A stretch of 38,819 bases of DNA. It comes from a virus. Shown piece by piece: positions 1 to 38,819 of the stretch; the first letter of the stretch is position 1; each line of letters starts with the position of its first letter. Location: positions 1 through 38,819 of IMG/VR virus record IMGVR_UViG_3300034378_000142. The stretch is one strand, 5' to 3'. The notes under the pieces were generated by a model, which had not been told where the DNA came from, did not search any database, and saw nothing but the letters and a program-made list of their open reading frames with translations. Position numbers and translations under genes: made by a program.

Positions 1-240
1 ACCGAGCAGGTCGGCGTGGCGCAGGTCGGCTTCGCGCAACTCGACGTCGCGCAGGTCGGCTTCGCACAGGTCGGCGCCGTACAGGTCGGCACCGCACAGG
101 TCGGCGCCGCGCAGCGACAACCCTTCCCTCACCGCCGTCTCAGCAAGCTGTTTAACGGTCATATTCTCCCTCGAGATTATAACGCTTCCGTCTGTTCTTT
201 TTATTTCCGACATCATCTCTAACCTCCCTTTCTCACTCAT
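1..240 (-). CDS. Pentapeptide-repeat protein (C-terminus cut off by window edge)
   Basis: Read on the minus strand, the frame gives a short leader and then consecutive five-residue repeats of the A-D-L-x-x type (GADLC, GADLY, GADLC, EADLR, DVELR, EADLR, HADLL). This is the hallmark of the right-handed quadrilateral beta-helix family (Pfam Pentapeptide). Members of this family can mimic DNA or act as scaffolds; no specific role can be assigned here. The ATG at 240 has GGAGG five bases upstream. ATGs at 216 and 213 also have a good ribosome site (GGGAGG), and the frame is open from all of them, so the start is uncertain. The conserved part begins at the internal methionine at 162. The gene continues beyond position 1, so full length is unknown. 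It is transcribed away from the structural operon, together with the coiled-coil gene at 333-728. Confidence 0.85.
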   Translation of the reverse strand, partial: MSEKGRLEMMSEIKRTDGSVIISRENMTVKQLAETAVREGLSLRGADLCGADLYGADLCEADLRDVELREADLRHADLLG

Positions 241-272
241 GGCAGCCTCCGTCTCTCAGCGGACTGCCTCGT
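217..272 (-). repeat. Duplicated translation-start cassette, copy 1
   Basis: The region around the start of the pentapeptide gene is nearly identical to that of the coiled-coil gene (705-758). Read on the minus strand, both have a conserved CGAGGCAGTCCGC block, then GGAGGCT(G/A)CC, ATGAGTGAGAAAGG, a purine-rich (A/G)GG run, TTAGAG and a second ATG. Each gene therefore has two ribosome-site/ATG pairs 24 bases apart in the same frame, encoding a shared leader MSEKG(R/G)LEM. This suggests segmental duplication, or recombination that swaps gene bodies behind a common start cassette. Confidence 0.75.
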
Positions 273-332
273 ATTGGTGGTGCCAAAGTCTATGCCAAAT
301 TTCACATCGTCCATATCAAGTCTCACCCGCGA

Positions 333-728
333 TTAGTTTACAGAGGAGGGCACAATCCCTTTTTCTCTCAAATAATTGAGAATATCACGGAGCCTTCGAA
401 GCAATATCCGTTCGTTGATCGAGGATAGGCTGTCCACCTTTATTGTTTCATCCATCGCCTCTGTAAAGCTGGCTCGGATTTCCCGCCATAGCTTTAGCTT
501 GAATATCTCAAGTTGTTGGTCGGCTTCTCTTTGCGCACGTTGAACGTCCCGTGCCGCGATCTCCTGGGTTTTCTTGTCGTGGACCCGGAGCTTCTCGCAT
601 TCCTCGACTTTCGCAGAGTACTGGCGCTCAAGCTCCCAGCATTCCTCGACTTTCGCAGAGTACTGGCGCTCAAGCTCCCTCAACTTCTCGCTCCAATGTG
701 ACATCTCTAACCCCCCTTTCTCACTCAT
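333..728 (-). CDS. Small coiled-coil protein with internal 14-residue duplication
   Basis: The product is 131 residues, highly charged and predicted mostly helical. Residues about 10-75 are rich in E, K, R, Q with heptad-like spacing, consistent with a coiled coil. Two adjacent 14-residue units starting ELERQYSAKVEEC are encoded by an almost perfect 42-bp tandem repeat (597-680). The C-terminal half (LKLWREIRASFTEAMDETIKVD and on) looks like a second helical region. No enzymatic motif, signal peptide or membrane segment is seen. The start at 728 has AGGAGG upstream; an alternative start at 704 follows a GGGGGG run. The gene is in the same orientation as the pentapeptide gene, 93 bases upstream of it, and shares its start cassette. 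I do not recognise a family. Confidence 0.65.
   Translation of the reverse strand: MSEKGGLEMSHWSEKLRELERQYSAKVEECWELERQYSAKVEECEKLRVHDKKTQEIAARDVQRAQREADQQLEIFKLKLWREIRASFTEAMDETIKVDSLSSINERILLRRLRDILNYLREKGIVPSSVN
597..680 (-). repeat. 42-bp tandem repeat inside coiled-coil gene
   Basis: Two head-to-tail copies (597-638 and 639-680) share about 41 consecutive identical bases, beginning GCATTCCTCGACTTTCGC on the + strand. The unit is exactly 14 codons, two coiled-coil heptads, so gain or loss of a copy would keep both reading frame and heptad register. The near identity suggests a recent slippage or duplication event. Confidence 0.9.
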
Positions 729-758
729 GGTAGCCTCCTCTTAGTTGCGGACTGCCTC
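705..758 (-). repeat. Duplicated translation-start cassette, copy 2
   Basis: This is the partner of the cassette at 217-272, in front of the coiled-coil gene. It has the same block order: CGAGGCAGTCCGC, AGGAGGCTACC, ATGAGTGAGAAAGG, a GGGGG run, TTAGAG. The spacing between the conserved block and the ATG differs by a few bases from copy 1, so the two copies have begun to diverge outside the ribosome-site core. Confidence 0.75.
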
Positions 759-781
759 GACTCGGACATCCCACGGTCGGT

Positions 782-970
782 CTACTGGGCTTCTCTCGTG
801 TTCCCAGTCTCTCCCACAGTCTGCTCAGGTTTGCAGGTCATCTCAGCCCTTGCCTCTCCCAGACGGTGGTTCTTGAGTATTCGGGATATACCCGAGTGTG
901 TTGTGCAAATTTCCTCCCTTTCTTCATCCCATTTTCTTCTTGTACCTTCCACCATAATATCCCATGACAA
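782..970 (-). CDS. Doubtful small charged protein
   Basis: This is an open frame of 62 codons from a TTG at 970, or 57 from the ATG at 955. It is rich in E, R, K and T, with two cysteines and no recognisable motif. Neither start has a convincing ribosome site. Its orientation and position just upstream of the coiled-coil gene fit a leftward transcript, and the composition is plausible for a phage early protein. Codon evidence is too short to be decisive, and a different overlapping frame (924-1109) is open too. Confidence 0.25.
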   Translation of the reverse strand: MSWDIMVEGTRRKWDEEREEICTTHSGISRILKNHRLGEARAEMTCKPEQTVGETGNTREAQ

Positions 971-1184
971 ATAGGCGGATTACTACAAGACGCAAGTCTA
1001 TACAAGCCAAAAAGTTAGAGCATGGAACGATAGGCGACACTCCCCCCCTTCCACGTACTCCACAAAAAAGAGAAAACCGAAAGGCTGCTATGTGGTTTCC
1101 AAAGCCCAAAGAGTCGCAAAGCGCTAGAGGGGACTAGAGGGTTGGTAACCAGGCACGCTTCGACTAGACAGACTTCTTATTCCA

Positions 1185-1334
1185 TTGACTTTGGAGGAGG
1201 CGAAGAACAAGCGCACCTTCAAGGTTATTGGGTTGTATATTCCGCAAAAAGACGGGACCGAAGACTACCGCTGCTACGGATTTACAACTGGATATTTACT
1301 CAATGACGAGGGAAAAACCATAGAAAGCCTGTAA
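1185..1334 (+). CDS. Possible 49-residue small protein, TTG start or 5'-truncated remnant
   Basis: The frame is open from 1149 to the TAA at 1332-1334 and reads like a genuine small soluble protein (KRTFKVIGLYIPQKDG near its start, then DYRCYGFTTGYLLNDEG). There is no ATG. TTG codons at 1185 or 1191 are the only reasonable starts, and the GGAGGAGG at 1192-1199 lies inside the frame rather than in front of it. Either it starts at an unusual codon or it is the tail of a gene whose 5' end was lost. A terminator hairpin begins exactly at its stop codon, which supports it being the end of a transcription unit. Confidence 0.4.
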   Translation: MTLEEAKNKRTFKVIGLYIPQKDGTEDYRCYGFTTGYLLNDEGKTIESL

Positions 1335-1362
1335 GCAGAGCCCGCCTGCCTGCTTTTATTTT
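1334..1362 (+). terminator. Rho-independent terminator
   Basis: AGCAG(A)GC at 1334-1341 pairs with GCCTGCT at 1348-1354 (seven pairs with one bulged A, six-base loop). TTTTATTTT follows at once. It separates the small frame at 1185-1334 from the promoter at 1374. Confidence 0.6.
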
Positions 1363-1373
1363 ACGAAAAGGTG

Positions 1374-1402
1374 TTGACAACTTTGCATTACGGTCCTATA
1401 TT
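1374..1402 (+). promoter_or_regulatory. Sigma-70-type promoter for the rightward operon
   Basis: TTGACA at 1374-1379 is a perfect -35 box and TATATT at 1397-1402 is a five-of-six -10 box, separated by exactly 17 bases. Transcription should start near 1409, leaving a leader of roughly 55 bases before the ATG at 1466. It is the clearest promoter I saw and is well placed to drive the overlapping genes from 1466 onward. It also argues for a bacterial host. Confidence 0.8.
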
Positions 1403-1465
1403 GTGACAGCACCTCAACCTAGCGGCGATATGTAGGGTGCTTCATAAAGAGGGTTAAGTTCGAGC

Positions 1466-1645
1466 ATGGTGGCGAGAATGGTGTTGAAGGTGACCGTTCA
1501 GAACAGGCATACCGAGGAGATCATTCCAGACGAGTTGTACGTGGAATCAATCCCTGGGTCAGTCGAGGATCGGAAGAAGCTCGCAGAAGAAATCGTAGCA
1601 GAAGAGTGGGGAACCGACTGGAAGTTACTTGAGGTCACAACTTGA
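1466..1645 (+). CDS. Small hypothetical protein (59 residues)
   Basis: This is the first gene behind the promoter at 1374-1402. The product begins MVARMVLKVTVQNRHTEE, continues through a predicted strand-helix region (LYVESIPGS, then EDRKKLAEEIVAEEWG) and ends WKLLEVTT. The beta-alpha-beta look and acidic helix suggest a small folded domain, but I recognise no family. The ATG at 1466 has AGAGGG about 12 bases upstream; an in-frame ATG at 1478 is an alternative. It is the first of three small genes before the methyltransferases. Confidence 0.65.
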   Translation: MVARMVLKVTVQNRHTEEIIPDELYVESIPGSVEDRKKLAEEIVAEEWGTDWKLLEVTT

Positions 1646-1682
1646 TCGTCGCCTGCTTAAACTCCGATAACCAGGGTCAAGT

Positions 1683-1934
1683 ATGGCAGCCGAAGCAGTA
1701 AACTGCGCCGCAGACGCAGATCACCTTCAGGACGCTCTCAGTTACGCACTGGGGGCGTCTCCTGTTATCAAGCAAGAGGTAGCAGCCGCAGTCAAGCACT
1801 ACTTGGACAGTGAGTCTTTCCCGGAGTTCCCCGCCATCATATGTAGAGAGAGGGAGAAGGTATTCATGTCCACGGATTCTCCCGGTACAGAAAGGTTCAA
1901 GAGACTCTTCTTGGAGAGAGGGGAGAGAGCCTAA
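1683..1934 (+). CDS. Small hypothetical protein (83 residues)
   Basis: The product is alanine-rich at its N-terminus (MAAEAVNCAADADHLQDAL), then has a helical region with HYLDSESFPEF and a basic C-terminus ending FKRLFLERGERA. No known domain is recognised. A weak AGGG lies about eight bases before the ATG. Its TAA overlaps the next gene's ATG (TAATG at 1932-1936), which suggests translational coupling and supports this frame over the antisense frames that cover the same bases. Confidence 0.6.
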   Translation: MAAEAVNCAADADHLQDALSYALGASPVIKQEVAAAVKHYLDSESFPEFPAIICREREKVFMSTDSPGTERFKRLFLERGERA

Positions 1935-2059
1935 TGTATAACCACGAGAGGATACGACAAGCGCAGCTGAGGATGCATGCAGGCTTCCGGGCATTGTACA
2001 TATCCGGCGCAACCCGTCTTATCAACAGCGAGATAGAGAAGGCAAAGGAAAGACTATGA
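1934..2059 (+). CDS. Very small basic protein (41 residues)
   Basis: The reading frame begins MYNHERIRQAQLRMHAG and ends INSEIEKAKERL. It overlaps the upstream gene by TAATG and the downstream methyltransferase by ATGA, so it fits an overlapping operon with no spare bases. GGAGAGAG lies just before the start. The product is one or two basic amphipathic helices without a recognised motif; it could be a small regulatory or partner protein. Confidence 0.55.
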   Translation: MYNHERIRQAQLRMHAGFRALYISGATRLINSEIEKAKERL

Positions 2060-2787
2060 CAAAGCACCCGGATATTACTATTTGGAAGAAGGGCGTTGGT
2101 CTCATCCGCATGAATGATGGCACTCATCTTTACTGCGGCAACATCATCAATGGAGTCAGGCATTTCCTTCTCACGTATTACCAGAAGGTTTATGACCCAG
2201 AGCCTATCAAGATTCAACCGGATGACATCGTGGTTGACATTGGCGCGTGGGCCGGAATCTTCATGGTGTACGCTGCGACGAAGGCGAAACAAGTCTTCGC
2301 TTCTGAGCCCCTTCCGCAAATGCACGAATTCTGTGCTTTGAACATCAAGGAAAACAAGCTCGACAACGTAGTCCTTTCTCAACTTGGTATCGCGGGCAAA
2401 GACTGCGAGAGAACTTTTCATTTCCTTCCCGGCGATCCCGAAATGGGATACCTCTACGATTCTGACGGGCACACCAGGTTCACTGGCACAATGGGAATTC
2501 AAGTCGTCTCTCTCGATCGCTTTGTCGAGCTTCACAACATTCCTAGGATCGACTTCCTCAAACTCAACTGCGAAGGTGCGGAAGGCGAGATCATACCAGC
2601 AATTTCAGAGGAACTTTGGGGCAGGATTCGCAAAGCTGCTATCCAAATTCATGAGCACCTATCCCCGGTATCCGGCGACGAACTCATTGAAATGTTCCTC
2701 AATCATGGCTTCGCAGTCAACGATCCCAGCAAAGCTCCGGGTGTAAAGGCGCGCTGGACTTACTTCTGGAGGGTAGATGAGGCTTAA
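2056..2787 (+). CDS. FkbM-family SAM-dependent methyltransferase
   Basis: The 243-residue product has the Rossmann methyltransferase core: motif I VVDIGAWAGIF (about residues 59-69), the acidic end of strand 2 (FASEPLPQMHEF), and the region diagnostic of the FkbM family (SLDRFVELHNIPRIDFLK followed by NCEGAEGEII, about 151-180). FkbM proteins mostly O-methylate sugars or other small hydroxyl groups, so a glycan substrate is likely but not shown. Length is normal for the family. The start overlaps the previous stop (ATGA), and the end overlaps the next methyltransferase by 11 bases. With the glycosyltransferases at 21110 it may belong to a virion- or host-glycan modification pathway; that link is inference. 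Confidence 0.85.
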   Translation: MTKHPDITIWKKGVGLIRMNDGTHLYCGNIINGVRHFLLTYYQKVYDPEPIKIQPDDIVVDIGAWAGIFMVYAATKAKQVFASEPLPQMHEFCALNIKENKLDNVVLSQLGIAGKDCERTFHFLPGDPEMGYLYDSDGHTRFTGTMGIQVVSLDRFVELHNIPRIDFLKLNCEGAEGEIIPAISEELWGRIRKAAIQIHEHLSPVSGDELIEMFLNHGFAVNDPSKAPGVKARWTYFWRVDEA

Positions 2788-3355
2788 TCTTGCATCCGGT
2801 CCTTGGGTTGTTCCCGGCTGGACTGCGGTTGATTTGGATCCGCAGTTCAAACCAGACGTGCGTTGTGACCTAACCAAGTTCCCATACCCGTTCCAAGATA
2901 ATTCTGCCGATTTTATCTTCTGTTCTCACATGCTCGAACACTTCACATACCCGCAAGCAAAGGCATTTCTTGCAGAGTGTTTGAGAATTCTCAAGCCTAG
3001 GGGAGCTATTCGTATTTCCGTGCCAGATGTTCAAGACGCGATCACCAAGCTGGTCACTGGCGAGTTCGCAAGCTGGTACGAGAAGCTTATTGAGAAGGGC
3101 GAGATGGTCAATAAACACCCAACTCAGCTCATGGCGTTCACAAAGGAATTTGCGTATCCCGGCCTCGAGGTGGAAGGAAAAACTCTGCATAAGAGTATGT
3201 GGGATCGAATCACTCTCAGCTTGTTCCTGCGAGAAGCCGGATTCAAGGACGTGACGATTACAACTTTCAAGGGTTCAAGATACGAGGAGTTTAAGGCGCC
3301 AGGTCTTGACAATCGCCCAGAGCACTCCCTGTTTATTGAAGGAGAGAAGCCTTGA
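2777..3355 (+). CDS. SAM-dependent methyltransferase (Methyltransf_11-like)
   Basis: The 192-residue product starts RLNLASGPWVVPGWTAVDLD, a compact motif I/II in which the usual GxGxG is shortened to LASG, as in the 'predicted SAM-dependent methyltransferase' group often found in glycan biosynthesis clusters. Strand 4/motif IV follows as ADFIFCSHMLEHF (about residues 48-60), then the helix LAECLRILKPRGAIRISVPD (about 70-89), typical of class I methyltransferases. The substrate cannot be read from sequence. Translation is coupled to both neighbours: the ATG lies inside the upstream gene and the stop forms TGATG with the next start. Confidence 0.8.
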   Translation: MRLNLASGPWVVPGWTAVDLDPQFKPDVRCDLTKFPYPFQDNSADFIFCSHMLEHFTYPQAKAFLAECLRILKPRGAIRISVPDVQDAITKLVTGEFASWYEKLIEKGEMVNKHPTQLMAFTKEFAYPGLEVEGKTLHKSMWDRITLSLFLREAGFKDVTITTFKGSRYEEFKAPGLDNRPEHSLFIEGEKP

Positions 3356-4434
3356 TGTCGGTGGAGTTAAAGCTGCGAGGCAAACAAGTCGCGGATTCAT
3401 CTATCTACTATGTATCCAACTTTCAGCGATACATTGAGCAGCTTAGAAACTGGATTAAGGCCACCGGCTGGGATGAAGAAAGCGTACTTGTCGGACTGAG
3501 GAATGAGGACGGGAGTCTTCTCTTTATCAACGGCGCGAACAGACATGCTGCACTCCGATTGCTTAACGGCGACTTTGATATTGACAGGCTAGAAATTCCG
3601 GTCCTTCTTTTCCAGGTAAAAGATTGCAAGGGTTTTGCAAACACAAGAGGTTTTGGAACTCTCGTTCGGGAAATCTATCGCGAGTGCAGTGAACGCAAGA
3701 TTCTCATTGACCAACGTTGTGTGACTGAATGCTTGGCCCGAGCGATGAGTTATGAGATCCCACCAAAGACACACCTGATAGAACCCGGGCTATTCATAGA
3801 CGCATACCCAAATTTCAAGAGGCACATGGATGATTACTCTTATTTCTGCCTCAAGCGCGGAGGCCGCAAGTGCAGCCACCCGTGGGAAGTTGCAATGGCT
3901 GTGTTCTTCGCACCTCCAGTTGGGCAGAAAGTTCTTGAATGTGGTGGGCGCAACTCTTTCTATGCATCATATGTTACTCGTATGGCTGCCGAGTCACACG
4001 TCATTGACTTCTTCCAGGGGTGGAAAGACTTTGGAGAGGAAGAAGTCTGGTTCCGCCTCTGGCCTAAGGCGGCATATGTTCCCGGCAATCTCATCTGCAG
4101 TCGTCAAGATATGCGAGGACTCGAGTACGAGGACAACACCTTCGATCAGGTAGTCAGTATTTCTGCGGTCGAGCACTCGCCAGATGATGTAAAGAGCCTA
4201 CAAGAACTGGCGAGAGTTTGCAAACCTGGTGGTCAGGTTGTCATAAGCACGGATTTCCATATCGAAGACAACCTGAGAAATCACGCCAGAATCTACTCGC
4301 TTGAAACATTCAAGTCGAGGTTACTCGAGCCATCTGGCTTGGTCATGGATAAGAAGTTCTATCTTACAGTAGAGAAGCCGCACCATGTAGCCGCAGAGTA
4401 CGTTCCGGCCATGGTGTTTTTGCATAAGCCATAG
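3355..4434 (+). CDS. ParB-like domain fused to a class I methyltransferase
   Basis: The 359-residue protein has two parts. Residues about 10-90 resemble the ParB/sulfiredoxin N-terminal fold, with the conserved box FINGANRHAALRLL and following beta strand LEIPVLLFQV. In ParB this region binds CTP; other family members are ATP-using enzymes or nucleases. Residues about 185-355 form a methyltransferase domain: VLECGGRNSFYA (motif I position), FDQVVSISAVEH (motif IV) and LQELARVCKPGGQVVIS. The ATG at 3355 overlaps the previous stop (TGATG) and follows GGAGAG; an in-frame TTG at 3352 is less likely. It closes the three-methyltransferase run. The combination may mean that a nucleotide- or DNA-sensing domain positions the methyltransferase, but this is inference. 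Confidence 0.75.
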   Translation: MSVELKLRGKQVADSSIYYVSNFQRYIEQLRNWIKATGWDEESVLVGLRNEDGSLLFINGANRHAALRLLNGDFDIDRLEIPVLLFQVKDCKGFANTRGFGTLVREIYRECSERKILIDQRCVTECLARAMSYEIPPKTHLIEPGLFIDAYPNFKRHMDDYSYFCLKRGGRKCSHPWEVAMAVFFAPPVGQKVLECGGRNSFYASYVTRMAAESHVIDFFQGWKDFGEEEVWFRLWPKAAYVPGNLICSRQDMRGLEYEDNTFDQVVSISAVEHSPDDVKSLQELARVCKPGGQVVISTDFHIEDNLRNHARIYSLETFKSRLLEPSGLVMDKKFYLTVEKPHHVAAEYVPAMVFLHKP

Positions 4435-4438
4435 GAGG

Positions 4439-4489
4439 ATGTATGGACGACGAGGTGGGCGCAAGAAGAAGGTGAAGACTGATGAGTAG
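4439..4489 (+). CDS. Tiny basic ORF upstream of tnpB-like gene
   Basis: A perfect AGGAGG (4433-4438) lies directly before ATGTATGG. Two very short frames begin here. The one from 4439 encodes MYGRRGGRKKKVKTDE and ends inside the TnpB-like gene; the one from 4443, better spaced from the AGGAGG, encodes only ten residues. They may be a leader peptide, or the 5' stub of a phage gene cut off when the mobile block inserted. Confidence that a stable product is made is low. Confidence 0.3.
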   Translation: MYGRRGGRKKKVKTDE

Positions 4490-5588
4490 GCAGGTCGCAC
4501 ATGGCGTAGCTTGGTTTCCCGAACCGGTAAAGGCTCGGGTGCTGGACCTGATGAAGGCCCAGTCTTCAGCTGCCCGGTCGGCCTACCAAGCCATCCGCAA
4601 ACACGGCTTGAGGGGTAATGCCGTCAAACAGCGCGTGAAGTGTAACTTCATGGCCTTGCTGAACCAGCGATACATCTCAGATGCCGTAAGTCGTGTTGCC
4701 GCCATTAAGGACGAGGGCGTCCTATTCGGTGGTAAGCAAGCGTGGAAGGACATGCAGGCAGGGACGCTGTCCAAAAAAGAATGGCAAGAACGCCGGAACG
4801 GGCAACTCTACTCCCGTGGAGACAGGACGAAGAACGGCAACCCGAACATCCGAGTTGTCGGGGACAAACTGCTGGTGAATGACCCGTCCGGCAGGGGAAA
4901 GTGGTTGGAAGGTCGTCTGTTCATTCCTGCTAAGTGGAAGCCTGTCCTTGACTGTTACGACGTGCGGCTGCTCTATCGTGACGGTAAGTTCGAGGTCAGG
5001 GTGTCGTGGACGGAGCCCGACACGCCGAAGCTGCCGACAGTTGCCGGGGCGATAGGCGTGGATTGTAACCCGGATGGTGTTGCCGTAGTGGAGGTGACTG
5101 GAGACGGCAACCTGCAACGTCATCAGTACGAGCAGGAGCAACGTATTCAGTTTGCTGGGCGTGGGAAGCGGGATTACGACATCAAGCAGTTGGCTGTCCG
5201 AGTGGTGGATACCGCCAAGGAAGCACGAAAGCCGCTGGTTGTTGAAAAGTTAAACTTCAGTCCGGGTAGTCGAAAGAAAGGCTATCGCAAGTTCCGAAGA
5301 ACGAAGTCACAGTTCGTATATCGGCAGATGTTGGATGCCATCAAGTCAAGAGCAACAAGGGAGGGCGTGCCGCTCATTGAAGTACATCCCGCCTTCACCT
5401 CGATACTTGGAAATCTGAAGTATGCTGCTCCATATAGATTGAACAGGCACACGGCGGCGGCGTTGGTAATCGGCAGACGTGGAATGGGATTACTGGAGAG
5501 ACAAGACTTTACGGTTACGCAGGACGAGTCAGATAGCGAGAAACTGCACCTTGACAGGAATAGCAGGTGTGGTATAGTGGCGCCATGA
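4482..5588 (+). CDS. TnpB-related protein (IS200/IS605 OrfB / IS1341 type)
   Basis: The 368-residue protein matches the TnpB-related group: an N-terminal helical region, a middle beta-rich part (WLEGRLFIPAKWKPV, VRLLYRDGKFEVRVSW) and a RuvC-like C-terminal half. RuvC-I is AIGVDCNPDG with the catalytic Asp at about residue 194; RuvC-II is PLVVEKLNF with Glu at about 255. The third motif, usually D-x-N-A-A, is here LNRHTAAALVIGRRG (about 319-334), so the canonical Asp is replaced, probably by His as in relatives that read HxAAALVIxRR. There is no CxxC zinc finger between motifs II and III. TnpB enzymes are RNA-guided DNA nucleases of transposons; whether this variant still cuts is unclear. The stop overlaps the next ATG. 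Confidence 0.8.
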   Translation: MSRQVAHGVAWFPEPVKARVLDLMKAQSSAARSAYQAIRKHGLRGNAVKQRVKCNFMALLNQRYISDAVSRVAAIKDEGVLFGGKQAWKDMQAGTLSKKEWQERRNGQLYSRGDRTKNGNPNIRVVGDKLLVNDPSGRGKWLEGRLFIPAKWKPVLDCYDVRLLYRDGKFEVRVSWTEPDTPKLPTVAGAIGVDCNPDGVAVVEVTGDGNLQRHQYEQEQRIQFAGRGKRDYDIKQLAVRVVDTAKEARKPLVVEKLNFSPGSRKKGYRKFRRTKSQFVYRQMLDAIKSRATREGVPLIEVHPAFTSILGNLKYAAPYRLNRHTAAALVIGRRGMGLLERQDFTVTQDESDSEKLHLDRNSRCGIVAP

Positions 5589-6448
5589 AAACTCAATACG
5601 GATACATGCTGGACCTTGGGTTCTTCAATGAACCATCACCGGAGAGAGATTATTTCTTGGGCTTGTGGTGGGCGGATGGTTGCCTGCAAGGTAACTCTGT
5701 ACGGTTGTCCGCAACGAGAAAAGACAAGCCTCATTTGCTTCGCACAGTTCGGCCTTTCTCTTCACATCCTGTTTACGATTACGATTATGAGTCAACTGTC
5801 TGCTGGCGAGCATGCTCTGTTGAGCTTGCTGCCAAGATTCGAGAGTTGGGCGGAACAGAGCGGAAGTCACGGGTCATTGATTGGCCGCATTGGCTGACCT
5901 ATTCTGACGCTTCGCATTTTGTTCGAGGCGTGTTTGACGGCGACGGTTTTGCCAGAATAACCTGTGGGACTCTTGTCGTTGGGTTCTCCTCTGGTAGCGA
6001 CACTTTCGTCAACGAGCTTCAGGCGTGCGTCAACCAGATTCCTGGCGTCAAGTCTCGTCTGGAACATAGGCCATCTACCACTGTAGAGATACGAGGGAAA
6101 CAGGCCAACTTTTCTGATAGTTATCAACTTCGGCTTAGTGGCCCTTCGGCTGAGAAGTTGGGGGAGTGGATGTATCGGGATGCTGGGGAATTGGCGCTAG
6201 GGAGGAAGCAAGAGATTTTTCAAGAACGGGAACGACGAAGAGCAGCGACCATCTCGAAGAAAATGGCACACAGACAAGAGAGAGAGAAGCTAGCGGCCCG
6301 CGTCAATGCGCTCCGTGGGGACGGGATGTTTTGTAAGGACATCGCCGTCCTTCTGAATGATGAAGGACTTGTGAACTCTCGCGGCGGGGATTGGTCGGTG
6401 CCCTGGACGCCTGCGTCGGTGTCAGAGCTTTCTACGAGGGGGTGGTGA
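5585..6448 (+). CDS. Free-standing LAGLIDADG homing endonuclease with C-terminal DNA-binding tail
   Basis: The 287-residue protein has two LAGLIDADG motifs: YFLGLWWADGCL (about residues 22-33) and FVRGVFDGDGFA (about 111-122), each keeping the acidic metal-binding residue, so a monomeric active enzyme is plausible. Between them are the expected beta strands. The C-terminus (about 230-287) has VNALRGDGMFCKDIAVLLND, then EGLVNSRGG and a Trp-containing end; this resembles the helix-turn-helix tail of serine recombinases and could add DNA specificity. The ATG overlaps the tnpB-like stop (ATGA), implying coupled translation. Not being inside an intein or obvious intron, it probably mobilises the surrounding block. 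Confidence 0.85.
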   Translation: MKTQYGYMLDLGFFNEPSPERDYFLGLWWADGCLQGNSVRLSATRKDKPHLLRTVRPFSSHPVYDYDYESTVCWRACSVELAAKIRELGGTERKSRVIDWPHWLTYSDASHFVRGVFDGDGFARITCGTLVVGFSSGSDTFVNELQACVNQIPGVKSRLEHRPSTTVEIRGKQANFSDSYQLRLSGPSAEKLGEWMYRDAGELALGRKQEIFQERERRRAATISKKMAHRQEREKLAARVNALRGDGMFCKDIAVLLNDEGLVNSRGGDWSVPWTPASVSELSTRGW

Positions 6449-6708
6449 TGGTTGAAGGAAAAGGTTTCAAGCACACCCTGACTCCAAAAGCGTACTCGTT
6501 TCTTCAGGCGTGTGGCCTGAAGGAGAAACCAGCCGGGCTCACAGCCCCGGTGCTGGCAGCAGGTTCAAGACCTGCCACAGGCACTAGCGTAGGTGAGATT
6601 CCTACGGGTGAGACCTGCTCTAAAACTGGTCGAGCAGGCAGAGTGAATAACTCTCAGGGAGAAGAAAGGCTCCCTTCGGGCTTGAAGAGATTTTTCCAAG
6701 TTCCGTAA
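6448..6708 (+). CDS. Small ORF coinciding with the structured region (possibly a displaced TnpB C-terminus)
   Basis: An 86-codon frame starts with ATGA overlapping the endonuclease stop and runs to the TAA at 6706-6708. The start of the product (MVEGKGFKHTLTPKAYSFLQ) is protein-like, but the rest follows the hairpins at 6515-6687 and is rich in G, T, A, P and R. In TnpB systems the guide RNA often overlaps the 3' end of the tnpB frame. This frame may therefore be the former C-terminus of the TnpB-like protein, separated by insertion of the endonuclease gene, and its translation may be incidental. Confidence 0.3.
   Translation: MVEGKGFKHTLTPKAYSFLQACGLKEKPAGLTAPVLAAGSRPATGTSVGEIPTGETCSKTGRAGRVNNSQGEERLPSGLKRFFQVP
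6515..6687 (+). ncRNA. Candidate structured RNA (omega-RNA-like or unknown)
   Basis: The stretch folds by eye into closely packed helices: GCCTG 6515-6519 with CAGGC 6578-6582, enclosing CCAGC 6529-6533/GCTGG 6552-6556 (capped by GGGCT/AGCCC 6535-6547) and GCAGG 6559-6563/CCTGC 6571-6575 with the T-loop-like TTCAAGA. Then follow CGTAGG 6588-6593/CCTACG 6601-6606, CCTGCTC 6614-6620/GAGCAGG 6632-6638, GAGT/ACTC 6641-6653, AGGGAG 6656-6661/CTCCCT 6670-6675 and CTTC/GAAG 6674-6687. GCAGG and CCTGC copies could also pair in alternative or pseudoknotted ways. Position downstream of a TnpB-like gene fits an omega RNA (reRNA). A group I intron core was considered but its conserved P7 signature is not clear. 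Confidence 0.6.
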
Positions 6709-6718
6709 ACCAGGTCTA

Positions 6719-7000
6719 ATGGAAAAGTGTGAACAGTTGGCTGCGTTAGAAAAGCGGGTGGAGCTTATCGAGAAGTATCTTATCTCGAACGTATCCGCTT
6801 CTTTCAGACTGATTGAGAGGTCTGGCATGGTCAAACCGATTCCGAAACCAACCGACTTCCCTGCGAGTGGCCGGGTTGATGGAGACGTTCCAAAACCAAG
6901 AGACCATGATACTCTGGAGATAGAGCATGGGAAAGAGACCGATCTGCGAGTACCAGGAGAGAGTGGAGACCGGGAAGGGAAGGAGTGTTCCGATCTGTAA
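6719..7000 (+). CDS. Small hypothetical protein with N-terminal coiled coil
   Basis: The 93-residue product begins MEKCEQLAALEKRVELIEKY, a short heptad-patterned helix, followed by a proline-rich linker (MVKPIPKPTDFPASGR) and a charged, disordered-looking C-terminus. No family is recognised. The upstream ribosome site is weak (AGGTC). Its 3' end overlaps the next gene by 74 bases, and the hydrophilic C-terminal third may be shaped by that overlap. It is the first phage gene after the mobile block. Confidence 0.5.
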   Translation: MEKCEQLAALEKRVELIEKYLISNVSASFRLIERSGMVKPIPKPTDFPASGRVDGDVPKPRDHDTLEIEHGKETDLRVPGESGDREGKECSDL

Positions 7001-7163
7001 TTATCCCGGAGAGGAAGGATCCGCTTGTCTCCCAAAGTGTGAGGACGCTCACAAGGAGTTGTCGTCGGTGAAGTTTTCGCTAGCAAGAGCATTCAAGCGG
7101 CTCGATAAGATAAGACGAGTCGAAGCTCTTGGTGATAAGGAGGGTCGCCGTGGGCGGGAATAA
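6927..7163 (+). CDS. Small cysteine-containing protein
   Basis: The 78-residue product has four cysteines in its first half (GKRPICEYQ, PICNYPGEEG, SACLPKCEDAH), a spacing compatible with one bound zinc, then a basic helical tail (FSLARAFKRLDKIRR). The ATG has GGAGATAGAG upstream. It overlaps the previous gene by 74 bases and the next by 14 in different frames. The function is unknown; a small zinc-binding regulator or DNA-binding protein is possible. Confidence 0.5.
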   Translation: MGKRPICEYQERVETGKGRSVPICNYPGEEGSACLPKCEDAHKELSSVKFSLARAFKRLDKIRRVEALGDKEGRRGRE

Positions 7164-7662
7164 CCAGGGGTTCAACCCAATAGCTCCTCTTGGTCGAGAG
7201 CAGATAGAGAAGCTAAAGATGCAGGAGCAGCTCTACCTTGCGAGACAAAGAGGAAAGAAGGCCCAGCCGATTGCCTGCAAAAGGTGCGGTAATCGGGTAA
7301 TGATAAAGCAGGAGCTATGTGAGATCGCTCTTGTCAAGTACCCAAAAATGCTTGGCTTGGATTTACCGGAAGTCGAAGTCCATGACCATCGGCTTTCGCT
7401 GATCTACGTTTGCGCCAAGTGCATGACAGGGGTTGTCGAGTTTAGACAAGGCAATCTCTTTGACCTTCAGCAGTTCGATGGCAAGCCGATTCCAATGGGG
7501 ATCGAGGACGACAATGCTAGAATTGAAGCTCCTGGAGAACATGCTTCGGGCAGCGACCAAGAGCAAGAACCCGTATGCGATAGCCCAGTCGTACGGGATC
7601 CTGGTGGACAAGGTAGCGAAAGTCCCGAAGAAGCTGGCGAGGAAAATCGAGGAGACGATTAA
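7150..7662 (+). CDS. Zinc-ribbon-like phage protein of unknown function
   Basis: The likely start is the GTG at 7150, because AAGGAGG lies seven bases upstream; in-frame TTG 7129 and GTG 7132 precede that ribosome site. The 170-residue product has a basic helical N-terminus (REQIEKLKMQEQLYLARQR) and two CxxC pairs (IACKRCGNRV and IYVCAKCMTG), probably one zinc ribbon at residues about 40-95. The C-terminal 50 residues are acidic and low in complexity; they coincide with the 148-base overlap with the next gene, so their sequence may be secondary to that gene. Its position just before packaging genes suggests a role in early packaging or regulation, but nothing specific is shown. Confidence 0.6.
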   Translation: MGGNNQGFNPIAPLGREQIEKLKMQEQLYLARQRGKKAQPIACKRCGNRVMIKQELCEIALVKYPKMLGLDLPEVEVHDHRLSLIYVCAKCMTGVVEFRQGNLFDLQQFDGKPIPMGIEDDNARIEAPGEHASGSDQEQEPVCDSPVVRDPGGQGSESPEEAGEENRGDD

Positions 7663-7894
7663 AGGTCTCCTTAAAGAGCTAGAACGAGCCTGCGGAGACT
7701 CGAATTCTCCAAGCAATATCGCTCTAGCGTTTGGCATTCTCATTGATAAAGGGAAGTTCGGGTCACAAGAGAAAGAGGACGAAGAGTCTGCGTCACCTGT
7801 AGAAAACGATCAAGAGCGAAAAGCTCTTTACGAGGAACTGGAGCCAGGAATTGTCGAGAAAAGTAAGGGTGGACGGCAAAGCGGAGATGACTAG
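7514..7894 (+). CDS. Putative terminase small subunit-like protein
   Basis: The 126-residue product contains a repeated motif, NPYAIAQSYGILVDKV (about residues 20-35) and SPSNIALAFGILIDKG (about 66-81), flanking a basic amphipathic helix (KKLARKIEETIKGLLKELER). The pattern A-x-x-x-G-I-L-x-D-K is typical of terminase small subunits, which bind the packaging site and deliver DNA to the large subunit. The C-terminus is acidic, as expected for a contact surface. The ATG at 7514 has GAGG upstream; longer in-frame starts are possible. It sits immediately before the large terminase, overlapping it slightly, which supports the assignment. The 148-base overlap with the previous gene is unusually long. 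Confidence 0.55.
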   Translation: MLELKLLENMLRAATKSKNPYAIAQSYGILVDKVAKVPKKLARKIEETIKGLLKELERACGDSNSPSNIALAFGILIDKGKFGSQEKEDEESASPVENDQERKALYEELEPGIVEKSKGGRQSGDD

Positions 7895-10523
7895 GCGGCA
7901 GAAGCGACGCCGCTTATTCTATTCCGAACCCAGGACCAGAGAAGAACTTTGGTTATGGACAAAGCTTCACTTCGGGATAGAACTCACGCGCGAGTCTGTC
8001 TGCGCCCACCACGATTCACAGCTTGACTATCTCTGGCATACAACTCAAGAACTTGGCGACGCTTATGTACTTGCTTGTCGAAATGGAGGCAAGACTCAGC
8101 TCGAGGCGGCAGCGGCTGTCTATGACTCGACATTTCACGCGCCATGCACAACGATCTGCGTTGCTGGCTGTCTCCACCCAAACACTCCTGTCCTAACTCC
8201 AGAAGGATTTAAGCCGATAGCCTATATCCGCGTAGGCGATTATGTCTACGACGGCAAGGAATGGCGGCTTGTAAAAGGCATGACTGAGCGGCCTTCTGTA
8301 GAGCACTTAAAAATTTCGTTCGTGGGACTGCCTCCTCTTTTTCTGACGCATCATCACCATTCTCTGCGGGTGAGCGGGGTGGAGTGTCCGATACCGGGAC
8401 GGACCTCCCCCCGCGTTTGTTCTGCAAACGTAAACTGTGCCTATCATCGGAGGCGATTTAAGTGCAAGGGTCGTGGTAAAGTTGAGGAAGTTCCGGCAAG
8501 CGAACTGAGAGTTGGTGACGCGATTGTTTATCCACTGGACTATATAAATAACCGAAATGGGTTTAAGCCGAACGTATCGCCTATGCTCCAGGGTTTAATC
8601 TTCGGCTCTCATGTCAAGGCGGATAAACACCTTGTAACTTTTTACAAGAGATATTCGGTGTCACGTGAATACGATCGTGCAGTCCTCGATCAGATCAGGC
8701 GAGTGGTTGCAGAGGAAATTTCATTGCGTCCTGTGCGCCAAGAGCCTGCAGGTAAAGGATTTGCGATTCGCTATGAAAGGTCGTTCTTCAAAGGGTATAA
8801 GTTCGATGGCAATCTTCCATACAACTTCTACTTCTGGAGCAAGAGCAACAAAGACGAGTTCTTGGCTGGAGTTTTTCAAGGGACAAAGTTCAATATTGCG
8901 AACACACCTTCATGGAACAAGGCATTCTCGACGACAAGAAATACTGAATTCGCCCTGAATCTTTATTCACTCGTAGCAAGTGCAAGACCCAGGGTTGACC
9001 ACTGGGACAAAGATGATATGATGAGACTGGTGTTTGCGGACTCGTCAATCCCAAAATTGAAAAGGAAAGTTGCCGCTAGGTTCGCCATGTTCGAACCGGT
9101 GAAGGAAAGGGCTGGCGGTCAAGCTTTGCTCTCTGTCAGAGGGACTCAGTCTCTTGGCAACCGAATAAAATCGGTGGAGGAAGTTGGGCCGTCAGTCCCC
9201 TTCATTGATATTGAAGTTGAAGGTGGCGAGCATTTCTTGACGTTGTGGGGCATCGTTCACAACTCGAAACTGCAGGCTGGCCATGCCTATGCCTACATCA
9301 AGCAAATCTATAATCCTCGAAAGAATGGGATTGCGAAAGAGGAGTGTAATGTCTGCACGAAGGAAGCCACCGAGATAAACAACGGAAGCGCTATTCAGAT
9401 TATCTCGTCATCAGAAGAGGCAGCCGGGGGCTTCCACGTTGACCATATTCGCATTGACCAGATTGATGATATGAAGCAGGGTGTATTCGAGACGCTTCAA
9501 TTCGACATTAACGCCGCTTCAGATCAACATGTTCAAGTTGATATGGTAGGGACGTGGGACAAGCTTGGCGGCTTGTACGACAAGGTTCTTGCAAAGGCAT
9601 TAAGCGAACAACAGACAATCTTCCGTTGGTGCATTCTTGACGTGCTTGAGCCCTGCAAGGATCGCATGTGTTCAAATTGCGATTTATCCGATTGCTGTGG
9701 GGGTGTTGCGAAAGATAAGTTCGAGGGCTTCTTAAAGATAGACAAGGCAATCAAGATTCGCAAGAGGCTTATCTCGGACGCAAAGTGGGGAACACAAGCT
9801 CTCCTGAAGACGCCTCGGCCAATGGACGCTCTCATTCCAAAATTCAATGACACTCATCCTTTTGTCCAGCCACTTGCATTTAGACCCGCACTTGAGACAT
9901 ATCGAGGTTTCGACTGGGCAAAATGTCCATCGTGCGTCTGGGTTCAATTCAATGAACACGAGGATAGGCTGTATGTAATAGATGAGTACATGGGTAAGCC
10001 TGGACAGGGAGCCTTAATCACAGGGCCAGCTATTCTTGCAAAAGAGGGTCGGCATGGTTATCGTAATATCTCTGCGAGTTACGGTGACCCTTCCGGCGCT
10101 TCTTGGATCAATGACTTCGTGACTCTGGGCATTCCTGTTATCTCTCTCGTAATTGATAAGGATACGAGGATCGCGGTCCTCGATAAGCTTCTCCAAATAC
10201 GTGAAGACGGGAAGCCTGGAATCATTATTGACCCGCGCTGCACAAACCTTAGATCACAGTTACTTCAATACGACGTGCGTTGCAGAATGAAGCAGAAAGG
10301 CGCACCCCAAGATGATATGGTAGATGCGCTGCTTTATCTTCTTGGCGGACTAAGATTCAGGTTGAAGTTCAAGGATGATAATCCTCCTGGCACTATTTCA
10401 CTAGCTGAGTCGGAAGAACATGAAGCTATTGAGAAGTATTCGGCACCAGTAGAACAATACCTTGAGCTTGGCAAGGCACTCGTAGAGAAAGGTAAAACAG
10501 ACTTCAATAGAATAATTCCATAG
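7887..10523 (+). CDS. terL: Terminase large subunit, interrupted by an intein
   Basis: This is the DNA-packaging motor. After removal of the intein (8169-9263) the protein is about 513 residues. The ATPase domain has Walker A LACRNGGKT just before the intein, the next strand ICVAG/SKLQAGHAYAY split by it, and Walker B at HIRIDQIDDM, where the usual D-E pair reads D-Q. MVGTWD fits the coupling motif. The nuclease domain has the three RNase H-like acidic sites: YRGFDWA, YGDPSG and DDMVDALLYL. A cysteine cluster (CKDRMCSNCDLSDCC) may bind zinc. The ATG at 7887 overlaps the upstream gene; GTG 7869 and TTG 7851 are alternative starts. The gene is followed by the portal gene, as usual. Confidence 0.92.
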   Translation: MTRRQKRRRLFYSEPRTREELWLWTKLHFGIELTRESVCAHHDSQLDYLWHTTQELGDAYVLACRNGGKTQLEAAAAVYDSTFHAPCTTICVAGCLHPNTPVLTPEGFKPIAYIRVGDYVYDGKEWRLVKGMTERPSVEHLKISFVGLPPLFLTHHHHSLRVSGVECPIPGRTSPRVCSANVNCAYHRRRFKCKGRGKVEEVPASELRVGDAIVYPLDYINNRNGFKPNVSPMLQGLIFGSHVKADKHLVTFYKRYSVSREYDRAVLDQIRRVVAEEISLRPVRQEPAGKGFAIRYERSFFKGYKFDGNLPYNFYFWSKSNKDEFLAGVFQGTKFNIANTPSWNKAFSTTRNTEFALNLYSLVASARPRVDHWDKDDMMRLVFADSSIPKLKRKVAARFAMFEPVKERAGGQALLSVRGTQSLGNRIKSVEEVGPSVPFIDIEVEGGEHFLTLWGIVHNSKLQAGHAYAYIKQIYNPRKNGIAKEECNVCTKEATEINNGSAIQIISSSEEAAGGFHVDHIRIDQIDDMKQGVFETLQFDINAASDQHVQVDMVGTWDKLGGLYDKVLAKALSEQQTIFRWCILDVLEPCKDRMCSNCDLSDCCGGVAKDKFEGFLKIDKAIKIRKRLISDAKWGTQALLKTPRPMDALIPKFNDTHPFVQPLAFRPALETYRGFDWAKCPSCVWVQFNEHEDRLYVIDEYMGKPGQGALITGPAILAKEGRHGYRNISASYGDPSGASWINDFVTLGIPVISLVIDKDTRIAVLDKLLQIREDGKPGIIIDPRCTNLRSQLLQYDVRCRMKQKGAPQDDMVDALLYLLGGLRFRLKFKDDNPPGTISLAESEEHEAIEKYSAPVEQYLELGKALVEKGKTDFNRIIP
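8169..9263 (+). other. Intein (365 residues) in terminase, with a degenerate LAGLIDADG domain
   Basis: The element is an in-frame protein insertion beginning with Cys (CLHPNTPVLTPEGFKPI, block A) and ending GIVHN, with Ser as first extein residue, a standard splice junction. Block B is LTHHHHSLRV, and the C-terminal block F is FIDIEVEGGEHFLTLWG. All residues needed for splicing (Cys1, block-B His, His-Asn, Ser+1) are visible. The central domain has two LAGLIDADG-like helices, MLQGLIFGSHVKAD and FLAGVFQGTKFN, but the catalytic acidic positions are changed (G-S-H and Q-G-T). The endonuclease is therefore probably dead while splicing should still occur. Insertion is just after the Walker A helix, in the most conserved part of the host protein. 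Confidence 0.92.
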
Positions 10524-10532
10524 GAGTGAGCT

Positions 10533-12059
10533 ATGGCGAAAGATGATGCACTTTTGGAAGCCGTGAGATGGGAAGTCGAGAAGTACGTTGGCGGCAGAAG
10601 AATGACTGACTTGGACGTTCAAGTCCAAAACAACCTCTTGACAGATAGGCCGAATATCGATCTTTTCAACACCATGCTGCTTGATCCCGGAGTATCGTTT
10701 CCGCTTCACATGTTGAAGCTGCCTATCTCGAGGTCAAGATTTGTTTACCAGAATCAAGACGCCGATATACAAGCGTTTGTGGAAGGCGAACTCAAGGAAC
10801 TCCATCACACTCTGCGTTTCGAGTCTCTGACTGCGCTCGAGCATGGGTTCTCCAGCTTCGAGCGAAGATATGAGATACGGGATGCAATGACTCATTACAA
10901 AGAGTTCATTCACCTCAACCCGAAGTACATATGGATAAGGATAGACCCGAAGACAAAAGGGTTTAATGGGCTTCAACAGCGATACCGTGGTAACACGATC
11001 GATCTGAGGCCAGAGAAGTCTTATGTTTTCTCGCATGAACAGTATTTCTCGAACCTTTATGGCCGATCGCAGATAAACTATGCCTATGTTCCGTGGTTGC
11101 TGGATAAGGAGTTCTATCGTTATCACGGCCTAGCGCTACAGGAGTTCGGACTTCAAACGCTTGTTGGCCGCGCTCCGGAAGGCAACCGAACGATCAACAT
11201 GGGCGAGGCTGGCGATAAAACCATAAGCAACCTCGAATTCATTAAGATGATAGGAGAGACCGTTCGAAGTCGGACTGTTGTAACCTATCCTGCCGGAGAA
11301 GGTTGGGATCTTGGTACTCTGTTCAAGTCAATGACTGGCTGGGACTTTAATAAGGATCATGATTTCCTCGACAACAAGAAGGCTCTTGCGATACTTCTTC
11401 CGCCAGAACTCTGGCGTGGTGGTGGTGGTTCTTATGCCAAGTCAAGAGTGCAGTCATACTGGTTCGAGCAGACTATCGGCGCTATACTCGACGAGCTGAG
11501 CCGTGCAATCATGAGGTATGTTGTTAAGCCGATAATTCGCTTGAACTTTTGGGATGGAAGGGAAGAACCGCCTTACGGAACTGTCAGTTGCGAACCTCCA
11601 TCGATGGAATACCAGCAATTTGTCGAGAAGCTGATTCTCAAAACTAACAAACCGCAACCGATTGATTGGAACGCGCTTCTAAAGATCATGCGTATCCCTC
11701 TCAAAACTGACGTTGAAGAAGTCGGGCTCGAGGAAATGCCTACAACAGCAAAGACACTTGAGGACTTCTGCCGCAGAGCGTTTACAAGCGGCGTGGAGTT
11801 TGCAAAGGACGAACTCGCATGTCCAGACCTTTACATTCCAATTCCAGAAGAGAAGAAGAAACAAGAGTTCCGCGCAGAAGCTGGGCGGCTACAATGGCTT
11901 GTCAAAAAAATGCCAAGCCCGAGAAAAGTTCTCGTAACGGTCTATGACAGAATAAGGCTCCAAGGCAGAGACTTCGCTCATGAGTTTTTCTGTAAGACCG
12001 TGGAGGATGGAGGGTATCTCAAGGAGAATAGGGAGAAGATCAATGCAGCAATCTCTTAA
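10533..12059 (+). CDS. Portal protein
   Basis: The 508-residue protein directly follows the large terminase and has portal-type features: an N-terminal region MLLDPGVSFPLHMLKLPISR, a stem/wing region with EHGFSSFERRYEIRD and NPKYIWIRID, and a glycine-rich turn, LPPELWRGGGGSYAKSRVQ, often seen before the long C-terminal helix of portals of the DUF935 (Mu gp29-like) type. Twelve copies would form the vertex channel for DNA and bind terminase and the connector. Length is normal. AGGAGTGAGC precedes the ATG. It overlaps the next gene by 17 bases. The order terminase-portal-protease-capsid supports the call; the exact portal family is less certain. Confidence 0.8.
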   Translation: MAKDDALLEAVRWEVEKYVGGRRMTDLDVQVQNNLLTDRPNIDLFNTMLLDPGVSFPLHMLKLPISRSRFVYQNQDADIQAFVEGELKELHHTLRFESLTALEHGFSSFERRYEIRDAMTHYKEFIHLNPKYIWIRIDPKTKGFNGLQQRYRGNTIDLRPEKSYVFSHEQYFSNLYGRSQINYAYVPWLLDKEFYRYHGLALQEFGLQTLVGRAPEGNRTINMGEAGDKTISNLEFIKMIGETVRSRTVVTYPAGEGWDLGTLFKSMTGWDFNKDHDFLDNKKALAILLPPELWRGGGGSYAKSRVQSYWFEQTIGAILDELSRAIMRYVVKPIIRLNFWDGREEPPYGTVSCEPPSMEYQQFVEKLILKTNKPQPIDWNALLKIMRIPLKTDVEEVGLEEMPTTAKTLEDFCRRAFTSGVEFAKDELACPDLYIPIPEEKKKQEFRAEAGRLQWLVKKMPSPRKVLVTVYDRIRLQGRDFAHEFFCKTVEDGGYLKENREKINAAIS

Positions 12060-15000
12060 AATTGACGTTCCACCTGAGAAGTGGGTGAACGAGGATTGGA
12101 GAATCGCCCTGGCGTGGTATTGCTCAGAGAAACCTCCTCGTCCTAAGGCAGAGATAAGAGACATCCTCAAGAAGATGGCGAAGGAATTTATCAAGAGGGG
12201 CGACTTCACATTTCACCCAGAGACTTATTCCGAATGCTCTCGAAAGATTGCCACGGAGATTTTTCAAGAGGTCGTTGAAGATGGTATGTATCTTGTGCCC
12301 CCACATGGGGAGATGGTCTGGAACGGCAGGAAGTCTGCGGTTGTCAAGTCCAAGCCATTCGAGTCTCTACAAAAGACCTTTACATTCCTTTGTTCCGGCA
12401 AGCGGTGTTATGGAATGATCCGCTTCAAGGAGCCGAAGGAAATTACCATTGACGAGTTCGAGAGGCTTTATAAGAAGCACAGGATCTCCGAGAAGGAAAG
12501 AGAAACCTGGTGGCCCCGCAAGGAGAAACTCTATCTGTACGAAGTGCGGGATTTCTTCCGATTCAAGTCTCCTTTCATGGTTAAAGTCCCACAAGGAGTC
12601 CAGACTTTCATAAAGAATGTCAAGCGGTATTTCTCCTCCCTAGAGGCAACCGAACACGACAATATCTTCGATGTGTTGAATCTGCCGACTATCTCAGAGG
12701 CACTCGAGGCGCTGAACGAGATAGCTTCTGACTCGCATGAAGTGATTGCCTACTCTATTGCAGAGATGGCAGCGGAAGCTGAACTCAGATTGCTCACTCC
12801 ACTCGAGGACGAAACGCCGGTTGGACTTGTTATTCGCCATGCCTTAATTCACGACCAAGCTGAAGACTCCATTTATGTCAATGGCGAAACTTCTGAAACA
12901 GTTAAAGCCGAACATGCTCGAGTGGTATCTGAAATGCGCTCCCGGGGAATGGAGCATAGGATCGAAACGAGTCTTGACTACGATTCCCCGCTTCTCGATT
13001 CAACTCCAATCTTGCGTATCAATGCTCTTGGAACTCGAGCTGATGTCGAGGAATCTAATAGCAAACACAAGAAGCATACTGGCGTGCTTCTCAAGTCCAG
13101 AGCGAAGAAAGTCCTTCTCGATTGCGGAGAACCAGAATTCTTGGGCAAGAACCCGAACATTGTTGTCTTGTCACACTTTCACCCAGACCACTTTTGTTGG
13201 GCGAAGCCTGAGCATGAGCCTGGAATCTATGAGTATGAGGAACTACCGGACTTCTTGGAAGAAGGCGACCCTCATGAACTCATGCGAAGCCCAATCCGCA
13301 CTTACGGTTCTACGATCTTCAGGCACATTATGCTCTTTGAGCATCCAGAGTGCCAGGTCTATGTTGAGCCATTCTGCGGCTCAGCCAGCGTTCTCTTTGC
13401 TAGGAAGCCGGTCAAGACCGAGGTTATCAATGACCTCAACGACGACACAATCTTCCAGTTGCGCTTTATCAAGAAGCTTAACAAAACCACCATGGCGTAC
13501 CTGAAGAAAATGAACTGGAAGGGAAGCCATGAAACTTGGAAGCGGTGTCGAGAAGTACTCAAGAAAAAGCAGTTCAAAAGTGAAGCCCACCGTTTCTATG
13601 TCCTGAAGTATCTCTCCCGCTACTCATTCCATTGGTCAGGCTCGGACCTAGGGGGACCTCGAGTCGAAGGCGAATCGTCCTACAATCCAAGTGTACTCGA
13701 GCGTGCGCGTGACAGGCTCAGGAACGTCAAGATAATGCATGGCGATTACTGGGAAGCCATGGGCAACTACGACGGCAAGAACACATTTATGTTCATTGAC
13801 CCGCCGTTCAAGGAACACGCCAAAGGTTCATACAAGAACGAAGGACTCGATTGGGATGTTTACTTCAAGCGACTCAAGGGAATGAAGTGCCAATTCATCG
13901 CTCTCAACAGTAATGACAAGAGGTCTCGTCAAGTTTACCGCGAAATGAAACTGCAAATGAGAGCCTATCCGTTCCCTGGTGGGCTTTACAGACCCGTTCA
14001 GAAGAAGAGCAAGTATCTCTTGGGCGCAAACTATCCTCTCAAGACTCGCAAGGGAAAAAGCGTCGGGACTATCCGCGCCTCAAAGCCAAGCTCGAAAGTC
14101 GCAATGGACGCAGAGCCGGTTGAAGTTCAGGACTTCAAAGATGAAGCTCCAGATACATTGTTTATCGCTTCTCCTTTCTCGAAGTGCGAAGTTTCGGACA
14201 AGGCGGAAAAGCAGGGCTTCAATATCGAGTTTGCTGAAGAGTACGAGTTCGACGCTTTCAAAATGAGAGCGTACCCAGTCAAGCATTCAACAATCTGCCC
14301 TGCAGTCGCATGGAAGATATGGATCGGCGGCAAGACCGTTCTCTTTGTGCCGGACATACTGGAGATGGATAAGAAGGTTCTGGAAGGAGTTGACATTTAC
14401 ATTGGAGACGGCGCCACCTATACACGCGATATTAAGCGGAAGTCCGGTAAAGAACCGATAGGTCACATGAGCGTGAAGAAGCAGATAGCCATGTGCAAAG
14501 AGGCTGGCATTGAGAATATCTATTTCGTTCATGTTGGCAAGGAGATAATCGAGAAGCCAAAGCTGGACGACCCGCTCGAGGTGCAAGTTAGTGAAGCTGG
14601 AGCAGAGGTTCTCGACGATGGACAGACAAAGGAGGAGAAGGTCAAGCTGGTTGGATTAAAGGAAGTGCTCGAGTTGCTTCCGCAGAAATTTTCTACGATA
14701 GATAAGTACCATCTTGTCGGGTCTCTTCCAGTTCGCGGTAGAGGACTTGACGTTGATATTGTAGAGAGAGGAGATGAGGACGACGCTGCTCGTCATCGAA
14801 TCACTCAGGTTCTTGGTCCTATCATGGAGCGCATCTCCTTCCACAATGATAGTCGTGGGCCAATGGGTTCACACATTCCGCTTTACCGGCGCACTTATAC
14901 TAGAATAGATACAGAATATGTGGCCATGTCAGGTGCGTATATTGATGAAAATAGATGGGACGACTTCGCGCTTACCGGAAAACCTCTCAAAGAGGCAATG

Positions 15001-17550
15001 GATTCGAGGCGTCAAGACAAAATCGTTCCAGGTAGATTCTTCGCTCTCCAGAAGACTCACGCTGGCTATCACAAGCGGGAAGCTTTCGAGCCGAAGGAGG
15101 CTCTTGAAATGCTCCGCAAGGATAAGTTCCCGTATGCCGGTGAGGAGAAGATAGACGGAATGCACATTCAGTTTCAACGATATAATGAGGTTCTCCGGCT
15201 ATTTTCCGAAGATGGAAAAGAAGTAAACCTTAGCCAGATTCCAGAGATAGCGAAAGCCCTCAAGGCAATGCCACCAGCAATCGGAATTGCGGAGATAGCT
15301 GGCTGGGTTCCTAAAGAAGCAGCCGTGAAAGCCGGTCTTGTTCCTGAAGATCGCCCTGCTAGAGACGGCAAGGTTCACCTTGGTCGAGGCGACGTGACAG
15401 GGTATCTGCATTCAAAGAAGTACAATCCTCTTATTGCGAAAAGTCTAGTCCTGCACGTTTACGATTTACTCTGGATGAAGCAGGATAAAGAGCTCTACAA
15501 GAAGCCGCTCGAGGACAGGATTGCTGCCAGAGATAAGTTCTTTGGCAGAAAAGGGTTTGTTCAAGCTCTAGAAACAACCGTCCTGAAAAACGAGAAGGAC
15601 GTGGTTGCCTTTTGGAAGAAGATTACCCAGCTTCCAAGCGCGGAAGGAATCATGCTCAAGCCAATGGGTGATAGATATGTTCTCTGGCATTCTGGAGGTT
15701 ACTGGGTCAAGCTCAAGACGTTATACGAGCTGAGCGCAAAGATTCTGAAAGTCAATAAGGTCAAGGACAGTCCAAGTATCGTAAACGCAACTTGCGCTAT
15801 CACCGAGAATGGCAAGTACGTTTATGTTGGCAAGACCTTCAATACAAAGCTGCCGTTGCGACCCGGGCAGATAATCGAGGTTCGCTTCCAGAACATTTCT
15901 CGATACACCGATCCTCGCACCGGCAAGAAGTGGTACAACTGGTTCAGGCCGACTATAGTTGATATTCGCAAGGAGAAGAAAGCTCCTGATTCTACCGAGA
16001 TTGCGGAGAAGCTTGTAAGAGCAACTAACGGTGAGGTTGGCGAAAAGCCGATGCCTCGAATCGCAAAGGAATCTCTTGGCATCCTCGAGTTCAATGACTT
16101 GACCCACGGTGAAGTTCTTCAGTTCACCAGGGAGCTTGACAATGAGCTTTCTCTTGGGATAGAGGATTTGGTCGAGGTTGCGAACGAACCTCCTATGCCA
16201 AAGGAGTGGAGAGACAAAATAAAGACTTGGAGTGGCAAGAGTCGTAGCGCAATTGCGAAGACATCTCCTTCCGATCTGCCGGAACACTTCTTCGTTATGC
16301 AGAGTCATTACCGTGGCAAGAGCAATCATGGTGACTTCAGGGTTAAGATGGATGACTCCTTTGACGGGCGTACTCTTTTGACCCAGCAGGCTGGTGTCAT
16401 TACCGAACCTGTTACAACTCTCGAAGAAGCCGATATGTGGTCGAAGAAATACCACGGTCCTAACGCCTCGCAATATACAAAGTTCTATCCGGGTATGCCA
16501 CCAAACAAGGGAATCATGGTTGAAGAAAAAGAGAACGGCCCTCTCGTCTGGTTGACCATGGTGAAAGAGATTGTTCCACCTGGCTCGGTAGGCGCAACAA
16601 AGGAATTCCCTGGAGTCTTTTGGGGAGAAGATTGGGGAATCGCCTTCAAAACTGTTGACAAGCCTTGGTTTACTGAGTGGTGGATATTCGGCAAATGGTT
16701 CAAGTCTGCACGCTTGGTAGACCGAATGCTACCCACTACTCGCACCGAGAAGGCGGGCAGACTGCCGACTTATTGGAGGGCTCACATAGCTTCCGAAAAG
16801 TCACCTCCTTATATTTTCTCCCCATCTTTTTTCAAGAATACCGAGTGGGTCCCAGAGGACTCTGCGCTGCCTCCAAACTGGGAAGCCGCTGTGCCTGAGA
16901 AGCTTAGATGGTGGGGGAAAGGGCTTCCTCAAGCCAAACGACTCGATCTCATAAAAGCAACCTTCAATTATTTTGTCGAAGAAAAATTCTTGAAGGGGCG
17001 CAAAATTTCGCTTGACAAGGGTGAATTCGACATTACACTTCGGGTTGATAAGCGTTCATACGTACTGCACCGTATCTGGTGGCGTGGGCCTGCCCATGTA
17101 AGAAACGTTGCAGTAAGCGTTTGGCGGCTTAGAATAGATGGTAAGGGGAAAGACCAGAAAGGTCTCCTTACTTTCGAGTTTGAGTCTGACCCTACTCGGG
17201 ATTCCGAGAAAGGATACGCCGGACTCAAAAGCATTTCAAGGACTAAGCCACCCAAAGGCGAGAAGCCTGAAGACTGGATAAAGTACGAAGGCGACTTGCC
17301 ACCGAGTCACCCAGAAAATCCCACAAAGAAGCTGGCTGCTCATGTAGTTAAGGAAGACTCGGGAACCATAAGTGTCATTGCCGACTCAGAAGATTTCATG
17401 TCTGGCAATTTCAATGGCACAAAACACGGACTCAAAGGTTATTACGTTTTCAAGCGCGAATCGCCGGAATCAGACTTCTGGCTTTTCAAGCGTTCACCGA
17501 AGGGGGAGCATAATGAGCGTGATCGGGAAAGCGTGGAAAACGCCTCTTGA
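12043..17550 (+). CDS. Giant multidomain DNA-processing protein: MBL fold / D12 methylase / nucleotidyltransferase / DNA ligase / LigD-type phosphoesterase
   Basis: The open frame is uninterrupted for 1835 residues; GGGAGAAG precedes the ATG. Domains in order: 1-345 unrecognised; 350-400 first half of a metallo-beta-lactamase fold with VVLSHFHPDHF; 415-675 D12-class N6-adenine methylase (YVEPFCGSASVLF, EVINDLND, MFIDPPF); 700-850 second half of the MBL fold (VKHST, TVLFVPD, GHMSVKKQIA, YFVHVG); 885-965 nucleotidyltransferase-like (HLVGSLPVRGRGLDVDIV); 1030-1310 ATP-dependent DNA ligase with nucleotidyl Lys in EEKIDGM, EIAGWV, AEGIMLKP, YWVKLK and an OB fold; 1410-1560 LigD phosphoesterase-like (FFVMQSHYRGKSNHGDFR); 1660-1830 a second, degenerate copy (YVLHRIWWRGP, WRLRID). 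It lies between portal and protease and overlaps both. Repair or circularisation of virion DNA is inferred. Confidence 0.85.
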   Translation: MQQSLKIDVPPEKWVNEDWRIALAWYCSEKPPRPKAEIRDILKKMAKEFIKRGDFTFHPETYSECSRKIATEIFQEVVEDGMYLVPPHGEMVWNGRKSAVVKSKPFESLQKTFTFLCSGKRCYGMIRFKEPKEITIDEFERLYKKHRISEKERETWWPRKEKLYLYEVRDFFRFKSPFMVKVPQGVQTFIKNVKRYFSSLEATEHDNIFDVLNLPTISEALEALNEIASDSHEVIAYSIAEMAAEAELRLLTPLEDETPVGLVIRHALIHDQAEDSIYVNGETSETVKAEHARVVSEMRSRGMEHRIETSLDYDSPLLDSTPILRINALGTRADVEESNSKHKKHTGVLLKSRAKKVLLDCGEPEFLGKNPNIVVLSHFHPDHFCWAKPEHEPGIYEYEELPDFLEEGDPHELMRSPIRTYGSTIFRHIMLFEHPECQVYVEPFCGSASVLFARKPVKTEVINDLNDDTIFQLRFIKKLNKTTMAYLKKMNWKGSHETWKRCREVLKKKQFKSEAHRFYVLKYLSRYSFHWSGSDLGGPRVEGESSYNPSVLERARDRLRNVKIMHGDYWEAMGNYDGKNTFMFIDPPFKEHAKGSYKNEGLDWDVYFKRLKGMKCQFIALNSNDKRSRQVYREMKLQMRAYPFPGGLYRPVQKKSKYLLGANYPLKTRKGKSVGTIRASKPSSKVAMDAEPVEVQDFKDEAPDTLFIASPFSKCEVSDKAEKQGFNIEFAEEYEFDAFKMRAYPVKHSTICPAVAWKIWIGGKTVLFVPDILEMDKKVLEGVDIYIGDGATYTRDIKRKSGKEPIGHMSVKKQIAMCKEAGIENIYFVHVGKEIIEKPKLDDPLEVQVSEAGAEVLDDGQTKEEKVKLVGLKEVLELLPQKFSTIDKYHLVGSLPVRGRGLDVDIVERGDEDDAARHRITQVLGPIMERISFHNDSRGPMGSHIPLYRRTYTRIDTEYVAMSGAYIDENRWDDFALTGKPLKEAMDSRRQDKIVPGRFFALQKTHAGYHKREAFEPKEALEMLRKDKFPYAGEEKIDGMHIQFQRYNEVLRLFSEDGKEVNLSQIPEIAKALKAMPPAIGIAEIAGWVPKEAAVKAGLVPEDRPARDGKVHLGRGDVTGYLHSKKYNPLIAKSLVLHVYDLLWMKQDKELYKKPLEDRIAARDKFFGRKGFVQALETTVLKNEKDVVAFWKKITQLPSAEGIMLKPMGDRYVLWHSGGYWVKLKTLYELSAKILKVNKVKDSPSIVNATCAITENGKYVYVGKTFNTKLPLRPGQIIEVRFQNISRYTDPRTGKKWYNWFRPTIVDIRKEKKAPDSTEIAEKLVRATNGEVGEKPMPRIAKESLGILEFNDLTHGEVLQFTRELDNELSLGIEDLVEVANEPPMPKEWRDKIKTWSGKSRSAIAKTSPSDLPEHFFVMQSHYRGKSNHGDFRVKMDDSFDGRTLLTQQAGVITEPVTTLEEADMWSKKYHGPNASQYTKFYPGMPPNKGIMVEEKENGPLVWLTMVKEIVPPGSVGATKEFPGVFWGEDWGIAFKTVDKPWFTEWWIFGKWFKSARLVDRMLPTTRTEKAGRLPTYWRAHIASEKSPPYIFSPSFFKNTEWVPEDSALPPNWEAAVPEKLRWWGKGLPQAKRLDLIKATFNYFVEEKFLKGRKISLDKGEFDITLRVDKRSYVLHRIWWRGPAHVRNVAVSVWRLRIDGKGKDQKGLLTFEFESDPTRDSEKGYAGLKSISRTKPPKGEKPEDWIKYEGDLPPSHPENPTKKLAAHVVKEDSGTISVIADSEDFMSGNFNGTKHGLKGYYVFKRESPESDFWLFKRSPKGEHNERDRESVENAS

Positions 17551-19801
17551 GAACATGGCTATTAGAGGCGGACGCGCCAAGATAACCGATGTCCCTATCA
17601 TTGCCACTGGCGTCTGGAAAGGCACTGTTGTCAATGAAGAGAACATTGACGAGGTTATCGCCTTCCAGAACGAGGAAGGAGCCATTCACCTCGTAACAGA
17701 TCATATCGAGGAAATAGGAGGCTGGGTCGGTCTGGCCACCAACTTCCGCAAGAACAACCACCCCAACGGATATATTGAAGTTCTCGGTGACCTCGAGATC
17801 ACTGACGACAAGCTTATCGAGAAGCTGAAGTTCCAGAAGGAACATGGCGGCGGCTTCTGCGGTATCTCCCCCAGGATAGAGTGGGATAAGAGGGACGAGG
17901 AAGGAAATATCGAAGGTCTCTCTACGCCTCACGTCAGTGTCGTTGTCCACCCGGCTCAGGGTTGGATCACGAAAATGTCTGCTGTTCACGCCAGTGCCTA
18001 CATCGATCTCGCCAAAGACTCTCCTCCAGAAGAGTGCAAATGCCCGAAATGCGGCAATAAGGTGAAGAAAGAACGCGGCAAGCCGTGTCAGGGTATGAAG
18101 TGCCCAAAGTGTGGAACCGAAATGAAAGGCAATTGGCCTAAAGAAAAGGAGGACCAGAGCATGGCCGGACTCGGCACAATCAAGATGAGTGTCGCAGACT
18201 TCAAGAAGAAGAAACCCGGAGTCTGCCCGAAGTGTGGTTCTTTCGTTCCAGAAGGGTCTTCAAAGTGCCCGAAGTGCGGAGCGAAACTCGAAGCGTACTC
18301 AGTGGTCAAGTGCCCGGAGTGCCAGGCTATCTTCGATTTCAACGGGATCGAAGACAACAAGTGCCCGAACTGCGGGAAGGAACTCGAGGAGCTTGACATA
18401 ATCATTCCGTTCGGGGATGTAGGGGAGAACGAGGAAATCGTGATTCCCAAGAACATGCTCCGAGAAATAGACGAGATTCTCAAGAACCCCAACGTAGAGG
18501 CCCCGGCGATGCGCGGGTTCTTCGAGCGGATGAGGGAGAACCTCAAGAAAAAGAAGAAAGAAGAGGAGCCAGACGAAGAAAAGATGGAGAAATGTCCGAA
18601 GTGCGGCAAGGACGTTGAGCCGGTAGGCGGCAAGTGCCCCGAGTGTGGCGCTGAGATGGCAAAGAAAAAGAAGGATGAATGCCCGGAAGACGACAAGAAC
18701 CAGCAGAAGAAAGTCAAGTGTCCGGAATGCGGGAAAGAGGTGACTCCAAAGGACGGGAAGTGCCCGGAATGCGGGGCCGAAATCGGTTACCCGCCTTCCG
18801 AGAAGGAGAAGGAAGATCACACCTCTTATGCCGTTCCCACCGACGAAGAGGTGAAGAAGGTTGAAGACCATATCTACACCAAAGAGCTTCTTAAGGTTGG
18901 GACGTTCAGACACCCGGACGGCTACGGCCTTATCCCGATTTCCCAGTCATTCATGGTAAAACTCATCGAAAACACCAAAAAGTGTTTCGGCGGGCGTGTG
19001 CCCTGCTACATCGGTCACCCCGATGTAGGCAAGGAACCTGCAGATAAAGTGGTGGGCTGGCTTTCCGATCTCAAGCTGGACGGCTCGCTGTCCGGCAAGG
19101 TTGAAGTCACAAACCAGCTTGTCCACGACAGGATCGACGAAGGAACTCTTAAAGATGCCTCTCTGGGTATCGCTCTTCGCTGGCTCGACGAGCACGGCGA
19201 GGATGTCGCGCCTGTCATTACCCACATGGCAATCACGACCACTCCTTTCATTCGCAAGCTCGAGGAGTTCCAGAAGCTTGCAGCCTCGAGGACAGATACT
19301 CAGGTCGAGGCGCTTGAGAAAGTCGAAGACCCCTTCGGCCTCAAGTCGATGAAGGAAGAGATGGACGAACTGAAGAAGAAGTATGAGAAGGACATAGATT
19401 CTCTCGGTTCCAAGTACGAGAAGCTCCTAGAGACCTCGCTCCAGGAGAGGACGGACAAGATGCTGCAGCGGGTTGACCGCCTTATCGACTCCGAACTCCT
19501 GAAGTCCGGTTTCAAGGAAAGGCTCGTCGAGTTTGTCCAGAAGACAAAGGGAATGAGCTTCAGCGAGAAGCGCAATGTCCCTGAGGAAGTTCTGGAAATT
19601 CTCGAAAACGGGCTCGTCAAGGGCGAGGTCCTCACGAAGCGTGAGACGGACGACACGACAGGCGACCGCGAAATGCTGACCGAGGAAGACCTCCAGATCT
19701 TCAGGGGCAAGATCAACCGCTTCGAGAGCGAAGGAAAGATTGCCTTCGACGAGAAGGGGCTGCCGTACTGGGTTAACGGGAGACCAGATCCGAACGCATA
19801 G
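17513..19801 (+). CDS. Prohead protease/scaffold with duplicated protease domain and zinc-ribbon array
   Basis: The 762-residue protein has two protease-like regions of the Mu gpI (peptidase U35) kind. The first (about 17-165) has VTDHIEEIGGWVGLA and GGGFCGISPRI. The second (about 455-585) is clearer: GTFRHPDGYGLIPIS, YIGHPDVGKEPADKVVGWL and DASLGIAL, providing the expected His and Ser. Between them (about 173-425) are ten CPxC knuckles, enough for five zinc ribbons, mixed with Lys/Glu-rich linkers. Residues 600-660 are a coiled coil (MKEEMDELKKKYEKDIDSL), as in internal scaffolds. Maturation proteases cut the scaffold and capsid delta domain during head assembly. AGGGGGAG precedes the ATG at 17513, inside the upstream gene. 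Confidence 0.8.
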   Translation: MSVIGKAWKTPLENMAIRGGRAKITDVPIIATGVWKGTVVNEENIDEVIAFQNEEGAIHLVTDHIEEIGGWVGLATNFRKNNHPNGYIEVLGDLEITDDKLIEKLKFQKEHGGGFCGISPRIEWDKRDEEGNIEGLSTPHVSVVVHPAQGWITKMSAVHASAYIDLAKDSPPEECKCPKCGNKVKKERGKPCQGMKCPKCGTEMKGNWPKEKEDQSMAGLGTIKMSVADFKKKKPGVCPKCGSFVPEGSSKCPKCGAKLEAYSVVKCPECQAIFDFNGIEDNKCPNCGKELEELDIIIPFGDVGENEEIVIPKNMLREIDEILKNPNVEAPAMRGFFERMRENLKKKKKEEEPDEEKMEKCPKCGKDVEPVGGKCPECGAEMAKKKKDECPEDDKNQQKKVKCPECGKEVTPKDGKCPECGAEIGYPPSEKEKEDHTSYAVPTDEEVKKVEDHIYTKELLKVGTFRHPDGYGLIPISQSFMVKLIENTKKCFGGRVPCYIGHPDVGKEPADKVVGWLSDLKLDGSLSGKVEVTNQLVHDRIDEGTLKDASLGIALRWLDEHGEDVAPVITHMAITTTPFIRKLEEFQKLAASRTDTQVEALEKVEDPFGLKSMKEEMDELKKKYEKDIDSLGSKYEKLLETSLQERTDKMLQRVDRLIDSELLKSGFKERLVEFVQKTKGMSFSEKRNVPEEVLEILENGLVKGEVLTKRETDDTTGDREMLTEEDLQIFRGKINRFESEGKIAFDEKGLPYWVNGRPDPNA
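18030..18785 (+). repeat. Array of ten CPxC zinc knuckles (five zinc ribbons)
   Basis: Within the protease gene the motif C-P-(K/E/N)-C-G (one copy ends in Gln instead of Gly) recurs ten times, in pairs: KCPKCGNK/KCPKCGTE, VCPKCGSF/KCPKCGAK, KCPECQAI/KCPNCGKE, KCPKCGKD/KCPECGAE, KCPECGKE/KCPECGAE. Intervals within a pair are 15-25 residues. The last two pairs are closest to each other, suggesting local duplication. The repeats are at protein level and somewhat diverged in DNA. Confidence 0.9.
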
Positions 19802-19870
19802 GATTCTGAACCAATTGGGATCCTGAACGAGGCAGTCAAGACAACTGAAACCTTTTGAAAGGAGTTCGGG

Positions 19871-20992
19871 GTGAACCAGAAAGTGGTCGAGGGCGTGGAC
19901 ATTCTAACCGGCAAGATGAGCGACTTCCCGCACCTTCGCTTCGCGGATTACAGCGGAGCAACGAGGGAGCAGGATATGCAGAACGCGATCCAGCCGAAGT
20001 ACTACTCGAGCAAGGTAGTCGATGCGCTCTACGAGCGTTCGATCCTTGTGAAGATCGCGGACGACATATCCGGCGAAGCCAGCCACCCGGCACAGGGTCT
20101 CTACGCCTACAAGGAAGTCGCGCTGTCCGGCTCCGGTCTGACAGACGACACCTCTTCGCTCCAGGGCCAGGAGGAGAGGCTTTCCTTGCAGGAAGTAGCA
20201 TTCACAGTGGCCCAGCTTGACCATGCAGTGGCGTTCACGCGCAACGCTCTGCTCCTTCCGGTGGTTGAGCTTCGCCAGCGCGCTCAGAACCTCCTGAGCA
20301 ACTGGTTCAACGAGAAGATGGAAACCCAGCTTCTCAGCGCCGTCGAGACGGATGTTGCGAAGGTGTTCTACGGTGGAACGGCCACCGCGCCCAACAACAT
20401 CACCGCAAACGACACGTCGGCGCCTGGTGACATGAAGAAGGCCTACTTCTACATGCTTCACCACAAGATTCCTGGCTTCACCATGCAGGAACTCAAGGAC
20501 TGGTTCGGCTCGCAGGCTGCTGGCCTGCAGAAGGCTTCGAACCCGAGGGGTGGCTGGTATGTCGCTGTCCTGCACCCGGGGCAGATTTTCGACATTACCG
20601 AAACAACCGAGTGGAAGGACGCTGCAGCCGCCGCAGCTACGGCGGAGATTCAGGTTGCCATGGGTCCGCAGTTCCAGGCAACCATCTACGCATGGTTCGG
20701 CGTGCTGATGGTTCCTTGCTCGCTCTGCACGTACAACACGCCGGGCGGGTACTCGGTCGGCTATGCCAGAGGATTCGTCTTCGGCAAGCAGGCTATTGCC
20801 TTCGGTTTCCAGAAGCTCAAGAGGGGCCAGGTTCAGTCCAGCGGCATGGACTGGAAGGAAGCAAGGTTCGACTACGACCGCCTCGAGGGAGTAGCCGTGC
20901 TGACCAGGACCGCCAAGGGAACGCTCGACAAGAACCGCTACGTCGGGCACTTCTCGGCACTGTCCACCGACGCGCAGTCGATAATCTCGTAG
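19871..20992 (+). CDS. Major capsid protein (probably N4 gp56-like, HK97 fold)
   Basis: The 373-residue protein starts at GTG 19871, six bases after AAAGGAG. It shows a capsid-type N-terminus (VNQKVVEGVDILTGKMSDFP), the region PKYYSSKVVDALYERSILVKIADD, the beta-rich core with QEVAFTVAQLDHAVAFTRNA, and GGWYVAVLHPGQIFDI, a segment characteristic of N4-gp56-type major capsid proteins. Codons are strongly biased to C- or G-ending forms compared with neighbours, as expected for the most highly expressed virion gene. It follows the protease and is followed by a large hairpin. It forms the icosahedral shell; the family name rests on motif resemblance only. Confidence 0.8.
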   Translation: MNQKVVEGVDILTGKMSDFPHLRFADYSGATREQDMQNAIQPKYYSSKVVDALYERSILVKIADDISGEASHPAQGLYAYKEVALSGSGLTDDTSSLQGQEERLSLQEVAFTVAQLDHAVAFTRNALLLPVVELRQRAQNLLSNWFNEKMETQLLSAVETDVAKVFYGGTATAPNNITANDTSAPGDMKKAYFYMLHHKIPGFTMQELKDWFGSQAAGLQKASNPRGGWYVAVLHPGQIFDITETTEWKDAAAAAATAEIQVAMGPQFQATIYAWFGVLMVPCSLCTYNTPGGYSVGYARGFVFGKQAIAFGFQKLKRGQVQSSGMDWKEARFDYDRLEGVAVLTRTAKGTLDKNRYVGHFSALSTDAQSIIS

Positions 20993-21016
20993 TAACAACT
21001 TCGAGGAAAATTTAAG

Positions 21017-21068
21017 GCTGGGTTCGGACGCTCCTGAGGAGACCCTCCTTATGGAGCGTCCACCCGGC
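21017..21068 (+). promoter_or_regulatory. Long stem-loop after the capsid gene
   Basis: A 52-base hairpin begins 24 bases after the capsid stop: GCTGGGT/ACCCGGC (one G-T pair), then GGACGCTCC/GGAGCGTCC (nine perfect pairs), then AGGAG/CTCCT around an ACC loop, with small internal loops. About 21 base pairs in all. There is no T run after it, so intrinsic termination is unlikely; an mRNA-stabilising 3' end or processing site that keeps capsid transcripts high over the downstream gene is more plausible. The AGGAG in the stem is a hidden ribosome-site sequence. Two AGGAGGGTT-type copies follow before the next ATG. Confidence 0.7.
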
Positions 21069-21109
21069 TCTAAGGCCAAAATAGGAGGGTTTCCGAAGGA
21101 GGGTTCCTT

Positions 21110-24100
21110 ATGAGTTTCTATGTCGTTAGGTATATCGGGGATCGTCCAACTCAGCGTATCTATGATGCGTTGGAGAGGACTAACCGTGAAGTCGGCAAGG
21201 GCCAGCTCTTTCTTACGAACGAGAATGAGGTAAGAAGGATAAGACCCAATGTCGAGATGTTCGAGGTCATACGAGAAGTCGAATTAGAGGCACTTCTCAA
21301 GGGAGCGATACAAAGCTCTCTTGAACCGTGGTCACACCCAGAACTTCCAGCAGTTCGCGGCAAAATCCTCTTCTTGTTCCACTCTGAAGGCGGGAAATAT
21401 ATCGGCCAGAAGATATGGGAGTACCAGATTGCTCTCGCTCTTGCCGACATGGGATATGGCATTCACATGCTTACGGACGTAGTTCCTCCGTATGCAAAGG
21501 AATGGCCTACCAAGCACAAGATAATGTGGGAACGCGCCTCGTCTTCCGGCTATGCCGGATTCGATATGGTAATCGGCACTTCACCTATCAGCCTAGAGAA
21601 CGCGATCAAGTATGCCGACGAATACAAACTCCCATGTATTATGATAGCAGGAGAGCCACCGGTTGCCATTCCTGGCAGAAAAGAATCGAAGGAGCGACTC
21701 GCTGAGTTCTCAGGCTTCCTGAGGCGCGCCGATAAGGTGATCGTTCCTTCTGAAGCTTCGCGTCTGCAGATGGCTCAAGTCGGTGTAGATGTAGCAAAGA
21801 CTTTCATAGTCCCGCCGATTATCAACCCCAACTTCCTCCTAGCCAATCTTCGCAAGAAGGATGACCATGTTGTCATCTGTGGTCGTCTCGATCCACACAA
21901 GGAACTGAGAGAGACGATCAAGACGCTGCTCGTCAGTCCCGAAGAGTTCGATATTACCTGTATTGTCACAAACCCGGCATCACTTCAAGGAGAATTCGGA
22001 GAAGGGTCCGGCAGGCACAAGCTCGAGTTTCTGAGCGACCTGAGCGAGAAAGACAAGATTCACCTGTTCTCAACCGCGAAGGTTCTTGTCCATCCCTCTC
22101 GCTGGGAAGGTTATGGCATGACTGTCATGGAAGCGCTTGCCTCCGGTATGAATGTCGTTGCTCGTCCATTGACAGCATTCAAGGAAAATTTCGGCAAAGA
22201 TCTTTTCTACTTCTCCAAGGAAGTTGACTTGCTTCAGACTGTCTCGATCGCCCTCAACTCGAAAAACAATGGCGCGCTGGTCGAGAAGTATCGTGGCCTT
22301 GCGAACAGGGACCAGAAGCAGCCACTCAACAGAATCTTCCAGAGAAAGCGCATTACTCTGCCAACAAGCTCGACTCGAGTTGCGATTATCGGCTGGACGA
22401 TCAAGCATGGCGGTGGAGTCGTTGCCAGAATCGAGCAAGGAGAAGCCCTTGAGAAAGCTGGGTATGAAGTTGAAATGGGTTCTTGGGGCGGACTCCATCA
22501 CACCTTGACCGATAGATTCAGGACTACGCTGCTTAACGGCAAGGACGATGTTCGCAAGTGGCTTTCGGTGCGTCGGCCCGGGCTTGTGATCTGTGACGGA
22601 AATCTCGTCGCCCAGGTTGCGCCGATCGCAGAAGAGCTTGGCATACCTTATGCTTTGTTCATGCATTTCTGGACCCCCTTCTTCCAAGAGACAGTAAATC
22701 TTCTTGACCGGGATATGGTCAAGACCAATCCTGAGTACGTCCGGTACGCAAAGGATGCCGACGCGGTGTTCACAAATTCGGTCTACACCCATGACGTATT
22801 CAAGAAACACCTCGACATCGAGAGCGTGATTGTCCATCCCGTTCTCAACAAGAAGCGGCTAGAGGCAAGGGGCAGGTTCGCCAGAAACACCATTCTCACA
22901 CCGATACTCGAGGAAGAGCCTCTTGGCCTTCAGCTTTACGAGAGTATCATGCAACGGCTCCGCAACCGGGACTTTAAGGTTCTCTACTGGCGTGGCGGAG
23001 AAATGACCCTCGAAAGACTGAGAAAGGATCACCCGAATCTTACGGTGCTCGAGGGCGTCGAGGATGTCGGCAGACATTATCGATCAGCCAAGATTCTTCT
23101 GTATCCCCTGCAAGTTGATCATACCTTTGGTCTTACATTCGCCGAAGCATTGCACTGCAAAACACCTGTGATTGCTCCAGCTCTTGGCAACATTCCGAAT
23201 ATCGTTGGCAAGGGCGGCGTGCTCATGGGTGATCTCAACGTTGAAAGCTGGATAGAGGAAATCGAGAGGTGCTTCACTGACAAGAAGTATTACAAGAAGC
23301 TCTACGATGCCACAAAGACTGATGCCGGGAAAGTGCCTCAAACTGACTCTTCGATCTTCGTTGACTCGGTTCAGAGGATTCTCGAAAGAAGCCGGAAGGT
23401 TTCACTATACTGTGGTGACTTCCTTGCTTCCAGGCATACATTCGATCCGCTTTGCAAGATCGTAGAAGGTGCAGAGATAAATGCACCAAGCTGCGACAAC
23501 CTCATAGCTTTCGGTCCTCCAAGTTTCTGGAGAGATAAGATTTCCCCGAACACCTATGCCTACTGGGCTTCTACGGCCCTCCAGACTGAGATAGATAGCG
23601 AGATGAAGTGGCTGGGTGAAACCGTTTCGTTAATCAAGGACGGAAAGCTCGCTGGGCTTATTTCCCCGTCAGACGCAGTGCTTCTTCTTGCCGGGTCAAT
23701 GGGCTGCAAGCGTTGTTACAAGCTTTCGGTCCCTGCGCCACTCATGAATCCATACAGGAAGATTGAACGGCAAGATGGCCACATTTCTGTATTCCATAGC
23801 GGCCAACCTCGCAAGAACACGATTAACCAGCTTCTTGCGATTCTCGAGCTTGACCCGAATCTGGTTGTCCACATAGGGGAAAAGGTTGTAAAGAAGATGC
23901 CAGGAGAGCTTCTTGCGGCTCTTAATGTAGTCAAGCATCCTTTCCTTGCAGATGACAAGTACTTCGAGCTAATAGCCTCTTGCAGTGTTGGTCTGCAGGT
24001 TACTATTGGCGAGTCATTCAATCTCGCCGGGTTCCAGCACCTTGCTCTTGGTACTCCGTGCCTTATTTCTACCAGCTGCGCTTACTGGGCTGATCTACCG

Positions 24101-24283
24101 AAAGAGTATAGCGACCTGGTAGTCATGGCACCGGATGACGTTGACGAGATAAAAGAGAAGCTCGAGGCTGCGCTTTCCGATCACCCCAAGGACTACAACA
24201 AGGGGCTCATTGAATGGGCAAGAGACTACGCCGAAAAGAGGGCTGTCGTAATTCGCGGTCAGTTCTCGAAAATATTCTCATGA
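21110..24283 (+). CDS. Triple glycosyltransferase (three GT-B units) behind the capsid gene
   Basis: The 1057-residue protein has a short N-terminal domain (about 1-80, FYVVRYIGDRPTQRIYDAL) that looks like a virion-associated module, then three GT-B-like units. Unit 1 (about 85-425) has KILFLFHSEGG, VVICGRLDPHKEL and the GT4 motif HPSRWEGYGMTVMEALASG with both Glu of E-x7-E. Unit 2 (about 421-760) has VAIIGWTIKHGGGV and HTFGLTFAEALHCKTP, in which the first Glu is His. Unit 3 (about 770-1057) has ISVFHSGQPRKNT and GESFNLAGFQHLALGTP, in which the second Glu is Gln. Only unit 1 looks fully catalytic. Placement within the head operon suggests glycosylation of the capsid or another virion protein; this is inference. 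Confidence 0.82.
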   Translation: MSFYVVRYIGDRPTQRIYDALERTNREVGKGQLFLTNENEVRRIRPNVEMFEVIREVELEALLKGAIQSSLEPWSHPELPAVRGKILFLFHSEGGKYIGQKIWEYQIALALADMGYGIHMLTDVVPPYAKEWPTKHKIMWERASSSGYAGFDMVIGTSPISLENAIKYADEYKLPCIMIAGEPPVAIPGRKESKERLAEFSGFLRRADKVIVPSEASRLQMAQVGVDVAKTFIVPPIINPNFLLANLRKKDDHVVICGRLDPHKELRETIKTLLVSPEEFDITCIVTNPASLQGEFGEGSGRHKLEFLSDLSEKDKIHLFSTAKVLVHPSRWEGYGMTVMEALASGMNVVARPLTAFKENFGKDLFYFSKEVDLLQTVSIALNSKNNGALVEKYRGLANRDQKQPLNRIFQRKRITLPTSSTRVAIIGWTIKHGGGVVARIEQGEALEKAGYEVEMGSWGGLHHTLTDRFRTTLLNGKDDVRKWLSVRRPGLVICDGNLVAQVAPIAEELGIPYALFMHFWTPFFQETVNLLDRDMVKTNPEYVRYAKDADAVFTNSVYTHDVFKKHLDIESVIVHPVLNKKRLEARGRFARNTILTPILEEEPLGLQLYESIMQRLRNRDFKVLYWRGGEMTLERLRKDHPNLTVLEGVEDVGRHYRSAKILLYPLQVDHTFGLTFAEALHCKTPVIAPALGNIPNIVGKGGVLMGDLNVESWIEEIERCFTDKKYYKKLYDATKTDAGKVPQTDSSIFVDSVQRILERSRKVSLYCGDFLASRHTFDPLCKIVEGAEINAPSCDNLIAFGPPSFWRDKISPNTYAYWASTALQTEIDSEMKWLGETVSLIKDGKLAGLISPSDAVLLLAGSMGCKRCYKLSVPAPLMNPYRKIERQDGHISVFHSGQPRKNTINQLLAILELDPNLVVHIGEKVVKKMPGELLAALNVVKHPFLADDKYFELIASCSVGLQVTIGESFNLAGFQHLALGTPCLISTSCAYWADLPKEYSDLVVMAPDDVDEIKEKLEAALSDHPKDYNKGLIEWARDYAEKRAVVIRGQFSKIFS

Positions 24284-24290
24284 GGTGAAG

Positions 24291-25025
24291 ATGGCGCTAG
24301 CTACTTTATCAGACCTTAAGCGTCTGCTTGATACTGCGCCGCAACGCGGGAAACCGAGGATTACAATAGGCGGCACTGACGCAACCTTGTCGAACGAGGC
24401 CGCTCAAGCTTTCCTTGACGGGCAAGAAGAATATATCTATGCAAAGCTTGGCTTTGTGCCAGATGTGAACAATGCCTTGGTCAAGGAAATACACGGTAAG
24501 CTTACGGCCTTCCATATCTGGATTCATATCGTTGACCGCTCTCATGGCGAAGGAGACATTCCCGAATATGTCATGGAGTGGAAAACATGGGCTGAACAAT
24601 GTCTCGAGGATGCCAGAAATGGTGATCTAGATATTCCTCGTGAGTCCGACGCAATCCCGCTTCGCGCTGCTTCGTCTGAATTCAGGCAAGTCTGGGACGA
24701 GAAAGTTACAATGAGAAGCAACGAGTGGGTGAAGCTCAAGTACTTCCCCATGGTTGCCAATTCAGAAGTCTGCTATCAAGACGAGGACAAAGGTGGTACG
24801 CAGTATCTCAAGGACGTTGACTATCAGATCAACTATGCTCAATGCGAGGTCATGGCTCTTACCGGAGGATACGCCGGTATCGCAGATGAGCAAGAGGTGT
24901 ATTTTTCCTATCAGCACATCGAATCGCGCCTGATCTCAAAGAGACCTGAGAGGGTGGAAGATGCTGATAGAAGCGGGCTTCCTCCCGATTGGAGTGGTCT
25001 CTTTGGAGAAGGTTCGATAGAATAG
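24291..25025 (+). CDS. Head-tail connector / adaptor protein
   Basis: The 244-residue product starts at ATG 24291 after GAGGTGAAG; an in-frame GTG at 24285 is possible. The N-terminal half is helical (LATLSDLKRLLDTAPQ, NEAAQAFLDGQEEYIYAKLG, ALVKEIHGKLTAFHIWIHI), resembling Mu gp36/DUF1320-type connectors, which insert helices between portal and tail. The C-terminal half is beta-rich (EWVKLKYFPMVANSEV, VMALTGGYAGIADEQEVYF), resembling an adaptor with a wing domain. The position immediately before virion-morphogenesis and tail-terminator genes supports this. No sequence motif is specific enough for a family-level claim. Confidence 0.6.
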   Translation: MALATLSDLKRLLDTAPQRGKPRITIGGTDATLSNEAAQAFLDGQEEYIYAKLGFVPDVNNALVKEIHGKLTAFHIWIHIVDRSHGEGDIPEYVMEWKTWAEQCLEDARNGDLDIPRESDAIPLRAASSEFRQVWDEKVTMRSNEWVKLKYFPMVANSEVCYQDEDKGGTQYLKDVDYQINYAQCEVMALTGGYAGIADEQEVYFSYQHIESRLISKRPERVEDADRSGLPPDWSGLFGEGSIE

Positions 25026-26032
25026 TGTCAGCTGAAAGCGAACTCAACCAAATACAGACCCTTGTCAGGAAGCTGGCGCAAATGCCAGTTCCCGACATTA
25101 GCCTTGCAGAGACAATCAAGGATCGCTTCATCTCTTGGGCCAAGCGATATCCTAGAGTTGCAGTGCAACTTGGAAATGCGGTCAAGGAAAGTATCCTCTG
25201 GGCAATAACTATTGCACGGGCTCGCAGGACAAGAACAATTGCGCAAGAGGCTGAATCGCGTGGCTATAGAGGCGTCAAGAACACAATCATTTCCGAGTCG
25301 CTTGGTATCGCCAGAAAGCGCTTGAGCTACGTACAAGAAGAATTTGTCAGCAAGGCCGTTGGCACTACAAGCTTCCATCTCATTCTTACGCTTCGAGATT
25401 TCCACGAACAACGACGCAGGGAGCGTTGGATAAGCGCAAAGCTCTACGAAACCTTCATTGTTATTCTCGGAAGGATGCTCGAGAAAAATCTCAGGGTTCG
25501 CATACTGAAGAACATTCGTGATTCCTTCAATCGCGGTGGTCGGCTGGCAGATGATATAATGCCAGGAGATAGGCACTGGAGGGATCTGAGCAAAGAATAC
25601 CTTAAGAGGTATCCGCAGAAGAAAGGTCGAAGACACTTTGGCTGGTTGGCTGGTGGAATGAAGCGTAATCTTTGGCGTGAAGGTGCGGTTACAATTCACT
25701 TCAAAGGCGGCCAGCGTGGGCAAGGCGCCAAGACTGTTTCTGCAGACTTCGGCACAACAAAAGCTGGTAAGAAACTGGCCATGTTCTACTTTGGGAGGGA
25801 ACGCGGTCGAGGTTCTCAACTAGGTAGGCCATTCACCTTCATGACTCGGCGTGATATGGAAATGCTTAATCGCTTGGTGAAGGCAAGTTTTAGCAACTAT
25901 GTAAAGGCAAATTATAGCATATTCGCTGGTGTAAGAGTTGGCTCTATGCCAGCCCCAATGTCATATGCAGAGTTTCATATGTTCCAGATTTGGTCAGCAA
26001 CGCAGGGTGCTGATCCAAGCGCGGGGGTATAA
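25025..26032 (+). CDS. Virion morphogenesis / tail completion protein (Mu gpG-like)
   Basis: The start is taken as GTG 25025, which overlaps the previous stop (TAGTG); GGAGAAGG lies about 10-15 bases upstream. The 335-residue protein has a helical N-terminal half (about 1-170, basic) and a C-terminal half with the plan of the Phage_tail_S/virion morphogenesis family: DRHWRDLSKEYLKRYPQKKG, WLAGGMKRNLW, a beta region (VTIHFKG) and a FYFGRERG...RPFTFMTRRD ending, matching 'W..L...Y...K.....L..TG.L' and 'H.FG...RPFL' of that family. Such proteins help join head and tail. The long N-terminal extension is unusual, since family members are often about 150 residues. Confidence 0.6.
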   Translation: MSAESELNQIQTLVRKLAQMPVPDISLAETIKDRFISWAKRYPRVAVQLGNAVKESILWAITIARARRTRTIAQEAESRGYRGVKNTIISESLGIARKRLSYVQEEFVSKAVGTTSFHLILTLRDFHEQRRRERWISAKLYETFIVILGRMLEKNLRVRILKNIRDSFNRGGRLADDIMPGDRHWRDLSKEYLKRYPQKKGRRHFGWLAGGMKRNLWREGAVTIHFKGGQRGQGAKTVSADFGTTKAGKKLAMFYFGRERGRGSQLGRPFTFMTRRDMEMLNRLVKASFSNYVKANYSIFAGVRVGSMPAPMSYAEFHMFQIWSATQGADPSAGV

Positions 26033-26499
26033 TGGCTCTCGATGAAACAATTGTGATGATTGCAGAAGGCATTGTAGACGTTGTTAAGTCTATCAAGGAT
26101 GACCTCGAACTAAGTGATCAAGATATTTATCTTCATGAGGTGCCGCAGGAATTTACGCTTCCAGCTTGCTTGGTTAGGCTTGCATTTGTAACCTTTATCC
26201 GTCTAAACCCACAGCAAGCGCAGATGCAGTTAACGTTCAACATAGAGTACGTTTACCCAAGATTTTCGGAGCCGGAGCGCATTGAGAAGCTGCTCAAGGT
26301 GCTCTCAACCCTTATGATTACTATTTTGAAGAATCCGACAATGAACAATACTTCCTTCACAACCAATACGCCGGAAGGACAGGCCGGAATATTGATGACG
26401 GAAGCTCGTGATCAGGGTTGCGAAGGAATTAGCATAACCGCTCAGGCTTTTGAGGAGCCGATCGATACGACTCCAATTTGGCCCAACGTGAATCCGTAG
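26032..26499 (+). CDS. Tail terminator / tail completion protein
   Basis: The 155-residue protein has a small alpha-beta fold: an N-terminal helix (ETIVMIAEGIVDVVKSIK), a strand with IYLHEVPQEFTLPACLVRL, FNIEYVYPRF and a helix of the type seen after it in tail-terminator proteins (ERIEKLLKVLSTLMITIL). Mu gp37/lambda gpU-like proteins have this layout and cap the tail tube. It begins at TAATG with the preceding morphogenesis gene, which fits the usual order connector-completion-terminator-tube. The assignment rests on size, fold pattern and synteny rather than a diagnostic motif. Confidence 0.55.
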   Translation: MALDETIVMIAEGIVDVVKSIKDDLELSDQDIYLHEVPQEFTLPACLVRLAFVTFIRLNPQQAQMQLTFNIEYVYPRFSEPERIEKLLKVLSTLMITILKNPTMNNTSFTTNTPEGQAGILMTEARDQGCEGISITAQAFEEPIDTTPIWPNVNP

Positions 26500-26508
26500 G
26501 AGAGAGAT

Positions 26509-28008
26509 ATGGACTTAGGCTGGAGCCAAGCTCAGTGGACAGACTTCTTTAAGTTCATTGGATCGATCGCCTCGAGCTGGTATTACGCGAAGCGAATAGA
26601 TGAGGAATCTGCAAGCGGCAGAATAACCGCGGACAAGCACCTCGATGCAAGTGAGATTGTAAGGCAGTTGAATCTTGAAGGGCTCGTGATTGGCGACAAC
26701 ACCGACGTTTCTGGGATTCTCTGGTGTGACATCTCGGTTGGCGCTGGAACTCTTACGATGACCCTTTATTCTGCAAGTTCAAAGGCTCCAGGTACTGAAG
26801 TTGCACAAGGTTCAATCGCAACTGCTAGCCTCCCAGGCTATGTTACGCTCGCTGAACAGAACAACTCTGGCTTAACTGGCACGGCATATATTTCAATAGG
26901 CCTCTCGGATTCAGACATATTCTTTGTTTGTACACCAGCGATTTCGTCTCAAGTCAGCAACCTACCGGTGGAAGATGAGGTTGACACGGCGTACAAAGAC
27001 AGGTTCCTACAGAGGTTCAAGTACATTTCTGGTTCGGCTCTTGTAAGTAGAGTAGAGTCCATTGCGAGGACCGAGTTGATCAACTATATTCGCGCCAAGA
27101 TAAAATCGAATCAGGACTCGGCTGGTGGAGGGCAAGAAGTACCGGGCGAAGGCGCGATCGACTTTGAGTACTATGGCGTCGTAGGAGACTTGATAGATGC
27201 CATGAATGATGAGACTGTTGCTGGCCAGCAGACAGTTCAATCTCGATCGGCTCACTATGACGAGGTGGTTGCGCCGGTTGCGGATGTCGGTAATGTCGGA
27301 AAAGGCTCTCTTGCGACTGGCTACTTTGAGCATTTCATTTCTGGGACTTATACTGTCGAATGTATTTCGGCAACGCTGGGCTCTGAGCAATTTAGTGTTA
27401 GCGTTGTTGACCGCTCAGGAAAGAAATTCTCATCTGAGAACTATCTACAGGTGAGGCAAACCTTTAACTCGCTCGATCTCGGTCTTAACGACCTCTTGCT
27501 TTCAAGAACGATCGAGGACAGCGATAGTGGTTCTGGAATCGCGGCAAGGCTTTCTGACTGGGCATTCCAGGGTGAAAGCAGTAATAATACTGACAGCGGC
27601 AAGCTCTATGGCAAGTATATTGATTCAACGAAGACCCTTTACCTCTACAGTGATTCTAGCCTTGCAGATAGGTATGAAGTCGCGTCCGGTGTCTGGGACG
27701 GAACGCCAGGTTCGACAGTGGTTCTCGCTGAAAGCAGAGGTTCGGGCCTCACCGGAACCGTGAAAGTTAACTCTGATCCCGCCGCAGATGTAAGCGATCT
27801 CGAAGTAAATTTGAATGTATTTGCCGTAGGCGATAAGTTCTACTTCGAGGTAGAGAAAGTTGGCTATACTTGGTGGAATGAATTTTTCGGTCAGATTTTC
27901 AAGGCTAACCTGCCTTCTTCCGAAGGTGCTTACACAATAGCTGTCGAGATAGCACATCGTGGGTTCTCTGGGCTAAGCGACATAAATTACGAAACAATGA
28001 GGAGATAG
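26509..28008 (+). CDS. Tail-region structural protein, paralogue A
   Basis: The 499-residue protein is a tandem paralogue of the next gene: same length, similar N-terminus (MDLGWSQAQWTDFFKFIGSI against MDLQAGQLFWNYLFQYIGRV), same middle features (LIDAMNDETVAGQQ against LADAMADETVPGAQ) and same ending (ANRGYSGL/AHRGFSGL). Each contains two copies of a beta-rich module ending in SGL(T)GTVKV, for example LAEQNNSGLTGTAYISIG and LAESRGSGLTGTVKVN. It occupies the place where Mu-like genomes have the sheath gene, but I see no sheath signature. A virion surface or tail-decoration role is more consistent with the repeated beta modules. AGGAGAGAG precedes the ATG. Confidence 0.6.
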   Translation: MDLGWSQAQWTDFFKFIGSIASSWYYAKRIDEESASGRITADKHLDASEIVRQLNLEGLVIGDNTDVSGILWCDISVGAGTLTMTLYSASSKAPGTEVAQGSIATASLPGYVTLAEQNNSGLTGTAYISIGLSDSDIFFVCTPAISSQVSNLPVEDEVDTAYKDRFLQRFKYISGSALVSRVESIARTELINYIRAKIKSNQDSAGGGQEVPGEGAIDFEYYGVVGDLIDAMNDETVAGQQTVQSRSAHYDEVVAPVADVGNVGKGSLATGYFEHFISGTYTVECISATLGSEQFSVSVVDRSGKKFSSENYLQVRQTFNSLDLGLNDLLLSRTIEDSDSGSGIAARLSDWAFQGESSNNTDSGKLYGKYIDSTKTLYLYSDSSLADRYEVASGVWDGTPGSTVVLAESRGSGLTGTVKVNSDPAADVSDLEVNLNVFAVGDKFYFEVEKVGYTWWNEFFGQIFKANLPSSEGAYTIAVEIAHRGFSGLSDINYETMRR

Positions 28009-28009
28009 A

Positions 28010-29515
28010 ATGGATCTACAGGCTGGACAACTGTTCTGGAACTACCTGTTTCAGTACATCGGGCGAGTCGCTTCTCTCTACCACTTCATGAAGCGAATAA
28101 GGGAAGAGTTGCGTTCCACCGAAGTTATTGTAGAAGAGTTCTACGACCCGAATGAGTATTTGTCCTTATGGACACTCGAGGGGGTGGCTCTCGGGCAGCT
28201 TGACGGATCGCTTTCAGGTGAAGAACTCCGCTACAATAATACTGACAAGGACGGCCTTCTCTATGTCAAGATTGTCGCAAACGGCTACAACTGGGACGTT
28301 GAAGTTTACAATAATGCGAATCGCCAGCAAGTTGCTGCAAGCGAAAAGCTAGTTTGCAAGGCAACAAATGTTGTTGCGGGTGCGACTGGCACACTTTCAG
28401 AACAGAATAACTCCGGCATGTCCGGTTCAGTTAAGCTCGATGCAGGAGTTGGCGCAGATTCAACTATTTGGATCAGGCCAAAGGTTGCACTTCTGGCTCA
28501 GATAAATACCCTCCCGATTGTTGACGACAATGACGCCAAGTTCGTCGAGAATATGCAGTCGGTCCTTACCAACATGGCGAATAGGCTTGGCAGTGCTGTG
28601 AGTGACGTAGAGAGTTTTGCCAGAACATACCTTATTCCTTATGTCGGGCAAAAAATCAAGAGTGGCGAAAACACTCTCGACGCTTCCGAAGTCTCTACTG
28701 AAAGCGTAATAACTACAACGCTAAATGGTATAATCAGCGACCTTGCTGATGCCATGGCGGATGAGACTGTGCCGGGAGCGCAGAGCTTTGTACAGTCTGG
28801 AAGCGTTGCTGGTGCTGTTGTCTGGGATGGCGACAACATAGGAAAAGGAAAGGCGTGGCCAGCATTCGTTCCAGTTCCTGATCCGTGGGCTATACCTGGT
28901 GTGGTTACTTTCCGTTGTGTGGCTGAGACTATCGGCTCAGAACAATTCCAAGCCAAGCTTATGGCCGACGACGGCTCAAAAATAACGGCAGGAAAAAGGC
29001 TTACGATCGATAAGGCGTGGCACTCACTTGATATTGGGCTGCCATTGAACGCACTTACACACGATCCTGTTGATAGTGGTGCAGAAGCCGACCACTTTTC
29101 AAACTGGCTTCTGTATGGTATTACGGCAGACTATTCTGACGAAGGCAAGTTGTATTGCGTGATCTCTGGTAGCGGGACCACTGTTGACTTCTACAGTGAT
29201 TCTGCAAGAACAGTTCAGGTTGCATCTGGAACAATCGCCGCTGGAACGCTCACAATAGTCGAGTTTGGCAGTTCTGGTATTTCTGGACAAGCGACTGTCA
29301 CTGGTACTCCTGCCGATGGAAATGGACTCGACGTTGACCTCAAGCCGTTCAAGCTTGAGGATAAGTTTTATGTTACACTCCCGAATGATCCAGACGCATA
29401 TCTCGGTGGATTCTTCGGACTGTTCAAGGCCAACATTGGCGTGATAATCGCGCCTGGAACGATAGACAAGGAAGTTGCGAATAGAGGATACTCAGGTTTG
29501 AAAACCCAGTTATAG
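28010..29515 (+). CDS. Tail-region structural protein, paralogue B
   Basis: The 501-residue partner of the upstream gene starts one base after its stop, with GGAGATAGA before the ATG. It again has two modules of the form 'YSDSA...VASG...LxExxxSGxSGxxxV' (TLSEQNNSGMSGSVKLDAG and EFGSSGISGQATVTG), an alpha-helical linker (VLTNMANRLGSAVSDVESFA) and a central beta region (FRCVAETIGSEQFQAKL, matching VECISATLGSEQFSVSV in paralogue A). The conserved overall plan with low identity implies an old duplication and separate roles, perhaps a hetero-oligomer in the tail. Function is not recognised. Confidence 0.6.
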   Translation: MDLQAGQLFWNYLFQYIGRVASLYHFMKRIREELRSTEVIVEEFYDPNEYLSLWTLEGVALGQLDGSLSGEELRYNNTDKDGLLYVKIVANGYNWDVEVYNNANRQQVAASEKLVCKATNVVAGATGTLSEQNNSGMSGSVKLDAGVGADSTIWIRPKVALLAQINTLPIVDDNDAKFVENMQSVLTNMANRLGSAVSDVESFARTYLIPYVGQKIKSGENTLDASEVSTESVITTTLNGIISDLADAMADETVPGAQSFVQSGSVAGAVVWDGDNIGKGKAWPAFVPVPDPWAIPGVVTFRCVAETIGSEQFQAKLMADDGSKITAGKRLTIDKAWHSLDIGLPLNALTHDPVDSGAEADHFSNWLLYGITADYSDEGKLYCVISGSGTTVDFYSDSARTVQVASGTIAAGTLTIVEFGSSGISGQATVTGTPADGNGLDVDLKPFKLEDKFYVTLPNDPDAYLGGFFGLFKANIGVIIAPGTIDKEVANRGYSGLKTQL

Positions 29516-29524
29516 GAGGAAGGC

Positions 29525-30439
29525 ATGGCAGTTCTAGCGCATGACTGGAAACAGGTAATTGGCTTCGAGAAGGAGCTGTCCTGGGGGAGCATAGCTCCTG
29601 GCGCCAACATTGACTGGCAGCGTTTCTATGAGGATGACGACATCTTCATGGGTGCTGAGGTTGTTGAGTTGACCGGGACCGAAGAAACGAGGAATGACGT
29701 AGAATATGCTCGAGGGAACTACGTCTTTGAGGGCAACACCGTAACAAACCTCGAGTGCGTGCCGGACAAGATGAACGTCATGCTCGAAGCCCTTTTCGGG
29801 TCAATCTCCGGCTCAAACCCGTACAGCTTCACTCCTGGCGACGATCTACCGTCAATGACGGTCTGGAAGCGCGTTGGAGAGATATACTCGGCCATAGTCG
29901 GGTGCAAAGTTAATGCACTCGAGTTCGCCTTCAACGTTGGCACAATGAAGGCCACGATGGAACTCAGGCCGCGCCATGTCGAGTACATGGATGTCGGATC
30001 TTTCCCGGCAAGAGTTCATTCAAACAAGAGGCCGTTCATGTTCTGGGGAGTTGTCCTCAACTGGGGCGGTTCTTCTACGCCGATCAAGGAAGGGACTCTC
30101 AGGTTCGACAACCAGCTTCCTACGGACGATTTTTACTCTGGAAGTCCGTATACTGCAGAACATGCCGAAGGTGTGCGTCAAGTCACCGGTAGCATGACTC
30201 TGCGCTTCGAGACTCGAGCACTTGCGGAAGAGTTCATCAATATCGAGCTTGAGAAATCCCTCTCGATTACGATAACCTCTCCGCATGGCGATACGCTTGT
30301 CTGGACGATTCCCAGGATCGTCAAGCAGGCAGGCTGGAGGGTAAGAAAGAGCGAAAACTTGTTCAGGGTCGAGATGCCGTGGAAGGCGTACGCAGACGCC
30401 GCAGGGAATATCTGCACGGCGGTCTTGACCACAGTATAA
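29525..30439 (+). CDS. Tail tube (major tail) protein
   Basis: The 304-residue protein begins with a tail-tube-like sequence (WKQVIGFEKELSWGSIAPG), followed by a beta-rich body with VEYARGNYVFEGNTVTNLEC, PDKMNVMLEALFGSI and PSMTVWKRVGEIYSAIVGCK. 'E...P.....LL...FG' followed by 'G..V....' is the plan of the phage tail-tube family, whose rings stack into the tube. It sits just before the chaperone pair and tape measure, the standard position. AGGAGGAAGGC precedes the ATG. Codon use is more C-rich than in neighbouring genes, consistent with a highly expressed virion protein. Confidence 0.75.
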   Translation: MAVLAHDWKQVIGFEKELSWGSIAPGANIDWQRFYEDDDIFMGAEVVELTGTEETRNDVEYARGNYVFEGNTVTNLECVPDKMNVMLEALFGSISGSNPYSFTPGDDLPSMTVWKRVGEIYSAIVGCKVNALEFAFNVGTMKATMELRPRHVEYMDVGSFPARVHSNKRPFMFWGVVLNWGGSSTPIKEGTLRFDNQLPTDDFYSGSPYTAEHAEGVRQVTGSMTLRFETRALAEEFINIELEKSLSITITSPHGDTLVWTIPRIVKQAGWRVRKSENLFRVEMPWKAYADAAGNICTAVLTTV

Positions 30440-30466
30440 TCTTTTTTCCATGGAGGAGGGTCTGTC

Positions 30467-30817
30467 ATGGCAATAACGCTTGCCACGGAAGACGTTGTAG
30501 TGGACATGCCGGAAGCCGAGGCGAAGTTCGTCTTTGAACCCATGTCCGTTGAAGCATTCCTGAACCTACCGATGGGGCGGGAAGCAATAGACCAGAAGGT
30601 ATTTCTTGAGGCGGTCATTTTACGCCTTAAGAGCTGGGAAGGCGTAGTTGACAAGGATGGTAATCCCGTAGAGTGTAGCGCCGATAACTTCAAAAAGATT
30701 CCCGGCGCGATCGGAATGCTTATCATTAAGCGGTATGCCGATGCCTCAGGAGTGACGGAGGAGTTTGAAAAAAAATTCGGAGAGTTGTTGAAGCCGAACG
30801 AAGCTTCAGCAACTTAA
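30467..30817 (+). CDS. Tail assembly chaperone, unshifted form (lambda gpG-like)
   Basis: The 116-residue acidic, helical protein (for example FEPMSVEAFLNLPMGREAI, KVFLEAVILRLKSW) lies between tail tube and tape measure, where tailed phages with long tails encode a chaperone that coats the tape measure during tail assembly. GGAGGAGGG precedes the ATG. Near its end the codons GAA AAA AAA form a slippery run, followed by a strong hairpin. Most ribosomes should read through to the TAA at 30815-30817, giving this form. Sequence similarity to lambda gpG is not visible; the call rests on position, size and the frameshift signal. Confidence 0.75.
   Translation: MAITLATEDVVVDMPEAEAKFVFEPMSVEAFLNLPMGREAIDQKVFLEAVILRLKSWEGVVDKDGNPVECSADNFKKIPGAIGMLIIKRYADASGVTEEFEKKFGELLKPNEASAT
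30769..30813 (+). promoter_or_regulatory. -1 programmed ribosomal frameshift signal
   Basis: The heptamer A_AAA_AAA lies at 30769-30775 in the phase of the upstream gene (GAA AAA AAA TTC). After an eight-base spacer, GTTGTTGAAGC at 30784-30794 pairs with GCTTCAGCAAC at 30803-30813: eleven base pairs including one G-T, with loop CGAACGAA. Slippery sequence, spacer and stimulatory hairpin have textbook arrangement. The -1 frame entered there is open through to 31125. Confidence 0.85.
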
Positions 30818-31125
30818 GAACCTGCGCTCAATGCCGAGAAATGTATCGGCAAATTCCAGGTAGACCGGATTGCGACAAGGAAGAACCTGAGTTCGACGGG
30901 ACGTGTCCTCGTAGAGGATATAACATGGACCTTGTTGTTGGGAAGTTCATGCTCCTAGGAGGGATGTTCTTGAGGTTTGGCGTGCTTCCAATTCATGGTG
31001 GGCTCTACGACCAAGACCTTCGGTTCTCGGTAACGCTTGGAGTCCTAGCGCCAGAGTTTCAAGAATCTCAAGTCAAGACTGTCCAAGCTCAAATGGCAGC
31101 TATGCTGGGAGGCAGGATTAGATAA
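30776..31125 (+). CDS. Tail assembly chaperone, frameshifted extension (lambda gpT-like part)
   Basis: This frame is -1 relative to the upstream gene and open from the slippery site to 31125. It has an ATG at 30841 but no ribosome site before it, so it is most likely made only as the C-terminal part of a 30467-31125 fusion of about 219 residues. The region upstream of that ATG is protein-like and joins it in a cysteine motif, RTCAQCREM, PGRPDC, DGTCPR, which suggests a small zinc site spanning the junction. The fusion would link the chaperone N-domain to tail-tube recruitment, as known for lambda gpGT. It ends in TAATG with the tape-measure start. Confidence 0.75.
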
Positions 31126-33932
31126 TGCCGGTCTTTTCTGCAAACTTGAATATCAACTACGGGAACATAATCAACGGCATCAATATGGTTGGTCGGGCGC
31201 TGGGATCGCTGAGAAGCGCTCTTGGCGCCCGCGAAGTTCCAAGACCGACCTATGAAATATCAAGTATCATGCGAGACGTTCAACAACTTCAGCGTCTAGC
31301 ACAGGAAGTTGCGAAACCAATCGCACCTCCATCTCCACTTCCATCTCCAGGCCCTTTGCCGCAAGCGTTCGTTCCAGGTCGAGTTGCAGCTGGCGCGCTT
31401 GGAATTCCAACAATGCCTCATCTCGCCGCTGGTCTAGCAGGTGTTGGAGTCTCGCCAGCAAGCAAATATTACAAAATGCTTGAAGGGATATTTGCTAACC
31501 TGAATAAGGCATTTAACGCGAGAGATTTAGCTGGATTCAGGAAGTCCTATCTCGGACTCAGAACTGCGCTTGGCCCAATCAAGGAGGTTTGGGAGCAGAT
31601 GAGGCCGCTCCTTCTCGGGTATTACAAGTCCATGCAACGCCATGTTGCTTCTGTTGAGGCCGAGAACCAGCGAGTTCAAAGGAGTCTACAGCTTCGTGAA
31701 CGGCTGAACACTCAAATGTTGGCTCAAGCCCAAATGACACGGCGAGCTGTAACAGGCCAAATACTTGGCGGGCTTCCTGGAGTAGGAAAATTCTTCGGTG
31801 CATTTCAGCAAGCGCAGGCTCAGCGCGCGCAACTACAACAAACTTTTGCGACATTGCGACAAGCTGGTGCGCCAGTAAACAGGCTCGTCCAAGCACTTGG
31901 AATGATGCAAGCTGCAGCAGGCCCTCTTACAATGGTTCTCGGGCTGGTTAAAGATATTACCTTTGGGGTAATGAATCTTATTCGCTCGATAATGACTCTT
32001 GGCATCAGGCTCTTTAAGCTCCCAATTTCAGTTATGTGGTCTATTCACCGAGTTATACAGTCAATAACTTTCTCATTCCTAATGTTCGTGCACCTCTTCA
32101 GAAGATTTTTCAGGGAAGCTCAGGAGACAATAAAGAACGTGCAGGTTGCAACTCTTCTTGCAAGCGGCTCTTTGGAGCAGTACAGCAAGAACCTCAATTA
32201 TGTCCTGAGCATATCTCTACGATATGGGTTAGCTGTTGACAGCATTGCAAAAGGTCTTGTGAAAGTCTCAAAGGCTGGTTTCGACGCGGCGGATGCCCAA
32301 GAAATACTTAACGCCGCAGTGAAATATGCAACCGTATTTCAGACTGATCTTGAGAGCGCGATTGACCAAGTTATCAAAGTCATTCGCGCTTATGGTTTTG
32401 AAGCGGGTGAATCAAGTAATATTACCCGAATGCTCTACAACTCGGTTCGTTCCACCAACGCTTCTCTTGGTGATCTTAACACATCTCTAGGCTACGCTGC
32501 AGCACAAGCGGCTTCGATGAACATGTCGCTTGAGGACACGCTCGTTGTTACAACCACGTTCATAGATATGGGACTCAGAGCATCTCGAGCTGGTATGGCA
32601 TTCCGTTCTGGAATGTCTCGTCTTGAGCGTGCAATAGGAGCAGCCTCCGGCGTTACAATGGATCTTAACAAGGCCATTGAAGTTCTGAATGTGGACTGGG
32701 AGGCGCTGGCGCAAAACACAGGCGACTACTCGGTAATGTTCAAGGAGTTCAACAAGGTAGTCTCTGACGGTGTTGACCTCCAAGAAAAGCTTGCCTTCCG
32801 CGCAATCTTTGGCCAAAGGTACTTTGCGCAGTATATCCGCCTGTTTCAGCAAAGCGAAGAATCTTACTCTCGCCGTATGGCAGCGATAACTGCCATGACC
32901 AATCTTGAGGAACGAGCACAAGAAATGAGCAACTCTCTGATTGGCGTAATTCAGAGATTGCAGAACGTCTGGATTTCCTTCAAGATTGCCTTCCTCGAGG
33001 AATTGAGAGACCCGATAGAAACAGTTGGTGAAGGAATGGAGCGACTCGCCAATGTTGCTCAATCCTTCGGCGCTGCACTTGGTTCTCTCACAAAGATGAA
33101 GGTTCTTGAGCCTATCATTTCATTCTTTGAGGATATTACTCAAGAAGAAGGTTTGAAGAAGTTCGAGAATACCCTCGCATCACTTGCCGATGAAGTTGGT
33201 ATGCAGTTCGATATCATCAGAGAGGCGGCTGGAGATTGGGCAGGAGAATTGCTTGAAAGCGGTACCAAGAGCTTCTTGGTTGACATTATACGGTTGGTGG
33301 GAACGCTTGCGGCTAAGTCGATCGAGATTTCAAAGACCATGATGGCCGCTTTCAAGGAAATGGATATGAGCGCAATTACGAAGCTCATAACATACGCAAG
33401 CCACTTTATTCAAACCCTGATGCCGGTTGCCGTAGGAATAGCTGAAGATCTTCTGCGGTTGATTTCGGCAATTCTGGACAAAATCGCTCCTTCCTTGAAT
33501 ATTGGCCCAGAAACTGAACTCATGATCGACAAGATGAATAATAAGATGGAACGGTTCTATCTTGAGCAGAAAGTGCGGAGTTCGGAACTTGCTGAAGACG
33601 TGAAGGAGGATTACCTCCAAAAAATAGACAGGGCATTCAAAATGCTTTCTATTAGGCAGTGGGAGTATACGAGGGATGTTGAAAGGCGGCGAGGGTTTAT
33701 GCCAGCACATTCTCTCCCGGGAACAGTGTTAAGATCGGCGGTGCTTGAATACTCGCCTATAGGATGGGCTCTTGATTGGCTAGGTATAATGCCTGGTGCT
33801 GCTGAAGAAGCTCCTGTATCAGCTGCAAAGGATGAGATCAACAAATTGACAAGAAGCTTAAGGGCTCTTAATCTAACGCTTGAGGGTGAAGGCGAAGCTG
33901 CAGCAAGAGCTTATACGCAAGCAAGTAGGTGA
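31125..33932 (+). CDS. Tail tape measure protein
   Basis: The 935-residue protein has a low-complexity, proline-rich N-terminal part (PPSPLPSPGPLPQAF), long helices, a hydrophobic stretch around residues 265-330 (ITFGVMNLIRSIMTLGIRL, ITFSFLMFVHLF) and the PhageMin_Tail/TP901 core: FREAQETIKNVQVATLLASG, YGLAVDSIAKGLVKVSKAGF, MNMSLEDTLVVTTTFIDMG and RAGMAFRSGMSRLERAIG. Tape measures set tail length at roughly 1.5 angstrom per residue, so about 140 nm is expected, and are ejected into the host. It begins at TAATG with the chaperone fusion. The middle insertion order and size are normal for a siphovirus- or long-tailed virus. Confidence 0.9.
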   Translation: MPVFSANLNINYGNIINGINMVGRALGSLRSALGAREVPRPTYEISSIMRDVQQLQRLAQEVAKPIAPPSPLPSPGPLPQAFVPGRVAAGALGIPTMPHLAAGLAGVGVSPASKYYKMLEGIFANLNKAFNARDLAGFRKSYLGLRTALGPIKEVWEQMRPLLLGYYKSMQRHVASVEAENQRVQRSLQLRERLNTQMLAQAQMTRRAVTGQILGGLPGVGKFFGAFQQAQAQRAQLQQTFATLRQAGAPVNRLVQALGMMQAAAGPLTMVLGLVKDITFGVMNLIRSIMTLGIRLFKLPISVMWSIHRVIQSITFSFLMFVHLFRRFFREAQETIKNVQVATLLASGSLEQYSKNLNYVLSISLRYGLAVDSIAKGLVKVSKAGFDAADAQEILNAAVKYATVFQTDLESAIDQVIKVIRAYGFEAGESSNITRMLYNSVRSTNASLGDLNTSLGYAAAQAASMNMSLEDTLVVTTTFIDMGLRASRAGMAFRSGMSRLERAIGAASGVTMDLNKAIEVLNVDWEALAQNTGDYSVMFKEFNKVVSDGVDLQEKLAFRAIFGQRYFAQYIRLFQQSEESYSRRMAAITAMTNLEERAQEMSNSLIGVIQRLQNVWISFKIAFLEELRDPIETVGEGMERLANVAQSFGAALGSLTKMKVLEPIISFFEDITQEEGLKKFENTLASLADEVGMQFDIIREAAGDWAGELLESGTKSFLVDIIRLVGTLAAKSIEISKTMMAAFKEMDMSAITKLITYASHFIQTLMPVAVGIAEDLLRLISAILDKIAPSLNIGPETELMIDKMNNKMERFYLEQKVRSSELAEDVKEDYLQKIDRAFKMLSIRQWEYTRDVERRRGFMPAHSLPGTVLRSAVLEYSPIGWALDWLGIMPGAAEEAPVSAAKDEINKLTRSLRALNLTLEGEGEAAARAYTQASR

Positions 33933-33935
33933 TGA

Positions 33936-35291
33936 ATGAAGATACGCTATGGAACTGCTGTTTTTGAAATAGAGCCAGCATTTGCGCCAACAGTGAACTT
34001 CAACGCCGAAGAAGGCGATAACGAGCCTTCTACGATTCAAGAGGAATGGGATATTGAGGGCTCTTTCAAGGATTATGGCTGGCAGAACCTGATAGATAAG
34101 TGGAACGACCTCGTTGAAGACCTCCAAGTGCCAGCGCAAGACTTTGCTATACTCACTGATTCCGACCAGGTTGTCTACGAGCTTAAGGCCGAAGATTGCA
34201 TTTCCGGTCCTACTTGTACAGTTGTTAATGTACGTGAAAAGAGAAGGGCGTTCCTTGTCACAAATATACTGTTCTCTCTAAGGATCAGGGCTGAAAGAGA
34301 AAATCCTGACGCTACGCCTGAGGATGAAATGGTAAGGCGTAGTGTTGATTACAGCTTCCGTTTTGACACCCTTGGATACCTTCGCATTACTGAAAATGGG
34401 GAAGTCAAGGGCCAGAATATAACACAGCCACCCAAGCCAATTCTTCGCCCAACAAAGGACGTGTTCGCGCTTGATTCCGACTATCGGATAAGTAATGACA
34501 GCACGGAGTGCCGATACTCATACACATGGACTGAACGTAAGGTCGCTCTTCCACCAGAGATAAAACAATATATCGAAGACTTCAACCTTGAGGTTACGCA
34601 GGCCAATACGCAAGACTTTCTCTACACCAGAGTTACTGTAACCGGTAGCTGTTCAATAAAGCGGTACGATACCGCAGTTAATACTTGGGAGAAGGGAAGG
34701 ATCTTCGTCCAGAACCCAGATGACTATCTGCGCCGAGATATTGCTGGTGACTACCTGCCAATTGATGAAGGGTCTGGCGAAGGAACTATTCTTGCAACTG
34801 TCAAGGATTGGATTGAAGAAAACCTCATTGGTGGCGGCCCAAAGATAGTTCGCAAGGAGACCAGAACCGACATTTACAACCAGAGGATAAACTTCACCTT
34901 TGAGCTAGTCTTTGAGGATAGTGGCCTTGCAAGCTATGAATACTCGGTAAGTATTCAAGAGCAGACGATCAATACTTCTCAGGTGAATATCTTTGGCGAG
35001 CCTCCGGTGATTCAGCGTCTTGGGTACTCAGCTACGGTTATTTCAGAAACAGGACGCATAGTAAACATTGGAGAAAGACCACCTCATCCTGGGCCTTACT
35101 GGCCCCATCTCTGCACTAGAAACGAGGTAAAATATCCAAAGCCCGCCGAAGTTTCGCAAGAACAGGAAATAGTCTTGGCTGAGATGTCATTCAACTATTC
35201 ATATCTCAAACGGGACTTTGCAATACAGGACGTGACTACATTGGCAAGCGCAAGGGCCGCTCAGTTTGGAATTCCAATTCGGCAGTTCTAA
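33936..35291 (+). CDS. Distal tail / baseplate protein (unassigned)
   Basis: The 451-residue protein starts three bases after the tape measure stop; an overlapping out-of-frame ATG at 33932 is not used. It is beta-rich with repeated short strands (TAVFEIEPAFAPTV, FAILTDSDQVVYEL, INFTFELVFEDSGLASYEY) and lacks helices of length. Placement directly after the tape measure is that of the distal tail protein, which forms the hub at the tube tip. Nothing in the sequence identifies a family. The end (LASARAAQFGIPIRQF) is followed closely by the next gene. Confidence 0.5.
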   Translation: MKIRYGTAVFEIEPAFAPTVNFNAEEGDNEPSTIQEEWDIEGSFKDYGWQNLIDKWNDLVEDLQVPAQDFAILTDSDQVVYELKAEDCISGPTCTVVNVREKRRAFLVTNILFSLRIRAERENPDATPEDEMVRRSVDYSFRFDTLGYLRITENGEVKGQNITQPPKPILRPTKDVFALDSDYRISNDSTECRYSYTWTERKVALPPEIKQYIEDFNLEVTQANTQDFLYTRVTVTGSCSIKRYDTAVNTWEKGRIFVQNPDDYLRRDIAGDYLPIDEGSGEGTILATVKDWIEENLIGGGPKIVRKETRTDIYNQRINFTFELVFEDSGLASYEYSVSIQEQTINTSQVNIFGEPPVIQRLGYSATVISETGRIVNIGERPPHPGPYWPHLCTRNEVKYPKPAEVSQEQEIVLAEMSFNYSYLKRDFAIQDVTTLASARAAQFGIPIRQF

Positions 35292-35299
35292 GGTGATAG

Positions 35300-38200
35300 A
35301 TGCTGGATATTTTCGCAGAAATGTTCATAAGCAAGGGAGGCGTTCAGAGCCTCGACTTCCTAAGTGGTCTTCAAAGAGGGAAGTCAATCTATCGTCAAGT
35401 TCCTTCGCTTTCTGGCAAATCAATCCCGCTTTCAAGATTCAACTTCTCGCTCAGCCAAGGAGTGTCTCCTTCAAACGGATCTGTCACCACCTCTGGCCTT
35501 TTCGTTACTGAGGACGTTCTTAAAAACTCCGATATGGAAAATGTGCTCATACATGTAAAGGCTAAAGGTGGTGAAATATCTGGCTTGGAGTCGGTGTACT
35601 TCGATAAGTTGAAAGTTGTAGATTTCAAATTTTCACCTCTTACTGCGCCTGAAGGCGGCGATCGTCTTTATACGCTTACCTTCGAAGATATTCGTTGGCG
35701 TCTGATGAAAGGCTCAATTTTTGGATACTTCAATCGAAGCGTCAAGATTAAGGAACAGATTATCTTCCTTGCCAACTCTCTGAAAGATGGAAAATCACCC
35801 TGGACTTATCGAGACTTAATCGAGAAGTGCGCAGAAGCGGCTGGTGTCACAATAGAGTTTCAGTCCGGGCCATTTGACTTTAGCCCTGGTCCGATAATTA
35901 GTTGTGGTGAAGAAGCTCTTGCAAGGCTTGATGAGTTTCCCCTCAACAAGGAATATAATGGGGTTACGCCTTCCTCAGTCTTGTCGGAGCTGTTGCAGGA
36001 GATAGACTTTACGCTTACGTGTTCACCTGGTGGCGAAGTCTATGCCTGCCCTCTTGCCGGTACGATTCAACTTGGTCCTACATATAATGAACCGGTAAGT
36101 TCAAGTGCTGGCGCAAAGTACAAGCCGGTTCCAGATAATGTTTATCTCATCGGTAATAGGGTGCACGACCAGATAATAATCATGCCCGATGTCAATAAGT
36201 TTGAGCAAGCAGTTATAGATAGGATGAATGGCATACGCGACGACTTTGAGATAGAAGCCTTTGGTGGGCAAACAAGACTTGTCGATCCGCAAGCTAACAT
36301 AGAAGGATCAAAGACGGATTATGGACTCGAACCAGTTTGCCCAGACATAACTGGAAGAATTCGGAATTTCTATGAATTGATAGAGGTTTGGGGTGTTTCT
36401 GTTGGCACAGCTTCTATGCCGTACCAGCATGGCTATGGTGAATCTGTATGGAGAAACCTATTCTCTCAGGGTATCGAAATTGACACTACTGACCTCGAGC
36501 GTGATGCACAAGAGACCAAAGAGAAGCTCGATTACTACAAGCGGTGTGTCGAAGAGGACCCAAGCTCTGGGCTGTCCGGAGGGAAAATGAGAGAATGGAG
36601 CGCTCTATACGAAGAAGCTCTTTCAAAGATTCGTGAAGCCCAGCAGGAATTCCAAGATGCTCAGCAAGAGGTTGCCAAAGAATATCTCTATCCTGAAGAA
36701 GAAGAGTTCTTGGAATCTCATCCAGACTATGATGTGCTTGCAAGTAAGGTGCGAATTGCACAACAATACTTCTTCAAGCTTTACCGCATTCCAGATACCG
36801 TAAAGGTTAAGTACAATTGGACGACGGAGACCGAGAAGGAGATAAAAGAGAAGTACGTTCCAGACGCCCCAGAGGGCGAACAGAATGTTCCGCGATCCTA
36901 TGTTTTGCCGTTTGTTCCTTTCCTTGAGGAAGACGTGATACACGAAATCGAGGAAGATGAGGAAGAGGACGCCAACAAGAAGGGCAAGTCAAAGAACGAC
37001 AAGAAGAAAGAGGGAACAAAGATAGAGTTTCGGCGAGTCGAGCAGCCAACCGAAATCCGTATTCGACTCTGGAGTTATGCCTTTAACCGCATTGCTGGGG
37101 GCGTCCATGAGTTTCTATTCCAAGACATAAAAGAGCGCACTCTTGAATGCGCAGACTTTGATCCTGAACTTGGACTTGTCCTGATTCACAAAGCACCATA
37201 TATGATTAACACCTACTCAGGGTTCTCAGAGGATGCGCCATTCATTGCGTTCACCGGCCCAGTGGGGGCCGAAATATCTTACGAGAGGAAAGATCCAAGA
37301 CTTGGCCCTCTTAATTTCTATCTCAAGAAGCTCGAGAAGCCGATCTCGGTGCTTAGCTCTCCGCCAGACAGAGAGAATAAGCTGGATCACTTTGAGCGAA
37401 TCAATGAATTCATTGACTATCTGAAGGACGGTGAGAAACAGCCGCATTCTACTGAACTCGATAGCGTCGCTGATAACTTTGCTGGTGAAATCTGGGAGAA
37501 GGCTGCTGGGACCGAAGCCTCACAAGCTCGGTCTTCAGTTGCTGCTCCTATCTATGCATATCCGATCGGTCCGCTCCAAACGGTTTCATGGAATAGTGCG
37601 CCGTTTACAACCATGTTCGAGGTTAACACCGACTATCAAGCTAGAATTGGCACGACACTCAAAAGTAAGATCGCCAAAGATTTACAAAGCGCAGGTCTGT
37701 CACGGAAGATTTCCGGGAGAGACTATGCGATCGCCCAAGAGTTCTCTGAGCGACTCAACTACTTTGCAATGCGCAGAAGCGAAAGGTTCCAAGACGACGA
37801 GAGGCGCATTCTGATAAACACGCCTCACTTTGGCTCGATTGTTATGTACGACCCCAAGGAAGAAGAGGATGTAATAGCAATTAGCGCAAGTCTCTTCAAG
37901 CCGGATGTCCACTATCACTCGAAGTTTTGGCTTGGGCCTCTTCTTTGCCGCCCTCCTGTCCAGGAGGGGTTCTCGACACTCAAAACTCCTGTCTTGGCCG
38001 CTGGACACCATTGGTTCACTCCAAATGACGACCTTTGTTTGCTTGGAACGCATTCACACAAGATAGGCGGGTTCTATTACCCCTATGTCTATTACCAGGC
38101 AGATACCCCACCGCCTCCACTTATAAAGAATTACGTCAAGGGTGAAAAAGGATTTTTCCCAAAAGACGTGAGACTTGTAAATGAAGGGGCAGCGGATTCT

Positions 38201-38716
38201 TACTTTAAGGCTGAAGAATTTACTGATCGTGGTGCGGGTTCCGGTCTTGGAGATGTTGAGCTTCTCCAGGGTCATATCAAGGAAATTCCAAGAACGACAC
38301 TTGGAGAGGAGCCGTTTGAGCAAACAAGTCAGAACATGGTTCTAGGCCTTCTCGTTGAGTACTGCGTGAAGGACATAATTGCTTCTGATACAAGCGCTCA
38401 GTGGTATGTCGCCTTCCAACTCGTCAATAAAGATGAGGCGTTTGATTCTGGCGCAGCCGCACCACCGAGAACTGGAGTAGGATATTACATTCTTCCAATA
38501 ACGGCTGGTGAGGCATACAAGAAGCACAGGTATCTTCTTTCGTACATTGCTCCATCAACTGGAGTCGTTCAGGAATATGACAATATCTCGGTTCTGTTCT
38601 CTCGGGCTCATGATGGAGTTTTGCCGGGAGATTCATATAGAGGCTCAGTGTTCGTGCTGAACGCTGAGTTGGTCTGGGGCTGGCTAGAGTCGGCTCCATT
38701 CCCTTCGGTGGTGTGA
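35300..38716 (+). CDS. Large tail-tip / baseplate hub protein (unassigned)
   Basis: The 1138-residue protein follows the distal-tail candidate, with AAGGTGAT before the ATG. Its N-terminal third is beta-rich (LSRFNFSLSQGVSPSNGS, RLYTLTFEDIRWRL) and includes a CAEAAGVTIEF segment like tail-associated hub domains. Residues about 395-475 are a coiled coil (DLERDAQETKEKLDYYKRC, EALSKIREAQQEFQDAQQEV). Around 550-575 is an acidic then lysine-rich linker (HEIEEDEEEDANKKGKSKND). The C-terminal third is again beta-rich with aromatic patches (FWLGPLLCRPPVQEG, GGFYYPYVYYQAD). No peptidase or lysozyme motif was seen. Size and place fit a hub or tail-fibre anchor. Confidence 0.55.
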   Translation: MLDIFAEMFISKGGVQSLDFLSGLQRGKSIYRQVPSLSGKSIPLSRFNFSLSQGVSPSNGSVTTSGLFVTEDVLKNSDMENVLIHVKAKGGEISGLESVYFDKLKVVDFKFSPLTAPEGGDRLYTLTFEDIRWRLMKGSIFGYFNRSVKIKEQIIFLANSLKDGKSPWTYRDLIEKCAEAAGVTIEFQSGPFDFSPGPIISCGEEALARLDEFPLNKEYNGVTPSSVLSELLQEIDFTLTCSPGGEVYACPLAGTIQLGPTYNEPVSSSAGAKYKPVPDNVYLIGNRVHDQIIIMPDVNKFEQAVIDRMNGIRDDFEIEAFGGQTRLVDPQANIEGSKTDYGLEPVCPDITGRIRNFYELIEVWGVSVGTASMPYQHGYGESVWRNLFSQGIEIDTTDLERDAQETKEKLDYYKRCVEEDPSSGLSGGKMREWSALYEEALSKIREAQQEFQDAQQEVAKEYLYPEEEEFLESHPDYDVLASKVRIAQQYFFKLYRIPDTVKVKYNWTTETEKEIKEKYVPDAPEGEQNVPRSYVLPFVPFLEEDVIHEIEEDEEEDANKKGKSKNDKKKEGTKIEFRRVEQPTEIRIRLWSYAFNRIAGGVHEFLFQDIKERTLECADFDPELGLVLIHKAPYMINTYSGFSEDAPFIAFTGPVGAEISYERKDPRLGPLNFYLKKLEKPISVLSSPPDRENKLDHFERINEFIDYLKDGEKQPHSTELDSVADNFAGEIWEKAAGTEASQARSSVAAPIYAYPIGPLQTVSWNSAPFTTMFEVNTDYQARIGTTLKSKIAKDLQSAGLSRKISGRDYAIAQEFSERLNYFAMRRSERFQDDERRILINTPHFGSIVMYDPKEEEDVIAISASLFKPDVHYHSKFWLGPLLCRPPVQEGFSTLKTPVLAAGHHWFTPNDDLCLLGTHSHKIGGFYYPYVYYQADTPPPPLIKNYVKGEKGFFPKDVRLVNEGAADSYFKAEEFTDRGAGSGLGDVELLQGHIKEIPRTTLGEEPFEQTSQNMVLGLLVEYCVKDIIASDTSAQWYVAFQLVNKDEAFDSGAAAPPRTGVGYYILPITAGEAYKKHRYLLSYIAPSTGVVQEYDNISVLFSRAHDGVLPGDSYRGSVFVLNAELVWGWLESAPFPSVV

Positions 38717-38819
38717 TGGCGCACATTAACCCTGATAATTACTGGGATCAACATTTTTTCGACGGAGAACATGCTCCGTGGGCGCATGGATACTTTGGGA
38801 AAATCGAAGGTTTTGTAAC
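38716..38819 (+). CDS. Unknown tail-region protein (5' end only)
   Basis: The ATG overlaps the preceding stop (TGATG at 38714-38718), so it continues the tail operon. Only 34 codons are present, starting MAHINPDNYWDQHFFDGEH and continuing APWAHGYFGKIEGFV, a sequence rich in aromatic residues, His and Asp. The gene runs off the window, so no function can be given; its position suggests a further tail-tip, fibre or baseplate protein. Confidence 0.6.
   Translation, partial: MAHINPDNYWDQHFFDGEHAPWAHGYFGKIEGFV

What the first reader, a model, noticed from the sequence alone, without database searches (positions are those of the whole stretch)
4435..6710. TnpB-like gene, LAGLIDADG gene and structured RNA in one block
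A TnpB relative, a homing endonuclease overlapping it by ATGA, and a densely hairpinned 3' stretch sit together. If the stretch is a TnpB guide RNA, an endonuclease gene has wedged between nuclease and its RNA, making an element with two DNA-cutting routes (RNA-guided and site-specific). This would be a new kind of composite homing element.
Basis: partly seen in the sequence, partly recalled or inferred. Interest (0 to 1): 0.8.

Follow-up and report, generated by a model that had tools for sequence, protein, structure and literature searches.

The report
Homing gene nested in TnpB element
A virus from metagenome data carries an RNA-guided DNA-cutting gene (TnpB) with its guide RNA, left over from an IS607 transposon, and a second, unrelated DNA-cutting homing gene has inserted itself exactly between the two, so one element appears to hold two separate ways of spreading itself.

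Summary
The block is real and is one element, window 4439-6714. It is a remnant of an IS607 transposon. It keeps the last 16 codons of the serine transposase TnpA (4439-4489), TnpB (4482-5588), and a guide RNA scaffold (6498-6714) ending ACCAGG. A LAGLIDADG homing endonuclease gene (5585-6448) sits inside tnpB, between the RuvC core and the RNA.

Five related elements, all lacking the homing gene, carry the same RNA at the end of tnpB (in one, of a tnpB remnant). Three show the uninterrupted insertion site, fixing the insert at about 5555-6451 between TTGA copies. L006 still has the full IS607 tnpA.

The RNA is strongly supported: 210 of 212 helix cells pair across six elements, 24 of 43 pair columns show compensatory change, and a relative left out of the model scores E=6e-19. 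TnpB is under purifying selection (dN/dS 0.07-0.10), not relaxed on the window branch.

"Two cutting routes" remains inferred: neither enzyme was assayed, and TnpB's third RuvC residue is His, not Asp. No paper on a homing gene inside tnpB was found in the library searched. New variant of a known kind.

The parts
4433..4438 (+). AGGAGG at the left junction: inferred target-adjacent motif and original ribosome-binding site of the gene at 6719; ends with the GG expected for IS607 insertion
   Evidence: GGAG stands at the left boundary in all six elements; GG target of IS607 (PMC6188088); TAM 5'-AGGAG of ISFba1 TnpB (PMC11061315). Inferred.
4439..4489 (+). C-terminal tip of IS607 serine transposase TnpA (MYGRRGGRKKKVKTDE*), rest of tnpA deleted; overlaps the tnpB start
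   Evidence: identical to the last 16 residues of the L006 TnpA, which is MerR + Resolvase by Pfam
4482..5588 (+). TnpB, 368 aa, RuvC residues Asp (GVDCNP), Glu (VVEKLN), His (LNRHTAAAL); natural C-terminal tail cut short by the insert
   Evidence: dN/dS 0.07-0.10
5551..5578 (+). promoter-like TTGACA-16-TATAGT (11 of 12) just before the homing gene's ATG
   Evidence: consensus match only
5555..6451 (+). inserted segment, about 897 bp, flanked by TTGA at 5551-5554 and 6452-6455
   Evidence: uninterrupted site in L006, L086 and L002; the second T is G in L002
5585..6448 (+). LAGLIDADG homing endonuclease gene, two motifs (LGLWWADG, VRGVFDGDG) and a C-terminal recombinase-like segment
   Evidence: LAGLIDADG_3 4e-7; phrog_4645 3e-23; C-terminal 74 aa weakly match PF07508 Recombinase, E=0.015
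6452..6497 (+). displaced 3' part of the tnpB frame (EGKGFKHTLTPKAYS), now outside the tnpB ORF
   Evidence: aligned with L006, L086, L002
6498..6714 (+). guide RNA scaffold: eight helices (arms starting at 6502/6516, 6535/6543, 6550/6580, 6559/6570, 6588/6601, 6615/6632, 6641/6650, 6658/6670) and pseudoknot CTGGT 6626-6630 with ACCAG 6709-6713
   Evidence: pseudoknot arms are invariant, so it is not supported by covariation
6715..6734 (+). inferred 20-nt guide: flanking sequence TCTAATGGAAAAGTGTGAAC, start of the next gene (ATG at 6719)
   Evidence: by position after the right end, as in ISDra2 and ISFba1 (PMC8612924, PMC11061315); not measured

Best explanation
An IS607 transposon inserted into a phage genome between the ribosome-binding site (AGGAGG) and the start codon of the gene at 6719, then lost its transposase except the last 16 codons. 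What remains is a stand-alone TnpB with its guide RNA. The RNA ends at the element's right end, so its guide is the first about 20 bases of the flank, and TnpB should cut AGGAG-TCTAATGG sites in co-infecting phages that lack the element; repair then copies the element in (RNA-guided homing). Later a free-standing LAGLIDADG homing gene inserted into tnpB after the RuvC core and before the RNA, a place that spares both. It has a likely promoter of its own, is also coupled to tnpB by ATGA, and should cut uninterrupted copies of tnpB at the TTGA site. Shown: order, ancestry, insertion point, conserved RNA, purifying selection on TnpB. Inferred: guide, target motif, cutting by either enzyme, homing.
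For: Five relatives have tnpB (or its tip, L096) next to the same RNA and no homing gene. L006 has the complete IS607 arrangement, TnpA 2394-3008 and TnpB 3001-4419. The window retains the identical TnpA tip. RNA: 210/212 paired against 62.5% when arms are swapped between sequences; held-out L088 E=5.7e-19, 72.8 bits. Six weaker hits (E 0.001-0.33) all lie on the same strand just downstream of the matched core of more distant tnpB genes. Ends: GGAG left and CCAGG right in all six; joining the flanks of the window, L086 and L002 gives a ribosome-binding site directly before a start codon. TnpB dN/dS 0.07-0.10; window branch 57 synonymous against 28 nonsynonymous changes, like the other branches. 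Both LAGLIDADG motifs are present.
Against: No element-free relative of this phage was found, so the ends are inferred from reconstructed junctions. GGAG at the left edge could simply be the ribosome-binding site for tnpB in the four elements without tnpA. The third RuvC residue is His in the window, L006, L086 and L002 but Asp in nearly all more distant members inspected, so cutting is not assured. Only one copy with the homing gene is known, in a metagenome assembly whose reads could not be checked.
Confidence: 0.72

Rival explanations
1. TnpB in this viral clade no longer cuts but binds DNA guided by its RNA and represses genes (as TldR proteins do); the homing gene alone provides mobility.
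For: Third RuvC residue Asp to His in the clade; the 45% relative L088 keeps the RNA but has lost the first Asp (GVTIGP) and has Gln at the third position, so it is probably dead. Phage-encoded TldR are known (PMC13418256).
Against: First Asp and Glu are kept in the window, L006, L086 and L002; His at this position is used by Thermus thermophilus RuvC and by Cas9 (own knowledge). L006 still sits in a complete IS607. The window's own locus has CCAGG, not AGGAG, before the guide match, so it would not be expected to repress its neighbour.
Confidence: 0.2
2. The homing gene is a plain parasite that has broken the TnpB system, which is now decaying.
For: It truncates the tnpB reading frame and separates it from the RNA by about 0.9 kb.
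Against: Truncation lies after the RuvC core; the tail in relatives is not frame-conserved (L006 is shifted against L086 in the RNA); no relaxed selection on the window branch; all RNA helices intact in the window. The insertion may be too young for decay to show.
Confidence: 0.2
3. The 3' structured stretch is a group I intron or other self-splicing RNA belonging to the homing gene.
For: Relatives of this homing enzyme in phages are often annotated as intron-encoded or lie inside a split DNA polymerase gene.
Against: The RNA is present in five relatives without the homing gene; no Rfam intron match; the insert has about 30 bases before and 3 bases after the ORF, no room for an intron.
Confidence: 0.02
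4. The three-part block is an assembly chimera.
For: Single metagenomic copy; reads not available.
Against: Both sides of the insert are the same tnpB (about 80% to L006 and L086 on either side) interrupted at one homologous point with a TTGA repeat.
Confidence: 0.04

Closest known systems
IS607-family TnpB with guide RNA (ISFba1 and RAGATH-18 RNA; PMC11061315)
   Same: IS607 origin, TnpB followed by a scaffold RNA with pseudoknot and right-end guide, AGGAG-like motif at the insertion point
   Different: No RAGATH-18 match; different TnpB subfamily (TIGR01765/01766 type, His as third RuvC residue); tnpA deleted; interrupted by a homing gene
ISDra2 TnpB and reRNA (PMC8612924)
   Same: RNA from the 3' end of tnpB and right end, guide taken from the flank
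   Different: IS200/IS605 family, TTGAT motif, different RNA
TnpB-like genes of Thermus phages phiLo and Lalka
   Same: 34-35% identical stand-alone TnpB in phages with a long C-terminal extension
   Different: Asp as third RuvC residue; no match to this RNA model; no homing gene
LAGLIDADG enzymes of phages (phrog_4645, Brevibacillus phage Jenst endonuclease)
   Same: Same enzyme family, 30% identity over 73%
   Different: Listed relatives lie in or beside DNA polymerase or recA genes; here no intron, inserted in tnpB, extra recombinase-like C-terminus
IStrons (group I intron joined to an insertion sequence; PMC4227781)
   Same: A second selfish element joined to an IS element
   Different: Partner is a homing endonuclease gene rather than a ribozyme; sits between TnpB core and guide RNA

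Membership tests
IS607 transposon | serine recombinase TnpA with MerR-type HTH | tested here: not met
   only the last 16 codons remain in the window; complete in relatives L006 and L096. The window copy is an IS607 derivative, not a complete IS607
IS607 transposon | GG at both ends, insertion at GG without duplication | tested here: inconclusive
   GGAGG left and CCAGG right in the window, L086, L006, L096; left side only AGGAG in L002 and L088; no empty site found
TnpB (OMEGA) RNA-guided nuclease | TnpB/Cas12f-type fold with RuvC domain | tested here: met
   (whole-chain TM-scores low, 0.3-0.4; RuvC resolvases about 0.6 by target length)
TnpB (OMEGA) RNA-guided nuclease | RuvC D-E-D triad | tested here: not met
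   D-E-H in the window clade; Asp at the third place in nearly all more distant members inspected. His is used by some RuvC-fold enzymes, so activity stays open; filed as TnpB-derived, not as a proven nuclease
TnpB (OMEGA) RNA-guided nuclease | conserved structured RNA at the 3' end of tnpB ending at the right end | tested here: met
TnpB (OMEGA) RNA-guided nuclease | RNA-guided cutting next to a TAM | not testable with these tools
   needs biochemistry
RAGATH-18 / IS605-orfB guide RNAs of Rfam | match to the Rfam model | tested here: not met
   no match at gathering threshold; at E up to 10 only four chance-level hits to other families
LAGLIDADG homing endonuclease | two LAGLIDADG motifs in one chain | tested here: met
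   LGLWWADG and VRGVFDGDG read from the sequence; LAGLIDADG_3 4e-7 over residues 117-197, phrog_4645 over residues 6-220
LAGLIDADG homing endonuclease | inserted at its own cutting site | tested here: inconclusive
   insertion point and 4-base TTGA repeat known, cutting not assayed
Group I intron / IStron | group I intron RNA | tested here: not met
   no Rfam match; RNA stays in relatives without the homing gene
TldR (dead TnpB repressor) | loss of RuvC catalytic residues | tested here: inconclusive
   Asp and Glu kept, third residue His in the window; clear loss in L088 only

The most novel reading that the evidence does not exclude
A working two-nuclease composite: RNA-guided TnpB drives the whole element into element-free phages at a gene start, while the nested LAGLIDADG enzyme drives itself into uninterrupted tnpB copies, and the guide RNA is still made from a transcript that spans the insertion.
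Probability: 0.35. Interest if true: 0.75.

Novelty: new variant of a known kind. Interest (0 to 1): 0.6.

Why it matters
It is a concrete case of a protein-only homing gene invading an RNA-guided one, with the uninterrupted forms and the full IS607 ancestor at hand, so competition or cooperation between the two kinds of homing can be tested directly. It also supplies a covarying viral TnpB guide RNA that is in no Rfam family, a TnpB clade with His in place of the third Asp, and a simple possible rule (target motif equal to the ribosome-binding site) for why such elements sit between ribosome-binding site and start codon.

Tried and rejected
Group I intron or IStron: rejected, no Rfam match and no room in the insert. 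Known guide-RNA families of Rfam: no match. Other copies of the homing gene in IMG/VR: none by close search. More copies of the RNA in IMG/VR by pattern: only those already found. Element-free relatives of this phage or of L086 through terminase, portal, capsid and flank searches: none found. A wider search of genomes around the L006 bin: no other close copy. Structure of the homing enzyme from its single sequence: too poor to use, pLDDT 41. Literature on a homing gene in tnpB: none among the searched papers; most subscription papers are not in that library.

Full report
What is there. The window is a 38.8-kb virus record of IMG/VR with phage-type genes. The block contains a 368-aa TnpB-like ORF (4482-5588) and a LAGLIDADG ORF (5585-6448) overlapping by ATGA, followed by a hairpin-rich stretch to about 6714. 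TnpB: TIGR01766 1.7e-11, and guided_TnpB 1e-12, the latter below its own cut-off. The AlphaFold model (pLDDT 80) finds AsCas12f, ISDra2 TnpB, ISFba1 TnpB and several RuvC resolvases in the PDB. Homing gene: LAGLIDADG_3 4e-7 and phrog_4645 3e-23.

Relatives. Scans found L006 (87% identical TnpB; a phage-like contig, judging by its ORFs, binned with an Altiarchaeales genome), L086 (85%; between a terminase gene and a gene that I read as portal by its place, without a Pfam match), L002 (57%; 109-kb virus) and L088 (45%; 164-kb virus), plus L096, an IS607 with tnpB deleted to its first codons but the RNA kept. None has the homing gene. L006 and L096 carry upstream a MerR-Resolvase protein, the IS607 transposase TnpA. 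The window still holds the last 16 residues of that protein, MYGRRGGRKKKVKTDE, overlapping the tnpB start, so the block is a transposase-less IS607 derivative.

The insertion. DNA alignment puts the homing gene at one point of the tnpB frame. The L006 sequence CTGCACC-TTGA-AGGAAAAGGTTTC is split in the window into CACCTTGA, then 897 bp, then TTGAAGGAAAAGG. The same uninterrupted site is present in L086 and, with one difference, L002. The insert holds most of a promoter-like TTGACA-16-TATAGT whose first box spans the junction, the ORF, and three further bases. There is no intron. The point lies about 35 codons after the third RuvC residue and about 50 bases before the first RNA helix, so both the nuclease core and the RNA are spared. 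Relatives' tnpB frames read on into the RNA, but the frame is not conserved there (L006 is shifted against L086), which points to selection on RNA rather than protein.

The RNA. Eight helices in the same order and with near-constant loops were read from the window, L006, L086 and L002, four of them also from L096 and L088. Of 212 cells 210 pair, 24 of 43 pair columns have compensatory change, and pairing the 5' arm of one sequence with the 3' arm of another drops to 62.5%. Two cautions: the arms were chosen by eye, and in that script the position printed for the 5' arm of helix D in L088 is a wrong copy of the same word. A covariance model from five elements finds L088, which was left out, at E=5.7e-19, and gives six weak hits just downstream of the matched core of thermophile tnpB genes, all on the right strand. 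A conserved CTGGT in the loop of helix E can pair with ACCAG at the very end; pseudoknots are known in such RNAs (PMC11061315), but here both arms are invariant, so covariation neither supports nor opposes it. Rfam has no match.

Ends and likely target. All six elements end in ACCAGG on the right, and GGAG stands on the left boundary, in four of them GGAGG. IS607 uses GG at its ends and GG targets (PMC6188088), and the TAM of the IS607 TnpB ISFba1 is AGGAG (PMC11061315). Joining the flanks gives AGGAGG-TCTA-ATG in the window, AGGAGG-AAA-ATG in L086 and AGGAG-ATAGAGC-ATG in L002: a ribosome-binding site and start codon each time. This is inference from joined flanks; no element-free genome was found, and in the four elements without tnpA the GGAG may simply serve tnpB.

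Function. TnpB is under purifying selection (dN/dS 0.07-0.10), and the window branch shows no relaxation (57 synonymous, 28 nonsynonymous). Its RuvC residues are Asp, Glu, His; the third is Asp in nearly all more distant members inspected. His at this place is used by Thermus RuvC and by Cas9 (own knowledge), so cutting is plausible but open. L088 has lost the first Asp and is probably dead. The most likely mechanism is nested homing: TnpB with its RNA cuts element-free relatives at the target start codon, and the LAGLIDADG enzyme cuts uninterrupted tnpB. TnpB is known to process its own mRNA into the guide RNA (PMC10278001), and the insertion keeps all parts on one strand in one possible transcript. 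Neither activity is shown here.

Verdict. Observation confirmed; interpretation supported for anatomy, open for activity. A new variant of a known kind (TnpB-guide RNA element), with a nested homing gene for which no precedent was found in the papers searched.

Noticed in passing
L088:1052-2314: A TnpB 45% identical to the window's keeps the guide RNA but has lost the first RuvC Asp and has Gln at the third position; a probable dead, TldR-like TnpB in a 164-kb virus, its frame running through the RNA into the next gene.
   Followed up: partly
L096:2235-3229: IS607 element with intact tnpA and guide RNA but tnpB reduced to its first codons, a guide-RNA-only IS607.
   Followed up: partly
window 7851-10523: 890-aa ORF, terminase-like in its C-terminal half (weak match), interrupted by an intein-like stretch (weak Intein_splicing match).
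   Followed up: no
window 11980-17550: 1856-aa protein in which a D12 adenine methyltransferase lies between two matches to metallo-beta-lactamase domains, followed by an ATP-dependent DNA ligase domain.
   Followed up: no
window 2056-4434: Three methyltransferase genes in a row, the last ending directly at the element's left edge.
   Followed up: no
window 21110-24283: 1057-aa protein with several glycosyltransferase domains between phage structural-type genes.
   Followed up: no
L002:5855-6042: Small ribbon-helix-helix-like ORF with a promoter-like TTGACA-17-TATAAT ending 5 bases before its ATG, overlapping the start of tnpB.
   Followed up: no
L004:4417-4506: A two-copy repeat annotated as CRISPR lies directly after the TnpB gene of Thermus phage Lalka27a.
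   Followed up: no
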